Assembly: GCF_001487165.1 (NCBI RefSeq)
Contig: NZ_LN913006.1
Location: 3,276,045 to 3,340,044, forward strand
Direction: 5' to 3'
DNA: 64,000 nt
DNA from: Blautia massiliensis (ex Durand et al. 2017)
Lineage (GTDB): Bacteria > Bacillota > Clostridia > Lachnospirales > Lachnospiraceae
In this document: positions 1 through 64,000 of the stretch, piece by piece
Layout of the letters: each line of letters begins with the position of its first letter
Position numbering within the stretch: the stretch's first letter is position 1
Made by a program: the position numbers and the translations under genes
The notes under the pieces: generated by a model
What the model was told of the DNA's origin: nothing
The model's input: only the letters and a program-made list of their open reading frames with translations
Databases searched by the model: none

Positions 1-953
1 AGTTTCATGTTGTGATCCCTGTGCTGATCTCATTTGCGATCAGCCTTGTATTAGGACCGATTGTTATCCCTTTTTTAAGAAGACTTAAAATGGGACAGAC
101 AGAGAGAGAACTGGGTGTGCAGTCCCACCTGAAAAAGAACGGTACCCCTACTATGGGTGGGGTGATCTTTCTCATTGCAACAACTGTAACATCACTGTTT
201 TATATCAGAGATTATCCGATGATCATCCCGGTACTTTTCCTGACACTGGGATTTGGACTGATCGGATTTCTGGATGATTATCTGAAGGTAGTTCTGAAGC
301 GTTCTGACGGACTTCTGCCATGGCAGAAAATGGCACTGCAGATCGTTGTGACAGCTGTATTTGCTTTTTATCTTGTAAATTATTCCAACGTATCCCTGAC
401 TATGAAGATCCCGTTCTGGAGCGGACATTATCTGAACCTGGGATGGTTTGCGGTTCCGGTACTGTTCTTTGCGGTGATCGGTACAGTAAACGGAGTCAAT
501 TTTACGGATGGACTTGACGGACTGGCTTCCAGTGTTACCCTGATCGTGGCAGTATTCTTTACGGTGGTTTCCCTTGGAATGAACAGTGGTGTGGAACCGA
601 TCACCTGTGCAGTTGTGGGCAGTCTGATGGGATTCCTTCTGTTTAATGTATATCCTGCCAAGGTATTTATGGGAGACACCGGTTCTCTGGCATTGGGTGG
701 CTTTGTGGCTGGTGTGGCTTATGCCATGCAGATGCCGCTGTTTATCATCCTGGTCGGACTGATCTACCTTGTGGAGGTAGTGTCTGTTATGCTCCAGGTA
801 TCCTATTTCAAGGCAACACACGGAAAAAGAATCTTCAAGATGGCGCCTATCCACCATCATTTTGAGCTTTGTGGGTGGTCCGAGACACGAGTTGTTGCAG
901 TGTTCTCTGTTGTAACTGCTATTATGTGCCTGATCGCTCTCCTGGCATTATAA
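1..953 (+). CDS. mraY: Phospho-N-acetylmuramoyl-pentapeptide transferase MraY (5' end cut by window)
   Basis: Integral membrane enzyme that transfers phospho-MurNAc-pentapeptide from UDP to undecaprenyl phosphate, making lipid I. The frame is open to the window edge and the first start-like codon (GTG at 12) lies inside the first membrane helix, so the true start is probably upstream. Family motifs are intact: PTMGG, the FLDDYLK aspartate pair, NFTDGLDGLA and the late HHHFE histidine cluster, with about ten hydrophobic segments. The stop is followed by an AGGAGG ribosome site for murD 14 bases on. Identification is secure; only the N-terminus is missing. Confidence 0.97.
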   Translation, partial: FHVVIPVLISFAISLVLGPIVIPFLRRLKMGQTERELGVQSHLKKNGTPTMGGVIFLIATTVTSLFYIRDYPMIIPVLFLTLGFGLIGFLDDYLKVVLKRSDGLLPWQKMALQIVVTAVFAFYLVNYSNVSLTMKIPFWSGHYLNLGWFAVPVLFFAVIGTVNGVNFTDGLDGLASSVTLIVAVFFTVVSLGMNSGVEPITCAVVGSLMGFLLFNVYPAKVFMGDTGSLALGGFVAGVAYAMQMPLFIILVGLIYLVEVVSVMLQVSYFKATHGKRIFKMAPIHHHFELCGWSETRVVAVFSVVTAIMCLIALLAL

Positions 954-967
954 GGAGGAACAGAAAA

Positions 968-2323
968 ATGGATTTAAAAGGAAAAAAAGTTCTCGTTTTC
1001 GGAGCCGGAAAAAGCGGCATCGGAGCAGCTGATCTGCTTGGAAGTGCAGGAGCACAGCCGGTGATCTATGACGGAAACGCAGATCTTGACAAAGAAGCAG
1101 TTTTACATAAAACAAACGGAAAATACACCCCGGAGATCTGGGCCGGAGATTTTCCGGAGAGAGCGCTGGACAGTCTTGATCTTGTAGTACTAAGTCCGGG
1201 AGTTCCCACAGACCTGCCGCTGGTAAAGAGCTTTTATGAAAAGGGCCTTCCGGTATGGAGCGAGGTGGAGCTTGCCTATCGTACAGGCAAGGGAGAGGTT
1301 CTTGCGATCACAGGAACCAACGGTAAGACAACAACAACAGCACTTCTCGGAAAGATCATGGGAGATGCCCGCGAATCTGTATTTGTTGTAGGAAATATCG
1401 GAACTGCATATACATCCAAATCATTGGAGATGAGGGAGGATTCCGTAACTGTTGCGGAGATCAGCAGCTTTCAGCTGGAGACTATTGACCAGTTCCGCCC
1501 GAAGGTAAGTGCGATCCTCAACATCACAGAGGACCATCTGAACCGTCATCATACCATGGAGGAATACATCCGTGTAAAAGAGCTGATCACCAAAAATCAG
1601 GGACCGGAAGATGTATGTGTTCTGAATTACGAGGATGAAGTCCTTCGTAAATTCGGTGAAAATATCGTTCCGAAGGTGGTATATTTCTCAAGTCTTCGCA
1701 AACTGGATCAGGGAATTTATCTGGACGGAGACCAGATCATTCTGAAAACAGAAAAAGAAGAGATCCCGATCGTAAAAACCGGAGAGCTTAAGATCCTGGG
1801 ACGTCATAATCACGAGAATGTAATGGCAGCAGCAGCCATGGCATATTATGCGGGTGTTTCTGTGGAGAGTATCCGCAAGAGTGTCTGTGAGTTTGTGGCA
1901 GTTCCACACAGGATCGAGTATGTGACAGAGAAAAACGGTGTTGCATATTACAACGATTCCAAGGGAACCAATCCGGATGCGGCCATCAAGGGGATTCAGG
2001 CAATGAACCGTCCGACTCTTCTGATCGGCGGTGGCTATGACAAGGAATCCAGCTATGATGAGTGGATAGAATCCTTCGACGGAAAAGTCCGTTATCTTGT
2101 TCTCATCGGTCAGACGAAAGAGAAGATCAAAGCGGCAGCAGAACGTCTTGGATTTACAGATATCATCCTCTGCGAGGATCTGAAGGAAGCTGTCCGGGTC
2201 TGTGCGGAAAAAGCCAATCCCGGAGATGCAGTTCTGCTTTCACCGGCATGTGCGAGCTGGGGACAGTTTGATAATTATGAGCAGCGCGGTGACATGTTCA
2301 AGGAATACGTGAGAGCACTGTAA
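968..2323 (+). CDS. murD: UDP-N-acetylmuramoylalanine--D-glutamate ligase
   Basis: Cytoplasmic Mur ligase adding D-glutamate to UDP-MurNAc-L-Ala. The protein is 451 residues, normal for MurD. An N-terminal Rossmann region (VFGAGKSGIGAA) is followed by the ATP loop GTNGKTTTT at about residues 116-124, the central-domain motif EISSFQLE and the NDSKGTNPDAA loop typical of the C-terminal domain. The ATG at 968 is chosen because it follows AAGGAGG by a normal distance; a longer open frame from 869 would overlap mraY and adds no homologous sequence. Part of the dcw operon between mraY and ftsW. Confidence 0.97.
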   Translation: MDLKGKKVLVFGAGKSGIGAADLLGSAGAQPVIYDGNADLDKEAVLHKTNGKYTPEIWAGDFPERALDSLDLVVLSPGVPTDLPLVKSFYEKGLPVWSEVELAYRTGKGEVLAITGTNGKTTTTALLGKIMGDARESVFVVGNIGTAYTSKSLEMREDSVTVAEISSFQLETIDQFRPKVSAILNITEDHLNRHHTMEEYIRVKELITKNQGPEDVCVLNYEDEVLRKFGENIVPKVVYFSSLRKLDQGIYLDGDQIILKTEKEEIPIVKTGELKILGRHNHENVMAAAAMAYYAGVSVESIRKSVCEFVAVPHRIEYVTEKNGVAYYNDSKGTNPDAAIKGIQAMNRPTLLIGGGYDKESSYDEWIESFDGKVRYLVLIGQTKEKIKAAAERLGFTDIILCEDLKEAVRVCAEKANPGDAVLLSPACASWGQFDNYEQRGDMFKEYVRAL

Positions 2324-2377
2324 TAATCTGAAAAATACATACATAAGCTGAAATAAAGACCACTGTGGAGGCCATGC

Positions 2378-3478
2378 ATGAAGGCAGGACAGAAACAGAC
2401 CGGAAAGACAGATACCGTTCTCTGGGTACTGGTTCTGATTCTGGTGGTATTGGGACTCGGGGCGCTTTTTTCGGCAAGTGAATATAATGGCAGAGTACGT
2501 TTCCACGACTCTGCCTATTATTTTAAGAAGCAGCTCTTTGCCACGGCACTGGGGCTGCTTGTTATGTATCTGGCATCACGGGTAGATTACCGGCTGTCTG
2601 TAAAGCTGGCGCCGGCTGCCTATATTTTTTCGCTTTTTCTGTCTGCTGCAGTCCTGCTTTTCGGACAGGAGATCAATGGATCGAAGAGGTGGCTGAACCT
2701 GGGGCCGCTTTCCTTTCAGCCGTCGGAGTTTTCCAAGGTGGCAGTGATATTGTTTCTGGTGTGGCAGATCAGCAATACAAAAAGCAAAACAACCGGATTC
2801 TGGTTTATCTGCAGGACTATGATGACTTTGCTTCCGGTAGCAGGTCTGGTGGGCTCCAATAACTTAAGCACAGCGGTGATCATTCTGGGGATCGGTGTGC
2901 TGCTGATCTTTGTGGCCAATCCCAGGTATCTACAGTTTCTCGCGCTTGGAGGTGCGGGGATAGGATTTATTGCGGTTTTTCTTGCCGCGGAGAGTTATCG
3001 TCTGGAACGCCTGGCAATCTGGCGGGATCCGGAAAAATATGAAAAAGGATTTCAGACCATACAGGGCCTGTATGCAATCGGAAGCGGAGGGATCTTCGGC
3101 AAGGGGTTCGGGAACAGTCTGCAGAAGCTGGGATTTGTCCCGGAAGCCCAGAATGATATGATATTTTCTATTGTGTGTGAGGAAACGGGGATACTGGGAG
3201 CCTTTCTGACACTTTTTCTGTTTGGTATTCTGATCTGGAGGCTTTGTATTCTGGCATTAAACTGCCGGGATCTGCAGGGAACGCTGCTGTGCGCCGGGAT
3301 CATGGCACATATGGCGATCCAGGTAGTCCTGAATGTTGCAGTAGTAACGAATACGATTCCCAACACTGGGATCACTCTGCCCTTTGTAAGCTATGGCGGA
3401 ACTTCTGTTGTTTTTCTTCTGGGGGAAATGGGGCTGGCCTTAAGTGTCAGCAGTCACAGACATGGAAGAATCACATAG
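2378..3478 (+). CDS. ftsW: FtsW/RodA/SpoVE-family peptidoglycan glycosyltransferase
   Basis: Polytopic membrane protein of the SEDS family, which polymerises lipid II, in division when it is FtsW. The 366 residues contain about ten hydrophobic helices and the family signature regions: NGSKRWLNLGPLSFQPSEFSK, the PEAQNDMIFSIVCEE block and the late PNTGITLPFVSYGG motif. Its position between murD and murA/divIB in a division cluster favours FtsW over RodA or SpoVE, but the three cannot be separated by motif alone. A GGAGG-type site sits a few bases before the ATG at 2378. Confidence 0.92.
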   Translation: MKAGQKQTGKTDTVLWVLVLILVVLGLGALFSASEYNGRVRFHDSAYYFKKQLFATALGLLVMYLASRVDYRLSVKLAPAAYIFSLFLSAAVLLFGQEINGSKRWLNLGPLSFQPSEFSKVAVILFLVWQISNTKSKTTGFWFICRTMMTLLPVAGLVGSNNLSTAVIILGIGVLLIFVANPRYLQFLALGGAGIGFIAVFLAAESYRLERLAIWRDPEKYEKGFQTIQGLYAIGSGGIFGKGFGNSLQKLGFVPEAQNDMIFSIVCEETGILGAFLTLFLFGILIWRLCILALNCRDLQGTLLCAGIMAHMAIQVVLNVAVVTNTIPNTGITLPFVSYGGTSVVFLLGEMGLALSVSSHRHGRIT

Positions 3479-3514
3479 AATAACAAGTAAGAGGCCCTTT
3501 TAGGAGTGGAATAC

Positions 3515-4786
3515 TTGAATGAGATCGATGAGATCATCGTGACCGGAGGCAGACCGCTGCATGGTAGCGTCCGGATCCAGGGGTCAAAAAATGCGGCACT
3601 TCCGGTTATGGCAGCAGCACTCTTAAGCACCGGGACCAGTGTACTGCGGGGATGCCCGAGAATCAGTGATGTGTATTTGATGGAAAAGATCCTGAAATAT
3701 CTGGGGGCAGAAACCTGGTGGGAAGGTCAAGATCTTTATCTGGACTGCAGCCATGCGGACGGCACCATGATACCGGAGTGTTATTCCGGAAAAATGCGTT
3801 CTTCCGTGATCTTAATGGGAGCAATGCTGGGGCGGAGCAAAAAGGCACAGACAGGATATCCCGGCGGCTGTGTGATCGGGAAGCGGCCGGTGGATCTTCA
3901 TATCCAGGTTTTGCGCCGCCTTGGGGCAGCTGTGGTGGAAAACGGCGGGATGATCCGGGCATCCTGTGGAAAACTCCGAGGTGCAGAGATGTTTTTTCAA
4001 AAAAGAAGTGTAGGCGCTACAGAACAGGGCATTCTGGCAGCGGTCCTTGCAGAGGGGAAAACAGTCCTTAACGGCTGCGCCTGTGAACCGGAAATTTATT
4101 GGCTTTGCCATTATCTTACCGGAATGGGTGCAAAGATCCGGATTCGTGAAAATGGCTGTATCTGTATTGAAGGGGTGGAGAAGCTTGAAGCTGGCGATAG
4201 CTGCATTCCACCAGACCGTATTGTCGCCGGAACCTATCTCATGGCGGCGGCGGCAACCAGAGGAGAGATCATCCTGGAAAATCCGCCTCTGGAGGAAATG
4301 GATGGAATCCTGGATGTATATCGGAAAATGGGTGGACAATGCCGCAGGGTAGGTGGTAAACTAATAGTCAACGGAAAAAATACAGGTTTTCCCCTGGAGC
4401 TTCTGGAAACAGAAGTTTATCCGGGATTTCCTACAGACCTGCAGTCTCCTGCGATGGCGGTACTGGCCACGATCCCGGGAGTGAGCAGGATCCGCGAGAA
4501 GATTTTTGAAGACAGATATAAAACAGCTTCATGGCTCTGTAAAATGGGAGCACAGATCCAGATCCGGGATGGAGTTGCCGTGATATACGGAGGGCAGCCC
4601 CTGAACGGTTGTACTGTGGAAGCAGAGGAACTTCGCGGAGGTGCGGCACTTGTGATCGCAGCACTTGCCGCGCAGGGGATTACCAGGATCCGGGGCTGTT
4701 GTTTCATAGAAAGAGGCTATGAACATATCTGTGAGGATCTGACCGCACTGGGCGGTCTGCTGATAAAGGACAGAGGAACTTTATGA
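3515..4786 (+). CDS. murA: UDP-N-acetylglucosamine 1-carboxyvinyltransferase
   Basis: Catalyses the first committed step of peptidoglycan synthesis, transferring enolpyruvate from PEP to UDP-GlcNAc. The N-terminal GSKNAALP motif and the mobile loop with the catalytic cysteine (PGGCVIGKRP, about Cys119) are present, so a fosfomycin-sensitive type is expected. The TTG at 3515 is preferred because AGGAG at 3502-3506 ends 8 bases before it; the in-frame GTG at 3506 overlaps that site. The stop overlaps the divIB start (ATGA), indicating translational coupling. Full-length for the family, about 423 residues. Confidence 0.95.
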   Translation: MNEIDEIIVTGGRPLHGSVRIQGSKNAALPVMAAALLSTGTSVLRGCPRISDVYLMEKILKYLGAETWWEGQDLYLDCSHADGTMIPECYSGKMRSSVILMGAMLGRSKKAQTGYPGGCVIGKRPVDLHIQVLRRLGAAVVENGGMIRASCGKLRGAEMFFQKRSVGATEQGILAAVLAEGKTVLNGCACEPEIYWLCHYLTGMGAKIRIRENGCICIEGVEKLEAGDSCIPPDRIVAGTYLMAAAATRGEIILENPPLEEMDGILDVYRKMGGQCRRVGGKLIVNGKNTGFPLELLETEVYPGFPTDLQSPAMAVLATIPGVSRIREKIFEDRYKTASWLCKMGAQIQIRDGVAVIYGGQPLNGCTVEAEELRGGAALVIAALAAQGITRIRGCCFIERGYEHICEDLTALGGLLIKDRGTL

Positions 4787-6066
4787 AAACATCAAAAAAA
4801 AAGCCACTGAAAGCAGTTGGCGGACTTCTTGTCCTGCTGCTGGCAGGAATTATTTTCTTTTTTACGTATTATCAGGTAGATGAAGTGCAGGTGATGGGCA
4901 GCAACCATTATTCTGAAAAACAGATCAGGAAGATGGTGCTTAGGGGGCCGCTGGCATCCAATTCTGTTCTTGCACCGCTTCTTTATACTAAGCAGAACAC
5001 AAAGGATGTTCCCTTTATAGAAGGCTATACCGTAACAAGGCTGAACCGGCACACCATCTGTGTCAGTGTGAAGGAGAAGGATATCGTTGGCTGTATCCCT
5101 TATCTGGACAGTTATATTTATTTTGACAGAAACGGTATTTTTGTGGAAGGATCCACGGAACGTAACGAAAAAATTCCGTTTTTTGACGGGATCAAAGTCA
5201 AAAAAGTGATCCAGAACGAGAAACTCCCCATCAAGGATGAAACGGTGATGAACACGGCAGTTGCTCTTTCTACTATTTTTGCAAAAAATGATAAGGTTCC
5301 GGATCACATTGAATTTGAAGACGACGGACAGATCAGTCTTGTTTACGGGGATATCACAGTTAAACTTGGAAAGGATGAATATCTGGAAGACAAAATGACC
5401 AGAGTTCTGGCTATCCTTCCGATGATTTCCGAAAAAAAAGGAATTCTCCATGCAGAAAATGTAAATGATAATTCCAAGAACATTACCCTGGAGCAGGAAC
5501 AGGATGAGAGCCAGACTTCCGCAGAAAACTGGACCGGAGGCTATGATGAGGAAGGAAATTACACCGGAGAAGGCGAATACGACGAAAATGGCAACTATGT
5601 AGGACCGAAACCGCAGACGGATCTGGAGTATGCGCAGGAAAACTGGGTAGGTGGCTATGATGAAGAGGGAGATTACACAGGCAGTGGTGAGTACGATGCC
5701 AACATGACCTATGTAGGCGAAGCCCCCACAGAAGAAACCATGGCAGAAAAAGGAAACTGGAAGGGCGGTTACCGGGAAGACGGAGGCTATGACGGAGTCA
5801 GTGAATATGACCGTGATGGCAATTACGTAGGCGCTCTGGAGGATTATCAGGCTTCGGCAGAAAGCTCCGGAGACGGAACAGACTCCGAAGATCCAGATGC
5901 TCAGAGTACGGATACCGAAGATACAGAAAATGAAGAAGACTCTTCAGACAGCAGTACGGACAGCACCGAGGAAGAGGCTGATTACAGCAGTGATCAGGAA
6001 GAAGGAGCTGAGGATTATGATGAAAATTCGTACAGCGATTACAGTGATGAGTCCGATTATGAGTAA
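4783..6066 (+). CDS. divIB: Cell division protein DivIB/FtsQ with repeat-bearing acidic C-terminal tail
   Basis: Bitopic division protein: a short lysine-rich cytoplasmic N-terminus, one membrane helix (about residues 13-30), then a POTRA-like domain starting VDEVQVMGSNHYSEKQI and a beta domain to about residue 240. It links the septal synthase complex FtsL/DivIC/FtsW. Beyond the normal end of the family the protein adds about 180 residues: three 38-residue units beginning NW-GGY and ending YVG, exactly 114 bases apart, then a Ser/Asp/Glu-rich low-complexity tail. The start overlaps the murA stop. The core assignment is firm; the tail function is unknown. Confidence 0.88.
   Translation: MKTSKKKPLKAVGGLLVLLLAGIIFFFTYYQVDEVQVMGSNHYSEKQIRKMVLRGPLASNSVLAPLLYTKQNTKDVPFIEGYTVTRLNRHTICVSVKEKDIVGCIPYLDSYIYFDRNGIFVEGSTERNEKIPFFDGIKVKKVIQNEKLPIKDETVMNTAVALSTIFAKNDKVPDHIEFEDDGQISLVYGDITVKLGKDEYLEDKMTRVLAILPMISEKKGILHAENVNDNSKNITLEQEQDESQTSAENWTGGYDEEGNYTGEGEYDENGNYVGPKPQTDLEYAQENWVGGYDEEGDYTGSGEYDANMTYVGEAPTEETMAEKGNWKGGYREDGGYDGVSEYDRDGNYVGALEDYQASAESSGDGTDSEDPDAQSTDTEDTENEEDSSDSSTDSTEEEADYSSDQEEGAEDYDENSYSDYSDESDYE
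5527..5868 (+). repeat. Three in-frame 114-base repeats in divIB
   Basis: Units start with AAC-TGG at 5527, 5641 and 5755, a perfect 114-base (38-codon) period. Each encodes NWxGGY, two short Y-x-G or E-Y-D elements and a final YVG. The nucleotide copies differ at many third positions, so the array is old or under protein-level selection. The pattern of glycine, tyrosine and acid resembles small repeat modules of extracellular Gram-positive proteins, but I do not recognise a named domain. Confidence 0.85.
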
Positions 6067-6198
6067 AGATAAAAAAGCTTTCTTAATATATAGTGCCAGT
6101 ATTTGGACATTTTGCCAGAGATTGTTTTGTAAATGTTTCGGTTAATAGAAACAGTGCCGAAATTTAGTGAAAAAAGTATAAAAAAACAAAATTAATGG

Positions 6199-6227
6199 TT
6201 GATTAATTACCGAAAAAAATATATGAT
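6199..6227 (+). promoter_or_regulatory. Putative promoter for ftsZ
   Basis: TTGATT at 6199-6204, a 17-base spacer, and TATGAT at 6222-6227, in an AT-rich 239-base gap between divIB and ftsZ. The gap suggests ftsZ has its own promoter in addition to any read-through. Confidence 0.5.
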
Positions 6228-6305
6228 ATAACTATGTGTATATGTAGCTTGGAATAGATTATTACACTGAATCGGATATCAGGTAGAAATAAAGGAGGAA
6301 GTACA

Positions 6306-7469
6306 TTGTTAGAGATAATGACGAATGAGGCTGAGTCTTCTGCGAAAATTATTGTAATTGGAGTAGGCGGCGCAGGTAATAATGCGGTAAACAGAATGGT
6401 GGAAGAGGCCATTGGCGGAGTTGAGTTTGTAGGTGTTAATACCGATAAACAGGCTCTGACACTGTGTAAAGCTCCGACTGTACTTCAGATTGGTGAGAAA
6501 ATTACGAAAGGTCTCGGCGCCGGTGCACAGCCGGAGGTTGGACAGAAGGCAGCTGAGGAGAGCATTGAGGAAGTTAAGAAGATCATCGAGGGAGCGGACA
6601 TGGTTTTCGTTACCTGTGGTATGGGAGGCGGAACCGGAACCGGAGCTGCTCCTGTGATCGCCGGTGCGGCAAAAGAGATGGGTATCCTGACTGTCGGTGT
6701 TGTTACCAAGCCTTTCCGTTTTGAAGCAAAGACCCGTATGAACAATGCACTTGCGGGAATCGAAAATCTGAAGAAAGCAGTTGACACTTTGATTGTCATC
6801 CCCAATGACAAATTACTTGAGATCGTTGACAGAAGAACAACCATGCCGGAAGCACTGCGTAAGGCTGATGAGGTTCTTCAGCAGGCAGTACAGGGTATTA
6901 CAGACCTGATCAATCTGCCGGCTCTGATCAACCTTGACTTTGCAGATGTGCAGACAGTCATGACAGACAAGGGAATCGCTCATATCGGTATCGGTGAGGC
7001 AAGAGGTGATGACAAGGCTATGGAGGCTGTACAGCAGGCGGTATCTTCTCCGCTTCTTGAGACAACCATCAAGGGCGCTACTCATGTGATCATCAACATT
7101 TCCGGAGATATTTCTCTTATGGATGCCAACGATGCTGCAAGCTATGTACAGGAGCTTACAGGTGAGGATGCAAACATCATCTTTGGTGCTATGTATGATG
7201 ATTCTGTTGCAGATTATGCGAGAATTACAGTTATTGCTACAGGTCTTACAGACAATAACCTTCAGAACACACCATTTGGAAACAGAGCTTCCAATTCTGT
7301 ATTCGGAAACACCAAAAAAACAAGCCAGTCACAGCCAGGCGGTATGAACCTTAACATGCCAAGCTTCAGCCTGCCGACTATGAATTCCACACAGTTTGGA
7401 ACAAAGGCTCCTACAAGCACTGTTCAGAAAAAGGACATCCAGATCCCGGATTTTCTTAAGAACAGATAA
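6306..7469 (+). CDS. ftsZ: Cell division GTPase FtsZ
   Basis: Tubulin-like GTPase forming the division ring. The 387-residue protein has the N-terminal [13 protein letters not shown] nucleotide loop, the [10 protein letters not shown] tubulin signature and the [11 protein letters not shown] synergy loop, then a linker rich in Asn/Ser/Gln and the conserved C-terminal peptide ([10 protein letters not shown]) that binds membrane tethers. The TTG at 6306 follows AAAGGAGG at ideal distance; the alternative ATG at 6318 would lack a site. No ftsA gene lies next to it, so the membrane tether must be encoded elsewhere. Confidence 0.97.
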
Positions 7470-7485
7470 TAAATGAACAGGATAA

Positions 7486-7527
7486 GATCCGGCAGAGACT
7501 CCATCTGGAACGTTGCCGGATCTTTTT
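7486..7527 (+). terminator. Rho-independent terminator after ftsZ
   Basis: GATCCGGCA (7486-7494) pairs perfectly with TGCCGGATC (7514-7522), followed by five T. Confidence 0.9.
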
Positions 7528-7592
7528 GACTTTCTGATCAAAAGAAACAGGAATGTCTGCTCTGTATGGAAACAGGATTTCTGTTCAGGATA

Positions 7593-7916
7593 TCAGCATT
7601 CGCAGCTGAAAGTATCACATTTTGTATCACAGCAGCGATGTGCATTGTCACCGGATACATTGATGGAAGCTGCGGTGCATTTGCAGTGCTCATTGTAGGT
7701 GCAGTTGTGTGCTTTGCAGTCGATGTTAATGGTCTCGCACCCACAGCAGGGATCTGCGGAATTTTTTACAGCGCACTCTTCCTGGTCACGGAAGCTTTCA
7801 CAGGCGGTGTCGTCCGCATAACGAGCATCTGCACCTTCGACACTGATGGATCCCCTGGAGCAGAGAGAATTTTTGTTATAGCAGCAGTTGTGTGCGGAGC
7901 ATTTAAGACTTGTCAT
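7593..7916 (-). CDS. DUF1540 domain protein, two cysteine-rich repeats
   Basis: A 107-residue cysteine-rich protein with two copies of the DUF1540 pattern (C-x-A-x-x-C-x-Y-N then C-x-A/x-x-I-x-V then C-x-x-F), at about residues 6-43 and 66-107. Regular Cys spacing suggests metal binding, probably zinc, but the role of this family is not established; it is common in Clostridia, often in sporulating species. AGGAGG lies just upstream of its ATG. It is convergent with ftsZ and divergent from the infC leader. Confidence 0.85.
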   Translation of the reverse strand: MTSLKCSAHNCCYNKNSLCSRGSISVEGADARYADDTACESFRDQEECAVKNSADPCCGCETINIDCKAHNCTYNEHCKCTAASINVSGDNAHRCCDTKCDTFSCEC

Positions 7917-8092
7917 AAAAGTGTCCTCCTGATAATTATGATTTTACCGGAAACCGTCAGCCTGCCGGAATGCGCATCCTGTCTGATCGTCAGCACTGCG
8001 GTAAGGCTTGACAGATTCCGATGTTGCATAGTATGTCCGGAAGAAGAAAAATTTATACTCAAAAAATAAATACATAATAATATAAAAAACAG

Positions 8093-8121
8093 TTGACAAA
8101 TAGCAGACACCATGGTATCCT
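8093..8121 (+). promoter_or_regulatory. Promoter of the infC-rpmI-rplT operon
   Basis: Consensus TTGACA at 8093-8098, a 17-base spacer and TATCCT at 8116-8121. The transcript would start near 8128, leaving a leader of more than 200 bases before infC. Confidence 0.8.
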
Positions 8122-8127
8122 CTTAAA

Positions 8128-8276
8128 GTACGTAGCGAAAAGAAAGCAGAGTTCACTCTCACCTCAGCGCTGAAGATAAGCGACTCAGGTCAATATTGCA
8201 CAGTACTGCGAACGGACCAACCATCAGTGCGCAGGTGTAATTATTTGAAGTGTGGACATCTGTCTGCGCTTTTTTT
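8128..8276 (+). promoter_or_regulatory. Structured infC/L20 leader with attenuator
   Basis: The leader between promoter and infC contains several pairing segments and ends in a terminator: GCGCAG (8229-8234) pairs with CTGCGC (8264-8269) followed by seven T. In Firmicutes this operon is known to be controlled by ribosomal protein L20 binding the infC leader and promoting premature termination; position and form fit. I have not folded the full structure. Confidence 0.6.
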
Positions 8277-8344
8277 GTGCGGCTTAAGCTACATTAATGA
8301 GAAAGAAAAAAATAATTCTATCATGTTCATGGAGGTGTACAACA

Positions 8345-8851
8345 ATTAGCGGTTTAATGATTAACGAACAGATCAGAGACAGAGAGGTACGCTTGATTGG
8401 TCCGGACGGAGCTCAGCTTGGAATCGTGTCCGCCAGAGAAGCGATGGCGAAAGCGCAGGAGGCAGGACTTGACCTTGTAAAGATTGCCCCACAGGCGAAA
8501 CCGCCGGTATGCAAGATCATCGATTACGGTAAATACCGTTACGAGCTTGCAAGAAAAGAAAAAGAGGCCAGAAAAAAGCAGAAAACCATCGATGTCAAAG
8601 AAGTGCGTCTTTCCCCGAACATTGATACGAATGATTTGAAGACGAAGGTAAATGCAGCAAGAAAGTTCCTTAGCAAGGGCGACAGAGTTAAGGTTACACT
8701 TCGTTTCCGCGGAAGAGAGATGGCACATATGTCCAGCAGTAGGCATGTGCTTGATGACTTCGCAGATCTTCTGTCCGATATAGCGACTGTAGAGAAGGCT
8801 CCGAAGGTAGAAGGCAGAAGCATGACTATGTTTCTGACTGAGAAACGGTAG
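8345..8851 (+). CDS. infC: Translation initiation factor IF-3
   Basis: IF-3 binds the 30S subunit and discriminates start codons. N-domain begins MINEQIRDREVRLI, the basic linker follows near residues 80-95, and the C-domain holds RFRGREMAH. The start is read as ATT at 8345: GGAGGT at 8331-8336 is 8 bases upstream, and infC of several bacteria uses AUU for autoregulation. An in-frame ATG at 8297 would place the ribosome site inside the gene and add a non-homologous stretch; ATG at 8357 has a poorly spaced site. First gene of infC-rpmI-rplT. Confidence 0.93.
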   Translation: MSGLMINEQIRDREVRLIGPDGAQLGIVSAREAMAKAQEAGLDLVKIAPQAKPPVCKIIDYGKYRYELARKEKEARKKQKTIDVKEVRLSPNIDTNDLKTKVNAARKFLSKGDRVKVTLRFRGREMAHMSSSRHVLDDFADLLSDIATVEKAPKVEGRSMTMFLTEKR

Positions 8852-8934
8852 ATATCTCAGTCTTCACGGCAACAGCCGGGCAGAACGGGATGCTATATAA
8901 AATTTAGAAGTACCAAATCAAGGAGGAATTCATA

Positions 8935-9132
8935 ATGCCAAAAATTAAAACTTGCAGAGCAGCAGCAAAGCGCTTTAAAAAAACAGGTACAGGAAAATTA
9001 GTAAGAAATAAAGCCTACAAGAGCCATATCCTTACAAAGAAATCTCAGAAGAGAAAGAGAAATCTGAGAAAATCTACTGTTGTTGATTCTACTAATGTAA
9101 AGAGCATGAAGAAAGTATTACCATATTTATAA
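8935..9132 (+). CDS. rpmI: 50S ribosomal protein L35
   Basis: Very basic 65-residue protein with the typical start [20 protein letters not shown] and the [13 protein letters not shown] segment. AAGGAGG lies before the ATG. It sits between infC and rplT, the standard order. Confidence 0.98.
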
Positions 9133-9165
9133 GATAGAGAAGACGAACAGGAGGAGAATTAAGAA

Positions 9166-9522
9166 ATGGCAAGAATTAAAGGCGGATTAAACGCAAAGAA
9201 AAGACATAACCGTACATTAAAACTGGCAAAAGGCTACAGAGGAGCCCGTTCCAAACAGTATAGAGTAGCAAAACAGTCTGTAATGAGAGCTCTTACAAGC
9301 TCCTATGCAGGAAGAAAACAGAAGAAACGTCAGTTCAGACAGCTCTGGATTGCTCGTATCAACGCAGCAGCAAGAATGAACGGACTTTCCTACAGCAAAA
9401 TGATGCACGGCCTTAAGGTTGCAAACATCGACATCAACAGAAAGATGCTTGCAGAGATGGCTGTTAACGATGCAGCAGGCTTCACAGCTCTTGCTGAGAT
9501 CGCTAAGAAAGCAATCGCATAA
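9166..9522 (+). CDS. rplT: 50S ribosomal protein L20
   Basis: 118 residues, normal length. N-terminal [15 protein letters not shown] and [17 protein letters not shown] form the basic rRNA-binding extension; the helical C-domain contains [14 protein letters not shown]20 nucleates 50S assembly and in Firmicutes represses its own operon through the infC leader, which is visible upstream. AGGAGG precedes the ATG. Confidence 0.98.
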
Positions 9523-9547
9523 TCGAATAAGGATGTGACGAAGAAGT

Positions 9548-9571
9548 CCAGGGAGTTATCCCTGGCTTTTT
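9548..9571 (+). terminator. Terminator after rplT
   Basis: CCAGGG (9548-9553) and CCCTGG (9560-9565) with a 6-base loop, then C and five T. Confidence 0.85.
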
Positions 9572-9680
9572 CTGTTTGTGGAAAGTCCGGCGTTTTGCTG
9601 AAAAAATGCGCAGGCTGTACCGCGGACAAGTGTCCGCCTTGTGCAATCAGACGAAAAAATGCGAATAGATAAATTCAACC

Positions 9681-9709
9681 TTGCAATAAAAAAAGTGTGA
9701 TGCTATAAT
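9681..9709 (+). promoter_or_regulatory. Promoter of the liv operon
   Basis: TTGCAA at 9681-9686, 17-base spacer, perfect TATAAT at 9704-9709; livK starts 51 bases downstream behind a GCAGGAGGAG ribosome site. Confidence 0.8.
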
Positions 9710-9760
9710 TTTACCATTGATTAATTAGTAACGCGGTAAAGCGCAGGAGGAGAGATTATT

Positions 9761-10918
9761 ATGAGAAATTGGAAGAAAGTAATCGGCGTTGCATCAGCAG
9801 CAGCGATGACAGCAGCTATGATGATGCCTACATCAGTTTTTGCAGCAGATGAGACATTTAAGATCGGTGTGATCGGACCGATGACAGGTGATTACGCACA
9901 GTACGGTACCAACGTATACAACGCAGCCAAGATCGCAGCTGATGAGATCAACGAGAACGGTGGATTCAACGGATATAAAGTAGAGATTCTTGACGCAGGT
10001 GATGACCAGGGAGATCCAGAGAAGGCTGTTAACGCATACAATGACCTGATCGATAAAGGAATGCAGATGCTCTGTGGAACTGTAACATCCGGTTCCTGTA
10101 TCGCAGTAGGAGCTGAGGCAGCTGAGGATACATTCCTCTTCACACCATCCGCAACAGCACTTGACTGTATCACAGCAGGAACAAACGAGTTCCGTATGTG
10201 CTTCACAGACCCGGCACAGGGAACCAAATCTGCTCAGTACATTTCCGAGCACAAACTTGCAACGAAAGTAGCAGTACTTTATGATTCCGCTGCTGACTAC
10301 AACTCCGGTGTACATGACGCATTCGTTGCAGCAGCTGCTGATGACGGACTTGAAGTAGTTGCAGATGAGGCTTACACAACAGACAGCAACACAGACTATT
10401 CTGTACAGCTTGCAAAGATCAAGAAGAGCGGCGCTGAGCTTCTTTTCCTTCCGAACTACTATTCCGACAATGCGCTGATCCTTCAGCAGGCATCTGAGGC
10501 AGGACTTGACATTAAATTCTTTGGTGTAGATGGCATGGATGGTATCCTCAATGTAGAGAACTTCGATAAATCCCTTGCAGAGGGTGTTATGCTTCTGACA
10601 CCATTCTCCGCAACAGCTACAGATGAGAAGAGCCAGAACTTCGTAAAAGCATACGGCGATGCTCACAACGGTGAGATCCCGAACCAGTTTGCGGCAGATA
10701 CATATGATGTACTTTACGCAATGCAGCTTGCAGCTGACGATGCAAAGATCACACCAGATATGGAAAATGCAGACATCAGTGCAGCAATGAGCGCATCCAT
10801 GGCAAACATCGAGCTTGACGGACTTACCGGAAAAGCAAAATGGACCGAGGATGGCGAGTGTGATAAAGAGCCGAAAGCATTCGAGATCAAAGACGGTGCT
10901 TATGTAGAGATGAAATAA
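9761..10918 (+). CDS. livK: Branched-chain amino-acid ABC transporter, substrate-binding protein
   Basis: Periplasmic-binding-protein type I fold (LivJ/LivK/BraC) that captures Leu/Ile/Val outside the cell. A signal peptide covers residues 1-28 (basic MRNWKK, Ala/Met-rich core, SVFAAD end). The mature N-terminus FKIGVIGPMTGDYAQYG is the family hallmark. No lipobox cysteine is visible after the signal core, which is odd for a Gram-positive binding protein that needs anchoring; it could be held by its uncleaved signal helix or by the permeases. First gene of livKHMGF. Codons are strongly biased, suggesting high expression. Confidence 0.93.
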   Translation: MRNWKKVIGVASAAAMTAAMMMPTSVFAADETFKIGVIGPMTGDYAQYGTNVYNAAKIAADEINENGGFNGYKVEILDAGDDQGDPEKAVNAYNDLIDKGMQMLCGTVTSGSCIAVGAEAAEDTFLFTPSATALDCITAGTNEFRMCFTDPAQGTKSAQYISEHKLATKVAVLYDSAADYNSGVHDAFVAAAADDGLEVVADEAYTTDSNTDYSVQLAKIKKSGAELLFLPNYYSDNALILQQASEAGLDIKFFGVDGMDGILNVENFDKSLAEGVMLLTPFSATATDEKSQNFVKAYGDAHNGEIPNQFAADTYDVLYAMQLAADDAKITPDMENADISAAMSASMANIELDGLTGKAKWTEDGECDKEPKAFEIKDGAYVEMK

Positions 10919-10944
10919 GTAATTTCTGTTAACGTTAGGGGTCA

Positions 10945-10981
10945 GGGGACGGTCACCTTTAGTGGGAACCGTCCCCTTTTT
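10945..10981 (+). terminator. Intercistronic hairpin between livK and livH
   Basis: GGGGACGGT (10945-10953) pairs with ACCGTCCCC (10968-10976), then five T. Placed inside the operon, it should let only part of the transcripts reach livHMGF, keeping the binding protein in excess. Confidence 0.85.
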
Positions 10982-11014
10982 CCCTTATCAATAAACAATT
11001 AAAAGAGGTGCGTT

Positions 11015-11899
11015 ATGAGTTTTATATCTTATTTAAAAGACGGCATCAGTCTTGGCAGTATCTATGCGATCATCGCACTTGGATATACCATGGTTTATGG
11101 TATTGCCAAGATGCTGAACTTCGCACACGGAGATGTTATCATGGTGGGAGCTTATATCATCCTTACCTGTATCACAAGAGGCGGCATGTCACCGATCCTT
11201 GCTGTGATCCTTTCCGTTGTGATCTGTACACTGCTTGGTGTTGTCATTGAGAAGGTAGCTTACAGTCCACTTAGAAAAGCTTCCTCAAACCTGGCCGTTC
11301 TTATCACGGCTATCGGTGTCAGTTATCTGCTTCAGAACCTGGCACTTCTGATCTTCGGCGCAGATGCCAAGAGTTTCGTAGCTGTTATCAAAGTTCCGTC
11401 CATCACACTGTTTGACGGTGAGCTTACCATCAAGGGAATCACCATCGTAACCATCCTTGCATGTATCATCATCATGGTGGGACTTTCCCTCTTTGTAAAA
11501 AAGACAAAACCTGGCCGTGCCATGCAGGCGGTTTCCGAGGACAGAGATGCGGCACAGCTGATGGGAGTTAACGTCAATGCGACAATTTCCCTCACATTTG
11601 CCATCGGTTCCGGACTTGCAGCGATCGCAGGCCTTCTGCTCTGTCAGACTTATCCGACACTGACTCCGTACACAGGAGCCATGCCTGGTATCAAAGCTTT
11701 CGTAGCTGCTGTATTCGGTGGAATCGGTTCGATTCCGGGAGCTATGGTCGGCGGCATCCTTCTGGGAATCATCGAGATCTTCGGAAAAGCTTATATTTCT
11801 TCCCAGGTTGCAGATGCAATCGTATTTGCAGTCCTGATCGTCGTGCTTCTTGTAAAACCTACCGGACTGTTCGGCAAGAACATCCAGGAGAAAGTGTAA
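11015..11899 (+). CDS. livH: Branched-chain amino-acid ABC transporter permease
   Basis: 294-residue membrane permease of the LivH type with about eight helices. The N-terminal GSIYAIIALGYTMVYGIAK and LNFAHGD motifs and the later PGIKAFVAAVFGGIGSIPGA stretch are characteristic. It pairs with LivM to form the channel. Ends one base before livM, and an AGAGGTG site precedes the ATG. Confidence 0.95.
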   Translation: MSFISYLKDGISLGSIYAIIALGYTMVYGIAKMLNFAHGDVIMVGAYIILTCITRGGMSPILAVILSVVICTLLGVVIEKVAYSPLRKASSNLAVLITAIGVSYLLQNLALLIFGADAKSFVAVIKVPSITLFDGELTIKGITIVTILACIIIMVGLSLFVKKTKPGRAMQAVSEDRDAAQLMGVNVNATISLTFAIGSGLAAIAGLLLCQTYPTLTPYTGAMPGIKAFVAAVFGGIGSIPGAMVGGILLGIIEIFGKAYISSQVADAIVFAVLIVVLLVKPTGLFGKNIQEKV

Positions 11900-11900
11900 G

Positions 11901-12983
11901 GTGGCCGATATGAAGAATATGAAAAACAAAACAACAAAAAATAACATGATCAACTATGGAATTGTCATTGTGCTTTTTGTGATCGTACAGGCACTTTCCT
12001 CAACTGGAAATCTTTCCAGACTTCTTATGGGACTTCTTGTTCCCCTTTGTGTTTATACCATTGCATCAGTTTCCCTGAACCTGGTAGTCGGTTTTTCCGG
12101 TGAGCTGAGCCTTGGACATGCGGGCTTCATGTGCGTGGGAGCTTTTTCCAGTGCCCTGTTTTCACAGGTTGTTGCAGACTCCATTCCGCAGGTTCCTCGC
12201 TTTATCCTTGCAATCCTTGTAGGTGCGGCAGTTGCAGCACTGTTCGGTGTGATCATCGGTATCCCGGTACTTCGTCTCCGCGGTGACTACCTGGCTATTG
12301 TTACACTGGCTTTTGGTGAGATCATCAAGAACCTGATCAATGTACTTTACATTGGCGTGGATGACAAAGGACTTCACGTTGCAACAAGTGCAGCCGGTCT
12401 TCATCTGGAAGCCGGCGGAAAGCAGATTCTCAAAGGTGCCCTTGGTATTTCGGGAACAGCAACTCTTTATAAAGATATCAAGAATTACTTTTTCCTGATC
12501 GGCGTGATCCTGCTTCTTCTCACATTGTTTATTGTACAGAACCTTGTAAACTCCAGAAGCGGACGTGCTATTATGTCAACCAGGGACAACCGTATTGCAG
12601 CGGAGTCTGTAGGAATCAATATCACCAGATACAAACTGCTTGCATTTACAATTTCCGCAGCCCTTGCAGGAGTTGCAGGTGTGCTGTATGCACATAACCT
12701 TTCTCTTCTTAAGGTTTCTGTATTCGATTACAATATGTCCATTCTGGTACTTGTGTATGTAGTACTTGGAGGAATCGGAAATATCAGAGGATCTATCATT
12801 GCAACCATTATCCTTTATGCACTGCCTGAGCTTCTCCGTGGATTCGCAAACTACCGTATGCTGATCTATGCCATCGTACTGATCATCATGATGCTCTTTA
12901 ACTGGGCACCGGCAGCAAGAGACTGGAGAGCACGCATGGTAGAGAAATTTAAAGGCAAAAAAGAGAAAAAGGAGGTGGCCTGA
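11901..12983 (+). CDS. livM: Branched-chain amino-acid ABC transporter permease
   Basis: 360-residue LivM-type permease. The SLNLVVGFSGELSLGHAGF motif, the RLRGDYLAIVTLAFGEI cytoplasmic loop and the YVVLGGIGNIRGS motif are all present, with a basic C-terminal tail (FKGKKEKKEVA). The GTG at 11901 with AGGAG about 10 bases upstream is taken as start; ATG at 11910 is possible. Second half of the channel with LivH. Confidence 0.94.
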   Translation: MADMKNMKNKTTKNNMINYGIVIVLFVIVQALSSTGNLSRLLMGLLVPLCVYTIASVSLNLVVGFSGELSLGHAGFMCVGAFSSALFSQVVADSIPQVPRFILAILVGAAVAALFGVIIGIPVLRLRGDYLAIVTLAFGEIIKNLINVLYIGVDDKGLHVATSAAGLHLEAGGKQILKGALGISGTATLYKDIKNYFFLIGVILLLLTLFIVQNLVNSRSGRAIMSTRDNRIAAESVGINITRYKLLAFTISAALAGVAGVLYAHNLSLLKVSVFDYNMSILVLVYVVLGGIGNIRGSIIATIILYALPELLRGFANYRMLIYAIVLIIMMLFNWAPAARDWRARMVEKFKGKKEKKEVA

Positions 12984-12985
12984 TC

Positions 12986-13744
12986 ATGGCAATGCTGGAA
13001 GTAAATAATCTGTCTATCCAGTTCGGCGGTCTTCGTGCTGTTGACGGCTTTAATATGACCATTGAGAAGGGACAGCTCTATGGACTGATCGGACCTAACG
13101 GTGCCGGTAAGACAACAGTATTCAATCTTCTCACAGGCGTGTACAAGCCTACAGAGGGAATCATTAAACTGGACGGCCAGGATATCACAGGAAAAAGCAC
13201 CATTGAGATCAACAAGGCCGGAATCGCAAGAACCTTCCAGAATATCCGTCTTTTCAAGGATATGCCGGTTCTTGACAATGTAAAAGTAGGACTTCACAAT
13301 CATCATCCATATTCCACACTGACCGGGATCTTAAGGCTGCCGAAATATTACAAGGTAGAAAAAGAGATGAATGAACGTGCCATGGAGATACTGAGGGTGT
13401 TTGATCTGGATAAGGAAGCAGACACTCTGGCAGGAAATCTGCCTTATGGTAAACAGCGTAAGCTGGAGATCGCCAGAGCTCTTGCCACAGAGCCGAAGCT
13501 TCTTCTCCTGGATGAGCCGGCGGCTGGTATGAACCCGAATGAGACACAGGAGCTGATGGATACTATCCGTTTTGTGCGGGAGCATTTTGATATGACTGTT
13601 CTTCTGATCGAGCACGACATGAAACTGGTGGGCGGTATCTGTGAGGAACTGACTGTTCTGAACTTCGGTCAGGTACTGATCCAGGGTGAGACATCTGCAG
13701 TGCTGAAAGACCCGACGGTTATCACTGCATATCTGGGAGAATAA
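12986..13744 (+). CDS. livG: Branched-chain amino-acid ABC transporter ATP-binding protein LivG
   Basis: 252-residue ATPase. Walker A is GPNGAGKTT, the signature region has the LivG variant LPYGKQRKLEIARAL, Walker B is LLLLDEPAAGMNP, and the C-terminus carries the LivG extension with GQVLIQGE. Starts 2 bases after livM and overlaps its ribosome site with the livM end (AAAAAGGAGG), so translation is coupled. Works as a heterodimer with LivF. Confidence 0.95.
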   Translation: MAMLEVNNLSIQFGGLRAVDGFNMTIEKGQLYGLIGPNGAGKTTVFNLLTGVYKPTEGIIKLDGQDITGKSTIEINKAGIARTFQNIRLFKDMPVLDNVKVGLHNHHPYSTLTGILRLPKYYKVEKEMNERAMEILRVFDLDKEADTLAGNLPYGKQRKLEIARALATEPKLLLLDEPAAGMNPNETQELMDTIRFVREHFDMTVLLIEHDMKLVGGICEELTVLNFGQVLIQGETSAVLKDPTVITAYLGE

Positions 13745-13758
13745 GGAGGAACGAGACA

Positions 13759-14469
13759 ATGGCAATGTTGGAAGTAAAGGACCTCCAGGTCTATTATGGT
13801 GTGATCCAGGCTCTGAAGGGAATTTCTTTTCATGTAAATCAGGGAGAGGTTATTGCGCTGATCGGTGCCAATGGCGCCGGAAAGACAACCACACTTCAGA
13901 CACTTACCGGAATTCTTTCTCCGAAGTCCGGAAGCATTGTGTTTGAGGGAAAAGACCTCACAAGAACACCGGCGCATAAGATCGTAGAGATGGGTATGGC
14001 GCATGTTCCGGAGGGAAGACGTGTATTTGCGGATATGTCCGTTTATGAGAATCTGCTCCTTGGAGCTTACACAAGAAAAGACAAGGCAGAGATCGCAGAG
14101 AGCCTTGCTGGTGTATACAAGAGATTTCCGCGTCTGGAAGAACGTAAAGGACAGCGTGCCGGAACACTTTCCGGTGGTGAGCAGCAGATGCTTGCCATGG
14201 GACGTGCACTGATGAGCAGACCAAGGATCATTTTGATGGATGAGCCGTCCATGGGTCTGTCGCCGATTTTTGTAAATGAGATTTTTGACATTATCCGCGA
14301 GGTAAGTGAGAGCGGAACTACAGTGCTTCTGGTTGAGCAGAATGCGAAGAAGGCTCTTTCCATTGCGGACAGAGCGTACGTTCTGGAAACAGGAAGCATT
14401 ACTATGGATGGAAAGGCAGAGGATCTTCTGAATGACGAGGCCGTTCAGAAGGCATATCTTGGAGAGTAG
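13759..14469 (+). CDS. livF: Branched-chain amino-acid ABC transporter ATP-binding protein LivF
   Basis: 236-residue ATPase of the LivF type: Walker A GANGAGKTT, the family-specific HVPEGRRVFADMSV loop, signature LSGGEQQMLAMGRAL, Walker B ILMDEPSMGLSP, and switch-region LVEQNA. An AAGGAGGAA site precedes the ATG. Last transporter gene of the operon. Confidence 0.96.
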   Translation: MAMLEVKDLQVYYGVIQALKGISFHVNQGEVIALIGANGAGKTTTLQTLTGILSPKSGSIVFEGKDLTRTPAHKIVEMGMAHVPEGRRVFADMSVYENLLLGAYTRKDKAEIAESLAGVYKRFPRLEERKGQRAGTLSGGEQQMLAMGRALMSRPRIILMDEPSMGLSPIFVNEIFDIIREVSESGTTVLLVEQNAKKALSIADRAYVLETGSITMDGKAEDLLNDEAVQKAYLGE

Positions 14470-14479
14470 GGGGAAAGAC

Positions 14480-15100
14480 ATGGATAATTTCGTAATTACC
14501 ATTGCAAGACAGTATGGAAGCGGTGGACGTACCATCGGAGAGGAGCTTGCAAAGAAATTAGGGATTTCTTACTATGACAAGGATATCATCCGCATGGCAT
14601 CTGAGGAGAGCGGCATTCATGAGCAGCTTTTTGGAAGGGCAGATGAAAATGTCAGCACAAAGCAGAGATTTTTTGCAAAGTCCGGAATCTACAAGGGTGA
14701 GCTGATCCCGCCTCAGAGTAAGGATTTTACATCCGATGAGAACCTGTTTAATTATCAGGCAAAGGTGATCCGGCAGCTGGCAGAAACAGAGTCCTGTGTG
14801 ATCATCGGACGTTGTGCAAATATGATCCTGAAGGATTATTCCAATGTTCTTCGTGTGTTTGTTTACGGAGACTGGGATTTCCGTATCCGTGAGGCAAGTA
14901 AGAAACTCAGCGGAACTACAAAGGATATTGAGAAATTTATGCAGAAGGATGACAAACGCAAAGAAGATTTCTGCAAACGTTTCATGGGTGTTGACTGGGC
15001 AGACATGACGAAATACAATCTGTGCCTGGATAACGGTACCCTTGGTTATGAGAAATGCGTGGAGGAGATCGAGAGTGCACTTGAGATCCTGAAAAAATAA
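14480..15100 (+). CDS. Cytidylate-kinase-like family protein
   Basis: 206-residue P-loop kinase-like protein beginning FVITIARQYGSGGRTIGEELAKKLGI, the form found in the cytidylate kinase-like family of Clostridia, where the P-loop is QYGSGGRTI. It lacks the long CMP-binding insert and overall pattern of true Cmk, so the substrate is not known. It follows livF by 10 bases with a GGGGGAAAG site and is probably the last gene of the liv transcript. An open frame from 14432 exists but overlaps livF and adds no family sequence. Confidence 0.82.
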   Translation: MDNFVITIARQYGSGGRTIGEELAKKLGISYYDKDIIRMASEESGIHEQLFGRADENVSTKQRFFAKSGIYKGELIPPQSKDFTSDENLFNYQAKVIRQLAETESCVIIGRCANMILKDYSNVLRVFVYGDWDFRIREASKKLSGTTKDIEKFMQKDDKRKEDFCKRFMGVDWADMTKYNLCLDNGTLGYEKCVEEIESALEILKK

Positions 15101-15120
15101 GACATATATCAGAGAATATT

Positions 15121-15163
15121 CCCCGGGAAAGAAAAGCCAAAAGTCTTTTCCCGGGGATTTTTT
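15121..15163 (+). terminator. Terminator after the liv operon
   Basis: CCCCGGGAAAGA (15121-15132) pairs with TCTTTTCCCGGGG (15144-15156), followed by ATTTTTT. Confidence 0.92.
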
Positions 15164-15202
15164 CATATATTGTGGAAAAGTATATTTGATCCGGCGGGAA
15201 AT

Positions 15203-15967
15203 ATGGATAAGCGAAAAAAATATTTCTGTGTAGTGGCAATGGTATTGATCCTGCTCAGCGGATATGGAAAAATCTCAGACAGTGCATTTCGGATGCGGGT
15301 GACCAGAATGATCGCCGGTGAGGGGATGTTCCGGCTGGTGGCGGCGCAGTACAGACAAAAAGCAGCAGAACCGGTGGCTGAGACAGCCTCTGACAGAAGC
15401 GAAAAAGAGGATCGTCCACGTGTGGCTCTTACCTTTGATGATGGACCGCATGCAACATATACACCTCTGCTTCTGGATGGCCTGCGGAAGCGTGGAATCC
15501 ATGCCACATTTTTTCTTATGGGAAAAAATATCCGGGGAAATGAGGAGATCGTAACGCAGATGCAGAGAGACGGTCATCTCATCGGTAATCACACGTATGA
15601 TCACGTGCAGCTTGATAAGCTTCCCGGTGATCAGGCCTGTCAGCAGATCATAAAGACGAATAATGAGATCTACGAGATCACCGGAGAATATCCCATGTAT
15701 CTTCGCCCGCCCTACGGTGCCTGGCCGAAGGATCTGGAGCTCTGTGTGACCATGCTGCCGGTATTTTGGGATGTGGATACCCTGGACTGGAAATCAAAAA
15801 ATGTCCGTTCTGTGGAAAATATCGTAAAAAGACAAGTGAAGGATGGCTCCATTATCCTGATGCATGACAGCTTTTCTACCTCCGTGGAAGCGGCCCTGGA
15901 GATCGCGGATATGCTTACGGAAGAAGGATATGACCTGGTAACTGCAGATCAGCTGCTGGTGATGTAA
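15203..15967 (+). CDS. Polysaccharide deacetylase (NodB domain)
   Basis: Secreted or membrane-anchored carbohydrate esterase family 4 protein. An N-terminal hydrophobic segment (YFCVVAMVLILLSGYGK) precedes a NodB domain from about residue 75: TFDDGPH, HTYDH metal-binding motif, RPPYGAW and LMHDS all intact, so deacetylase activity on peptidoglycan or another GlcNAc polymer is likely. ATG at 15203 is preferred to the longer frame from 15170. It stands alone between two terminated units. Confidence 0.9.
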   Translation: MDKRKKYFCVVAMVLILLSGYGKISDSAFRMRVTRMIAGEGMFRLVAAQYRQKAAEPVAETASDRSEKEDRPRVALTFDDGPHATYTPLLLDGLRKRGIHATFFLMGKNIRGNEEIVTQMQRDGHLIGNHTYDHVQLDKLPGDQACQQIIKTNNEIYEITGEYPMYLRPPYGAWPKDLELCVTMLPVFWDVDTLDWKSKNVRSVENIVKRQVKDGSIILMHDSFSTSVEAALEIADMLTEEGYDLVTADQLLVM

Positions 15968-16149
15968 CTGTGATTTGCCGAAAAGGCAGAAACGATTGCT
16001 TTTTTATGTGCAAACAGGTAAAATTATAAAAATAAGGAATCTGTCCGTATGCCGGAAACAAATGAAACGATCGTTGCCGGATACAGATCTATGAAAAGAA
16101 TACGGATCGTGAATATCCGCTTTTTACAGAAAATACAGGAGTGAAAGCC

Positions 16150-17472
16150 ATGGATTTATTTGAATACGCAAAGTCAAAAACGCTGGATCAGGAGTCACCT
16201 CTTGCATCCAGGCTGCGTCCGCGAACGCTGGATGAGGTGGTGGGACAGCAGCACATCGTAGGAAAAGATAAATTGCTGTATCGTGCCATAAAGGCGGATA
16301 AGCTGACATCTGTTATTTTTTACGGCCCTCCGGGAACCGGAAAGACCACCCTGGCAAAAGTCATCGCCAATACCACAAGCGCCAGCTTTACCCAGATCAA
16401 TGCAACCGTAGCAGGGAAGAAAGATATGGAAGCAGTTGTAAAGCAGGCACAGGACGATCTCGGCATGTATGGAAAAAAGACCATTCTGTTCATTGATGAG
16501 ATCCACCGTTTCAACAAGGGACAGCAGGATTATCTTCTTCCCTTTGTGGAGGACGGAACCATCATTCTTATCGGGGCCACAACAGAGAATCCATATTTTG
16601 AGGTAAACGGAGCGCTTCTTTCAAGATCGATCATCTTTGAATTGAAGTCCCTGGAGATACCGGAGATAAAGGAACTGATCCTGCGTGCGGTTAACGATCC
16701 GGAACGTGGAATGGGAAGCTATGGGGCGGTGATCGAGGAGGATGCTCTGGAATTTCTGGCAGATATGGCAGGAGGAGATGCCAGAAGCGCCTTAAACGCC
16801 ATAGAACTGGGAATCCTCACCACACCCCGTGATACAGACGGTAAGATCCATCTGACTCTTGAGGTGGCTTCTGAGTGTATCCAGAAGCGTGTGGTGCGCT
16901 ACGATAAGAACGGAGACAATCATTACGACATTATTTCCGCATTTATCAAAAGTATGCGTGGCTCCGACCCGGATGCGGCAGTCTATTATCTGGCAAAAAT
17001 GCTCTATGCAGGAGAAGATGTGAAATTTATCGCAAGAAGGATCATGATCCTTGCTTCCGAAGATATCGGAAACGCAGATCCCCAGGCCCTCTGCGTGGCA
17101 ACGGCAGCAGCACAGGCAGTGGAACGTGTGGGAATGCCGGAGTCCCAGATCATTCTTTCCCAGGCAGTTACATACATGGCCTGTGCACCCAAGAGCAATT
17201 CTGCAGTAAATGCCATACAGGAAGCCATGCGCTGCGTGAAGGCGAAGAAGACAACCGTTCCGGTGCATCTGCAGGATGCCCATTATGGTGGCCACGAAAG
17301 TCTGGGTCATGGTATCGGATATAAATATGCCCATGATTATCCGAATCACTATGTAAAACAGCAGTATCTGCCATCAGAAATCGAAGGAGAACATTTTTAC
17401 GAGCTCAGTGATATGGGATATGAAAAGAAACTGAAAGAGCATATGAAGAAGATCCACGAAGAAGCGAAATAA
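16150..17472 (+). CDS. rarA: AAA ATPase RarA/MgsA, replication-associated recombination factor
   Basis: 440-residue AAA+ protein acting at stalled replication forks. N-terminal LASRLRPRTLDEVVGQQHIVG, Walker A GPPGTGKTT, Walker B LFIDEIHRF, sensor-1 GATTENPYFEVN, and the C-terminal tetramerisation part with HYGGHESLGHG. ATG at 16150 follows AGGAG (16137-16141) by 8 bases; the GTG at 16141 overlaps that site. Short hairpin CGGAT/ATCCG with a T-run at 16103-16125 lies just upstream. Confidence 0.95.
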   Translation: MDLFEYAKSKTLDQESPLASRLRPRTLDEVVGQQHIVGKDKLLYRAIKADKLTSVIFYGPPGTGKTTLAKVIANTTSASFTQINATVAGKKDMEAVVKQAQDDLGMYGKKTILFIDEIHRFNKGQQDYLLPFVEDGTIILIGATTENPYFEVNGALLSRSIIFELKSLEIPEIKELILRAVNDPERGMGSYGAVIEEDALEFLADMAGGDARSALNAIELGILTTPRDTDGKIHLTLEVASECIQKRVVRYDKNGDNHYDIISAFIKSMRGSDPDAAVYYLAKMLYAGEDVKFIARRIMILASEDIGNADPQALCVATAAAQAVERVGMPESQIILSQAVTYMACAPKSNSAVNAIQEAMRCVKAKKTTVPVHLQDAHYGGHESLGHGIGYKYAHDYPNHYVKQQYLPSEIEGEHFYELSDMGYEKKLKEHMKKIHEEAK

Positions 17473-17489
17473 ATGAATATAAGTAAAAC

Positions 17490-17516
17490 GGAGGAGCCTC
17501 TCAGAGAAGCTCCTCC
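17490..17516. terminator. Bidirectional terminator between rarA and the DUF4364 gene
   Basis: GGAGGAGC (17490-17497) and GCTCCTCC (17509-17516). T-rich runs lie on both sides. One arm falls inside the last codons of the minus-strand DUF4364 gene, whose Glu-Glu-Leu end is encoded by the stem. Confidence 0.8.
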
Positions 17517-18013
17517 ATTATTTTGTCATAAACATTCTGGTATTTATAAGGCCAGCTTTCACATACAGACTGTGCAGCAGCAAGATTTGGCACATTGATG
17601 CTGAGATCGACGATGCTGACGCCGCTTTCGATGATCCGCAGACGTACCGAGTAGCTGCCCTCTTTGGTGGGATAGTAATCTGCAGGAGTCAGGAGATGTT
17701 CTTCGATCTTGCAGTGGAGGGAATTGAGATATTCTTCCACTTCTTTCTTGATGTCAGAGGAAAGTTCTTTGGAAAAATATTTCAGAGTGTTTTTTCCCTC
17801 GGAGGTCAGTCGATAGTAACTGCGGTTGGACTGTGAAGACATTTCCACCAGATCTGCCTCCACAAGTTCGGAAACTGCCTGCTGGAGCTGAAAATAATTG
17901 GTGTATTTCCGGTCCAGGATAAAATCGGTGATCTGGGAATTTGTGAGATCCCCATCGGAATTCTGCAGCATATATAAAATAATAAGCTTATAGGTTGTAA
18001 AAGGTGATGCCAT
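17501..18013 (-). CDS. DUF4364 family protein, winged-helix-like
   Basis: 170-residue protein typical of Clostridia. The N-terminal 75 residues (KLIILYMLQNSDGDLTNSQI onwards, then a YFQLQQAVSELVEADLV helix and YYRLTSEGK wing) look like a winged-helix DNA-binding domain; the rest is a mixed domain of unknown role. The start at 18013 follows AAGGAGG; an open frame back to 18133 overlaps the upstream gene. Third gene of a minus-strand operon with YesL and the radical SAM protein. Confidence 0.85.
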   Translation of the reverse strand: MASPFTTYKLIILYMLQNSDGDLTNSQITDFILDRKYTNYFQLQQAVSELVEADLVEMSSQSNRSYYRLTSEGKNTLKYFSKELSSDIKKEVEEYLNSLHCKIEEHLLTPADYYPTKEGSYSVRLRIIESGVSIVDLSINVPNLAAAQSVCESWPYKYQNVYDKIMEELL

Positions 18014-18027
18014 AAGAATCCTCCTTT

Positions 18028-18969
18028 TTACTGGCTGCGGGAAAGGGCTTCGAGAGCTTTTCCCTGAAAACTTGCTCTTTCTTTCATCCGGTGATGAAGA
18101 AGGTTTAAAACTTCTCGTTTGCGGCTGGCCCATAAAGGTGCGATCAGCAGATCCTTCGGTCCGTCGCCGGTGACCCGGTGGATCACGATATCCGGTCTGA
18201 GATGTTCCAGACAGTCAATGACAAGGTTCAGATACTCGTCCCGTTCATAAGTGCGGAAAAGACCGGCTTCATGATCAGCGGCAAGATCTGTACCACGCAG
18301 TACATGAAGAAGCTGCAGCTTGATCCCCTGGATATCCATGGCGTTCAGATAAGCCATTGTTTCCAGGATATCCTTCCGGCTTTCGCCGGGAAGCCCCAGG
18401 ATGGTGTGGACGATCACTTCGATGCCGCCTGCGCGGAGATTTTTTACTGCGGTATCAAAACAGGACAGTGGATAGCCGCGCCGTATATATCTGGCGGTAT
18501 CTTCATGGATAGTCTGGAGTCCCAGCTCCACCCACACCGGTTTGATCTGGTTCAGGGAATAAAGAAGCTCCAGTACATCATCTCCCAGACAGTCCGGTCT
18601 GGTACCAATGGACAGTGCCACGATATCCGGATGGGAGATGGCTTCTGTGAAGATCTTACGCAGGTGTTCCACAGGAGCGTATGTGTTTGTATATGCCTGA
18701 AAATAGGCGATATATTTATGAATCGGGCGTTTGGAAGAGAGACTTTTGATCTGTGTGTTGATCTGCTCTGTAATGGAAAGAGCGGCGTTTGCTGCAAAAT
18801 CTCCGCTTCCGCCCTGGCTGCAGAAAATGCAGCCTTTTTTGCCCAGGGTGCCGTCACGGTTGGGACAGGACATGCCGCCGTTTAATGCAACCCGGTAGAC
18901 CTTTTCGCCGTATCGCTCCCGGAGCATATAGTCCAGAGAATGATAAGGCTTGTCGTTCCAGCGCTTCAT
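18028..18969 (-). CDS. TIGR01212-family radical SAM protein
   Basis: 313-residue radical SAM enzyme related to YtqA. It has the unusual cluster motif CPNRDGTLGKKGCIFC, in which the first cysteine is far from the CxxC pair, and downstream AYFQAYTNTYAP, LSIGTRPDC and VELGLQTIHEDT blocks. The family is implicated in RNA or protein modification but the reaction is not settled. The start overlaps the stop of the YesL gene by one base. Confidence 0.92.
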   Translation of the reverse strand: MKRWNDKPYHSLDYMLRERYGEKVYRVALNGGMSCPNRDGTLGKKGCIFCSQGGSGDFAANAALSITEQINTQIKSLSSKRPIHKYIAYFQAYTNTYAPVEHLRKIFTEAISHPDIVALSIGTRPDCLGDDVLELLYSLNQIKPVWVELGLQTIHEDTARYIRRGYPLSCFDTAVKNLRAGGIEVIVHTILGLPGESRKDILETMAYLNAMDIQGIKLQLLHVLRGTDLAADHEAGLFRTYERDEYLNLVIDCLEHLRPDIVIHRVTGDGPKDLLIAPLWASRKREVLNLLHHRMKERASFQGKALEALSRSQ

Positions 18970-19658
18970 TATGCCTCTTTCGGTTCGTTTTTCTCTTCGC
19001 CGTTTTCTTCGTTTTCATCTTTCGGTATATAGTTATCGAAGATCTTTACAAAGATCTTTGATTTCCAGTAGGCCAGCGTGGAAAATCCCATCAGAATAAA
19101 AAGCATGATCAGGATGGATGTAAATTGTGCGTAGCTCACATAAGCAAAAAGCCACATCAGTAGGAGTGGAGACGCAGAGATCACAAGCATCAAAAGTGTC
19201 AGCGGAAGATGGCGGACGGACATCAGGAATGCATTTACAAAGGTATTCTTGACGGAATTAAAAAATTTGGAAAGGATCGGATAAATGTACAGAAGGATCA
19301 TCGCATAGATCAGTGCAAATGCAATGAACAGACTGAAAAGTCCTTTGTACATAGCTCCGCTTCCGGCTCTGGCGATCCGAAGATCGATAAACAGAACAGC
19401 AGCGGTGAGGAGCATGATGATATTGATGATGGTCGCCTGTTTGAAGTTCTGTTTGAATGAGCGGAAAAAGCTGCGGGCAATATAAGATTCTTCGTCTCTT
19501 GCCATCTTCAGTGTGACATAGTAGAGAGCTGTTATGGAGGCGCCTGCGGTGACAACCGGAATACAGCAGAGGATGCACAGAAAATTCAGAAGAAGCAGGT
19601 CTGCTACGCGTCCCATGAACACGAAGAATTTGTTGTCCATGTTGAAAAAACGATTCAT
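18969..19658 (-). CDS. YesL family (DUF624) membrane protein
   Basis: 229-residue protein with five to six hydrophobic segments. N-terminal RVADLLLLNFLCILCCIPVVTAGAS and YYVTLKMARDEESYI are the DUF624 signature. Ends in a charged tail rich in Glu/Asn/Lys. In other Firmicutes yesL homologues often sit near carbohydrate loci, but here it heads an operon with a radical SAM protein. AAAGGAGA precedes the ATG. Confidence 0.88.
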   Translation of the reverse strand: MNRFFNMDNKFFVFMGRVADLLLLNFLCILCCIPVVTAGASITALYYVTLKMARDEESYIARSFFRSFKQNFKQATIINIIMLLTAAVLFIDLRIARAGSGAMYKGLFSLFIAFALIYAMILLYIYPILSKFFNSVKNTFVNAFLMSVRHLPLTLLMLVISASPLLLMWLFAYVSYAQFTSILIMLFILMGFSTLAYWKSKIFVKIFDNYIPKDENEENGEEKNEPKEA

Positions 19659-19820
19659 TTGATAAGTCTCCTTTTCTTTTGGATATTATTTTAAGTATAC
19701 CCAATCACAGCAGAAAAAGCAAATCCCAAATGTTTTCCGGGGCAGTGGAAATGGGAAAATCATGTGTCCGCCATAGAAAGACAAAATAGCGAAATAGTTT
19801 ATTAAATTTCCCTAAAAGGC

Positions 19821-19849
19821 TTGCTTATCACGATTTAGAGTGTTAAAAT
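19821..19849 (+). promoter_or_regulatory. Promoter for the yerC-like gene
   Basis: TTGCTT at 19821-19826, 17-base spacer, TAAAAT at 19844-19849, about 49 bases before the ATG. Confidence 0.6.
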
Positions 19850-19897
19850 ATCAGTATTGTATTAGACGAAAATTATGTATTTTAAAGGAGCGTAACA

Positions 19898-20215
19898 ATG
19901 AGCAAAAAAATCAGGACGGAGGCTGTGGATCATCTTTTTGAAGCGATCCTGTGCCTGAAGGACAAGGAAGAGTGTTATACATTTTTTGAGGATGTGTGCA
20001 CCATCAATGAGCTGCTTTCTTTATCTCAGCGCTTCGAGGTAGCCAAGATGCTTACTGATAAGCGTACATACCTTGATATTTCCGAGAAAACAGGAGCTTC
20101 CACAGCTACGATCAGCCGTGTGAACCGTTCCCTGAACTATGGAAATGATGGTTATGAGATGGTATTTGCACGTATGAAGAAGGATAACGGGGAGCAGGGC
20201 GGCGAAGCAGAATAA
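19898..20215 (+). CDS. yerC: YerC/YecD family TrpR-related repressor
   Basis: 105-residue TrpR-superfamily DNA-binding protein. The region EDVCTINELLSLSQRFEVAK followed by YLDISEKTGASTATISRVNR is the family helix-turn-helix. B. subtilis yerC lies next to pcrA; here a pcrA gene is about 0.9 kb downstream with a DUF1836 gene between, so the neighbourhood is loosely kept. Regulated targets are unknown. Confidence 0.92.
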   Translation: MSKKIRTEAVDHLFEAILCLKDKEECYTFFEDVCTINELLSLSQRFEVAKMLTDKRTYLDISEKTGASTATISRVNRSLNYGNDGYEMVFARMKKDNGEQGGEAE

Positions 20216-20260
20216 GGCTTACGTCCATACCGTGATGATAACGGATAATGCTGTAACGAA

Positions 20261-20297
20261 AAAGAGACAGGCGATCGTGCGTCTGTCTCTTTTTTTT
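20261..20297 (+). terminator. Terminator after yerC
   Basis: AAAGAGACAG (20261-20270) pairs with CTGTCTCTTT (20283-20292), T-run to 20297. Confidence 0.9.
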
Positions 20298-20345
20298 CGG
20301 TGCGCCCGGCGACGCACGTTTATGACCGGATGTGAGATCCGGATA

Positions 20346-20966
20346 TTATTTGTCTTTTTTTGAGGAATCCGTATCTTTTGAGGAATTCATGTGGTCGATC
20401 ATGTTTTCGATGATCATTTTTTTCATGTATACGTCGAAGCTAAGAAGACAGATAAAGGAAAACTGGTGAAGGAATTCCTTATCCTCCGGGTCGGCGTCCT
20501 CAAAAATTTCTCCGGCACTTTTGAAACGGCGCATAAGATCCTTTTCCAGGTAACGGATCTGTGACTGCTCCATACTGAAAACCTCCTGGTAGATGTAAGT
20601 CATGTCCTTTTCTGTAACGGACTTGAAGTATTTCTCGGTGATCGGTCCCAGAAGGGTCTGGATATCACTGATGGAGAGGATATTCTTAAAATAGTAGATA
20701 AAGATCAGCATCAGCAGATGCTCCCGGGAATAGCGCTTCTTTTCCGGCGGGGGAAGGAGCTTGTTCTTTGCGTAATTGTTGATCATGGTCTTGGTCAGGA
20801 TTTTGTCATCATCATGACGCTTGGTGGAAGCGAGATTATCTTCCATAAAGGTTGTGACCTGATCCATGTAAAGAGCAATATTGGGAATTTCATCGGGTTT
20901 TATATAATCAAGCTCAGCAATTTTTGCAAAAATGCTGTTCATCATTTCTTTTTCGTTTTCTGTCAT
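20346..20966 (-). CDS. DUF1836 domain protein
   Basis: 206-residue protein with the DUF1836 core: a MerR-like start (TKTMINNYAKNKLLPPPEKK then YSREHLLMLIFIYYFKN), which resembles the winged-helix part of MerR regulators, and a helical C-terminal half. Probably a DNA-binding protein; targets unknown. Divergent from pcrA, with its own promoter. Confidence 0.87.
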   Translation of the reverse strand: MTENEKEMMNSIFAKIAELDYIKPDEIPNIALYMDQVTTFMEDNLASTKRHDDDKILTKTMINNYAKNKLLPPPEKKRYSREHLLMLIFIYYFKNILSISDIQTLLGPITEKYFKSVTEKDMTYIYQEVFSMEQSQIRYLEKDLMRRFKSAGEIFEDADPEDKEFLHQFSFICLLSFDVYMKKMIIENMIDHMNSSKDTDSSKKDK

Positions 20967-20988
20967 CGCATTATCACCTCTGCTCCTT

Positions 20989-21017
20989 ATTATATAGTTT
21001 TAAATACTACTTGTAAA
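20989..21017 (-). promoter_or_regulatory. Promoter of the DUF1836 gene
   Basis: On the minus strand TTTACA (complement of 21012-21017), 17-base spacer, TATAAT (complement of 20989-20994). Confidence 0.7.
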
Positions 21018-21111
21018 GAAACTTTTTTTCAGAGAGGTGGGTTTACCGGAAAGTAAAGTCATGATAGTATATAAAGATACTGTTCATATGGAAAAAGAAA
21101 TGGAGATCAAA

Positions 21112-23355
21112 ATGAGTATACATGATGCTTTGGACACATTGAATCCTATGCAGCGGGAAGCTGCCGTACATACAGAGGGACCACTTCTGATCCTCGCAGG
21201 AGCCGGTTCCGGAAAAACAAGAGTGCTGACCCACAGGATTGCCTATTTAATGGAAGAAAAGGGTGTAAACCCATGGAATATCCTGGCGATCACCTTTACC
21301 AACAAGGCTGCCAGTGAGATGCGGGAACGTGTGAATAAAATTGCGGGAATGGGTGCGGAGAGCGTATGGGTCTCCACCTTCCATTCCGCCTGCGTGAGGA
21401 TCCTGCGCAGACATATTGAGGTGCTGGGCTTTGGCAGTAATTTTACCATTTATGATGCCGACGACCAAAAAACAGTCATGAAGGAAATCTTCCGGAAGTT
21501 TGATATCAATACCAAGATTTACAAGGAACGAGGCGTTCTTGCTGAGATTTCCCATGCCAAGGATGAACTGATCACACCGGAAGAGATGGAGCTGAATGCG
21601 GGCGGCGATCCGGATGCACGGAAGATTGCCGGTATGTATAAGGAATATCAGTCTATCCTCCGGGGAAACAATGCGCTGGATTTTGATGACCTGATCGTGA
21701 AGACTGTGGAGCTTTTTCAGCATAATCCGGATATCCTGGACTATTATCAGGAACGTTTCAAATATATTATGGTGGATGAGTATCAGGATACCAATACTGC
21801 CCAGTTTAAATTCGTAAGTCTTCTTGCTGAAAAATACAAGAATCTCTGTGTGGTTGGTGATGATGATCAGTCCATCTATCGTTTTCGTGGAGCAAATATC
21901 GGGAACATCTTAGGCTTTGAGAAGGTTTTTCCAGAGGCTAAGGTGGTGCGCCTGGAACAGAATTACCGTTCTACCCAGAACATCCTCAATGCAGCCAATG
22001 AGGTGATCGTCAACAACACAGAGCGTAAGGAAAAACGCCTCTGGACAGAGAACGAAGAGGGCGATAAAGTACATTTCCGTCAGTTCAACAACGGATTTGA
22101 GGAAGCGGAGTATGTTGCAGGAGAGATCATCCAGGGGCGCCGCAACGGGAAATTCCAGTACAAGGACTGTGCAGTACTTTATCGGACCAATGCCCAGTCC
22201 CGTCTCTTTGAGGAGAAATTTCTCCTGGCAAATGTTCCTTATAAGATTGTCGGCGGCGTGAATTTTTATGCCCGCAAAGAGATCAAGGATCTGTTAAGCT
22301 ATCTGAAGACCATTGACAATGCCAGTGATGATCTGGCTGTGCGCAGGATCTTAAATGTGCCAAAAAGAGGGATCGGACTCACCAGCATCGGCCGTGTCCA
22401 GGACTATGCGGATATGATGAACCTGAGCTTTTATGATGCGCTCCGCGTGGTGGAGGAAGTACCGTCCATTGGCAGGGCAGCAGGAAAGATCAATGATTTT
22501 GTATCCTTTATCCAGGGACTGAAAAGTAAGGCAGAGGCCTATACAGTCCGTGAAACCCTGGAAGAGGTCATTGAGCTTACCGGTTATGTGAAGGAACTGG
22601 AGGCAGAGAAAACGGAGGAGGCCCAGGCGAGGATTGAAAATATCGATGAGCTGATCTCCAAGACAGAATCCTTCCAGGAAGCCATGGAGGAGGCCGGACA
22701 GCCGGCAACACTTTCTGCATTTCTGGAGGAGATCGCACTGGTGGCAGATATCGATTCTGTTGATCCGGATCAGGATTATGTGCTGCTGATGACCCTTCAC
22801 AGTGCCAAGGGACTGGAGTTCCCAAATGTATTTATCGTGGGAATGGAGGACGGTGTTTTTCCGGGATATGCTTCCATCTGGTCCGGTGATCCGTCGGATA
22901 TCGAGGAGGAGCGAAGGCTCTGTTATGTGGGGATCACCCGTGCCATGAAGGAACTGACTTTAACCTGTGCAAAACAGCGGATGATCCGTGGGGAGACTCA
23001 GTATAACCGTGTGTCACGTTTTGTAAGGGAGGTTCCACGGGAGCTGGTAGATCTTGGACATACCATTCAGGAGAAAAAGCCCAGGGTAGATGATATCGTA
23101 TCTCCGAAAAGCGTCTATGCCCAGATGAAAATGAATTTCCAGGCAAAAACAAGCCTTCAGAAGAAGGATTTCACCGTTACCAAGGCAGCGAAGCTGGATT
23201 ACGGAGTCGGTGATACCGTGCGCCATGTGAAATTCGGAGTTGGTATCGTGAAGAATATTGTAGAAGGCGGCCGGGATTACGAGGTAACGGTAGATTTTGA
23301 CAAAGTCGGTGTGAAAAAAATGTTCGCAGGTTTTGCCAAACTGAAGAAGATCTGA
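21112..23355 (+). CDS. pcrA: ATP-dependent DNA helicase PcrA (UvrD/Rep family)
   Basis: 747-residue SF1A helicase for repair and rolling-circle replication. Motifs in order: LNPMQREA, Walker A AGAGSGKTRVL, TFTNKAA, MVDEYQDTN, GDDDQSIYRFRGA, the LEQNYRST block, LMTLHSAKGLEF and the VGITRA region; the C-terminal Tudor-like KFGVGIVKNI segment binds RNA polymerase in PcrA. ATG at 21112 is chosen because it follows GGAG by 6 bases and starts the family sequence; the open frame reaches back to 21037. Confidence 0.96.
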   Translation: MSIHDALDTLNPMQREAAVHTEGPLLILAGAGSGKTRVLTHRIAYLMEEKGVNPWNILAITFTNKAASEMRERVNKIAGMGAESVWVSTFHSACVRILRRHIEVLGFGSNFTIYDADDQKTVMKEIFRKFDINTKIYKERGVLAEISHAKDELITPEEMELNAGGDPDARKIAGMYKEYQSILRGNNALDFDDLIVKTVELFQHNPDILDYYQERFKYIMVDEYQDTNTAQFKFVSLLAEKYKNLCVVGDDDQSIYRFRGANIGNILGFEKVFPEAKVVRLEQNYRSTQNILNAANEVIVNNTERKEKRLWTENEEGDKVHFRQFNNGFEEAEYVAGEIIQGRRNGKFQYKDCAVLYRTNAQSRLFEEKFLLANVPYKIVGGVNFYARKEIKDLLSYLKTIDNASDDLAVRRILNVPKRGIGLTSIGRVQDYADMMNLSFYDALRVVEEVPSIGRAAGKINDFVSFIQGLKSKAEAYTVRETLEEVIELTGYVKELEAEKTEEAQARIENIDELISKTESFQEAMEEAGQPATLSAFLEEIALVADIDSVDPDQDYVLLMTLHSAKGLEFPNVFIVGMEDGVFPGYASIWSGDPSDIEEERRLCYVGITRAMKELTLTCAKQRMIRGETQYNRVSRFVREVPRELVDLGHTIQEKKPRVDDIVSPKSVYAQMKMNFQAKTSLQKKDFTVTKAAKLDYGVGDTVRHVKFGVGIVKNIVEGGRDYEVTVDFDKVGVKKMFAGFAKLKKI

Positions 23356-23588
23356 AAATGAAATGGCCGTTTTGCATATATTTTGTGAAAATATTTCGAA
23401 GCAGCTGCAAATAACATTATTCCGGAATGTTCCTGTTAAAATTTGCGTAAGTTATGGTAAAATCAGACATATGGTGGTATAATAAGAACACTTAGGAAAG
23501 GTCGGTACAGTGATAGAATATTTTTGCTGTGCTGCCGGTTTACTGTCAGACAGTACAGCCGAACAGAAAGAAAGGATGGTGCAGTGTT

Positions 23589-23819
23589 ATGAATTTAAAT
23601 ACAACAAAGCTTGAAGAACTGCTTGCAACACTGAAGAAAAAAGAAGAAGAGAAAGATAAGAACACAGTCCTTTGGGTACTGGCGATCATCGGCGCAGTTG
23701 CAGCTGTTGCAGGAATCGCATTTGCAGTATATCGTTTCTTCGCTCCGGATTACCTGGAAGATTTTGAAGAAGATTTTGATGATGACTTCGATGATTATTT
23801 CGAGGATGAGGAAGAGTAA
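23589..23819 (+). CDS. Small single-pass membrane protein with acidic tail
   Basis: 76 residues: a charged helical N-terminus (LEELLATLKKKEEEKDK), one membrane helix (about 26-48), then a tail that is almost all Asp, Glu, Phe and Tyr. I do not recognise a named family, though such genes are frequent in Lachnospiraceae near pcrA. The ATG at 23589 has an AAGGATGG-like site. Function unknown. Confidence 0.7.
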   Translation: MNLNTTKLEELLATLKKKEEEKDKNTVLWVLAIIGAVAAVAGIAFAVYRFFAPDYLEDFEEDFDDDFDDYFEDEEE

Positions 23820-23897
23820 GAACTTTCACTGCAGAGGCTGTTTTGAACAGATCAGAATGGCTGTCTGTTATGTATGAATATGAGATGCGGATAATTG

Positions 23898-23930
23898 AAG
23901 CCCCGGCGCGATACCGGGGCTTGATTTTTG
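23898..23930 (+). terminator. Terminator before rlmD
   Basis: AAGCCCCGG (23898-23906) and CCGGGGCTT (23914-23922), followed by GATTTTT. Confidence 0.9.
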
Positions 23931-23984
23931 AAGACGGACCGTGAAACGTTGGCGTTCATGAGCAGACAGTAAAGAGGATCCTGA

Positions 23985-25763
23985 ATGTTCGAACTATTGT
24001 CTGCTGGTTATAAAACAGAAAGAGGATTTATGAAAAAAGGTGAAATTTACGAAGGTATTATAGAAAAAGTGGAATTTCCAAACAAAGGTTTTGTTTGGGT
24101 TGATGACCAGAAAGTAATTGTAAAAAACGGAATCCCGGGACAGAAAGTCCGGTTTATGATCAATAAGAAACGTTCCGGCCGGGCGGAAGGACGTCTTCTG
24201 GAGGTCCTGGAGAAATCTCCCCTGGAAACAAGAGAACCTGCCTGTCAGGAGTTTCCGGCATGCGGCGGCTGCATGTACCAGACCATGAGCTATGAGGCGC
24301 AGAAGGAGATGAAGGAGCGCCAGGTGAGAGAACTTCTGGATGGGGCAGTAAGAGAGAGCCTGGCTAAGATCGGGAAGAACGGTGATGGGACAGAAGAAGC
24401 TGAGGCTGCAGATCGTTTATATCACTGGGATGGGATCTACGGCAGTCCTATTGAGTTCGGGTACCGCAATAAGATGGAGTTTTCCTTTGGGGATGAGTAT
24501 AAGGATGGGCCGCTGTCCCTTGGACTTCACAAGAAGGGAAGCACTTACGATATCCTGAATACGGATGATTGTAAACTGGTCCATCCGGATATGACGAAGA
24601 TCCTGGTCTGTGTGCGGGAGTTTTTCCTGGAGCGTAATGCCAGCTTCTATAAAAAGCTGCAGCATGTGGGGTATCTTCGACATCTTCTTCTTCGAAGAGG
24701 CGTCACAAGTGGTGAGATCCTGGTCCATGTGGTAACCACCACCCAGGAAGAATATGATCTGGAGCCTCTGAAAGATCAGCTTCTTGCACTTCCGCTGGAA
24801 GGGAAGATCGTGGGGATCATGCACATTTTAAATGATTCTTTATCCGACGTGGTACAGAGCGACGAGACGAAGATCCTTTATGGAAAGGATTATTTCTATG
24901 AAGAACTTCTTGGACTGAAATTTAAGATCAGCACCTTTTCCTTTTTCCAGCCAAATTCCCTGGCTGCAGAGATCCTGTATTCCAAGGTGCGGGAATATGT
25001 AGGAGATACCAGGGATAAGGTAGTGTTTGATCTTTACAGCGGAACTGGCACCATTGCCCAGCTTGCGGCGTCCGTTGCCAGCGAGGTGATCGGTGTGGAG
25101 ATCGTGGAAGACGCGGTAAAAGCCGCCAGAGAAAACGCTGCACTTAACGGCATCAATAACTGTCGTTTCATTGCCGGAGACGTGCTGAAGGTTCTGGACG
25201 AGGTGCCGGAGAAACCGGATATGATCATCCTTGATCCGCCCAGAGATGGCGTTCACCCCAAAGCCCTTCCAAAGATCCTGGCTTACGGCGTAGACCAGAT
25301 CGTATACATTTCCTGCAAGGTTACAAGTCTTGTGAGAGACCTCCCGGCATTTTATGAGGCAGGATATGAGATGACCCACGCCTGTGCAGTGGATCAGTTC
25401 TGCCAGGGCGTTCATGTTGAGACGGTAGTACTGCTTTCCCACAAAAAGCCTGACAGTGTAATTAACGTAAAAGTCGAGTTTGGCGAGGGAGAGGGCAAAG
25501 TGCCGCTAAAGGCTATTTCTGAAAGGGCAGAAGCCTACAAGCCGAAAGAGCGAGTGACCTATAAGATGATAAAGGAGTACATAGAAGCGAAATACGGCTT
25601 CAAAGTACATACCGCATATATTGCAGAGGTAAAGAGAGATTTAGGCTTGCCGATGTACGACGCTCCCAATGCGGTGGAAGAATTGAAACAGCCGAGGAAA
25701 CATCCGACGGCAGAAAAAGTAGAAGCGATAAAAGATGCCTTGAAACACTTTGAGGTAATCTAA
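23985..25763 (+). CDS. rlmD: 23S rRNA (uracil-C5)-methyltransferase RlmD/RumA with extra C-terminal tail
   Basis: SAM-dependent enzyme methylating a 23S rRNA uridine. Order: TRAM domain (residues 16-75), iron-sulphur motif CQEFPACGGCMYQ (about 86-98), then the Rossmann methyltransferase with FDLYSGTGTIAQ, DPPRDGVHPKAL, the YISCK catalytic cysteine, and QFCQGVHVETVVLL, where the family normally ends. About 105 more residues follow (DSVINVKVEFGEGEGK to KHFEVI), rich in Lys, with a YKMIKEYIEAKYGFKVHTAY helical part. I infer this tail was supplied by an integrated element. ATG 23985 has AAAGAGG 7 bases upstream; ATG 24030 is an alternative. Confidence 0.9.
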   Translation: MFELLSAGYKTERGFMKKGEIYEGIIEKVEFPNKGFVWVDDQKVIVKNGIPGQKVRFMINKKRSGRAEGRLLEVLEKSPLETREPACQEFPACGGCMYQTMSYEAQKEMKERQVRELLDGAVRESLAKIGKNGDGTEEAEAADRLYHWDGIYGSPIEFGYRNKMEFSFGDEYKDGPLSLGLHKKGSTYDILNTDDCKLVHPDMTKILVCVREFFLERNASFYKKLQHVGYLRHLLLRRGVTSGEILVHVVTTTQEEYDLEPLKDQLLALPLEGKIVGIMHILNDSLSDVVQSDETKILYGKDYFYEELLGLKFKISTFSFFQPNSLAAEILYSKVREYVGDTRDKVVFDLYSGTGTIAQLAASVASEVIGVEIVEDAVKAARENAALNGINNCRFIAGDVLKVLDEVPEKPDMIILDPPRDGVHPKALPKILAYGVDQIVYISCKVTSLVRDLPAFYEAGYEMTHACAVDQFCQGVHVETVVLLSHKKPDSVINVKVEFGEGEGKVPLKAISERAEAYKPKERVTYKMIKEYIEAKYGFKVHTAYIAEVKRDLGLPMYDAPNAVEELKQPRKHPTAEKVEAIKDALKHFEVI

Positions 25764-25765
25764 AA

Positions 25766-25806
25766 AATAAGCGTATCATTAGAGATAGTGGTACGCTTAT
25801 TTTTTT
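25766..25806 (+). terminator. Terminator after rlmD
   Basis: AATAAGCGTA (25766-25775) pairs with TACGCTTATT (25792-25801), then T-run. Confidence 0.88.
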
Positions 25807-25878
25807 GCCAGATTTATACCTTTGAGCTGTTTTAGAGATTTTCATATAATGAAGATAACAGAAAGGACGGTGCTGAAT

Positions 25879-26076
25879 ATGAGAGAAAAGAAAACCCATT
25901 TATATCTGGATAGCCAAGAAAGACGCCTGCTGTTACATAGCCTCATGGAATTAAAAAATCAGCTTATACAGCAAGGCAGATATACCGATTGTGTTGATGA
26001 ACTGATTTTTAAGGTGACAAGCGCACCATTAAAAAAGCTCAAAGTACAGTACGCTTGCCTACAAAATGCGGCTTGA
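25879..26076 (+). CDS. Small element-encoded protein, C-terminus altered by a deletion junction
   Basis: 65 residues starting MREKKTHLYLDSQERRLLLH, charged and helical (RLLLHSLMELKNQLIQQGR). This is a small protein I associate with Tn1549-type conjugative elements; function unknown. Its last eight or so residues (after KKLKVQY) run into sequence that in another frame encodes ParB-like protein, so the native end was probably lost at about 26050. AAAGGACGG precedes the ATG. Confidence 0.65.
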   Translation: MREKKTHLYLDSQERRLLLHSLMELKNQLIQQGRYTDCVDELIFKVTSAPLKKLKVQYACLQNAA

Positions 26077-26599
26077 AGCGATGAAGCGACAAGCAGGCAG
26101 ACCCCCGAAAGAAAATGCGTCGCCATTGGCGACTAATTTATCAAAGGGGCGTTCTGATACTGAATTAGGAGAACTTGTAGGAGAAAGCAAAGACCAGATA
26201 CGCAGATATATCCGCTTGACCGAGCTTGTTCCCGAAATCCTGCAAATGGTAGATGAAAGGCGGATTGCGTTCCGTCCTGCGGTGGAAATCTCTTATCTGC
26301 CCGAAGAACAGCAATACACCCTGCTTGAAGCTATGGAGTACAGCGACGCTACCCCGTCGCTTGCACAGGCTATCAAAATGAAGAAGTTTATGCAGGAGAA
26401 TAGGCTGACGGACGAGGTTATCCAGTCCATTATGGAGGAAGAAAAGCCAAACCAGAGGGAAAAGCCCGCTTTCCGTGATGAAAGGATAACAAAGCTCATT
26501 CCCAAATCCGTACCCAGAGGGCAGGAATCGGACTTTGTGGTGAAAGCGTTGGAGTTCTACAACCGCCATTTGCAGCGGAGCAAAGACCGTGAACGGTAG
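26066..26599 (+). pseudogene. C-terminal part of a ParB/Spo0J-like protein
   Basis: 177-codon open frame starting in the middle of a ParB fold: AYKMRLEAMKRQAGRPP, then the helix-turn-helix GELVGESKDQIRRYIRLTELVP, then a helical C-terminal region ending in FVVKALEFYNRHLQ. The N-terminal nuclease/CTPase-like domain (about 130 residues with the GxxRR-type motif) is missing, and the homologous frame extends a few codons upstream of the ATG into the preceding small gene. I read this as a 5' truncation by deletion. It has no ribosome site of its own and may not be translated. Confidence 0.75.
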
Positions 26600-26714
26600 C
26601 CACACACCGAGGGCGAGGTCTGTCTGTTCGTGGCTAACCGCTTTGTCGGTTTCCCCCTCTCCGCACCTCTCCCCCTAAATTACTGCCAGAACTATCCGAA
26701 AAAAGAAAGTATTT

Positions 26715-26738
26715 AAGCTGCCAACTGGCGGCTTTTTT
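26715..26738 (+). terminator. Terminator after the parB remnant
   Basis: AAGCTGCC (26715-26722) with GGCGGCTT (26727-26734, one G-T pair) and six T. Confidence 0.8.
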
Positions 26739-26786
26739 CTTCGGTTAGTAAGGAAAATTCAACTCAACAATAACAGGAGGTAAACG

Positions 26787-29700
26787 ATGAAATTTCGTAG
26801 ATTATTTAAAAAGGCTGCGGCTGCTTTAATGGCTGCGGTCACGGCATTGTCCGTCCTGCCTGCGACGACGGCGTTTGCTGCGGGCGATATAGGCACGATT
26901 TCCTTTACCCACACCTATGACAGCAATGGAAATGCGATGAGATACAATTCCAGTGCTGTCATTAACGGATATACCGCAGGCGGTACGGGAAATTACAAGT
27001 ACCGTATGTATGTGGACGGCGATGTGGCGTTTTGTATTCAGCCGGGTGTACCGCTGAAAACAGGAAACACCTTGAAAAAGAATTCCTCGGAAATGTGGAA
27101 CGCCCTTTCCGCAAGCCAGAAAAAGGCGGTAGGGCTTGCCCTGCTCTATGGGTATCAAGGCAACAGAGGCAATCTGTCTGGAAGTGATGATGAAAAATGG
27201 CTTGCGACACAGACCCTTGTATGGGAGTTTGTGACGGGCTGCCGTGAAGCCACAGGCTCATACCGCCAGACAAGCAAGACGGTTTACAGCCTGCACTTTG
27301 GCTCAAATTATGCGAACAGCGGGGCAAGGGCGGTATATGACCAGATTGTTTCTCTGATGGCGAAGCATAACACCATTCCGAGCTTTATGTCGGGCGGTAA
27401 AAATGATATTACCAAAGAGCTTGCCTACAAGGACGGAAAGTACAGCATTACGCTGACCGATAAAAACGGCGTCCTTTCCGATTACAGCTTTTCAAGCTCT
27501 GACGGAAATGTAAAGGTGTCAAAGTCTGGAGATAAACTGACGATCAGCTCTGCCGTTGCTATTTCTGGCTCTGTCCGTATCACGGCAAAGAGAAACGATG
27601 TGCCAACGGTCAGCGAAAGCGCAAAGATGATTGCTTATGGCGACCCGAACTTGCAGGATGTCGTCACTGGTGTTGAGAACGCCGATACGGTTGCCGCCTA
27701 TATCAACATTGAAACACCCACAGGCACGATTGCGCTGAAGAAAACTTCTGAGGACGGCGTTGTCGGCGGTATTCAGTTTCATATCAAGGGCGATAACTTC
27801 AACAAGACCGTAACGACAGACAAAGACGGAAACATTACCGTGGAGGGCTTATTCCCTGCCACCTATACCATCACGGAACAGTCCATTGACCGCTATGAGC
27901 CGCAGCAGAGCCAGACCGTGACCCTTATCGGTGGAAAGACCACTACCGTAAACTTCAACAACACCTTGAAGCGTGGCTCTCTGGAGGTTATCAAAAATTC
28001 TGAGGATAATCTTGTGGAGGGCGTGAAATTCCACCTTTACGGCACTTCCCTTAGCGGCTTGCCCGTTGATGAATATGCCGTGACCGATAAAAACGGCGTG
28101 GCAAAATTTGAGAATGTCCTTATCAGCGGCGATACCCCGTATGTGGTTGAGGAAGTGGATACGGCAATCCGCTACGTCGTTCCCGAAAGCCAGACAGCCC
28201 CGATTGAATGGGAAAAGGTCACAAGCCGCAGTTTTACGAACATTCTGAAAAAATTCAATGTAACCGTGACGAAATCCGATGCGGAAACAGGAACGGCACA
28301 GGGCGACGCTTCCCTTGCGGGTGCGGTTTACGGCATTTACAAGGGCGAGGAACTCATTGACACCTACACCACAGATGAAAACGGACAGTTTACGACCAAG
28401 TATTATGTCTGCGGCAATGATTGGACGGTCAGAGAGATTACACCGTCCGAGGGCTATCTGCTCGATACGACCATTCACAAGGTAGGCGCAGAGCCAGAGC
28501 TTTACACCGTGGAATATAACTCTGCCGCCAACGATGTAAACGAGCAGGTCATCAAGGGCAATATCGCTATTATCAAGCACACCGATGACGGAGAAACCCA
28601 GATTGAAACACCCGAAACAGGGGCGACCTTTGAGGTCTATCTGAAATCCGCAGGCAGCTATGAGGACGCAAAGGAAACCGAGCGTGATGTCCTCACCTGC
28701 GATGAAAACGGCTTTGCCCAGACAAAGGATATGCCTTACGGCATTTATACCGTGAAGCAGACCTCTGGTTGGGATGGTCGGGAGCTGATGAAGCCTTTTG
28801 ATGTGTTTATCAGCGCAGACGGTCAGACCTACCGCTATCTCATCAACAACGCCAACTTTGAAAGCTATATCAAGATTGTCAAGAAAGATGCGGAAACAGG
28901 CAAGACCATCCCGTATGCGGGCGCAGGCTTCCAGATTTACGACCCGAATGGCGAACTTGTGACAATGACGTTCACTTATCCCGAAGTAACGACCATTGAC
29001 ACCTTTTATACCACAGCGGACGGCGACCTTATTACGCCGCAGACGTTGGAATACGGTACGGGCTACTCTATCGTGGAGGTACAAGCTCCCTATGGCTATG
29101 TGCTGAACTCCGAGCCTGTTTACTTTGATGTGGTGCAGGATAACTCTGCCGAGGAAAGCGGCATTACCGTCATTGAGGTGGTACGCTCCAATCTGGCGCA
29201 GAAAGGCACGATTACCGTTTCCAAATCTGGCGAGGTGTTCTCCACCGTGGCAGGCGACAAGGGCTTGTATCAGCCGATTTTCTCTGTCAGCGGTCTGGAG
29301 GGTGCGGTATATGAGATTACCGCCGCTGAGGATATTTACACTCTGGACGGAACATTGAGAGTCGAAAAAGGCGAGGTTGTTGACACCCTTACCACAGGCA
29401 CGGACGGTGCGGCAAAATCCAAAGAGCTGTATCTGGGCAAATATGAGGTTAGGGAAATTGAAGCCCCTTACGGAATGGTGCTGAATGGGGAAACCCATAC
29501 TGTCGAGCTTGTGTATGCAGGTCAGAATGTAGCTGTTACCGAAACCGCCACGAGCTTCTATAACGAAAGGCAGCGTGTGGAAATCGACCTTGTAAAGAGT
29601 CTTGAAGTGGATAAGGATTACGGCGTTGGGAACAATGGAGAAATCCTTGATGTAACCTTTGGACTGTATTCGGAAAAAGATTTGACAGCCGCAGACGGTA

Positions 29701-29978
29701 CAGTCATTCCTGCGGACGGTCTGATCGAGGTCATTACCCTTGACGGGAACGGTCACGGGAAAGCAATCAGCGACCTGCCGATGGGCAGCTACTATGTGCA
29801 GGAAATCAGCACAAACTCCGCTTATCTGAAAGACGATACCAAATACCCTGTTGTCTTTGAGTACGCAGGACAGGAAACCGCAACCGTTCATATCACAGCA
29901 AATGACGGCGAAACCATTGTGGTGTTTATCGTAGGTGCGGCAGTCTGGCTCAATCTCCGTAACCGAAAGAATAAATGA
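26787..29978 (+). CDS. Large thioester/CnaB (SpaA-like) surface protein lacking a sortase motif
   Basis: 1063 residues. Signal peptide 1-32 (ending TTAFAA), then a thioester-type domain with the cysteine in VAFCIQPG (about residue 87) and the partner glutamine in ATQTLVWEF; such domains form covalent links to host amines. From about residue 310 there are at least six CnaB/SpaA beta-sandwich units, recognisable by starts such as GTIALKKTSEDG and E-bearing strands such as YTITEQS and YVVEEVD, which form isopeptide bonds. The end is abnormal: after TVHITANDGE comes a bare hydrophobic stretch and RNRKNK with no LPxTG, suggesting an internal deletion near 29905. AGGAGG precedes the ATG. Confidence 0.85.
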   Translation: MKFRRLFKKAAAALMAAVTALSVLPATTAFAAGDIGTISFTHTYDSNGNAMRYNSSAVINGYTAGGTGNYKYRMYVDGDVAFCIQPGVPLKTGNTLKKNSSEMWNALSASQKKAVGLALLYGYQGNRGNLSGSDDEKWLATQTLVWEFVTGCREATGSYRQTSKTVYSLHFGSNYANSGARAVYDQIVSLMAKHNTIPSFMSGGKNDITKELAYKDGKYSITLTDKNGVLSDYSFSSSDGNVKVSKSGDKLTISSAVAISGSVRITAKRNDVPTVSESAKMIAYGDPNLQDVVTGVENADTVAAYINIETPTGTIALKKTSEDGVVGGIQFHIKGDNFNKTVTTDKDGNITVEGLFPATYTITEQSIDRYEPQQSQTVTLIGGKTTTVNFNNTLKRGSLEVIKNSEDNLVEGVKFHLYGTSLSGLPVDEYAVTDKNGVAKFENVLISGDTPYVVEEVDTAIRYVVPESQTAPIEWEKVTSRSFTNILKKFNVTVTKSDAETGTAQGDASLAGAVYGIYKGEELIDTYTTDENGQFTTKYYVCGNDWTVREITPSEGYLLDTTIHKVGAEPELYTVEYNSAANDVNEQVIKGNIAIIKHTDDGETQIETPETGATFEVYLKSAGSYEDAKETERDVLTCDENGFAQTKDMPYGIYTVKQTSGWDGRELMKPFDVFISADGQTYRYLINNANFESYIKIVKKDAETGKTIPYAGAGFQIYDPNGELVTMTFTYPEVTTIDTFYTTADGDLITPQTLEYGTGYSIVEVQAPYGYVLNSEPVYFDVVQDNSAEESGITVIEVVRSNLAQKGTITVSKSGEVFSTVAGDKGLYQPIFSVSGLEGAVYEITAAEDIYTLDGTLRVEKGEVVDTLTTGTDGAAKSKELYLGKYEVREIEAPYGMVLNGETHTVELVYAGQNVAVTETATSFYNERQRVEIDLVKSLEVDKDYGVGNNGEILDVTFGLYSEKDLTAADGTVIPADGLIEVITLDGNGHGKAISDLPMGSYYVQEISTNSAYLKDDTKYPVVFEYAGQETATVHITANDGETIVVFIVGAAVWLNLRNRKNK

Positions 29979-30041
29979 CCCGATTTTGCAGGAGAAGGGC
30001 GGCTGAAAGATGCCGCCCTCTTTCTGTTTCTGGAGGAAACT

Positions 30042-30344
30042 ATGAGGAATCTGAAAACCATCGAAAAGAAAGTAAAAGCCGTTCTTGAAAAGAATACAGA
30101 CGCCCGAAACGACGATATGGTGCTGTACCTTGCCCTCTGTAATGTGTGCCTAAAGGATGCAGGGGCGATACCCCTTGCAGAGATTATGACGCAGCACAAA
30201 TATCTCGGCTTGCCGAGCTTTGAGAGCGTCAGCAGGACAAGGCGGAAGTTGCAGGCGAAGTACCCAGAACTGGCGGGAAGCCGCCCCACACAGAAGTTAC
30301 GGGCGACTGGCGAAAAGGCATACCGTAAGTATGCCAAAGAATGA
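30042..30344 (+). CDS. Hypothetical protein of Tn1549-like elements
   Basis: 100-residue basic, helical protein (IEKKVKAVLEKNTDARNDD, then TQHKYLGLPSFESVSRTRRK). The middle resembles a small winged-helix as in phage and element gene-activity modulators, but I do not recognise a defined family. A GGAGGAAA site precedes the ATG; the next gene begins 9 bases after its stop. Confidence 0.7.
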   Translation: MRNLKTIEKKVKAVLEKNTDARNDDMVLYLALCNVCLKDAGAIPLAEIMTQHKYLGLPSFESVSRTRRKLQAKYPELAGSRPTQKLRATGEKAYRKYAKE

Positions 30345-30353
30345 GAGGTGCTT

Positions 30354-30626
30354 ATGAACGAAGAAAAACGCATCAACGGCGGTTATGAAATTATCGAAAG
30401 CTGTACGATCGGGAGTAACGAGCTTGTGATCGGTCATAACCCCAAAGCCCCCAATCCGTATGTCTGTTGGTATTGCAAAAATGGCACGGATTATTTCTGG
30501 GGCTATTACTGCAATCAGTTATCTGAAGCAAGAGAAAAGCTGAATGAACGGTATCAAAGAGAGTGCGATATGCCGTACAATCAGCCCCAGAAAAAGCAAA
30601 GGCAGCGTGATGACCGTGAGCGATAA
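30354..30626 (+). CDS. Hypothetical element protein
   Basis: 90 residues: a compact N-terminal part (YEIIESCTIGSNELVIGHN) with aromatic YVCWYCKNGTDYFWGYYCNQ that has three cysteines, and a basic Gln/Lys/Arg tail. I do not recognise a function; similar short proteins occur in conjugative elements. ATG at 30354 follows GAGAGG at normal distance. Confidence 0.7.
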   Translation: MNEEKRINGGYEIIESCTIGSNELVIGHNPKAPNPYVCWYCKNGTDYFWGYYCNQLSEAREKLNERYQRECDMPYNQPQKKQRQRDDRER

Positions 30627-30745
30627 GAAAAAGATGTATGACTGTACTCATATATTTTAAGGAAATGAGAGTTCTTATTAAACGAGTTGTAATTTCTTGC
30701 TATAAGAGATTTAATTTCCTGCCATGAGAAATGTAAATGTAAAAC

Positions 30746-30803
30746 GGGGCAGAGAATTTTCCAACATCTTAACTAAATGACATTGGAGAATTTTCTCTGC
30801 CCC
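30746..30803 (-). terminator. Long hairpin terminator at the end of the araC-type gene
   Basis: GGGGCAGAGAATTTTCCAA (30746-30764) pairs with the arm at 30783-30803 apart from a small internal loop. On the minus strand it is followed by GTTTTAC. It could serve both directions and also marks the edge between element backbone and cargo. Confidence 0.75.
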
Positions 30804-30818
30804 TTAATCTACCATAAG

Positions 30819-31784
30819 CTACCTGCGTTGAGCCATTTTTCTATATTCATTTGGGAACAATCCCGTGCTTGTTTTGAATATATTAGCAAAACGCCCTGCA
30901 TTACTGTATCCAACAGCAACGGCAATCTGCTCTACCGTAAAATCAGTAGTTGTGAGTAAATTTTCGGCATGGCTTAACCGTCTTTGGCTAATGTAATCTG
31001 TAATGGTACAGCCATAAATCTGTTTGAATAATGTTTTAAATTTTGTTCTGCCCATACATGCAATACGGCAAAGATTGTCAACTGAAATATCACAATTAAA
31101 GTGATCGTTGATATAAGCGGTAACATTTTCAAGAGATTTCATATCTTGTTTTGAAATATGCACTTCCTGTACCTGTTTTTGCCTTTGATTGTAGTCAATA
31201 ACAAGTGAAATTGCTTCTGCAACCTTTCCCTCATAAAAAAGTTTTGCCGCTATACTTTCGCCACGATAATTCCATATCTGATGCAACAGACTAATCATTT
31301 CTGGGAAATTATCAGTCCAAGAAATATTATGGAACGCTTCGTGCGGGTCAACATATTCATTCGGGAAACTCTCTTGCAAATACTTTTCATAATAAGCAGG
31401 CATAATCTCAATTTCAATCGTGCGGATAGGTATATTTTTATGTACGAGGGTCATGCACGGTTTATTGCCGCCTATAAAGCATTTCACACATCCCGCTGTC
31501 AGGCGGCGATAAGGAGAAATTTCTTCGCCCGATATTGACTCATACAGACAAATGTCTAAGCATTCCCTTTGTTCCAAGTCAAAAAAGGAATCTTCGAAAA
31601 AATAGAAATCGTGGATTTTTATGTCGTATAAGTCCTTTTGACCATAAATCCAAAAAACACCATTTCCCATTTCTGATGGAATGGAATATAGTTTGCCAAC
31701 AGAATTAAATTCGCTGTTTATTGTTTTTTCACGAAATCCATGTTTGATAAGTTCTTCGTGATAGTAATTTCCAATTTCCAACAT
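30819..31784 (-). CDS. AraC-family transcriptional regulator
   Basis: 321 residues. The C-terminal 100 residues hold a two-HTH AraC domain: NCDISVDNLCRIACMGRTKF, QRRLSHAENLLTTTDFTVEQIA and the final SNAGRFANIFKTSTGLFPNEYRK. The N-terminal 200 residues form a sensing domain I cannot assign. It is divergent from the ECF/ABC genes and probably controls them; such regulators paired with exporter-fold importers are known in siderophore systems (YbtA in Yersinia). AT-rich, unlike the CnaB gene before it. Confidence 0.9.
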   Translation of the reverse strand: MLEIGNYYHEELIKHGFREKTINSEFNSVGKLYSIPSEMGNGVFWIYGQKDLYDIKIHDFYFFEDSFFDLEQRECLDICLYESISGEEISPYRRLTAGCVKCFIGGNKPCMTLVHKNIPIRTIEIEIMPAYYEKYLQESFPNEYVDPHEAFHNISWTDNFPEMISLLHQIWNYRGESIAAKLFYEGKVAEAISLVIDYNQRQKQVQEVHISKQDMKSLENVTAYINDHFNCDISVDNLCRIACMGRTKFKTLFKQIYGCTITDYISQRRLSHAENLLTTTDFTVEQIAVAVGYSNAGRFANIFKTSTGLFPNEYRKMAQRR

Positions 31785-31973
31785 ATCTCACCGTTCTTTC
31801 ATACATTTTGGTCGTTTTATCATACGCTTTGGGCTTTCCTTGTGCAATGGTATTGGAGAAAGGCACCGTCAGGAGTATAATGAATATTGCGGTTAGCAAC
31901 AACTAACACAATTTTATCACGGCTGAAAATATAAGTCAACTCGTGAAAAAATCGGAAAATGGAGGAATTTAAT

Positions 31974-32582
31974 ATGTCTATTCAAGCACAGGCAAAAAAA
32001 GGACTGACGGTTAAGGATTTGATTGTTATTGGAGTATTTACGGCTATTCTGTCTGTATGCTCCATGATAGGAGGAACAATCTTTTCGGTTACACCAACAC
32101 TTACTTTTTATTACCCAATCGGAGCTGCTTTGCTACCGGGCCCCGTCTTTTTGCTTTTAATGGCTAAAGTACCCAAAAGAGGAACGCTTACAATTATTGG
32201 CGTATTATTAGCAACTATTGGTTTTGTACTGGGGATGCACTGGGCAATGTGCCTCGGCGGTTTGATAGGAGCTGTTCTTGCAGATGTTCTTGCGGGTCTA
32301 AAAGGTTATCACAGCAAAAAAATGAATATTTTGTCATACATTGTATATTCATTAGGCTCAACAGGAACATACCTTGCTTATTTTATCAATCCAGAAGCAT
32401 GGGCGGGTACAATGCTGAAAAACGGCACTACGCAGGATTACATTGATGCTATGCAATCTGCCGCAGATTGGTGGGTGCTTGTTGTTATGTATGTTGGAAC
32501 GATTTTAGTAGCAGGCATTAGCGGGTATGTTGGAAGCAAAATGTTGAAAAAGCAATTCGAGAAAGCAGGTATTACAGCATGA
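31974..32582 (+). CDS. MptD-family ECF transporter S component
   Basis: 202-residue membrane protein with five to six helices. N-terminal GLTVKDLIVIGVFTAILSV and the PIGAALLPGPVFLLLMAKVPKRG segment are typical of the MptD family of putative ECF substrate-binding subunits. The substrate is unknown. ATG at 31974 follows GGAGG by 8 bases. The stop overlaps the start of the T component, so the two are translationally coupled. Confidence 0.85.
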   Translation: MSIQAQAKKGLTVKDLIVIGVFTAILSVCSMIGGTIFSVTPTLTFYYPIGAALLPGPVFLLLMAKVPKRGTLTIIGVLLATIGFVLGMHWAMCLGGLIGAVLADVLAGLKGYHSKKMNILSYIVYSLGSTGTYLAYFINPEAWAGTMLKNGTTQDYIDAMQSAADWWVLVVMYVGTILVAGISGYVGSKMLKKQFEKAGITA

Positions 32583-33292
32583 CCCCTCAGTTAGAACACA
32601 AAACCAGATTTCTTAATTTTGACCCTCGGACAAAAATTATTTTGATAGGTTTTTGTGCTTTAACAGCAACTACAACACCCACATTGCAGTATGAGTGTAT
32701 TCTGATTGCGCTTATTTCCGTGTATGGCACTTTATCTGGGAAAATTAGATATACCATAATCGGAACAGCATTCTATTTTATTTTATATGGACTTACGATG
32801 CTGTTTTTACAAGACGGGGCGGGTATGGCACATACAATGTTTATTGCGTGGCTTAGCCTGTTTTTCAAGGTATATCCATGCGGCTTGCTTTCAGGGATCG
32901 TGCTTTCGACAACAAGAGTAAATGAATTTTTATCCGCCATGAACAAAGCACATATTCCTAAAAAGGTAGTTATTCCCTTTGCGGTTATGCTTCGTTATTT
33001 TCCGACTGTTCGGGAAGATTGGCACTACATAAAGGATGCAATGCGGCTAAGAGATGTATCGCCATCATTTAAGAGCTTTATAAAAAATCCGAATATGACA
33101 ATAGAGTGTGTATATGTTCCTCTCCTTATGGCAGCTTCTAAAGCAGCAGACGAGCTTTCGATTGCAGCAGTAACAAGGGGAATTGAAAATCCTTTGCCAC
33201 GCACTTGTATCGTTCAGATACGCTTTAGGATAAGAGATGTGTTGATAATAGGCTGTTTTCTTGCATTATTTGTTGTGGGCTTGTTTATATAG
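32579..33292 (+). CDS. ecfT: ECF transporter transmembrane (T) component
   Basis: 237-residue EcfT/CbiQ-type protein: N-terminal KTRFLNFDPRTKIILIGFC, then four to five helices, and the cytoplasmic coupling segment with the RDVSPSF and AASKAADELSIAAVTRGIE region that docks on the ATPases. Start overlaps the S component stop as ATGA. Works with the fused ATPase that follows. Confidence 0.9.
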   Translation: MTPQLEHKTRFLNFDPRTKIILIGFCALTATTTPTLQYECILIALISVYGTLSGKIRYTIIGTAFYFILYGLTMLFLQDGAGMAHTMFIAWLSLFFKVYPCGLLSGIVLSTTRVNEFLSAMNKAHIPKKVVIPFAVMLRYFPTVREDWHYIKDAMRLRDVSPSFKSFIKNPNMTIECVYVPLLMAASKAADELSIAAVTRGIENPLPRTCIVQIRFRIRDVLIIGCFLALFVVGLFI

Positions 33293-33304
33293 GAGGATAT
33301 GTGA

Positions 33305-34765
33305 ATGATTGAATTGAAACAAATCAGTTTTTCCTATCCAGACGAAATGAACGGAAGTCTTGAGAACATAGAGTTATCCGTAAAAAAGGGCGAATTTATT
33401 TTGCTTTGCGGGCGTTCGGGATGTGGAAAAACGACAATTACAAGGCTGATAAATGGTCTTATTCCAAATTTCTTTACGGGAGAATTGAAAGGAACAGCAA
33501 CAATAGAAAAAAAGAAAATATCAGAAATGCCAATGTATGAAATTTCATCATGTGTCGGAAGTGTTTTTCAAAATCCCAGAACCCAGTTTTTTAATGTGGA
33601 TACAGATAGTGAAATTGCCTTTGGCATTGAGAATGAAGCCCTACCGCCAGAAGAATTACATAAAAGGTTAGATACGGCAGCTAAGGAATTGAATATTCAG
33701 TATTTGAGAGGAAGAAACATCTTTGGATTGTCTGGCGGAGAAAAACAAAAAATTGCCTTTGCCAGCGTTTATGCTATGAACCCAGAAGTGTACCTCTTGG
33801 ATGAGCCATCTTCCAATTTGGATATGGACGCTATCAACGGCTTAAAAGAAAACCTGCGGCTCATCAAAGAACAAGGTAAAACTGTTTTAATTGCAGAACA
33901 TCGGTTATATTATTTGATGGATTTGGCAGATAAAATTGTGTATTTATCAGACGGAAAAATAGAAGAAATTTACACACCAAAATCCTTTATGGAACTTTCC
34001 GATGATGCGAGAGAAAAAATGGGACTTAGGGCTGCAAATCTAAGCAGTATTCATTTGCGTTCACAGAAGAAAATGAATTTACCTATGGTCTTGGAAATAA
34101 AAAATGTATCCTTGTATTATAACAAGCAGCCAGTTATGGAACATATCAATTTTAAAGCTGCAAAAGGAGAAATCATAGGGATTGTCGGTCACAATGGAGC
34201 AGGAAAAACCACTTTCCTAAGAACACTTTGCGGTCTGCACAAAGAGTATTCAGGAGATTTTCTTTGGGAAAGCAAACCCCAAAATACAAAAGACCGCATG
34301 AAGCGTTCTTATATGGTTATGCAGGATGTTAATTATGAGCTTTTTGCAGAAACAGTTGAAACGGAATGTACGCTTGGGATACGAAATCCAGATTATGAAT
34401 TGATAAACCGAACACTTGCAGACCTTGATATAGCGGCATTTCGAGAAAGACATCCAAATACGCTGTCTGGTGGTCAGAAACAGCGTTTAGCTGTTGCGGT
34501 AAGTATGATTTGCGGAAAAGAGCTTCTTGTTTTTGATGAGCCGACAAGCGGGCTTGACTTCGACAGCATGGAACAGGTGGCAAAACTTATCCAAAAGGTA
34601 GCCGAGGGAAAAATTGTCTTTGTGGTATCGCATGATTACGAGTTTATCAGTCGGGTGTGTTCGAGGATTATCCGTTTCGACAATGGAACGGTAACGGCAG
34701 ATTTAGAAGTATCTACTGATTATGAAAGTGAAATTGGCACGATGTTTGGAATAAATGAAGAATGA
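33305..34765 (+). CDS. ECF transporter ATPase, two ATP-binding domains in one chain
   Basis: 486 residues with two complete ABC cassettes. First: Walker A GRSGCGKTT, signature LSGGEKQ, Walker B YLLDEPSSNLD. Second, from about residue 262: Walker A GHNGAGKTT, signature LSGGQKQ, Walker B LVFDEPTSGLD. This is a fused EcfA-EcfA' (CbiO-type) protein instead of two subunits. GGAGG precedes the ATG. The S-T-A set is therefore complete and dedicated. Confidence 0.93.
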   Translation: MIELKQISFSYPDEMNGSLENIELSVKKGEFILLCGRSGCGKTTITRLINGLIPNFFTGELKGTATIEKKKISEMPMYEISSCVGSVFQNPRTQFFNVDTDSEIAFGIENEALPPEELHKRLDTAAKELNIQYLRGRNIFGLSGGEKQKIAFASVYAMNPEVYLLDEPSSNLDMDAINGLKENLRLIKEQGKTVLIAEHRLYYLMDLADKIVYLSDGKIEEIYTPKSFMELSDDAREKMGLRAANLSSIHLRSQKKMNLPMVLEIKNVSLYYNKQPVMEHINFKAAKGEIIGIVGHNGAGKTTFLRTLCGLHKEYSGDFLWESKPQNTKDRMKRSYMVMQDVNYELFAETVETECTLGIRNPDYELINRTLADLDIAAFRERHPNTLSGGQKQRLAVAVSMICGKELLVFDEPTSGLDFDSMEQVAKLIQKVAEGKIVFVVSHDYEFISRVCSRIIRFDNGTVTADLEVSTDYESEIGTMFGINEE

Positions 34766-34783
34766 CCAGAAAGGAGTTGGAAA

Positions 34784-36553
34784 ATGAAAGTTAAAAAGGA
34801 AAATCCAATATTGCTTTTATTAAAGTGGGCAAATAAAGACAGGATTTATTTAGTGGCATCTGTTATTTGCGCTTTTTTAGGAGGATTGTTTGCAATCGGA
34901 TCTTACATAGGCATCTATAGACTGATGGATGCCATTTTATCGGGTATTTGTACGAAACAAGTTGTTATAGAAAGTGCAGTTTTAATCACGGCAACGGTCA
35001 TTATACGGCAAGTGTTTCAAGCTGTTTCTGGTGTGTTTTCTCACAAGGGGGCATACGGGGCTTTATTCCGTGTCAGATGTATGATTACAGAGCATCTGGC
35101 TAAAGTGCCTCTTGGCTCTCTTGATGAACGCAGAACGGGGGATATTAAAACAGTATTAAACGAGGATATTGAAAAATTAGAGCTTTGTCTGGCTCATAAT
35201 ATTCCAGAGCTTGTCGGATTTGCAACGGCTCCTGTTGTCATCTTTGTTTATTTGATGACAGTTAATATTCCGTTAGCCCTTATTTCTCTTATTCCGCTTG
35301 TCCTTACTGTAATTATTATGGGATTTGTTTTTGCATTTATGTCTGGAATGATGCAGCGAGTTACTACATCAATGGCAAATTTCAATTCTGTTATTATTGA
35401 GTATATAAGCGGAATGAAACTGATAAAAGCCTACAATATGGGAAGTCGCTCATTTCAGAAATTTTCAGATGCAATAGAGGAAGAAAACAATATCTGGAAT
35501 AAAGTTTCCAGAAGGACAGGGGCTTTATATGCAGCATTTATTATTGTGCTTGAATGTGGCATGGCTCTGATCGTTCCAATCGGAGGGAGATTTTTCCTAA
35601 GCGGCTCTATTACCGCAAGCGTTTTTCTATTGTTTGCATACATAGGCTCATTATATTTGTCAGAGTTATTACCATTGCAGCAGTTTAGTATGGAATTGGC
35701 TCAGTCATTGAATGGTGTTACGAAAGCAAAGCAAATTCTTGACTTGCCCATTTATGAAAGTAAAGGAGATTTCCCAAGCCATTGTGATATATCAATGAAA
35801 AATGTTCAGTTTTCTTATGACGGAAAAACCACTATACTATCAAACTGCAATTTGCATGTGGCAGAGGGAGAAAAGATAGCTATCGTTGGTGCGTCTGGTG
35901 CAGGCAAAAGTACGATTATTGAATTGGTTTCCAGATTTTATGATGTGCAAAATGGAGAGGTGCTGATAGGCGGAATAAATGTGAAGGATATTAGTTATGA
36001 ACAGTTGCTGCAAAATGTTTCTATTGTCTTTCAGAAAACTTTTCTTACCCGTGACAGCGTGTTAGCAAATATCCGCATGGGAGGAAACGCTACTTTAGAA
36101 CAGGTACGGCAGGCAGCTAAAGAAGCACAGATTGACGATTTTATTATGTCGCTGCCAGATGGATATGATACAAAAGTTGGCAGCTTCGGAACTCGTTTCT
36201 CTGGCGGAGAGCGTCAGCGTATTGCAATCGCAAGGGCAATTTTGAAAAATGCTCCAATTTTAATTTTGGATGAAGCGACAAGTGCGGCAGACCCAGAAAA
36301 TCAAGTAGAAATTGACAAAGCTATCGCAAATCTTTGTAAAGGAAAAACCGTTATTATTGTTGCTCACCGTCTGGGAGCAATCAAAATGTGTGATAAAGTC
36401 GCTGTAGTGGAAAACCATACAATTACTGCATTTGGAACACATGCGGAAGTCTTAAAAAATAACGCTTATTATAAAGAGGCATGGGGAAATTACAATGCCG
36501 CCAGAGAGGTAACGTATTCGGTGAAAGGAGCTGAAGATAATGCGGGCAAATAA
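34784..36553 (+). CDS. Exporter-fold ABC half-transporter, first of a pair
   Basis: 589 residues: six-helix membrane domain (about 20-320) then an ATPase with Walker A GASGAGKST, signature FSGGERQRIAIARA and Walker B LILDEATSAAD. It overlaps the next half-transporter by 14 bases, so they likely form a heterodimer. Genes of this fold next to an AraC regulator resemble siderophore importers such as YbtPQ and IrtAB, but export of a peptide or drug is equally possible from sequence alone. Confidence 0.9.
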   Translation: MKVKKENPILLLLKWANKDRIYLVASVICAFLGGLFAIGSYIGIYRLMDAILSGICTKQVVIESAVLITATVIIRQVFQAVSGVFSHKGAYGALFRVRCMITEHLAKVPLGSLDERRTGDIKTVLNEDIEKLELCLAHNIPELVGFATAPVVIFVYLMTVNIPLALISLIPLVLTVIIMGFVFAFMSGMMQRVTTSMANFNSVIIEYISGMKLIKAYNMGSRSFQKFSDAIEEENNIWNKVSRRTGALYAAFIIVLECGMALIVPIGGRFFLSGSITASVFLLFAYIGSLYLSELLPLQQFSMELAQSLNGVTKAKQILDLPIYESKGDFPSHCDISMKNVQFSYDGKTTILSNCNLHVAEGEKIAIVGASGAGKSTIIELVSRFYDVQNGEVLIGGINVKDISYEQLLQNVSIVFQKTFLTRDSVLANIRMGGNATLEQVRQAAKEAQIDDFIMSLPDGYDTKVGSFGTRFSGGERQRIAIARAILKNAPILILDEATSAADPENQVEIDKAIANLCKGKTVIIVAHRLGAIKMCDKVAVVENHTITAFGTHAEVLKNNAYYKEAWGNYNAAREVTYSVKGAEDNAGK

Positions 36554-38249
36554 TCCGTTCAAAAAAAATTTGCGTTTTGGTTTGGGAATTGTTTTTACTG
36601 TAATTGAGGGCATACTGTCTGCTTGTGTTTATATGACCCTCTATATGTTGATTGATATGCTTATTCATAATGATGTTACCAGTCAAAACTTACTTAATCT
36701 TACGTTATTGATTATTGGAATTTTTTTGGTACGACTTGTTATGTATGGTTTTGGATATACGCAGGGGCAAATCGGCGGTGGTGCGATATCAAAACAAATA
36801 CGGCTTTATCTTGGAGATAAGTTTAAGAAAATTCCGCTTGCAAGGTTTACAGAGGGACAGGTAGGTGCTTATGTAAATACGATGACAAGTGATGTAAAAG
36901 GGTATGAGCAGATATTAACGCATAAAATCGGAAATCTTGTAAAGAATATCTCTCTTTCGGTAATGTTGATTGTGTTTTTATGCTATTTATATCTCCCCGC
37001 AGGGTTGATTTTGATTGCGGTAAGTTTGCTGTTCATACCTAATTTGTGGCTATCTTTTCGGATTGTAAAAAAATATGGAACAGCAAGAAATAAAATATGT
37101 GCAGAAGCCGTCAGCAGTATCGTGGAATACATAACGGGAATACAAACTCTGCGAGTTTACAATATGAGTGGAGTTAAGAATGAAACGACAACGAGTGTTC
37201 TGAAAAATTACAGTTATATAAGTTATAAATATGAAGCTATGGGTATTCCCGTTGCATTTAGTTTCAGTATTCTTAATTGGCTTTCCCTTCCCGTGGTAAT
37301 GTTAGTGGCATCGAAACCGTGGCTTGCAGGAACATTGGCAGGAGTTGATTATCTAATGGTTTGTATGATGCCTATGCTGCTTGCGAAAATGTATATGACA
37401 ATTTCAATAGACTTGTTCGGCTATAAAAATATGATGATTTCAAAGCGAAATATTCAGAAAGTCGTAGATGAGCCAGAAGAACATGGAACTATGGAAAAAT
37501 TCAATCCGACAACCCATGAAATTTGCTTTAGGGATGTGCAATTTTCCTATGTTCAGGGAGAGCCTGTTTTGAAAGGAATAAACTTTTGTGCTGAAAATCA
37601 GAAACTTACTGCGATTGTCGGGGACTCTGGCTCTGGAAAATCTACTATCCTAAATCTGATTTCAAAATATTATAACGCAGATGCGGGAGAAATTTCTATC
37701 GGAGGATATGCTATAAATGATACCGCAGCGGAGCGAGTATTAGAAGAAATTTCAACGGTAGACCAAGATGTATTTTTGTTCGATGATACTGTTCGTGAGA
37801 ATATACGGCACGCCCGCCCAGATGCAACGGATGAAGAAATTGAAGCTGCCTGCAAAGAAGCAAATTGCGATGAATTTATCCGCAAAATGGAAATGGGATA
37901 TGATACGCCGATTGGCGAAAACGGCAATCTTTTATCAGGCGGAGAACGGCAACGGCTTTCCATTGCCCGTGCAATATTGAAGAATAGCCCTATATTACTT
38001 CTTGATGAAGCGACGGCATCACTGGATATTGAAAATGAACTGGCTGTAAAGCAAGCGATTAGTAATCTCCTGAAAAAGAAAAAAACTGTTGTAATGATTG
38101 CTCATACTCTGTCCATTGTAAAAAATGCCGACCAAATATTAGTGGTATCAGGTGGGCGGATTATTGAGCATGGAACACATGAGGAGCTTTTGAAAAAAGA
38201 TAATAAATACACCGCTATGTGGAATGCAGAACAGAAGTTGTCTGCGTAG
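36540..38249 (+). CDS. Exporter-fold ABC half-transporter, second of a pair
   Basis: 569 residues: membrane domain (about 15-310), ATPase with Walker A GDSGSGKST, signature LSGGERQRLSIARA, Walker B LLLDEATASLD, and the H-loop IAHTLS. Start ATG at 36540 has AAAGGAGC 8 bases upstream within the preceding gene, giving coupled translation and a 1:1 partner. Last gene of the AraC/ECF/ABC cargo operon. Confidence 0.9.
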   Translation: MRANNPFKKNLRFGLGIVFTVIEGILSACVYMTLYMLIDMLIHNDVTSQNLLNLTLLIIGIFLVRLVMYGFGYTQGQIGGGAISKQIRLYLGDKFKKIPLARFTEGQVGAYVNTMTSDVKGYEQILTHKIGNLVKNISLSVMLIVFLCYLYLPAGLILIAVSLLFIPNLWLSFRIVKKYGTARNKICAEAVSSIVEYITGIQTLRVYNMSGVKNETTTSVLKNYSYISYKYEAMGIPVAFSFSILNWLSLPVVMLVASKPWLAGTLAGVDYLMVCMMPMLLAKMYMTISIDLFGYKNMMISKRNIQKVVDEPEEHGTMEKFNPTTHEICFRDVQFSYVQGEPVLKGINFCAENQKLTAIVGDSGSGKSTILNLISKYYNADAGEISIGGYAINDTAAERVLEEISTVDQDVFLFDDTVRENIRHARPDATDEEIEAACKEANCDEFIRKMEMGYDTPIGENGNLLSGGERQRLSIARAILKNSPILLLDEATASLDIENELAVKQAISNLLKKKKTVVMIAHTLSIVKNADQILVVSGGRIIEHGTHEELLKKDNKYTAMWNAEQKLSA

Positions 38250-38405
38250 AGGTCTTACAAAAAATACAACGATTTAATTGAAGCATGAATAGGCAGGACA
38301 AGCTCACCGAATAAAAAAAACGGCGCTTTCGGTGGGCGGTTTTGCTATGCCCAAATGAACAAGCTACTCCCCCAGACCCGTTTTTAGAGTTTGGAGGGAT
38401 TTTTT

Positions 38406-38528
38406 ATGTGTTGGTCTGGAATTACCGCATCGTTACTTATACGAAACGGTAGTTTTTTACATAGCCTCATGAATAACCTGTTAAAAAAATTCTGGCTTCT
38501 GCGAGGGGGCTTTCCACTCCAAATATAG
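38406..38528 (+). CDS. Possible 40-residue leader peptide
   Basis: ATG at 38406 follows GGAGG (38393-38397) at usable distance and encodes a 40-residue peptide starting MCWSGITASLL and ending in a hydrophobic/basic segment. The start lies between arms of a CCAGACC/GGTCTGG inverted repeat, as in translational attenuators. No homology is recognised; it may be chance. Confidence 0.3.
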   Translation: MCWSGITASLLIRNGSFLHSLMNNLLKKFWLLRGGFPLQI

Positions 38529-38568
38529 AAGTCAAATCTCTACATAAAAGAACTATAACAACTATGAG

Positions 38569-38599
38569 CCGCAAGGGTATGACAGCCTTTGCGGTTTTT
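38569..38599 (+). terminator. Terminator upstream of the sigma-like remnant
   Basis: CCGCAAGG (38569-38576) pairs with CCTTTGCGG (38586-38594), one mismatch, then five T. Confidence 0.7.
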
Positions 38600-38711
38600 C
38601 TTTTGTCGTTTTTTGCAGGAATACGCCGCAGGGCTGTTTCTGATGCCCGTTGTCGATCTCCACCTCTCGATCTGGATTTTTTCAAAAAATTCAGATTGGA
38701 GGTAACGGATT

Positions 38712-39140
38712 ATGGCTTACAACAAAGCCAAAGAAGAACGGAAATGGCGGCTCTGGAAAGAAGCTGAAGAAAAGAAACTGCGGAGCTTGGGTGTCAGTGA
38801 GGATGCCATCGAACAGCTCCATACCCACGATTGGGCTATCTTCAATTCCGACAGGCGGTACTACGAAAAATTGCAGGATGTAGGTACATACCTTGAGGAA
38901 GTTGCAGAGGATACAACACAGCCCGAAACAAAGACGGTGGATGACTTCTTGGACAGCATTGAAAATCAAGAGCTTTATCAGTTCTTGATTAAGGTGGACA
39001 GGCTTACTCTGCAAACTGTTTTATTACAGCTTCAAGGCTTTTCCGTGCCAGAGATAGCAAAAATGCTTACGTTCTTCATGTACTCTTGTTGTGATTTCAT
39101 TGTTTTTTATCGTATAATATGGATGCTGGAGGTGGTTTGG
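38712..39140 (+). pseudogene. Sigma-70-like element regulator, 3' end lost
   Basis: The first about 119 codons encode a protein I associate with Tn1549-like elements (AYNKAKEERKWRLWKEAEEK, then FLDSIENQELYQFLIKVDRL and LLQLQGFSVPEIAKML), a small sigma-region-4-like helix-turn-helix regulator. After AKML (about 39069) the sequence turns hydrophobic and unrelated, with no stop before the response regulator at 39141, so the recognition helix is missing. A GGAGG site precedes the ATG, so a read-through fusion protein of 367 residues is formally possible. Confidence 0.75.
39089..39118 (+). promoter_or_regulatory. Putative promoter of the two-component/ABC module
   Basis: TTGTGA (39089-39094), 18-base spacer, perfect TATAAT (39113-39118), ending 23 bases before the response regulator ATG. 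It lies inside the hydrophobic segment that follows the sigma truncation, meaning that segment is really upstream DNA of the incoming module. Confidence 0.6.
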
Positions 39141-39815
39141 ATGAAATACAAGATTTTAGTTGTCGATGATGATAAAGAATTGGTGAAAATGCTTTGTAGT
39201 TATTTTAATATGAAACAATATGAAACCATTACGGCTACAGATGGAATGGAAGCATTAAATAAAATGAAAATGAAACCGGATATTATTTTGTTGGATATCA
39301 ATATGCCACGCATGGATGGGATTGAAGTATGTCGTCTGATACGCAGTAAAGTGTTATGTCCAATTTTATTTCTGACAGCAAGAGTTGACGAAGATGATAA
39401 AATTAATGGGTTGCTTTCAGGTGGGGATGATTATATTACGAAACCATTTAGTCTTCGGGAGTTGGAAGCAAGGATTGTCACAAACATAAAGAGAGAAGAA
39501 AGGCATCAACAAAAAACGGAATACCGTTTCATGGATGAAATGCTGATTGATTATTCTGAAAAAATAGTAGCTATAGCTGGACACAGGATGGAGTTCACAA
39601 AAATTGAATATCAGATTATTGAATTCTTATCCATGCATCCAGGGCAGGTGTTTGATAAAGAACGTATATATGCACAAGTCTGTGGATATGATGCGGAAGG
39701 GGACAGTAGAACGATAACGGAATTAGTACGGCGTATAAGGAAAAAAATAGCGGATTATTCAGAAAAAGAATACATAGAAACTGTATGGGGGATTGGATAC
39801 CGATGGAAAAAATAA
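39141..39815 (+). CDS. OmpR-family response regulator
   Basis: 224 residues. Receiver domain with acidic pocket (VVDDD), phosphoacceptor Asp in LLDINMPRMDG, Thr in FLTARV and Lys in YITKPF; C-terminal winged-helix with the Trp-containing EYIETVWGIGYRWKK end. ATG at 39141 has GGAGGTGG just upstream. Forms a pair with the sensor kinase that overlaps its 3' end and likely controls the ABC permease genes behind. Confidence 0.93.
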   Translation: MKYKILVVDDDKELVKMLCSYFNMKQYETITATDGMEALNKMKMKPDIILLDINMPRMDGIEVCRLIRSKVLCPILFLTARVDEDDKINGLLSGGDDYITKPFSLRELEARIVTNIKREERHQQKTEYRFMDEMLIDYSEKIVAIAGHRMEFTKIEYQIIEFLSMHPGQVFDKERIYAQVCGYDAEGDSRTITELVRRIRKKIADYSEKEYIETVWGIGYRWKK

Positions 39816-40981
39816 GAAACTTGTCACTGAAAAAAACAATTCTGCTTTATTTTGTGATCAGCTTAACGGCAGCATTTCTGTTATCTGGATTTACAGTTCA
39901 TTTTGCAGGAAATATGCAGAATAAAATATGGGAAAAATATATTGATTATGCAGATTATACGGACGTGTTTCAGCAATATGGAAAGAAATACGAGATTGAG
40001 ATATCAAGACCTAATCAATCGCAGATGAATCGTTTGGACTATCATCTTTCGGAAATGTGTGACTTTATGGAAACATATTCGGTACTGATTTTTTCGATTG
40101 TTGGGAGTGTTGTTGCGGTATTCTTTTTTTATAAAAATAAGTTAAAGACACCTCTACAGGAACTAAAAGATGCCTCACAAATGATTGCAGATAATGAACT
40201 GGATTTTCATGTGTCCTATGAAAATAAAGATGAGATGGGAACTTTGTGTAAAGAATTTGAAATGATGCGAAGTGATTTAGCAGATAACAACAGAAAGATG
40301 TGGCGAATGATTGATGACGAGAAGGCTTTGCGGAATGCAATTGCACATGATATACGTTCTCCACTTTCCATATTGCGTGGGTATCAGGAAATGCTCTTAG
40401 AGTTTGTTTCTGCCGAGAGTATAAAAACAGAGGATGTTATTGATATCTTACAAACAGGCATGTATCAGATTGACCGTATAGAGCATTTCACGGAAAACAT
40501 GAGAAAAATGTCCCATTTAGAACAGAGGGAACTGCAATGCTCAGAGATAGAGTTATCGGAACTGGCAAAAAAGATTGAGGCAGAAGCTGCCATGCTGTCC
40601 AAGAAGGAAAGTAAATTATGTAAGGTAGAAAGAGTGCAGGAACAAAACATTGTGAAAGTGGATGAGGAACTTGTCATGGAAGTGACAGACAACTTACTGG
40701 AAAATGCGGTTCGATATGCACAAAAAAGTATTGCTTTGCAGATAAAGAAAAAGGATGGTTTTCTTATAATTTCTGTTGAAGATGATGGAATAGGATTTGT
40801 GGATACTGAGGAAAAAGTAACAGAGCCATTTTATCATAAGAATCCACAAGATGATTTAAAGCATTTTGGCCTTGGTATGTATATTTCTCGTATTTTCTGT
40901 GAAAAGCATGGAGGAAATTTGAAAATATATAATGCCAGACAAGGCGGTGCTCATGTAGAAGCTCTTTTCAAAGCTGAATAA
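39803..40981 (+). CDS. Sensor histidine kinase
   Basis: 392 residues. Two membrane helices (about 13-33 and 90-110) flank a short extracellular loop of about 55 residues; a HAMP linker follows, then HisKA with the phosphoacceptor in AIAHDIRSPLSILRG and HATPase with NLLENAVRYA, DDGIGF and FGLGMYISRIF. Start inside the response-regulator gene (ATG at 39803) indicates coupling. The short sensor loop is typical of kinases sensing antimicrobial peptides together with an ABC transporter, though the ligand is unknown. Confidence 0.9.
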   Translation: MEKIRNLSLKKTILLYFVISLTAAFLLSGFTVHFAGNMQNKIWEKYIDYADYTDVFQQYGKKYEIEISRPNQSQMNRLDYHLSEMCDFMETYSVLIFSIVGSVVAVFFFYKNKLKTPLQELKDASQMIADNELDFHVSYENKDEMGTLCKEFEMMRSDLADNNRKMWRMIDDEKALRNAIAHDIRSPLSILRGYQEMLLEFVSAESIKTEDVIDILQTGMYQIDRIEHFTENMRKMSHLEQRELQCSEIELSELAKKIEAEAAMLSKKESKLCKVERVQEQNIVKVDEELVMEVTDNLLENAVRYAQKSIALQIKKKDGFLIISVEDDGIGFVDTEEKVTEPFYHKNPQDDLKHFGLGMYISRIFCEKHGGNLKIYNARQGGAHVEALFKAE

Positions 40982-41097
40982 AAATACTTTATAAGGCTGA
41001 AATCGCAAATAAAGTGGTTTTAGTCTTTTTTGTTGTGAATTTATTGAGAATTGATTTGTATGATGTTGTTAAAGAAATAAAGAAAGGAAGAGATACA

Positions 41098-42168
41098 ATG
41101 AAAACAATCATAAAAAGAAGTATACTTGATTATTTAAAGAACCCTGTTTTGTGGATTGGCTTGATTATTATAGTTGCCAGTATGTATCAATGTCTGTCAT
41201 CGTATTTGCAAATTCATTATATCAAACAGAATGAACAGATCACACAAAATGACGTAGCATTGGAAGATGCTGATGTCATGGATGGGTACATTCCCACATC
41301 TGATGATAAAGAAAGAAGAAGGGAGTGGGAAGATACGATCAAAGAGACGTTAATGGACACCTCCAAAAATGGTTTTGGATTTAGCAGGCAGGAAGCAGAT
41401 CATGTAATGAAAGAAATTCAGAATATGGATGTAAAGACTGCTTCTGAGTTTTTGGAATCCCAATATGGCTATTATAATGCAATATATGCTTATGAGGACC
41501 TTGAAATTCATAAGGGGACAGCAGAAGAAATCAATCATTATATCGAGCGGAAATTATCCGAACATTCTTTTTCCTGGTACTTTGCCAAAAAATTTACGGA
41601 TTTTGCAGGATTGCATATGGCCTTTTTTGCAACAGTCTTGCTATCATTTTTATTTATTCAGGATACACGAAAAAGTACCTATGAATTGTTACATACAAAG
41701 CCTGTTACGGCAGTCCAATATATATGTGGGAAAGTAATAAGCGGATTCATTAGTATGCTGGGAGTATTAGTGATTTTGAATGTTATATTCTTTATGCTGT
41801 GTTTGAAAACGTCTTTAGAATCGGGCTTTCCAGTAACACCAATTGATTTTTGCGTGAATTCTCTGATCTATATTATTCCGAATCTTTTGATGATATGTTG
41901 TGTCTATACAATTACAGCAGTAATATTTAAAAATCCGCTTCCGGCAGCACCAATCTTGTTTTTACACATTATATATTCAAATATGCTGACCATGAAGAAT
42001 GATATTTATTATATGAGACCGTTCTCTATTATGGTGCGATTCCCTGGCAGATTTTTTGAAACACATGTAGCCAAAATGTCAAACATAAATCAGATTATTC
42101 TTGTAATTTCATCAGTTATATTAGTATGTATTTCTGTTACAATCTGGAAAAGGAGGAGGGTTCATTGA
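41098..42168 (+). CDS. ABC-2-type membrane permease, large extracellular loop
   Basis: 356 residues. One N-terminal helix (NPVLWIGLIIIVASMYQ), then a hydrophilic region of about 150 residues, then five to six helices, ending RRR. The layout resembles ABC-2 permeases of the lantibiotic-immunity or multidrug type. ATG 41098 follows AAAGGAAGAG; the open frame from 41014 is longer but starts without a site. It overlaps the next permease by 4 bases. Confidence 0.8.
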   Translation: MKTIIKRSILDYLKNPVLWIGLIIIVASMYQCLSSYLQIHYIKQNEQITQNDVALEDADVMDGYIPTSDDKERRREWEDTIKETLMDTSKNGFGFSRQEADHVMKEIQNMDVKTASEFLESQYGYYNAIYAYEDLEIHKGTAEEINHYIERKLSEHSFSWYFAKKFTDFAGLHMAFFATVLLSFLFIQDTRKSTYELLHTKPVTAVQYICGKVISGFISMLGVLVILNVIFFMLCLKTSLESGFPVTPIDFCVNSLIYIIPNLLMICCVYTITAVIFKNPLPAAPILFLHIIYSNMLTMKNDIYYMRPFSIMVRFPGRFFETHVAKMSNINQIILVISSVILVCISVTIWKRRRVH

Positions 42169-42821
42169 AAACGGAACTAAAAAACTGCCTGTCGTTATAT
42201 AAGATTTTTTATTCATGTGCATTTATACTGATATTGTGTGCTATTCATCCGATTATATACTATGAAGAAATCGGTTCAGCGATTCAGTCGCCAATAGCAT
42301 TTTTAACAATTATTTTTTGTAGTGACACATATTTGATGGAAGTAAAAAGTAAGCGTGCCGATGTATTTCATTTGTATGATCAAAAAAAGCAGTTAAAAGT
42401 AATATCGCAGAGAGTGGGCGTTCAAATATTATATTTATTAATACTTTCCTGTGTTGGATATGTTTTGTTTTTCTGGCAAAAACCGGGCAGTGTAAACGAA
42501 GGCATTTCGGGTATTCAGATATTTCTTTTATATTTCATTGCAATGTTTGGAACTATCTGGCTTTGGAGTATATGCTCTGTGATTTTGTGTACATTGCTTC
42601 GAAATATGTGGGCAGGTATTGGATGTTTATTTGGAATTGTCATTGGACTTATATCAAAAGCGGGAAGTTCATTTTTCGGAAATCTGGGATTGTTTTCTTT
42701 CAGCTTTTGTGAACCTACTCAATTAATGTCCGAGAGTTGGATTTATGGAACGCTTGTGTCTTTTATAGCGGGGCTGTTTTTATTTGCAGTATTACCAATG
42801 ACTTTAAAGAAAAGAGGATAG
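42165..42821 (+). CDS. Second small ABC permease subunit
   Basis: 218-residue protein with six predicted helices and little else. TTG at 42165 is chosen because GGAGGAGGG lies just upstream and it overlaps the previous stop (TTGA). I do not recognise a named family; its place between permease and ATPase implies it is the partner membrane subunit. Confidence 0.75.
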   Translation: MKTELKNCLSLYKIFYSCAFILILCAIHPIIYYEEIGSAIQSPIAFLTIIFCSDTYLMEVKSKRADVFHLYDQKKQLKVISQRVGVQILYLLILSCVGYVLFFWQKPGSVNEGISGIQIFLLYFIAMFGTIWLWSICSVILCTLLRNMWAGIGCLFGIVIGLISKAGSSFFGNLGLFSFSFCEPTQLMSESWIYGTLVSFIAGLFLFAVLPMTLKKRG

Positions 42822-42824
42822 ATT

Positions 42825-43697
42825 ATGAGTATTAGAATAAATGATTTAACAGTTAGATTTAAAAATGGTGTAGTTGCAGTAAATAAGGCATCTCTTGAAA
42901 TACCTAAGGGAATTTACGGACTTTTGGGTGAGAATGGTGCCGGAAAAACCACTTTGATGAGGGTTCTTACAACTGTTTTAAAACAAACGGAAGGAATGGT
43001 TTCCCTTGATGGAATTCTGTATAACGAGGGAAATTATGAGAAAATACAGAAAAAGATTGGTTATCTTCCACAGGAAATCGACTTATATCCGAATCTTACG
43101 GTGAAAGAATGTCTTGTATATATGGGGGGACTGTCAGGAGTAGCCAGAAATGACCTCGAACAAAGAATTACCTATTATCTGGAAAAGACTTCTCTTACAG
43201 AGCATCAGAATAAAAAAATGCGGCAATTATCTGGTGGTATGAAGAGACGTGTCGGACTCATACAGGCACTTCTTAATAATCCGGATTTTTTGATTATTGA
43301 TGAACCTACCACCGGGTTAGATCCGGAAGAAAGAATCAGGATCCGCAATCTTTTGGTTGATTTTTCAAAGGATAGAACTGTGCTGTTTTCCACTCATGTA
43401 GTAGAAGATTTAGCAGCAACCTGTACACAGCTTGCCATTATGAAAAAGGGAAGTTTTTTATATTCTGGAAGCGTGAGTGGGTTGCTGGAAAATGCAAAGG
43501 GCTGTGTTTGGAATTGTACGGTACAAAATGCAGAAGAAGCCCGTTTGTTAGAAGCCAATTATTCTATATCATCTAAGCAGTATGTAGAAAATGGAATTCA
43601 TATGAAAGTATTAAGCAAAGGAAAGCCAAATGAGAATTGTGTCCTGGATAATGATATCACTTTGGAAGATGCATATATTTATTTGACGAATAGTTGA
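42825..43697 (+). CDS. ABC transporter ATP-binding protein
   Basis: 290 residues: Walker A GENGAGKTT, Q-loop YLPQEIDLYPNLTVKE, signature LSGGMKRRVGLIQALL, Walker B FLIIDEPTTGLDP, H-loop STHVVEDL, plus a C-terminal domain of about 80 residues. This is the form coupled to ABC-2 permeases. It starts 3 bases after the permease stop. Completes the regulator-kinase-permease-permease-ATPase module. Confidence 0.92.
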   Translation: MSIRINDLTVRFKNGVVAVNKASLEIPKGIYGLLGENGAGKTTLMRVLTTVLKQTEGMVSLDGILYNEGNYEKIQKKIGYLPQEIDLYPNLTVKECLVYMGGLSGVARNDLEQRITYYLEKTSLTEHQNKKMRQLSGGMKRRVGLIQALLNNPDFLIIDEPTTGLDPEERIRIRNLLVDFSKDRTVLFSTHVVEDLAATCTQLAIMKKGSFLYSGSVSGLLENAKGCVWNCTVQNAEEARLLEANYSISSKQYVENGIHMKVLSKGKPNENCVLDNDITLEDAYIYLTNS

Positions 43698-43702
43698 ATA
43701 TA

Positions 43703-43725
43703 ACGGCGGGCAAGTTGCCCGCCGT
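43703..43725. terminator. Perfect hairpin between convergent genes
   Basis: ACGGCGGGCA (43703-43712) and TGCCCGCCGT (43716-43725) with a 3-base loop. No long T-run follows on either side, so termination strength is uncertain, but it sits between the two convergent stop codons. Confidence 0.6.
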
Positions 43726-43734
43726 AAATTATGC

Positions 43735-46047
43735 TTATTTTGTTAAAAGACCGGATAGTTTTTTTCCAATGCAAAATCCAATCTGTGGATATAACTCCTG
43801 AATTTCCTGATATTTTGCTTCAATCATTTCTGGTTCATCAGCCCAGATCTTTTCATATATTTTGAAAGCTCTTTTAAAATGTGTTTTGGCTTGCGGAAGA
43901 TTGGCAGTCATCAGATAAATGGTTCCAAGGGTTTCCTGTACTTTGGCATAATCCAGACAGTCATCGGAATGGTATTCCTTGATGATGCCGGATAATTTTT
44001 GCAATTCAGAGATGCCTCTTTCGGGTTCCTGCTGTTCTGTCAGGAACATTGCATAATTGGCAATCTGAGGTATGCTGTCATTTATATGAAGCAGGTTAAA
44101 TTGGTCAAGCAGTGAGATGCTTTTTTCCATGTGTTCTCTTGCAAGATCGGGATAACCGTTCATGCGGTAAAGTCCTCCAAGATTGGCATGAAGGTTAGAA
44201 ACGAGGCGAGCATTGTCAGCAGTGATATTTTCTATCTGGGCAAGTGCATCTTTTTCCAGTTTTATTGCTTTTTCAGGTTTGGTTTCAAGGGTTGCCTGAA
44301 AATCCAGTAATAACGCCCGGTCAGAGTTGGTGCCAATGCTTTTTGTCTTTAACAGCACCTTCAGTTCCTGAATGATTCCCTTCATACCTTTGTGATAGTT
44401 ATAGTTATCCATGTATGGAAATGCATTTTCCAGAAAAAGCAGATACTTTGGCATATCATCTTTTTCAATTAATTCTATGATATTTCCGATTGTTTGAAAT
44501 AGCTTTTTATAATAATCTACTTCCATTCCATGCATTAAACATATGTGCTGTAAAGAATCCAGAAACGTGTGACAACTACTTACAGATGGTTTTGTCTCTG
44601 AAAGGGTGATTTCCTGAATCATCGGATGCAGAGAGATAGTGCGACGTGTTGTTGTCTGAACGAAACCAGTCTCAATTAAATCGTTGATTTCATTTAGTGT
44701 GGACAGTTCCAGCCATTTGGCAAATATACGGGCAGAAATACCGGTGGAAGGAAGAAAGCACATATTACACATGATATCCTGCTGTTTAAGAGATAAAGTG
44801 TATAAAGAAAACAGCGTATGGATATGACTATAATAGGTGGCTTTGCTGCTTTGTCCATCTTTGATTATTTTAATTTTATCTTCGTTATGGAAAGATGCTT
44901 TTTCCACCTGAAGTCTTGTTAATAACTGGTCTGGAGTCGAGATTCCATTTTCCAGAAGTTTTGCTGCCAGTTCCACGGCAAAAGTATGAGAGTGAACAGT
45001 TTCGATGATCTTTTCAACTGTTGCACGGTATGCGTCTGCCTCTGAATAAAATGCTGATGCCAGCTGTAAGAGAGCGTTCATATCCTCTATTTCTTTTAAT
45101 GGCAGAGTACAGTATTCATCCAGTTTGCTTCTGGTTGTAAACAAAATCTGGCAGCGATATTTTAATACTACTGACAGAAAGCTGTCCTGTGTGGCAGTGA
45201 CATTAAAATTATCTATGATAAGCAGAGTATCAGATTTCAGGGAACGCAGGAAACGGTTATGTCTTTGAAACCGTTCCTGTTCAGTGCTTTCCGGAAGATC
45301 GTCAATAAAATCCATGTCAGTAATATCCTGATGAAGATTGCCGGTATATTCTACATAAAGGATATTGGTGTATTGCTTTATGTACCGCTTTGCGTAGGCT
45401 TTGGCAAGTTCACTTTTTCCAATTCCGGCGATTCCGCAAAGAAAAACATGACGGTTTTCCTCAAGCATGGTATATAATTCTTCCAGTTCTTTATCTCTTC
45501 CGATAAAATGACGGCATGGTTTCGGAACCTCACTGTCCATAATATAATCCAGCACAATGGGGGATAAAGCGCCTCCGGCGAGCAGCTTCTGATTTTTGGT
45601 ATTACGTTTGATGAATTGGCGTTCCATGCCAAAAGAAATCAGTTTTGCAAGAAACAGCAGTCTTGAACTGGCTGGTTTATATAAGGGAGTCAGATTTTTC
45701 TTTTTCGCATCTGAGATGCTGTCATCCTGAATGAATAAAGTGTAAATATCTTGTATAACCATATTACAGTCAGACATCAGTGGAAGAAGATTCTGGTGGA
45801 TGGTATGGGCTAATTTTTCCTGATTGGATGACTTGGAATAGTAAGCGGATATTTTAGGACTGATTTTAGCCTGACCAGTCATCCAGCGGCAAACCAGACC
45901 GTTGTCCATTGAAAAATCCTGATTTGTCGGATCATCCATAAAATCTTCAAATAATTCGTATAAAAAATCAGGCTGACTCATTTGATTACTTTCGCTGATA
46001 TGATTTTTTAAGCAAGTGCTAATAGAAGAAAAATCGCATCGATTCAA
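43735..46047 (-). CDS. STAND NTPase: NB-ARC-type ATPase with C-terminal TPR repeats
   Basis: 770 residues. N-terminal 170 residues include a possible DNA-binding helix pair (NGLVCRWMTGQAKISP) but no known effector. The STAND core begins at HFIGRDKELEEL (about 180) with P-loop GIAGIGKS (205-212) and Walker B TLLIIDNF (about 285), then a winged-helix stretch and, from about residue 590, TPR-like repeats (ANLGGLYRMNGYPDLAREHM, VQETLGTIYLMTANLPQAK). STAND proteins act as signal-triggered switches in regulation and phage defence. Which role applies here is open. Next to a TA pair and in a mobile context. Confidence 0.85.
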   Translation of the reverse strand: MNRCDFSSISTCLKNHISESNQMSQPDFLYELFEDFMDDPTNQDFSMDNGLVCRWMTGQAKISPKISAYYSKSSNQEKLAHTIHQNLLPLMSDCNMVIQDIYTLFIQDDSISDAKKKNLTPLYKPASSRLLFLAKLISFGMERQFIKRNTKNQKLLAGGALSPIVLDYIMDSEVPKPCRHFIGRDKELEELYTMLEENRHVFLCGIAGIGKSELAKAYAKRYIKQYTNILYVEYTGNLHQDITDMDFIDDLPESTEQERFQRHNRFLRSLKSDTLLIIDNFNVTATQDSFLSVVLKYRCQILFTTRSKLDEYCTLPLKEIEDMNALLQLASAFYSEADAYRATVEKIIETVHSHTFAVELAAKLLENGISTPDQLLTRLQVEKASFHNEDKIKIIKDGQSSKATYYSHIHTLFSLYTLSLKQQDIMCNMCFLPSTGISARIFAKWLELSTLNEINDLIETGFVQTTTRRTISLHPMIQEITLSETKPSVSSCHTFLDSLQHICLMHGMEVDYYKKLFQTIGNIIELIEKDDMPKYLLFLENAFPYMDNYNYHKGMKGIIQELKVLLKTKSIGTNSDRALLLDFQATLETKPEKAIKLEKDALAQIENITADNARLVSNLHANLGGLYRMNGYPDLAREHMEKSISLLDQFNLLHINDSIPQIANYAMFLTEQQEPERGISELQKLSGIIKEYHSDDCLDYAKVQETLGTIYLMTANLPQAKTHFKRAFKIYEKIWADEPEMIEAKYQEIQELYPQIGFCIGKKLSGLLTK

Positions 46048-46231
46048 TAGAAATTCCCCTTTCGTAGTTAAGATTAAGTATATCTATCATAACACGAACA
46101 TACATTCGATTCAAGAAAATACGGATATTTTTAAAGTGATTGTGTCAATTTACAATCAATTTCTATTCAATGTGGTTTTCCGGCAGGTTCTGTAAAATAA
46201 GCTCAGATCAAAACAATAACGGGAGGAGCTT

Positions 46232-46366
46232 ATGCAACAGAATATTGAATTTGAGCGGTGCATTGATTTTCTGGTACGGATGATTGATAAGTACGGCGCT
46301 GAAGTCCTCCGGGAGTTGGAGGAAGAAAAACAGAATAAGGAAGAAAAAGAAGCGGCAGTTTCCTGA
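46232..46366 (+). CDS. Small 44-residue acidic helical protein
   Basis: ATG at 46232 behind a strong GGGAGGAG site (46221-46228). The peptide starts MQQNIEFERCIDFLVRMIDK and ends in a Glu/Lys-rich helix. It is followed at once by a terminator that reuses its last codons, giving a complete little gene divergent from the STAND gene. No family recognised; the site, stop and terminator together support that it is real. Confidence 0.65.
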   Translation: MQQNIEFERCIDFLVRMIDKYGAEVLRELEEEKQNKEEKEAAVS

Positions 46367-46399
46367 AATACAAAATGTAAATCAGACTGTCGCTTTTTT
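46352..46399 (+). terminator. Terminator of the 44-residue gene
   Basis: GCGGCAGT (46352-46359, inside the last codons) pairs with ACTGTCGC (46386-46393, one G-T pair), then six T. Confidence 0.75.
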
Positions 46400-46413
46400 C
46401 ATGCATTTTTAAA

Positions 46414-47022
46414 TCAAATAAATTTTAAAAGCTGATGCAGAGTGTGTGGCTCATTATTCTGAGAAGCGGTAATACGAGTATCAAATGGCTTGAAATGATT
46501 CTGCGTATAAAAGCTCAGAAGAAATTCATTATCTTCGCATTCAAGAAACTCCATAACGCCACCTACGGAATATTTGAGACTGGATATGGTTTCCAGTGCA
46601 AATCCCAGTAGAATATTTCCAGGAATTCGTTTTTCCTTTGGAAGAGAATAGTTCTTTCCCAACTGGGCGATCAGGTAAGCTGCGGTAGTATAGGATTGTG
46701 TTTCTTCATCCAAAATACTGACACGGGACAGCTTTTTTGCCATTGTCTTGCTGATATTTGAAGCACGGACAGAGATGGGTTTTACTGTAAGTGAAAAATA
46801 ACCAACCAATGAAGCATCTTCAGCATCAAATACCAGATAAGTGATAGATTGATCTTTTTTGGTAAACTCAATCGCATTATGTAATAAAAAGTATTCCACA
46901 TCGAGATTTTTGGGACAAGAAAAATCGGAGAGTAAGTCGTAAAGACTTTCCTCTCCGATATATGTCGGTTCGTCTTTATCCAAATATGCCCGAATATTAA
47001 CGGTAAAATATTTATCAGACAT
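46414..47022 (-). CDS. GNAT acetyltransferase, probable type II toxin
   Basis: 202 residues with a GNAT fold: YLVFDAEDASLVGYFSLT strand pair, AAYLIAQLGKNYSLPKEKRIPG where the acetyl-CoA loop should be, GGVMEFLECEDNEFLLSFYTQNHF at the C-terminal part. This order matches TacT/AtaT-like toxins that acetylate aminoacyl-tRNA. It overlaps the upstream antitoxin-like gene by 8 bases, the usual antitoxin-toxin order for this class. The exact target is unknown; an ordinary acetyltransferase cannot be excluded. Confidence 0.75.
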   Translation of the reverse strand: MSDKYFTVNIRAYLDKDEPTYIGEESLYDLLSDFSCPKNLDVEYFLLHNAIEFTKKDQSITYLVFDAEDASLVGYFSLTVKPISVRASNISKTMAKKLSRVSILDEETQSYTTAAYLIAQLGKNYSLPKEKRIPGNILLGFALETISSLKYSVGGVMEFLECEDNEFLLSFYTQNHFKPFDTRITASQNNEPHTLHQLLKFI

Positions 47023-47200
47023 GTTTTTTCTTCCTTTTTGACATTAAAGCTAAGATTTCCTGTGGGTTCGTTAACTGACGTCCGGGAAGTGTCTGCTTTG
47101 GTGTGCGGTCACGGTCGGCTTCGTCAATTGCTGCGACAAAACGCTTTATGCTATTTGGATTGGATACGACAAAATTATGAGTAATACTTGAAGTAGCCAT
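47015..47200 (-). CDS. Probable antitoxin of the GNAT toxin
   Basis: 61 residues starting MATSSITHNFVVSNPNSIKR, with a basic C-terminus (MSKRKKKHV). The segment NFVVSNPNSIKRFVAAIDEADRD could form a ribbon or helix contact. ATG at 47200 has GGAGGTG upstream; the open frame back to 47359 is not supported. I do not place it in a named antitoxin family; the call rests on size and on overlap with the toxin-like gene. Confidence 0.65.
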   Translation of the reverse strand: MATSSITHNFVVSNPNSIKRFVAAIDEADRDRTPKQTLPGRQLTNPQEILALMSKRKKKHV

Positions 47201-47546
47201 ACTAACACCTCCTCTTTTTTGGCTTTTTTGTGTATTTATAGTATATGCAATGTGTGATAAAAACACAATATCGAAAACAAAAATAATTTCTAAATAATTT
47301 TCAAGCCGGACATTTATTAGACGCTTCCGGTAAGCGAACAATATTTTCGAGCCAATCATTTATAAGTCGCCAATGGTGGGCGGGCAATATTTTGATAACA
47401 GAAATGCTCTGTATCTAACTTAATTATACGATTGGCGAAGAAATGCGTCAATACGGAAAATAAGTATTGAAAATAGTTGGAACAAGTACTAAAATTAAGT
47501 TGGGACATTGAATGGAAGTTATGTTACGAGATAATAAGAATTGTAG
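47201..47546. other. 346-base divergent gap between TA pair and primase-helicase gene
   Basis: AT-rich. CGCCAAT (47368-47374) and ATTGGCG (47431-47437) form an inverted repeat with a 56-base spacing, and CAATATTTT occurs twice (about 47339 and 47385). These could be operator sites for the antitoxin or for the element genes. No gene is evident. Confidence 0.35.
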
Positions 47547-50528
47547 GTGGAAGGTTTGAACATAGAAGCATATGATGCTGATTCATTGAGAAAAATGGTT
47601 AGGTTGCTTGAATATGAGAACAAGATATTAAAAGATAAATTGAAGAAAGCAGGCATTTCATATGAAGAGGTGAATCCTTTTGAAGAAAAAATAGAAAGTG
47701 CAGAAGAATATGACCTGGATCAAGGGAGTCGTATTGTAAATCCGCCATATATTACAGAGAAAATGGCAATACGTTTCTTTTCGATGTTTTGGGGAAGAGA
47801 AGATGTATATGCCAGACGGGGAAAGAACGGGGGTTATTTTCCACAATGTGCAAATCGTTGGAATGACCGGCTTTGTCCTAAACAACGTAAAGAGAAGGTA
47901 TTTTGTGATGAATGTGAAAATACCAAATGGATAAGTCTGGATGTAAAAAAAATAATTGCTCATTTGTTAGGCACAAAAGAAGATGGATCAGATGTAATAG
48001 GTGTATATCCTTTACTGCCAAATGGAACATGCAGATTTATTGTATTTGATTTTGATAATCATGAAAAAGGAGCAGAGGTTACGGACTTTGCAAATACGGA
48101 TAATGAGTGGCATAAAGAAGTGGATGCGCTTAGAAAAATGTGTGAGCTTAATGGTATCAGACCTTTAGTTGAGAGATCTCGATCTGGAAAAGGTGCCCAT
48201 GTATGGATTTTCTTTAAAAAGGCAATATCTGCGGCAACAGCAAGGAATTTTGGATTTCTCCTGTTAGACAAGGGTTCAACTTCCATCAATCTGAAATCTT
48301 TTCATTATTATGATAGAATGTATCCTTCGCAGGATGTGGCAAGCAGCATAGGTAATTTGATTGCATTGCCATTACAGGGGCAGGCACTTAAAAATGGAAA
48401 TAGTGCTTTTGTAGATGAAAATTGGAATGCATATCCTGATCAATGGGATGCTCTTTTCAATAAAACAAAAAAGCTGGGAATAGAAGATGTTGAACAATGC
48501 ATGGCAAAATGGCAGGGAGAATTAGCAGAAGTCAGAGGAACGCTTACTAATATTGAGAAGAATGTCAGACCGAAACCATGGAAGAAGAAATGTGAGTTTT
48601 GTAAGTCAGATGTTGTGGGCAAGCTTCATATGGTATTGGGCAATGGAGTTTATATTGATACTCTGAATCTTATGCCAAGAATACAAAATCAGGTCCGTAG
48701 TTTGGCGGCATTTGATAATCCGGAATTTTACAAAAATAAAAGGCTGGGATATTCTAATTATTATAATTTCAGTACTGTATATTTAGGTAAGGATATAGAT
48801 GGATATATACAGATTCCGAGAGGACTGCGGGAAAATATTATACAGGAATGTGAAAAAGCAGGCATTTCAGTTGATGTTTCAGATCAAAGAGAAACAGGAC
48901 AACCTATCAGAGTATCTTTTAAAGGTGATTTGCGAATGCAACAGGAATTAGCAGCAGAAAAATTATTATCACATTCAGATGGGGTTTTGAGTGCGGCAAC
49001 TGCATTTGGAAAGACTGTAGTATGTAGTTACCTTATTGCAGAGCGAAAAGTAAATACGCTCATTTTGCTGCAAAATAAAGATTTGCTTAATCAGTGGGTT
49101 GATGAATTGAATCATTTCTTAGAGATAAGAGAAGAACCACCGGAATATGAAACAAAAACAGGAAGAAAGAAAAAAAGAAATAGTGTGATAGGCGTTTTGC
49201 ACGGAAATAAAAATACATTGACAGGGATTATAGATGTTGCAATGGTTGGTTCAATGTACAGCAGAGGAAAATTTAATGAACGGATTAATTCTTACGGAAT
49301 GGTAATTATGGATGAATGTCATCACGCAGCTTCTAACACATCTATGGAATTATTGCAGAAAATAAATGCAAAATACGTATATGGTGTTTCTGCTACACCT
49401 AAACGTGGTGACAGTCTTGATCGGATCATCTATATGCTGTTAGGACCTTTGAGACATAGATTTACTGCATTGGAGAGGGCTAAGGAACAGGGGATTGGAC
49501 ATTATTTTGTCCCAAGATACACAAGAGTAGTTGATACTGCAGAAAGCAAGGATAATATTAATAAAGCATATAATTTGATTAGTACCAGTAAGGTGCGCAA
49601 TGAAATGATCATAGATGATGTTATAACTTGTGTTGCAAGAAAACAAACTCCTGTAATTTTGACAAGATTTAAGGAACATGCAAAATTTTTACATGATGCC
49701 TTAAAGAAAAAAGCAGATCATGTATTCCTTCTGTATGGGGATAATTCGGATAAGGAAAATGCTGAAATAAGAGTAAAATTAAAGCAGATACCTGAAAATG
49801 AATCGCTTATTTTGGTGGCAACTGGTCAGAAAATAGGAGAAGGGTTTGATTTCCCAAGACTGGATGTATTAATGCTTGCAGCACCTGTATCTTTTGAAGG
49901 ACGCCTGGAACAGTATGTAGGTAGATTAAACAGAGATTATGTCGGAAAAGAAGCCGTTTATGTGTATGATTATATCGATTCGCATGTGCGTTATTTTGAT
50001 AAAATGTATGCAAAAAGATTGAGAACATATAGGAAAATGGGATTTTCAATCTGGACGCAAGAGTTGCAACCTAAACAAATAATAAATGCAATATTTGATT
50101 CTGTAAATTATACCGAAAAATTCGAGCAAGATATTGTAGAGTCAGAAAAAATGGTGGTAATTTCCAGTCCGGATATCAGACAGGATAAAATTGACAGATT
50201 TTTATTACTAGTCAAGAAGAGACAGGAAGTAGGGGTAAAGGTCACAGTTATTACAACAGATCCGGAAGATATTACTTACGGAAAGTCAGATGTATGTTAT
50301 GAATTAATCAGAGCAATGCAATTGGTAGGAATAAATGTGATAACAAGAACAGAAGTAGAAGAATATTTTGCCGTTATTGATGATGAAATAGTATGGCATG
50401 GTGGGATGAATCTACTTGGAAAAGCTGATGTCTGGGATAACTTAATGCGTATCAGAAATTCACAAGTTGCAACGGAATTGTTGGAAATTGCTTTGGGATG
50501 TTCTGAGGAGAGGAGGAAAAGTGAATAA
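47547..50528 (+). CDS. AEP primase - SF2 helicase - PLD-like fusion protein
   Basis: 993 residues, three modules. An N-terminal coiled coil (1-36) is followed by an archaeo-eukaryotic-type primase of the TOTE-associated kind: four cysteines near 101-123, catalytic FDFDNH (about 167-172) and SRSGKGAH (211-218). An SF2 helicase follows: ATAFGKT (about 484), MDECHHAAS (about 587), GVSATPKRGD, GEGFDFPRLD and QYVGRLNRDY. The last 120 residues look phospholipase-D-like, with YFAVIDDEIVWHGGMNLLG but no HxK motif. GTG at 47547 or TTG at 47556 could start it. It overlaps the serine recombinase by 8 bases. Its job, defence or element replication, is not known. Confidence 0.85.
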   Translation: MEGLNIEAYDADSLRKMVRLLEYENKILKDKLKKAGISYEEVNPFEEKIESAEEYDLDQGSRIVNPPYITEKMAIRFFSMFWGREDVYARRGKNGGYFPQCANRWNDRLCPKQRKEKVFCDECENTKWISLDVKKIIAHLLGTKEDGSDVIGVYPLLPNGTCRFIVFDFDNHEKGAEVTDFANTDNEWHKEVDALRKMCELNGIRPLVERSRSGKGAHVWIFFKKAISAATARNFGFLLLDKGSTSINLKSFHYYDRMYPSQDVASSIGNLIALPLQGQALKNGNSAFVDENWNAYPDQWDALFNKTKKLGIEDVEQCMAKWQGELAEVRGTLTNIEKNVRPKPWKKKCEFCKSDVVGKLHMVLGNGVYIDTLNLMPRIQNQVRSLAAFDNPEFYKNKRLGYSNYYNFSTVYLGKDIDGYIQIPRGLRENIIQECEKAGISVDVSDQRETGQPIRVSFKGDLRMQQELAAEKLLSHSDGVLSAATAFGKTVVCSYLIAERKVNTLILLQNKDLLNQWVDELNHFLEIREEPPEYETKTGRKKKRNSVIGVLHGNKNTLTGIIDVAMVGSMYSRGKFNERINSYGMVIMDECHHAASNTSMELLQKINAKYVYGVSATPKRGDSLDRIIYMLLGPLRHRFTALERAKEQGIGHYFVPRYTRVVDTAESKDNINKAYNLISTSKVRNEMIIDDVITCVARKQTPVILTRFKEHAKFLHDALKKKADHVFLLYGDNSDKENAEIRVKLKQIPENESLILVATGQKIGEGFDFPRLDVLMLAAPVSFEGRLEQYVGRLNRDYVGKEAVYVYDYIDSHVRYFDKMYAKRLRTYRKMGFSIWTQELQPKQIINAIFDSVNYTEKFEQDIVESEKMVVISSPDIRQDKIDRFLLLVKKRQEVGVKVTVITTDPEDITYGKSDVCYELIRAMQLVGINVITRTEVEEYFAVIDDEIVWHGGMNLLGKADVWDNLMRIRNSQVATELLEIALGCSEERRKSE

Positions 50529-52272
50529 AAAGATAAAATGTGATATCTATACCAGAGTATCCACAACCATGCAGGTAGATGGCTACAGTCTGGATGCTCA
50601 GAAAGAAAAACTCGAGAGATATGCGGAATTTCAGAACATGGAAATCGTAAATGAGTATTCCGATGAAGGTAAGTCTGGAAAAAGCGTAGAGGGCAGACCG
50701 GAATTTCAGAGAATGTTGGATAATATTGAGAATGGAACAGATGAGGTGCAGTTTGTACTGGTGTTCAAGCTTTCCAGATTTGGTCGTAATGCGGCAGATG
50801 TTTTAAATTCTTTGCAGAGGATGCAGGATTTTGGAGTGAATCTGATCTGTGTAGAAGATGGAATTGACAGCTCAAAAGATAGTGGAAAGCTGATGATTTC
50901 TGTTCTGTCTGCGGTGGCAGAGATCGAACGAGAGAATATCCTTGTTCAGACAATGGAAGGACGTAAGCAGAAAGCCAGGGAAGGAAAATGGAATGGTGGA
51001 TTTGCTCCGTATGGTTATGAATTAGTAAATGGAGAATTGCAGATTGCAGAGGACGAAGCAGAGATTATTCGTCTGATCTATGACAAATTTATTCATACCA
51101 ATATGGGAATCTCTGCGATTGCTGCATGGCTGAACCAGCATGGATACAAAAAGAAAAAACGACAGAATAATACACTGGACGCATTTGCCGCTTCATTTAT
51201 AAAGGGCGTTCTGGATAATCCGGTATACTGTGGAAAGCTGGCTTATGGACGAAGGAAAAACGAGAAAGTTTCTGGTACAAGAAATGAATACCGCATTGTA
51301 AAGCAGGAAAATTATATGCTGCACGATGGTATCCATGAAGGGATTGTTTCAGAAACAGACTGGGAGCTGGCACATCAAAAACGGGAAAAAACAGGTGTGA
51401 AATATGAAAAGACACATAGTTTCGATCATGAGCATATTTTATCCGGAATATTGAGATGCCCATTATGTGGAAGTGGTATGTATGGAAACGTGAACCGAAA
51501 GAAAAAGAAAGACGGAACCTTATATAAGGATTATTTCTATTATGCCTGCAAACATCGTCGCCTGGTAGATGGTCATAAATGTGGATATCGTAAACAATGG
51601 AGCGAGGAGAAGATTAACAATGCAGTGGAAGAAGTTATTCGGAAGCTGGTGAAGAATCCGAAATTTGAAGAAGCAATTCTGAATAAAATCGGTTCAAGAA
51701 TAGATACAGAAGAAATAGAAAAAGAGATTGAAAGACTGGAAAAACAGCACAGGCAACTGACCGGAGCAAAAGCAAGACTTGGACAGCAGATGGATAGTCT
51801 GGATATCATGGATAAATTTTATGAAAAGAAATATCAGGATATGGAGACACGCTTATATCGTCTATATGATGAAATTGAAGGCGTGGAGAATAGTATAGAA
51901 GAAGTTAAGAATCGCCTGCTGAATATCCGGCAACAGAAAATATCAGAAGAAAACGTCTATCAATTTCTTTTATATTTTGATAAACTATATGATAAGTTCA
52001 CCGACCTGGAGAAAAAAGAATTTCTTAATAGCTTTGTAGAACAGGTGGACATTTACGAGCAGGAGCAGCCAGATGGCAGATTCCTGAAGCACATAAAGTT
52101 CCGTTTTCCGGTGTATTTTGGAGACAGGGAAATACAGGAACTTTGTTGGGACAACGAAAGTACCGTTGAGACCGTGTGCCTCTTGAGCAACCGAAAACCA
52201 GATACTACGGTAAAACTCAGCGTGGATATGGATGATTACTACCGTATTATAAATGGTAAAGATGCAGAATAA
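50521..52272 (+). CDS. Large serine recombinase/integrase
   Basis: 583 residues. Catalytic domain: CDIYTRVSTTMQ with the nucleophilic serine, KLSRFGRNAADV with active-site arginine, and AEIERENI. Then the recombinase domain (GYELVNGELQIAEDEAEII), a zinc ribbon (CPLCGSGMYG), a long coiled coil (about 410-480) and a C-terminal end containing VETVCLLSNRKPD. GTG at 50521 is within the helicase 3' end after AGGAGG, so both are coupled. It is the best candidate for the integrase that moves this island. Confidence 0.92.
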   Translation: MNKKIKCDIYTRVSTTMQVDGYSLDAQKEKLERYAEFQNMEIVNEYSDEGKSGKSVEGRPEFQRMLDNIENGTDEVQFVLVFKLSRFGRNAADVLNSLQRMQDFGVNLICVEDGIDSSKDSGKLMISVLSAVAEIERENILVQTMEGRKQKAREGKWNGGFAPYGYELVNGELQIAEDEAEIIRLIYDKFIHTNMGISAIAAWLNQHGYKKKKRQNNTLDAFAASFIKGVLDNPVYCGKLAYGRRKNEKVSGTRNEYRIVKQENYMLHDGIHEGIVSETDWELAHQKREKTGVKYEKTHSFDHEHILSGILRCPLCGSGMYGNVNRKKKKDGTLYKDYFYYACKHRRLVDGHKCGYRKQWSEEKINNAVEEVIRKLVKNPKFEEAILNKIGSRIDTEEIEKEIERLEKQHRQLTGAKARLGQQMDSLDIMDKFYEKKYQDMETRLYRLYDEIEGVENSIEEVKNRLLNIRQQKISEENVYQFLLYFDKLYDKFTDLEKKEFLNSFVEQVDIYEQEQPDGRFLKHIKFRFPVYFGDREIQELCWDNESTVETVCLLSNRKPDTTVKLSVDMDDYYRIINGKDAE

Positions 52273-52359
52273 TGATTTTGTCATAGTGGCTGTGTTGAAT
52301 TTCTATTTTTTAAATTGTTCACATTGATAATGTATCTGATTTTGGAGGAAAATTAATTT

Positions 52360-52896
52360 ATGGACAAAGAAAAAGCAGATATGATTATTTATACGACAGA
52401 GGATGGTCTGACGAAAGTTGAAACTACTTTTGATGGTGATACCGTCTGGTTGTCCATTGATCAGATGGCAGAATTGTTTCAGAGAGATAAATCAACCATT
52501 TCCAGACATATTAAAAATATATTTATAGAAGGTGAATTACAGCGGGATTCAGTTGTTGCAAAATTTGCAACAACTGCTTCTGATGGAAAAGTTTACAATG
52601 TAGACTATTACAATCTTGATGTTATTATTTCTGTTGGCTATCGTGTAAAATCAAAACAGGGAACACAGTTCAGAATTTGGGCAACTGGGATTTTAAAAGA
52701 ATACATGAGAAAAGGTTTTGCTTTAGATGATGATCGTTTGAAAAATCTAGGTGGCGGTGGATATTTCAAGGAATTGTTGGAGAGAATCCGTGATATTCGT
52801 GCATCCGAGAAAGTGTTTTATCCAATGCGTCGTAAAACTCCTTGCTTCCGCTATGGGGATATAAGACGCGTCCATCGAATTTATGCAAGTAATTGA
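52360..52896 (+). pseudogene. RhuM family gene, truncated by the IS605 element
   Basis: The first 154 codons encode a RhuM-type protein (TEDGLTKVETTFDGDTVWLS, FQRDKSTISRHIKN with its DNA-binding look, NVDYYNLDVIISVGYRVKS, then RDIRASEKVFY). RhuM proteins are about 330-350 residues, so the C-terminal half is missing. The break is exactly at a TTTAT (52817-52821), where the IS200/IS605 left end begins; the last 25 codons are IS sequence. The remainder is not found after the IS right end. GGAGG precedes the ATG. Confidence 0.82.
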
Positions 52897-52949
52897 AGAT
52901 GGACAAAATAGTAATTGTATTAACTAATAAACCATAGTATAATACAAAT

Positions 52950-53372
52950 ATGAACACAACATATAAATCAAACAACAATGTCGTCTATTCCTGTAAATAC
53001 CATGTAGTATGGTGTCTAAAGTATAGACGAAAAGTATTAATTAACGGTGTGGACGTCCGGCTGAAGGAGCTGCTCACAGAGTATGCTACAAATCTTTCTG
53101 TAGACATTCTGGAAATGGAGATCATGCCAGATCATGTTCATATGCTTTTGGAAGTAGATCCTCAGTTTGGCATCCACAAAGCTGTAAAGTCATTTAAAGG
53201 CTATACGTCCAGAATTTTAAGACAGGAATTTCCCTATCTTAAAACGAAAATGCCGACTCTCTGGACAAACAGCTATTTTGTATCGACGGTGGGCGGTGCT
53301 CCGCTGGAAACAGTAAAACAGTATATTGAAAACCAGAAAACATCGCAGAGACAAAAGGATAAGATGGGATAA
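52950..53372 (+). CDS. tnpA: IS200-type Y1 transposase TnpA
   Basis: 140-residue HUH single-strand transposase. CKYHVVWCLKYRRK start, the metal-binding PDHVHMLLEV (HxH) and the catalytic tyrosine in VKQYIENQ are all present, so it looks active. A promoter-like stretch and short leader lie upstream inside the left end. Stop overlaps the tnpB ATG. Confidence 0.95.
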   Translation: MNTTYKSNNNVVYSCKYHVVWCLKYRRKVLINGVDVRLKELLTEYATNLSVDILEMEIMPDHVHMLLEVDPQFGIHKAVKSFKGYTSRILRQEFPYLKTKMPTLWTNSYFVSTVGGAPLETVKQYIENQKTSQRQKDKMG

Positions 53373-54469
53373 TGCAAAAAGGAATTAAATTTAGGATCTA
53401 CCCGAACAGAGAACAGAAAAACTTCATCCATCAGACCCTGGGATGTTGCCGGTTCATCTACAACCGGGGACTTGCCATGCGTAAGGAAGGCTATGAAAAT
53501 GGGGAAAAGATCGGCTATTCCCAGACTTCCGCCATGCTGACTGAACTGAAAAAGCAAGAGGAGTTTGCCTTTCTGAAAGCAGCAGATTCCATTGCATTAC
53601 AGCAGTCTTTGCGGGATCTCGACCGGGGATTTGTGAATTTCTTTCAGAAACGGGCTTCCTATCCAACCTTCAAAAGTAAACATAACCGGTTCCAGTCATA
53701 CAGAACGGTAAATCAAAAAGATAATATTCGTATTGTGGGAAGATATATCAAACTTCCGAAACTTGGATTTGTTAAAATACGGCAGTCGATGGAAGTGGAA
53801 AAGATTAATCACGTGATAATTGAGCACACACCGGCTGGAAAATATTTTGCGGTTTTAAATGTTGATTTTGAACCGGAACCACGCTCAAATGCTGGGGGAA
53901 CGATAGGGATTGATGTCGGGATCAAAGCGTTCTACTCCGACAGTAATGGAAATACGGTATCAAATCCCAGATATCTGGAACGCTCAATGCGAAAACTCAT
54001 AAGAGAACAGCGCAGGCTTTCCCGAAAACAAAAAGATTCCCATAACCGCGAGAAGCAGCGGATCAGGGTGGCAAGAGTGTATGAGAAAGTAACCAATCAG
54101 CGGAATGATTTCCTGCAGAAACAGTCAACGATGCTGGTGCGTGAAAACCAAACCATCTGTATTGAAGATCTGAATGTTAAGGGGATGATCCGGAATCATA
54201 AACTGTCAAAATCGATAGCGAGTGTTTCCTGGGCAAAATTTTTTGAAATGCTGGAATATAAAGCTGGCTGGTATGGAAATGAAATTCACAGAGTACCAAC
54301 GATGTATCCGAGCAGTCAGACCTGCAGCTGTTGTGGCTACAGAAATCCACGGATAAAAAATCTGGGCATTCGTATCTGGGAGTGTCCCAAATGCCATGCG
54401 GTTCATGACCGGGATACGAATGCAAGTATCAATATTCTGAAAAAAGGACTGCAGATGCAGTCTGCATAA
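53372..54469 (+). CDS. tnpB: TnpB RNA-guided endonuclease
   Basis: 365 residues, the compact ancestor-type of Cas12. RuvC residues are intact: Asp in GIDVGIKAF, Glu in CIEDLNVKGM, and Asp in HDRDTNASINI; the zinc ribbon is CSCCGYRN...CPKCHAVH. N-terminal recognition part starts KGIKFRIYPNREQKNFIHQT. The guide RNA is expected from the overlapping and following right-end sequence. TnpB cuts the empty donor site and so keeps the element. Confidence 0.95.
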   Translation: MQKGIKFRIYPNREQKNFIHQTLGCCRFIYNRGLAMRKEGYENGEKIGYSQTSAMLTELKKQEEFAFLKAADSIALQQSLRDLDRGFVNFFQKRASYPTFKSKHNRFQSYRTVNQKDNIRIVGRYIKLPKLGFVKIRQSMEVEKINHVIIEHTPAGKYFAVLNVDFEPEPRSNAGGTIGIDVGIKAFYSDSNGNTVSNPRYLERSMRKLIREQRRLSRKQKDSHNREKQRIRVARVYEKVTNQRNDFLQKQSTMLVRENQTICIEDLNVKGMIRNHKLSKSIASVSWAKFFEMLEYKAGWYGNEIHRVPTMYPSSQTCSCCGYRNPRIKNLGIRIWECPKCHAVHDRDTNASINILKKGLQMQSA

Positions 54470-54617
54470 AGATAAAAACTGTACCGTAGGGCATACGGGA
54501 ACAGTATAAATATAGCTTGTGGACACTGTGTAAGACATTGCAGTACCGTAAGGTGTTTGCCAATGCAGTAGTGGGAGAAGCAAGAATCCCCCTGCTTTAG
54601 CTGTGGGGAGTGTCAAA
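54470..54617 (+). ncRNA. Putative right-end (omega) guide RNA of TnpB
   Basis: Non-coding 148 bases between the tnpB stop and the IS right end contain several complementary segments (TACCGTAGGGCATACGG; GCAGTACCGTAAGG...CAATGCAGTA) and the terminal CCCC/GGGG hairpin. By analogy with characterised TnpB systems the RNA scaffold ends at the right end and the guide is the flanking sequence beginning near 54618. The 5' boundary may lie inside tnpB. Confidence 0.6.
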
Positions 54618-54626
54618 AAACATTGC

Positions 54627-54655
54627 TTTACAAGAAGAATAAAAAAGCATATAAT
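54627..54655 (+). promoter_or_regulatory. Promoter of the ROK regulator gene
   Basis: TTTACA (54627-54632), 17-base spacer, perfect TATAAT (54650-54655), ten bases beyond the IS right end. Transcription would begin near 54662, after the TTG at 54623, which therefore cannot be the start codon from this promoter. Confidence 0.65.
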
Positions 54656-54691
54656 TCTTTTATAATATATTTAATAAAAGAGGGTAAGAAA

Positions 54692-55795
54692 ACGGAAAAT
54701 AAAGATAAAAAAAATATAACAAGAAAAAGAATAATTAATTATGTGCTGAACAATCATGTTACATCCAAGGCGGGAATCGCAAAAGATTTAAATTTGAGTA
54801 TGCCGACTGTGTTAGCAAATGTGAATGACTTGTTAGAAAAAATGGTGTTGGAAGAAACTGGGGAATATGCTTCGACCGGTGGAAGAAAGGCAAAAAGTAT
54901 AGGGATTAATAAGTCATACTGTCATGCAATGGGAATTTTGATTACAGCGAATCATATAGAAATGGTATTAGTAAATCTTGGAGATGAGATTATAAAAAAA
55001 GATCGCATCCGTTTAAAATTTACGGCAGAATTATCCTATTGTACAGAAGTGGCACAAAAGGTCAAAACTTTTCTTGAAGGCGAATTAGCGAAGGATACGC
55101 TACTTGGGATTGGAGTGGCGATTCCGGGAATTATTGATCAGAAAGAACGGATCGTTTTAAAATCCCATGCTTTAGGTATAGAGAATTATAGTCTGCGCTT
55201 TTTAGAGCAGGCTTTGGAAATTCCAGTATATTTTGAAAACGATGCTAATGCTGCAATGCTTGCAGAAAAAAAGCAAAAGTATCCAAATGCGATATATCTG
55301 TCTTTGAACCACACCTTAGGAGGCGCATTCTGCATAGATGGAAAGCTGTTTCGAGGGCAGAACCAGAAAGCAGGTGAGTTTGGTCACATGATACTCGTTC
55401 CCGGTGGAAGAAAGTGTTATTGTGGTAAAGCAGGATGTGCAGATGCATATTGTGCTGCAAGTGTACTGACACAAGATAACAGGCAGTCACTGGATGCATT
55501 TATGGAAAAAATTGAAAGTGGTGATGAAAAAATTTTGCAGACATGGAATGAGTATCTGGATCATCTTGCTGTTTTGATATCAAATCTGCGGATGGCATAT
55601 GATATGGATATCATACTAGGAGGTGATGTGGGAGGTGTATTGTCAGATTATATGATACCACTGGGAGAAAAAGTGATGGCATATAATGGCTTTGAGCATG
55701 ATGTTTCATACTTAAAAAATTGTTCGTATAAGAAAGAAGCGTCGGCTGTTGGAGCCGCGAAATACTTTTTTACAAAACATATGGCAGAATTGTAA
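54692..55795 (+). CDS. ROK-family transcriptional regulator, apparent ACG start
   Basis: N-terminal winged helix (ITRKRIINYVLNNHVTSKAG, LNLSMPTVLANVNDLLE) then a ROK sugar-kinase-like domain with GVAIPGII, ENDANAAM and the zinc motif CYCGKAGCADAYC. The DNA-binding helix needs translation from near 54692, yet no ATG, GTG or TTG is in place: AAGAGGG (54678-54684) is 7 bases before an in-frame ACG. The start codon has probably mutated or ACG is used inefficiently. The next in-frame start (GTG 54741) would cut the helix-turn-helix. Likely regulator of the sugar genes downstream. Confidence 0.8.
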   Translation, partial: TENKDKKNITRKRIINYVLNNHVTSKAGIAKDLNLSMPTVLANVNDLLEKMVLEETGEYASTGGRKAKSIGINKSYCHAMGILITANHIEMVLVNLGDEIIKKDRIRLKFTAELSYCTEVAQKVKTFLEGELAKDTLLGIGVAIPGIIDQKERIVLKSHALGIENYSLRFLEQALEIPVYFENDANAAMLAEKKQKYPNAIYLSLNHTLGGAFCIDGKLFRGQNQKAGEFGHMILVPGGRKCYCGKAGCADAYCAASVLTQDNRQSLDAFMEKIESGDEKILQTWNEYLDHLAVLISNLRMAYDMDIILGGDVGGVLSDYMIPLGEKVMAYNGFEHDVSYLKNCSYKKEASAVGAAKYFFTKHMAEL

Positions 55796-55983
55796 ATTTT
55801 TTGAACGCAGATAAGCAGTCCACCGCATCTGGTGCGCAGGGCATCAAGCGTTGGGTAAGGGGATGTTCACTCTGTTGGAGTTAAAAGCTCCCACTGACAG
55901 GTTGCAAAGTGAATGCAGATGTCCGCTTTATATGTGTGAAAAACGAGAAGTTGTGTAAAATTAGAAAAAGATATTATAGTAAA

Positions 55984-56027
55984 AAACGGAAAGAAAACAG
56001 TAACTATGGTTTTCTTTCCGTTTTTTT
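55984..56027 (+). terminator. Terminator after the ROK gene region
   Basis: AAACGGAAAGAAAAC (55984-55998) pairs perfectly with GTTTTCTTTCCGTTT (56009-56023), then T-run. Confidence 0.9.
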
Positions 56028-56101
56028 GCGTGTTAATTGTAAAAAATATACAAAAAATGTATTTTGAAATTATGAAATATATAAAAATATGAAAAAACAT
56101 A

Positions 56102-56130
56102 TTGACAAATTGTGTTTACAGGGCAATAAT
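56102..56130 (+). promoter_or_regulatory. Promoter of the dehydrogenase operon
   Basis: TTGACA (56102-56107), 17-base spacer, AATAAT (56125-56130). Confidence 0.65.
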
Positions 56131-56221
56131 GTAATTACTTTAATAAAATAATTTATAAAAGATAAAATAAAACAATATAAATAAGGAAGAAACAATTATG
56201 ATAAAAAAGGAGAAAACAGTT

Positions 56222-57250
56222 ATGTTACAGCAGGTAATGACAAATCCAGGAGAAATTATTTTCAGAGAGGTTCCGGTTCCGGAGGTAAAGGAAAATCAGG
56301 TGTTGGTAAAGATTATGAATATTGGTGTTTGTGGATCAGATATTCATGTTTATCATGGAAAACATCCGTTTACAAAATATCCGGTAACACAGGGACATGA
56401 GGTTTCTGGTGAGATTACAGAACTTGGAAAAAATGTCACAGAGTTTCATGTGGGACAGAAGGTGACGATAGAGCCTCAGGTATATTGTGGACATTGCTAT
56501 CCATGTCGTCATGGAAAGTATAATCTCTGTGAGGAATTAAAAGTAATGGGATTTCAGACGACAGGAACAGCATCTGAGTATTTTGCAGTGGATGCATCTA
56601 AAGTAACACCTATTCCAGAAGATATGTCCTATGAAGAAGGAGCTATGATCGAACCTCTTGCGGTGGCAGTTCATGGTGTAAAACAGATGGGCGATGTGGC
56701 TGGCATGAATATTGTAGTCCTTGGCGCAGGACCGATCGGAAATCTCGTGGCACAGGCAGCAAAAGGAATGGGGGCAGCGAAAGTGATGATCACAGATATC
56801 AGTGATCTTAGACTGGCAAAGGCAAAAGAATGTGGAATTGATGTGTGTGTGAATACCAAAAATAAAGACTTCGGTGAGGCAATGATCGAAGCATTTGGAC
56901 CGGATAAGGCGGATGTGATCTACGACTGTGCCGGAAACAATATTACAATGGGACAGGCAATTAAATATGCAAGAAAAGGAAGCACGATCGTACTGGTGGC
57001 TGTTTTTGCAGGAATGGCAGAAGTAGATCTTGCAGTGGCAAATGACCACGAACTTGACATTAAGAGCACGATGATGTACCGCCATGATGATTACATAGAT
57101 GGAATCAGACTGGTAAATGAGGGCAAAGTTCATTTGAAACCGCTCATCTCAAAGACATTTGCTTTTAAAGATTATCTGAAGGCGTACCAGTATATTGATG
57201 ATAACCGCGAGACAACGATGAAAGTAATTATCAACGTCAGTGAAAAGTAA
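56222..57250 (+). CDS. Zinc-dependent polyol/alcohol dehydrogenase (sorbitol dehydrogenase-like)
   Basis: 342 residues, medium-chain dehydrogenase. Catalytic zinc ligands in GVCGSDIHVYHG and GHEVSG, structural zinc cysteines in CGHCYPCRHGKYNLC, and the NAD-binding VLGAGPIGNL. Substrate is likely a polyol or sugar acid given the neighbours; exact identity cannot be read. ATG 56222 has AAAGGAG 9 bases before it and matches the family N-terminus; ATG 56198 is an alternative. First gene of an operon with VOC protein, symporter and sugar kinase. Confidence 0.9.
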   Translation: MLQQVMTNPGEIIFREVPVPEVKENQVLVKIMNIGVCGSDIHVYHGKHPFTKYPVTQGHEVSGEITELGKNVTEFHVGQKVTIEPQVYCGHCYPCRHGKYNLCEELKVMGFQTTGTASEYFAVDASKVTPIPEDMSYEEGAMIEPLAVAVHGVKQMGDVAGMNIVVLGAGPIGNLVAQAAKGMGAAKVMITDISDLRLAKAKECGIDVCVNTKNKDFGEAMIEAFGPDKADVIYDCAGNNITMGQAIKYARKGSTIVLVAVFAGMAEVDLAVANDHELDIKSTMMYRHDDYIDGIRLVNEGKVHLKPLISKTFAFKDYLKAYQYIDDNRETTMKVIINVSEK

Positions 57251-57259
57251 GGAGTTCGT

Positions 57260-57652
57260 ATGGAAAATAAATATGGAATTGTCGGAGTTGCTCATATCGG
57301 GCTTCCGACAAACGATTTGCAGAAAACAGTTGAGTTTTATAAGAGTCTTGGATTTGAAGTAATTATGCAGTCTTATAATGAAAAAGCAGGGGAAAAAGTG
57401 GCATTTTTACAGATAAAAAATTACTGTATAGAGACTTTTGAAAATGGGCAGGCGGCAATGTCAGACGGTGCATACCAACATGTTGCACTTGATGTGGAAG
57501 ACATTGAAAGTATGTATCAGAAAATCTGCAATGAAAAATACACAATTATTACAGACGGAATCGAAGAACTGCCATTTTGGGAAAATGGTGTGAAGTTTTT
57601 TATGATCAAGGGACCAAATGAGGAAAGAATAGAGTTCTGTCAGAAACTCTGA
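57260..57652 (+). CDS. VOC family (glyoxalase-like) protein
   Basis: 130-residue protein with a vicinal-oxygen-chelate fold: VAHIGLPTNDLQKTVEFYKSLGFEV start and QHVALDVEDIE middle, ending FFMIKGPNEERIEFCQKL, with His and Glu in usual metal positions. Enzyme class is unknown; might be an isomerase or epimerase of the sugar pathway. AAGGAG precedes the ATG 9 bases after the dehydrogenase stop. Confidence 0.88.
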   Translation: MENKYGIVGVAHIGLPTNDLQKTVEFYKSLGFEVIMQSYNEKAGEKVAFLQIKNYCIETFENGQAAMSDGAYQHVALDVEDIESMYQKICNEKYTIITDGIEELPFWENGVKFFMIKGPNEERIEFCQKL

Positions 57653-57670
57653 TAAAAATAGGAGGGACAT

Positions 57671-59035
57671 ATGGGAAGCGAAAACAAAAATGGAAAAGTA
57701 CCGCTGATCAGTAAGATTGCATATGGGTTTGGTGATGTCGGATGTAATTTTAGCTGGATGTTCGTCAGTAATTTTCTGATGATATTTTATACAGACGTGT
57801 TCGGAATCAGTATGGCGGCTGTGTCAGCACTTATGCTTTTTTCAAGATTTTGGGATGCGATCAATGATCCAATCGTCGGGGGACTTACGGATAAAACAAA
57901 ATCGAGATGGGGACGGTACCGTCCATGGCTGTTAGTAGCGGCACCAATTACAGCGATTCTTCTTGTTATGACATTCTGGGCAAGACCCGACTGGCCGCAG
58001 AATGGAAAGATCATTTATATGGTAATTACATATTGTCTGCTGGTTTTGGGGTATACCTGTGTGAATATTCCATATGGAACCTTGTGTGGTGCTATGACAC
58101 AGGATATTGATGAACGTGCAAAAATAAATACATCCCGTTCGGTTGCAGCGATGATTGCAATTGGTGTGTTAAATATTATCACAGTTCCACTGCTCAGCAA
58201 ATTCGGCAGTCACAGTGCAAAGACAGGATATCTGACGGTGGCGGTCATATATGGATGTATTTTTACAGCCTGTCATTTCTTCTGCTTTGCGAAGACGAAA
58301 GAGGCAGTGATTACTCCGGAAAAAGAAAAAATTTCTGTAAAGATACAGTTGAAAGCAGTTATGCAGAACAGACCATATCTTCTTGCATTGGCAGGACAGA
58401 TATTATTTGGATTTACATTGTATGGTAGAAACGCAGATATTCTGTATTATTTTACATATGTGGAAGGGAATGCCTCCTACTACACAACTTATTCGATGTG
58501 CATTATTATTCCTTCTATCATCGGGGCAGCCTGTTTTCAACCATTATTCCGCAAGTTGAATAACAAAGGAAGAACAGCATCTCTCTTTGCTTTATTTACA
58601 GGAATTTCCATGTTGTCTATGTTTTTCTTCAATGCCAAAGAATCACCAGCTATTTTTTATGCATTATCTGGTCTCACACAGTTTTTCTTCTCTGGATTTA
58701 ATACCGCAATCTATGCAATTATTCCAGACTGTGTGGAATATGGGGAGTGGAAAACCGGACTTAGAAATGACGGTTTTCAGTATGCATTTATTTCACTTGG
58801 AAATAAAATCGGAATGGCAGTTGGAACAGCACTTTTAGCAGGATTACTTGGAAAATATGGTTATATTGCAAATCAGACACAAAATGCAATTGTACTTTCA
58901 ATTATGAAACATGCATTTACGACGATTCCGGGTGTACTGTGGATTGTGACTGCGGTTGTATTATTTTTCTACCGGTTAAATAAAAAACGTTATAACGAGA
59001 TTGTAGAGGAACTAAAAAATGGAAGAAAAAGTTGA
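57671..59035 (+). CDS. GPH-family sugar:cation symporter (MFS)
   Basis: 454 residues with twelve membrane helices. The family motif NDPIVGGLTDKTKSRWGRYRPWLL marks the glycoside-pentoside-hexuronide (MelB-type) family. Likely importer of the sugar or polyol handled by the neighbours. GGAGG precedes the ATG. Its last codons overlap the start of the broken sugar kinase. Confidence 0.93.
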   Translation: MGSENKNGKVPLISKIAYGFGDVGCNFSWMFVSNFLMIFYTDVFGISMAAVSALMLFSRFWDAINDPIVGGLTDKTKSRWGRYRPWLLVAAPITAILLVMTFWARPDWPQNGKIIYMVITYCLLVLGYTCVNIPYGTLCGAMTQDIDERAKINTSRSVAAMIAIGVLNIITVPLLSKFGSHSAKTGYLTVAVIYGCIFTACHFFCFAKTKEAVITPEKEKISVKIQLKAVMQNRPYLLALAGQILFGFTLYGRNADILYYFTYVEGNASYYTTYSMCIIIPSIIGAACFQPLFRKLNNKGRTASLFALFTGISMLSMFFFNAKESPAIFYALSGLTQFFFSGFNTAIYAIIPDCVEYGEWKTGLRNDGFQYAFISLGNKIGMAVGTALLAGLLGKYGYIANQTQNAIVLSIMKHAFTTIPGVLWIVTAVVLFFYRLNKKRYNEIVEELKNGRKS

Positions 59036-59536
59036 TATCGTGGCATTGGGAGAGTTGCTTCCTATGATCCAAATTATCGCTCATCTCTTTGGAAGAGCAA
59101 AGAGTATGCAGTGAAAAAAATGAGATCTGTCATAGAATTGGTAGATGTCATAAAGGTATCAGATGAAGAGAGTACTCTGTTGACAGAGGCGAAAAGTTAT
59201 GAGCAGGCTGCAGATCAACTCCTTGCCATGGGACCAAAGCTGGTTGCTATTACATTGGGAGAACAGAGCGTTCTTATGGCAACAAAAAGCAGAAAAGAAA
59301 TCATCAAAGCATTTCAGACACATGCGGTCGACACGACTGGGGCAGGTGATTCATTCTGGGGAGGCGTATTATGCAGTATCCTTTCTATGAATAAGAATGT
59401 TGAAAAAATGGAATGGGAAGAAATCAAAAAGTGTGCTGTTTTGGGAAATGCAGTTGCTGGATTGTGTGTGCAAAAGAGAGGCGGAATCCCTGCGATTCCG
59501 ACGAAAGAGGCAGTGATTGAATTTATGCAGAAATAA
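59019..59536 (+). pseudogene. PfkB-family sugar kinase with internal out-of-frame deletion
   Basis: A kinase N-terminus opens at ATG 59019 (EEKVDIVALGELL) and after codon 14 jumps, around 59058-59062, into a different frame at the PfkB YDPNYRSSLW segment, which then continues to a normal end with VDTTGAGDSFWGG (the catalytic Asp loop). The first frame stops at 59114. About 130 residues of the middle are gone, including the sugar-binding part. Only the C-terminal half remains open from 59111. The pathway therefore lacks its local kinase. Confidence 0.85.
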
Positions 59537-59556
59537 TGAATGTATATGAACAAACT

Positions 59557-59611
59557 CGGGGCTGTAAAAATCACGATTTATTAATCGTTAAAGCATCAGC
59601 CCCGTGTTTTT
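59557..59611. terminator. Bidirectional terminator between sugar locus and ilvN
   Basis: CGGGGCTG (59557-59564) pairs with CAGCCCCG (59597-59604), with an inner ACGATT/AATCGT stem. T-rich on the plus strand (TGTTTTT); it lies between converging transcripts. Confidence 0.85.
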
Positions 59612-59633
59612 CTGTCGGAGTATTATTCCGCTT

Positions 59634-60146
59634 TTATCTCTCCATCATGCTGATAGACTCAATTCCGACACTTCCGCCGCGGACAACTTCGATATGTTTG
59701 AACTCTTCTTTGATAAGCTTGATGACCGCGTCATTTTTGGTTGCGGTCTGGACGAATTCCAGAAGGAGGCTGTCTTTTCCATAGTCGATGACACGTGCCT
59801 TGAAAGTCTCAGCAATCTGGAAAAGTTCTACTTTATCTTCCGGGGAGCAGCCCTTTACCTTGATGTAAAGGATCTCCTTCATTCGAACGAACACGTCTGT
59901 AAAATCAATAACCTTGATCACCTCGATCATACGGTTCAGCTGTTTTTTGATCTGCTCAAAGGTTTCATCATCGCTGACTGTGGCGATGGTCATTCTGGAA
60001 ACTGTTGGGTCTTCCGTGGTTCCAACTGTAAGACTGTCCAGGTTATAGGACTTTCCGGAGAAAAGACCGGAAATCTTGGAAAGAACACCGACCTGGTTTT
60101 CAACGTAGAGAGAGATCCATCTTTTTTTCATTCCTTTATCCATCAT
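59634..60146 (-). CDS. ilvN: Acetolactate synthase small (regulatory) subunit
   Basis: 170 residues: N-terminal ACT domain (RWISLYVENQVGVLSKISGLFSG) binding valine for feedback, then the usual C-terminal domain (ARVIDYGKDSLLLEFVQT). Long form normally found in bacteria. AGGAGG lies upstream and the start is at one of two adjacent ATG codons. It follows ilvB by 9 bases. Confidence 0.95.
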   Translation of the reverse strand: MMDKGMKKRWISLYVENQVGVLSKISGLFSGKSYNLDSLTVGTTEDPTVSRMTIATVSDDETFEQIKKQLNRMIEVIKVIDFTDVFVRMKEILYIKVKGCSPEDKVELFQIAETFKARVIDYGKDSLLLEFVQTATKNDAVIKLIKEEFKHIEVVRGGSVGIESISMMER

Positions 60147-60155
60147 TCATTCCTC

Positions 60156-61874
60156 CTAACAATCCATGATCAGATCAGCCAGGGTGCCGCCCGGCTTGAC
60201 CATCGGGTAAACCATTTCCTCCGGATCAATGATAAATTCGATGATCGTAGGAGTTTTTGTATTCTTTTTAGCCTCTTCGAAAGCAGCCGCAATCTGATCC
60301 TTCTCAGTTACGCGGATACCCTTTGCCCCATAGCTCTCTGCGAGACGGATGAAATCCGGTGTGTATTCCGGATATTCCTGACCGTCTGTGCGGCGGGAGA
60401 GTGCACCGGCCTTCAGATTTGTCATGGCGTAACGTTTTCCGTAGAAAAGCTTCTGCCACTGGCGGACCATTCCGAGATATTCATTATTAAAGATACAGCA
60501 GATGATCGGAAGCTCCTCCAGAACTGCGGTAGCCAGCTCCTGAATGTTCATCTGCATGCCGCCGTCACCGGAAACGGAGATGACCGGTGTGTCTGGATTA
60601 CCGATCTTGGCACCGATAGCACCTGGAAGGCCGTAACCCATGGTTCCAAGTCCGCCGGACATGATCAGCTGACGGTTCTCGGTGATGTCTGCATACTGGC
60701 TCACCAGCATCTGATGCTGACCTACATCGGTAACAAGAATGGCCTTGTCAAACTGGCGGTTGATCTCGCCGATGATATCCAGCGGTCCCATAATACCACG
60801 GTCTTTCATGGTAAGAGGATGCTCTTCCTTCCATTCCTGGATCTGCTTCAGCCATTTGCCGGTATTACAGTCCTGTACATATTCATTCATTTTTGTTATT
60901 GCCTCTTTTGCATCGGCAACGATGGGGATGTCTACATGGATATTTCTGGAAATGGAAGCGGTGTCAATATCGATGTGGACGATCTGTGCATGTGGGGCAA
61001 ATTCATGGAGCTTGCCTGTGATACGGTCGTTAAAACGGGTTCCAATGGAAAACAGAAGATCGCATTCATTCACTGCCATATTTGCGGCATAAGCGCCGTG
61101 CATACCGAGATTTCCGATAAACAGAGGGTTCTTTGTGGAAATGGCGCCACGTCCCATGACGGTTGTGACAACCGGGATCTGAGTTTTCTCAACAACCTGG
61201 GTAAAAATCTCCTGCGCGCGGGAAATGATCACACCGCCGCCAGCAAGAAACAGAGGTTTTTTGGCCTTCTGCAGCATTTTGAGGGCACGCTTTAGCTGTC
61301 CGATATGCACGCTGGTGTTAGGCTTGTAGCCACGGATATTGACGGTCTTCGGATACTCAGCACTTCCCAGCTCGGCCATTACATCCTTTGGAAGGTCGAT
61401 GAGAACCGGGCCTGGGCGTCCGGTGCGTGCGATATAGAAGGCTTCCTTGATGATACGTCCAAGATCCTCACGGTTGCGGACGGTAACACCGTATTTTGTG
61501 ATGCTTCTGGTGATCCCGACAATATCAACCTCCTGGAACGCATCGTTTCCGATGAGGTGACGGGCAACCTGTCCGGTAAAGCATACAAGCGGAACGCTGT
61601 CATAGTTGGCAGTTGCAAGACCTGTAACAAGGTTGGTAGCTCCGGGACCGCTGGTAACGAGACATACGCCAACCTTTCCGGTAGTTCTGGCATAGGCATC
61701 TGCTTCGTGTACAAGGGCCTGCTCGTGACGTGGCAGGATGATGTCAATGCCGCTCTGTTTATATAATTCATCGCTGATATCGATGGTGCAGGCACCAGGA
61801 TAGCCGAACAGAACATCAACGCCTTCTTCTTTTAAGGCTTTTACAAGCAATTTGTTTCCGGAAATCTGTTTCAT
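60156..61874 (-). CDS. ilvB: Acetolactate synthase large (catalytic) subunit
   Basis: 572 residues, ThDP-dependent enzyme making 2-acetolactate or acetohydroxybutyrate for Val, Leu and Ile. Motifs: YPGACTIDI, HEQALVHEADAYAR with the catalytic Glu, TSGPGATNLVTG, SGGLGTMGYGLPGAIGAK, and the ThDP motif SGDGGMQMNIQELATA...NNEYLGMV. Start at 61874 follows AAAGGAGGG; an open frame runs further into the T-box leader. Controlled by the T-box element upstream. Confidence 0.97.
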   Translation of the reverse strand: MKQISGNKLLVKALKEEGVDVLFGYPGACTIDISDELYKQSGIDIILPRHEQALVHEADAYARTTGKVGVCLVTSGPGATNLVTGLATANYDSVPLVCFTGQVARHLIGNDAFQEVDIVGITRSITKYGVTVRNREDLGRIIKEAFYIARTGRPGPVLIDLPKDVMAELGSAEYPKTVNIRGYKPNTSVHIGQLKRALKMLQKAKKPLFLAGGGVIISRAQEIFTQVVEKTQIPVVTTVMGRGAISTKNPLFIGNLGMHGAYAANMAVNECDLLFSIGTRFNDRITGKLHEFAPHAQIVHIDIDTASISRNIHVDIPIVADAKEAITKMNEYVQDCNTGKWLKQIQEWKEEHPLTMKDRGIMGPLDIIGEINRQFDKAILVTDVGQHQMLVSQYADITENRQLIMSGGLGTMGYGLPGAIGAKIGNPDTPVISVSGDGGMQMNIQELATAVLEELPIICCIFNNEYLGMVRQWQKLFYGKRYAMTNLKAGALSRRTDGQEYPEYTPDFIRLAESYGAKGIRVTEKDQIAAAFEEAKKNTKTPTIIEFIIDPEEMVYPMVKPGGTLADLIMDC

Positions 61875-61944
61875 GAATTGGTTCCCTCCTTTGATGATGT
61901 GAAAAGTTAAGCAGATAAGGGCTGCCGCGAGAAATTTTTCCAAT

Positions 61945-62236
61945 AAAAAAGTCCCGGCATATCGGATAAAATATGCTCAGGACGGATGATTCCGCGGTAC
62001 CACCTGTTTTCAGAGGTAAAACTCTGCTCTCTGCCAGTACAAAATTATACTGCCTCCCTGTAACGTGGGAATGACGATGAAGCCTACTGCATGAAGATCC
62101 ATGGTTCAGTCCACTGCTCGAGGGCTACTTCCACAGTTCAGTCACGAAGATTCTCACCGGCCATCTTCTCTCTGTGCATCCGGAGACTGTGTACTACTCC
62201 CTGTCATTGCATTTAGTAAATATGGATAAAAATTTT
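61945..62236 (-). promoter_or_regulatory. T-box riboswitch leader of ilvBN
   Basis: On the minus strand the leader has the conserved T-box core GGTGGTACCGCGG (complement of 61992-62004) which pairs with the uncharged tRNA acceptor end, a stem I region with AGAGAG and GGTGAGAA features, and a terminator (arms 61951-61962 and 61971-61983) with a T-run at 61945-61950. By target gene a branched-chain tRNA is expected; I see a GTA after GAA (complement of 62126-62128) as one specifier candidate, but the assignment is not secure. Confidence 0.88.
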
Positions 62237-62241
62237 CTATC

Positions 62242-62270
62242 ATTATAATATAAAATATCGGAACTGTCAA
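62242..62270 (-). promoter_or_regulatory. Promoter of the ilvBN T-box transcript
   Basis: Minus strand: consensus TTGACA (complement of 62265-62270), 17-base spacer, consensus TATAAT (complement of 62242-62247). Confidence 0.85.
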
Positions 62271-62327
62271 TCAAAAATCCTGATAGCTCAACGGGTGAGC
62301 CGGGGATTACGATAACAGTTCCGATAT
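62255..62327 (-). terminator. Large hairpin after the CNNM gene, overlapping the ilv promoter
   Basis: ATATCGGAACTGT (62255-62267) and ACAGTTCCGATAT (62315-62327) form a perfect 13-base inverted repeat; the 47-base interior has a GCTCA/TGAGC sub-hairpin (about 62286-62300). On the minus strand it is followed by TTTATATT, fitting a terminator for the CNNM/CorC transcript. One arm covers part of the ilv -35 box. Confidence 0.6.
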
Positions 62328-62399
62328 GGATGATATTACGTATTAAATATTTTTTCGGTACATCAGCTGTTTCTTGTTACGGAGCTGGAGTATGCTTAC

Positions 62400-63692
62400 T
62401 CAGGATTCGGTATTATCCAGTGTTTCAGGATCTTTTTCCGGAAGGTAGACATGCACTTTCTCGATACGGTTTTTATCCAGCTTTTCTACGATCAGACGGA
62501 TTCCGTCCTCTGTGATCACTTCGTCACCGGCAACAGGCAGACGATCCAGATGTTCGATGATAAATCCACCCAGGGAATCATAATCCTCGGAATCCAGTTC
62601 CGTATCCAGATGATCATTTACGTCATCCAGATGCATGGAACCTTCGATGATATATTCCCGGTCGGAAATCTTCTGGACAAGCTCGTCCTCCTTCTCATCG
62701 TATTCGTCATGAATCTCACCCACGATCTCCTCCAGGATATCCTCCAGTGTAATCAGTCCGGCCATATCACCGTATTCATCCAGTACAATGGCAATGTTGA
62801 AGGTGGAGTCCTTCATTTCCACAAGAAGATCGGAAATGCTTTTTGTTTCGTAAGTGAAATGCGGCTTTCGGAGGAAATGATCGATAACAAATTCCTCATT
62901 TTTGTCGTAAAGAAGAAGATCCTTCATGTTGATGATTCCTACAATGTTGTTCTGGCTGTCCTTATAAACCGGCAGACGTGTGAACTTATCCTCGCGGAAA
63001 ATATCGATCAGCTCATCATAGGTGGATTCCACATCCGCAAAGGTAACATGTACTCTTGGAACCATGATATCCTTGGCTGTGGCATCTCCAAGATCAAACA
63101 CATTGTAGATCATTTCTTTTTCGTCGGATTCAATGACACCGTCCTCATGGCTGACGTCCACGATAGTACGAAGCTCCTCCTCGGTCATGGCCTTGCTGGC
63201 TGCATCCGGATCCACACGCATCAGGCGCATCACACCTCTTGAAAAGAGATTGATGATAAAGATCACCGGTGTCATGATAGTCATAAGAAATTTAAAGACC
63301 GGTATATAGCGGAGGGTGATCTTTTCAGAGTTAATGGTTGCGTAGTTCTTGGGGGTGATCTCACCGAAGATCAGGATCAGAACCGTCAGGATCACCGTCA
63401 CGATGCTGACCATATAGCCGCCAAAGCTGTATGCAAGTGTGGTTGCAAGGGAAGAAGCCGAAATGTTCACAATGTTGTTTCCGATGAGAATCGCACTGAG
63501 AAGCTTGGGCGTCTGGTTCTCCAGGATATCGAGAGCCATGGCTGCACGCTTGTTTCCCTCGTCTGCAAGAGAGCGGAGACGGATCTTGTTTACCGACATC
63601 AGCGCGGTTTCGTTAGATGAGAAAAAGGCTGACAATGCCAGCAGAATAAGTAATATGATTATCTGGTAAGTGTCGCTAGGGTCCACTTTCAA
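62400..63692 (-). CDS. CNNM/CorC (HlyC-type) transporter with CBS domains
   Basis: 430 residues. DUF21/CNNM membrane domain (about 1-180; ALSAFFSSNETALMSVNKIRL start), two CBS domains in the middle (about 200-325; KDIMVPRVHV, FTRLPVYKDSQNNIVGIINM), and a CorC_HlyC C-terminal domain (YIIEGSMHLDDVNDHL). Likely in magnesium or other divalent cation efflux. The start is TTG at 63692 behind AAAGGAG. Stands alone and ends before a large hairpin. Confidence 0.92.
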   Translation of the reverse strand: MKVDPSDTYQIIILLILLALSAFFSSNETALMSVNKIRLRSLADEGNKRAAMALDILENQTPKLLSAILIGNNIVNISASSLATTLAYSFGGYMVSIVTVILTVLILIFGEITPKNYATINSEKITLRYIPVFKFLMTIMTPVIFIINLFSRGVMRLMRVDPDAASKAMTEEELRTIVDVSHEDGVIESDEKEMIYNVFDLGDATAKDIMVPRVHVTFADVESTYDELIDIFREDKFTRLPVYKDSQNNIVGIINMKDLLLYDKNEEFVIDHFLRKPHFTYETKSISDLLVEMKDSTFNIAIVLDEYGDMAGLITLEDILEEIVGEIHDEYDEKEDELVQKISDREYIIEGSMHLDDVNDHLDTELDSEDYDSLGGFIIEHLDRLPVAGDEVITEDGIRLIVEKLDKNRIEKVHVYLPEKDPETLDNTES

Positions 63693-63836
63693 TATTCACT
63701 CCTTTAAAAATAAGATTATTTGGTTAAAAATATACAGATACTCCCACATTATATACGTTTTACTGGATTTTGGCAAGAGCCGGACCGGTACAGCGCATAT
63801 AGATATATGGAAAAAATACGAAAATAAGTCTGCTTC

Positions 63837-63865
63837 TTGACAAAAGAGTAAGTTCAGACTAACAT
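63837..63865 (+). promoter_or_regulatory. Promoter of the ABC gene at the window end
   Basis: TTGACA (63837-63842), 17-base spacer, TAACAT (63860-63865). The stretch just after (about 63863-63884) is a run of ATATG/CATAT dyads that could be an operator. Confidence 0.55.
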
Positions 63866-63918
63866 ATATGTATATTCATATATAAAGAAGAACGGTATAG
63901 GAATGGAAGGAGAGGTTT

Positions 63919-64000
63919 ATGTTTCTGGAGATAAAAGGAATCAAAAAATCCTTCGGGGCAGGAGAGAGCCATGTAGATGTTCTGAAGGGAATCGATCTTG
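63919..64000 (+). CDS. ABC transporter ATP-binding protein (N-terminus only)
   Basis: ATG 63919 behind AAGGAGAGG. The 27 visible residues (FLEIKGIKKSFGAGESHVDV then LKGIDL) are the start of an ABC ATPase of the MacB/LolD type, which handles antimicrobial peptides or lipoproteins together with an FtsX-like permease. The P-loop is beyond the window, so the call rests on the N-terminal pattern. Confidence 0.75.
   Translation, partial: MFLEIKGIKKSFGAGESHVDVLKGIDL

Follow-up and report, generated by a model that had tools for sequence, protein, structure and literature searches.

The primase-helicase gene that directly precedes the gene of a large serine recombinase (LSR) in the 64,000-nucleotide stretch of Blautia massiliensis DNA analyzed here (hereafter, the window) is probably, with a likelihood that we put at roughly 60%, a selected anti-phage passenger residing in a slot of the recombinase operon whose content can be exchanged (Table 1). 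As judged by sequence comparison, this slot, located between the leader and the LSR start, is left empty or filled with one gene, depending on the element. The primase-helicase looks like exchangeable defense cargo because it is missing from near-identical elements, and because its place in related ones is taken by other genes suspected of acting against viruses; its own role in defense is what we infer from these observations.

Table 1 Features of the recombinase element and its surroundings (window coordinates)
Feature	Position	Strand	Comment
rlmD/rumA-type uracil-5 methyltransferase gene, integration target	23985..25763	+	PF05958 63.8 bits, cut-off 23; HVETV at 25413
attL core candidate GTTGAGAC in rlmD	25416..25423	+	
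ParB-HTH domain protein, island gene	26066..26599	+	Pfam PF17762 E 2.5e-07
Cargo: response regulator, histidine kinase, ABC transporter genes	39064..43697	+	kinase, transporter named by eye
770-aa NTPase + TPR protein	43735..46047	-	stays with LSR in several copies without primase-helicase
202-aa protein, acetyltransferase-like by eye	46414..47022	-	no Pfam match; divergent from operon
114-aa protein, antitoxin-like layout by eye	47015..47359	-	overlaps 202-aa gene; no Pfam match
Promoter-like TTGAAA-17-TAAAAT	47467..47495	+	consensus match only
Primase-helicase-PLD-like gene, present/absent cassette	47547..50528	+	GTG start, 993 aa
AGGAGG ribosome-binding site of LSR	50511..50516	+	within primase-helicase end
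Large serine recombinase (LSR)	50521..52272	+	codons after about 52172 derive from target tail
attR core candidate GTTGAGAC inside LSR gene	52165..52172	+	copies at other sites diverge just past core
rlmD-type 3' tail fused to recombinase, VCLLSNRKPDTTVKLSVDMDDYYR...	52173..52272	+	
ROK-family regulator gene, hotspot right flank	54623..55795	+	PF00480 141.5 bits

In four elements (L168, L186, L167 and the first L109 copy), the primase-helicase is absent: homology to the window ends at 47520-47530 and restarts at 50523, with 12-22 nt, including the LSR's own ribosome-binding site and ATG, between the two blocks. The LSRs of these elements are 98-99% identical to that of the window, and L168 and L186 also retain the TPR gene, the 202-aa gene and the upstream cargo. 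A preliminary description of this locus had proposed a joint task for the primase-helicase and the recombinase, and had offered three options: DNA synthesis at the integration junction, replication of an excised circle, or a defense module carried by the recombinase. Given that elements with such nearly identical LSRs dispense with the gene, the joint task is unsupported, both as junction synthesis and as obligatory replication of the circle, and, of the three options, that of a defense module aboard the recombinase element is favored.

An LSR-based search, in which up to 3 candidates per genome were scored so that further copies may be missed, yielded 59 places, 18 of them at least 64% identical; exclusion of two at contig ends (G438 and G294) left 16 close LSRs. 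Upstream of these, we found the primase-helicase in 5 cases (including L172, where only its last 405 aa are present), no gene in 6 and another gene in 5. The primase-helicase was not found upstream of any of the 24 LSRs examined from the 41 more distant places. The pair is kept in two lineages, with LSRs 94-99% and about 72-75% identical to that of the window, which can be read as some sign of a benefit from linkage.

All 10 replacement genes tested, including the five from the 16-LSR sample, match PADLOC defense models, an argument that is partly circular because the PDC families are candidates found partly by neighborhood, and because three of the models (kinase, Old and RhuM) are broad. The matches are to YhcG/PDC-S02 (494 bits), KilA-N/PDC-S22 (388), RhuM/PDC-S05 (524 and 537), Bro-N/PDC-S13 (401 and 402), ORF6N/PDC-S05 (346 and 372), Old (73) and kinase/mad6 (192). 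Outside these ten are the genes of L199, L200, L022 and L074, which by eye resemble the tested ones, as well as L195, second LSRs and short ORFs. Some slots have different contents, namely, an amidase-like gene, recognized by eye, 315 bp before the L195 LSR, and second LSRs in L194, L197 and L201; the LSR of L179 is broken by a stop.

By sequence comparison, the LSR itself (Pfam Resolvase, E 2.1e-39; Recombinase, 2.2e-21; Zn_ribbon_recom, 8.5e-12) is the integrase of an element targeting an rlmD/rumA-type gene at its 3' end, where the 3' ends of the integrase gene and the target gene are swapped; the target is named by analogy with the account excerpted from PMC4701971. This strategy, with attB in the 3' end of the target and attR within the recombinase gene, is already known. 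The end of the target gene past about 25441 differs from that in element-free relatives, with G016 and G044 matching only up to this position. The direct repeat GTTGAGAC is short, only 8 bp. The attR junction is present in 20 of the 21 distinct LSR endings, the exception being the broken L020, and the rlmD-type tail that follows it, or one close to it, is found at the end of long RlmD-type ORFs, for example, in L119 (PF05958) and L121. The att layout is the same in Fusicatenibacter, where one repeat lies in the target and the other in the LSR gene (L206:14889, L106). Empty insertion sites, the existence of which had been raised as a question, are indeed present in two genomes of the same genus, with rlmD-to-ROK distances of 359 bp (G016) and 368 bp (G044), compared with 2735 bp in G015 and 29.2 kb in the window; they may be scars because each carries its own short tail.

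For the left end of the element, position 39064 was considered and rejected: it is merely the left limit of a 99% block common to the window and Fusicatenibacter, and sequence resembling attL is found in rlmD at 25416 and L206:14889. A search by attP inverted-repeat symmetry in the window and six loci gave no convincing right-arm partner, a generic direct-repeat search recovered only chance-like families, and no att-like sequence was found at the left limit of L110 (window position 46331). The interval 25416-52172 may be a single element or a composite.

Approached from the primase-helicase side (tblastn; best 80 of 157 loci, of which seven ending just past the gene, L030, L040, L046, L065, L067, L076 and L091, were excluded), an LSR lies downstream in 13 of 73 assessable loci, that of L020 being broken. 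The downstream LSR occurs in 13 of the 16 assessable loci at 84% primase-helicase identity or above and in 0 of the 57 below this level; from the LSR side, the pair accounts for the minority given above. Among the 57, L078 has a truncated primase-helicase copy immediately preceded by a distant LSR (23% identical). In all 13 pairs, the spacing is within about -15 to +2, which, on the evidence of these alignments, is not chance. As reported previously, the primase-helicase end overlaps the recombinase start behind AGGAGG, the likely GTG start at 50521 and the stop ending at 50528 giving an 8-nt overlap; the overlap is not conserved, with an ATG a few nt past the stop in L021, L023, L024, L026 and L178. 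Where a copy lacks the primase-helicase, the promoter-like site still precedes the LSR, fully or nearly conserved. The overlapping start in the window lineage would fit a primase-helicase that assists the LSR at the att junction, either as a directionality factor or in junction repair, but we regard this as highly improbable: LSRs free of the primase-helicase have an identical attR-type break near 52172-52178 (L167, L168, L109), the same junction and rlmD-type tail occur without it (L108; L124, identical to the L186 locus), and unrelated genes occupy the same place.

The architecture given in the preliminary description, a TOTE-type primase, an SF2 helicase and a PLD-like domain in one protein, was confirmed by Pfam, with AEP-TOTE (PF22548) at aa 76-317 (E 4.6e-75; 252.6 bits vs the cut-off of 27), ResIII at aa 461-620 (E 3.9e-18; DEAD match, E 1.5e-10), Helicase_C at aa 693-796 (22.4 bits, just below the cut-off of 23.5) and PLDc_2 at aa 863-979 (19.7 bits in the whole protein, under the cut-off of 27). 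The isolated C-terminus reaches 24.4 bits, still below the PLDc_2 cut-off, which the C-termini of three relatives, scanned likewise, exceed (31.7, 47.8 and 51.4 bits), so that the PLD-like assignment is correct and the domain in the window is a degenerate copy. The active-site motif of PLD nucleases is HxK(x4)D(x6)GSxN. This motif is absent from the window protein, which, as correctly noted before, keeps GGMN and lacks HxK, with E-x-Y at the respective positions (pattern ExY..D); 14 rows of the deepest-branch relatives have HxH..D with GS. In an alignment from which 20 of the 80 proteins, those outside 880-1150 aa, were left out, as they were from the tree, residues D168, D170 and H172 of the AEP FDFDxH motif together with S213 and H218, presumably the catalytic residues, are invariant (61 of 61), as are the helicase motif residues. 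A dN/dS of 0.04-0.13 points to purifying selection.

The helicase part is an XPB/UvsW/RadD-like SF2 enzyme, and the SauUSI structure 7clg aligns with aa 478-814. The closest solved AEP by sequence is the CRISPR-associated Prim-Pol (CAPP, PDB 7nqd/7nqf; E 2.1e-08, and 3.5e-14 by profile), which is also the top match in a fold search of the AEP part (Foldseek E 4.9e-12); because the predicted structure of the whole protein is weak (mean pLDDT 59.1, pTM 0.39; residues 448-644 below 50), the AEP match alone was used from this search. In PADLOC, there was no full-length model match, only domain-level ones, the best being the PrimPol model (aa 70-389 only, 189.5 bits).

The near neighbors of relatives situated away from LSRs (105 of 122 proteins scanned, with 17 removed by hand, namely, large ones, L048 duplicates, an LSR and some short ones) match 231 PADLOC models at E<=1e-10 compared with 27 for distal neighbors (86 of 86), a contrast that tallies redundant models, not proteins; the distal set also matches SoFic, JetB and mads models. 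Pfam counts among near neighbors include AlbA_2 (8), AbiEii (5), Fic (3) and YhcG (2), and the neighbors are highly varied, with GGDEF, ABC and transposase genes among them. The sampled genomes appear to include the duplicates G185/G064, G034/G066 and G042/G067. Phage origin of the primase-helicase was rejected: exact peptide patterns confirmed no relative in IMG/VR, and 1711 of the 1712 matching GenBank phage records are below 60% identity, with 9 of the 10 matches listed covering the helicase part and flanks only.

Lesion bypass is a frequent task of AEP enzymes, and the protein could be a primase-helicase for DNA repair in general or for translesion synthesis, carried for its contribution to fitness and playing no part in immunity. 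Such a role would fit the XPB/RadD-like helicase, as well as the existence of plasmids, rhizobial ones among them, that encode proteins with 34-36% identity across about aa 41-835. We nevertheless consider such a function unlikely in view of the patchy distribution of AEP-TOTE (12 of 64 same-genus genomes, that of the window included) and the abundance of defense models in near neighbors and replacement genes.

In the favored scenario, that of an exchangeable defense passenger, the recombinase operon would begin near the promoter-like site, and the primase-helicase, which in the window overlaps the LSR start, may be translationally coupled to it. The protein is most likely a self-contained effector against phages or mobile elements: the XPB/RadD-like motor could load on abnormal DNA, for example, replication intermediates, where the AEP domain would synthesize or elongate short primers, with the degenerate PLD domain holding DNA or a partner. 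It would ride with the recombinase as cargo, dispensable for integration. A bolder version, which we offer tentatively and consider rather doubtful, is that the LSR leader is a dedicated exchange site that exposes one immune gene to the recombinase's promoter and ribosome traffic, so that immunity is switched on with excision or entry, and that the AEP-XPB-inactive-PLD protein represents a novel immune effector, encoded by one gene, that primes DNA synthesis on invading DNA. The guess of a primase-recombinase machine here gives way to a testable one, a recombinase-operon slot that swaps single genes, in which all the slot genes tested fit known or candidate defense families. The test is made simple by naturally occurring alleles, which have or lack the primase-helicase but otherwise lie in closely similar DNA, and the slot offers a means of collecting new single-gene defense candidates. 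In the literature, within incomplete coverage, searches on primase-helicase-PLD proteins in defense and on LSR slots for defense genes turned up, among the matches listed, no description of the primase-helicase and LSR pair.

In SCC elements, the target is likewise an rRNA methyltransferase gene, rlmH. As excerpted, PMC7581432 describes SCCmec pattern 2 as CCPol-MP-Cch2 + CcrC, that is, a primase-helicase operon directly preceding a serine recombinase and separated from it by a putative origin, and proposes that the excised circle is replicated by the Cch2/CCPol operon, located next to the Ccr recombinases. By this precedent, the primase-helicase in the window would copy the circle, preventing its loss before re-integration or transfer. 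The shared placement of primase and helicase functions directly before the recombinase, the tight gene spacing, purifying selection and the top NCBIfam models of the LSR are compatible with such a role, although CcrB (204 bits) and CcrC (166) are far below their cut-offs of 900, as is CcrA (120 vs 700), so that the LSR is none of the three. We find this replication role quite improbable. According to the same excerpt (PMC7581432), a Cch or Cch2 operon is present in every SCC element identified, whereas here the gene is optional (11 of the 16 close LSRs are without it), and the overlap of the two genes leaves no room for an origin between them. The enzymes are unrelated as well, an A-family polymerase and a Rep-like helicase there (PMC7581432), an AEP and an XPB/UvsW/RadD-like SF2 helicase here. 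Furthermore, RepA_N, DnaC-like, ParM-like and relaxase genes are already found in the Fusicatenibacter interval, which is possibly composite, and all assessable relatives below 84% identity do without a downstream LSR.

Unlike in CAPP, the AEP here forms part of one polypeptide with a helicase and a PLD-like domain. SauUSI carries a PLD domain, and the window protein resembles the SauUSI/Druantia types of defense enzymes in joining an SF2 helicase with a PLD domain, but differs in the loss of the PLD active-site residues and the addition of the AEP domain. PMC12458937, as excerpted, gives Druantia-type defense as helicase + PLD, and TOTE conflict systems as TPR, OB, TBP, Effector. With the latter, the locus shares the AEP domain of PF22548; a TPR protein is encoded nearby, by a gene (43735-46047) that is divergent from the primase-helicase and also present where the primase-helicase is absent. 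In contrast to these systems, the TBP component (PF00352) had no match in the genome, in a search for which the control gave matches in 4 of 14 genomes, each of them archaeal. The integration strategy most closely resembles that of the streptococcal ICEs with single serine integrases targeting rumA, in which, in the excerpted description (PMC4701971), one repeat lies in the gene for the 23S rRNA uracil methyltransferase and the other within the integrase gene, and the 3' ends are exchanged. Here, the host is a member of the Lachnospiraceae, the reading frame is the same at both sites whereas it changes in the streptococcal elements, and, unlike in those ICEs as described (PMC4701971), the integrase gene is preceded by an exchangeable gene slot.

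The preliminary description was correct about the operon, in which a primase-SF2 helicase-PLD-like protein (primase-helicase) is encoded just before a large serine recombinase (LSR), the two genes overlapping by 8 nt at the LSR start, behind AGGAGG. The joint task that it proposed for the two proteins is not supported from either side. A search of 397 genomes of the family (E ≤ 1e-150, few candidates scored per genome) gave 59 places, 18 of them with an LSR at least 64% identical to that of the window. Among the 16 readable ones, the primase-helicase lies upstream of the LSR in five (the window and the relatives' loci L106, L172, L173 and L178, in L172 as a 405-aa remnant), no gene lies there in six (L167-L171, L175), and a different gene in five (L174, L176, L177, L179, L180); upstream of the more distant LSRs, it was found in 0 of the 24 read. 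From the primase-helicase side (the best 80 of 157 loci, one genome per species), an LSR is located downstream in 13 loci, all with at least 84% identity, among 16 judgeable at that level, and in none of the 57 assessable loci below 84%. When both sides were considered, LSR-like matches were present in 19 of these 80 loci: the 13 linked ones, L022 and L074 (75% identical LSR, 1.2 and 4.0 kb upstream, with a YhcG-like gene, by eye, in the slot of that LSR), L042, L086 and L096 (22-25% identical, more than 5 kb away), and L078, where a 23% identical LSR immediately precedes a truncated primase-helicase. In the tree of 61 proteins, LSR-linked primase-helicases are confined to a single 16-member clade that also contains 5 unlinked ones.

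Natural alleles lacking the gene are the most instructive. The LSRs of L168, L186 and L167 and the first of those in L109 share 95-97% of their DNA and 98-99% of their protein sequence with the window LSR. In these four, homology to the window extends to 47520-47530 and picks up again at 50523, the third base of the LSR start codon; the 12-22 nt in between, together with the preceding bases, read GAGGAA(G/A) + ATG. The leader, including the promoter-like site (47467-47495), is kept, as are, in L168 and L186, the TPR, 202-aa and upstream cargo genes. Because these near-identical loci have both leader and LSR, the primase-helicase is a clean cassette in the slot between the leader and the LSR start. 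L108, L169, L170 and L171 (LSR 89-94% identical) also lack it, and the LSRs without it have the same attR-type ending wherever read. The opposite side of the promoter swaps too, given that a 165-aa gene replaces the divergent 202-aa/114-aa pair in L167 (3387-3884) and L109 (3329-3826); the L167 protein weakly matches ToxN (21 bits, cut-off 25), and the L109 copy is alike by eye.

All 10 replacement genes submitted, including the five from the 16-LSR sample, matched PADLOC models. The counter-cases are a gene that looks amidase-like by eye, 315 bp ahead of the L195 LSR, and the second LSRs of L194, L197 and L201. Since the PDC families are candidate defence families and the kinase and Old genes match broad models, these replacements are suggestive of defence genes rather than proof. 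Around the relatives located away from LSRs, the set submitted to PADLOC from within 1.2 kb (105 of the 122 proteins of at least 150 aa) matched a total of 231 models at E ≤ 1e-10, AbiEi, AbiEii, PDC-S04, SoFic, AriA and PDC-S02 being among the first 25 matches listed, and the set from at least 5.5 kb away (86 of 86 proteins) matched a total of 27, including JetB, mads and SoFic; the models are redundant, and these counts refer to models, not proteins. Pfam families in the near set include AlbA_2 (8), AbiEii (5), Fic (3), DUF3800 (3), YhcG (2), Abi_2 (2) and NACHT (2), besides GGDEF (3), integrase core (3) and ABC (2). Our favored reading, with a probability of about 0.62, is that the primase-helicase is a swappable passenger, probably directed against phages, that occupies the leader slot of an LSR element of the rumA type.

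Features of the window and genes replacing the primase-helicase in the slot
Feature	Position	Strand	Basis
rlmD-type gene	23985-25763	+	PF05958
Primase-helicase ORF, 993 aa	47547-50528	+	ORF reading
AGGAGG	50511-50516	+	sequence reading at gene overlap
LSR gene	50521-52272	+	ORF reading
YhcG	slot		PDC-S02; name by Pfam
KilA-N	slot		PDC-S22; name by Pfam
RhuM (two genes)	slot		PDC-S05; names by eye or PADLOC family
ORF6N (two genes)	slot		PDC-S05; one name by Pfam, one by eye or PADLOC family
Bro-N (two genes)	slot		PDC-S13; one name by Pfam, one by eye or PADLOC family
Old	slot		Old model; name by eye or PADLOC family
Protein kinase	slot		mad6 and PD-T4-6; name by Pfam

The N-terminal part of the protein is an AEP-TOTE primase domain (PF22548, E 4.6e-75). 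An SF2 helicase follows, and the C-terminus is PLD-like, with a score that falls below the Pfam cut-off in the window and above it in three relatives. The AEP residues D168, D170, H172, S213 and H218 and the helicase residues K489, D589, E590, R793 and R796 are unchanged in all 61 aligned proteins. The PLD motif erodes across the family: 14 rows from its deepest branch have HxH..D with GS, the 15 proteins that share the window's clade have GG with either ExR (9) or ExC (6), and the window has ExY. Against six relatives (84-98% identity), dN/dS is 0.04-0.13 overall (dS reaches saturation in the two furthest of them; L033, a seventh relative, stands outside this figure) and 0.11-0.22 in the PLD part; these low values indicate that the entire protein is maintained by selection. 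The closest solved AEP, by sequence and by fold, is the CRISPR-associated Prim-Pol, and the closest helicases by sequence are XPB, UvsW, RadD and SauUSI. AEP-helicase proteins 34-36% identical over approximately residues 41-835 or 870 are encoded in rhizobial and other plasmids (records H11-H25), nearly always annotated as DEAD/DEAH helicase alone. An unannotated 9.75-kb "Bacteriophage sp." record from human faeces (MT836552.1) breaks off within a primase-helicase gene (L207:9122-9751) that shares 82% identity with that of the window.

A role in replication of the element is a less likely alternative. A ParB-HTH gene is among the island genes tested in the window, and the Fusicatenibacter interval encodes a MobA/MobL relaxase (E 2.7e-89), RepA_N, an IstB/DnaC-like ATPase and an actin-like (ParM-like) protein, so the primase-helicase is not its sole replication-type gene. 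The closest concept is SCCmec, where, in the available text of PMC7581432, a helicase operon is stated to be present in all elements; its enzymes come from other families. Although the AEP domain belongs to PF22548, the locus is not classed as a TOTE system because the genome has no TBP match. Beside the ParB-HTH gene, also inside the island, lies a gene for a 1063-aa protein, surface-type by eye (26787-29978). At the edge of the Fusicatenibacter-shared block, a 367-aa ORF (38712-39815) starts outside and crosses 39064 into the response regulator of the block; its beginning probably does not belong to the real gene.

At the integration site, 20 of the 21 distinct LSR endings have (S/T)TVE(T/S/C) or a close variant (TVGT in L026, MLET in L074) followed by one of many different tails, the exception being the broken L020. 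The window LSR switches to its tail right after GTTGAGAC (52165-52172), and a second copy, in the same codon frame, lies in the rlmD-type gene (25416-25423). Tails equal or close to that of the window LSR end long RlmD-type ORFs of the same genus, for example, in L119 (a uracil-5 methyltransferase, PF05958), L121, L125-L130 and L132. The Fusicatenibacter copy has the same brackets, an rlmD-type gene with HVETV (L206:14889) and the LSR end in L106. Empty insertion sites, the search for which had been proposed, do occur: the 5' part of rlmD is separated from the ROK gene, the other flank of the island, by 359 and 368 bp in genomes G016 and G044, and by 2735 bp in G015, compared with 29.2 kb in the window. 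These element-free sites have short tails of their own and may be scars. Directly after attR, 52360-54469 carries a RhuM-family gene, short at 178 aa, followed by genes for an IS200-type Y1 transposase and an IS605 OrfB/TnpB-like protein; a second, decayed element may begin here.

The primase-helicase family and the integration site are already known in kind; the new and useful part is the swappable slot between the LSR leader and start codon, with its natural plus/minus alleles. Three LSR copies of this family within about 40 kb on one contig (L108 and L109, G066:C31), one with the primase-helicase and two without, resemble composite SCC arrays, and the paired consecutive LSR genes of L194, L197 and L201 (gap -4 to 1 nt) are reminiscent of ccrA/ccrB pairs. 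The LSR part itself is known in kind because streptococcal ICEs, as described in the available text of PMC4701971, have the same arrangement of recombinase and target gene, single serine integrases targeting rumA with attR within the integrase gene.
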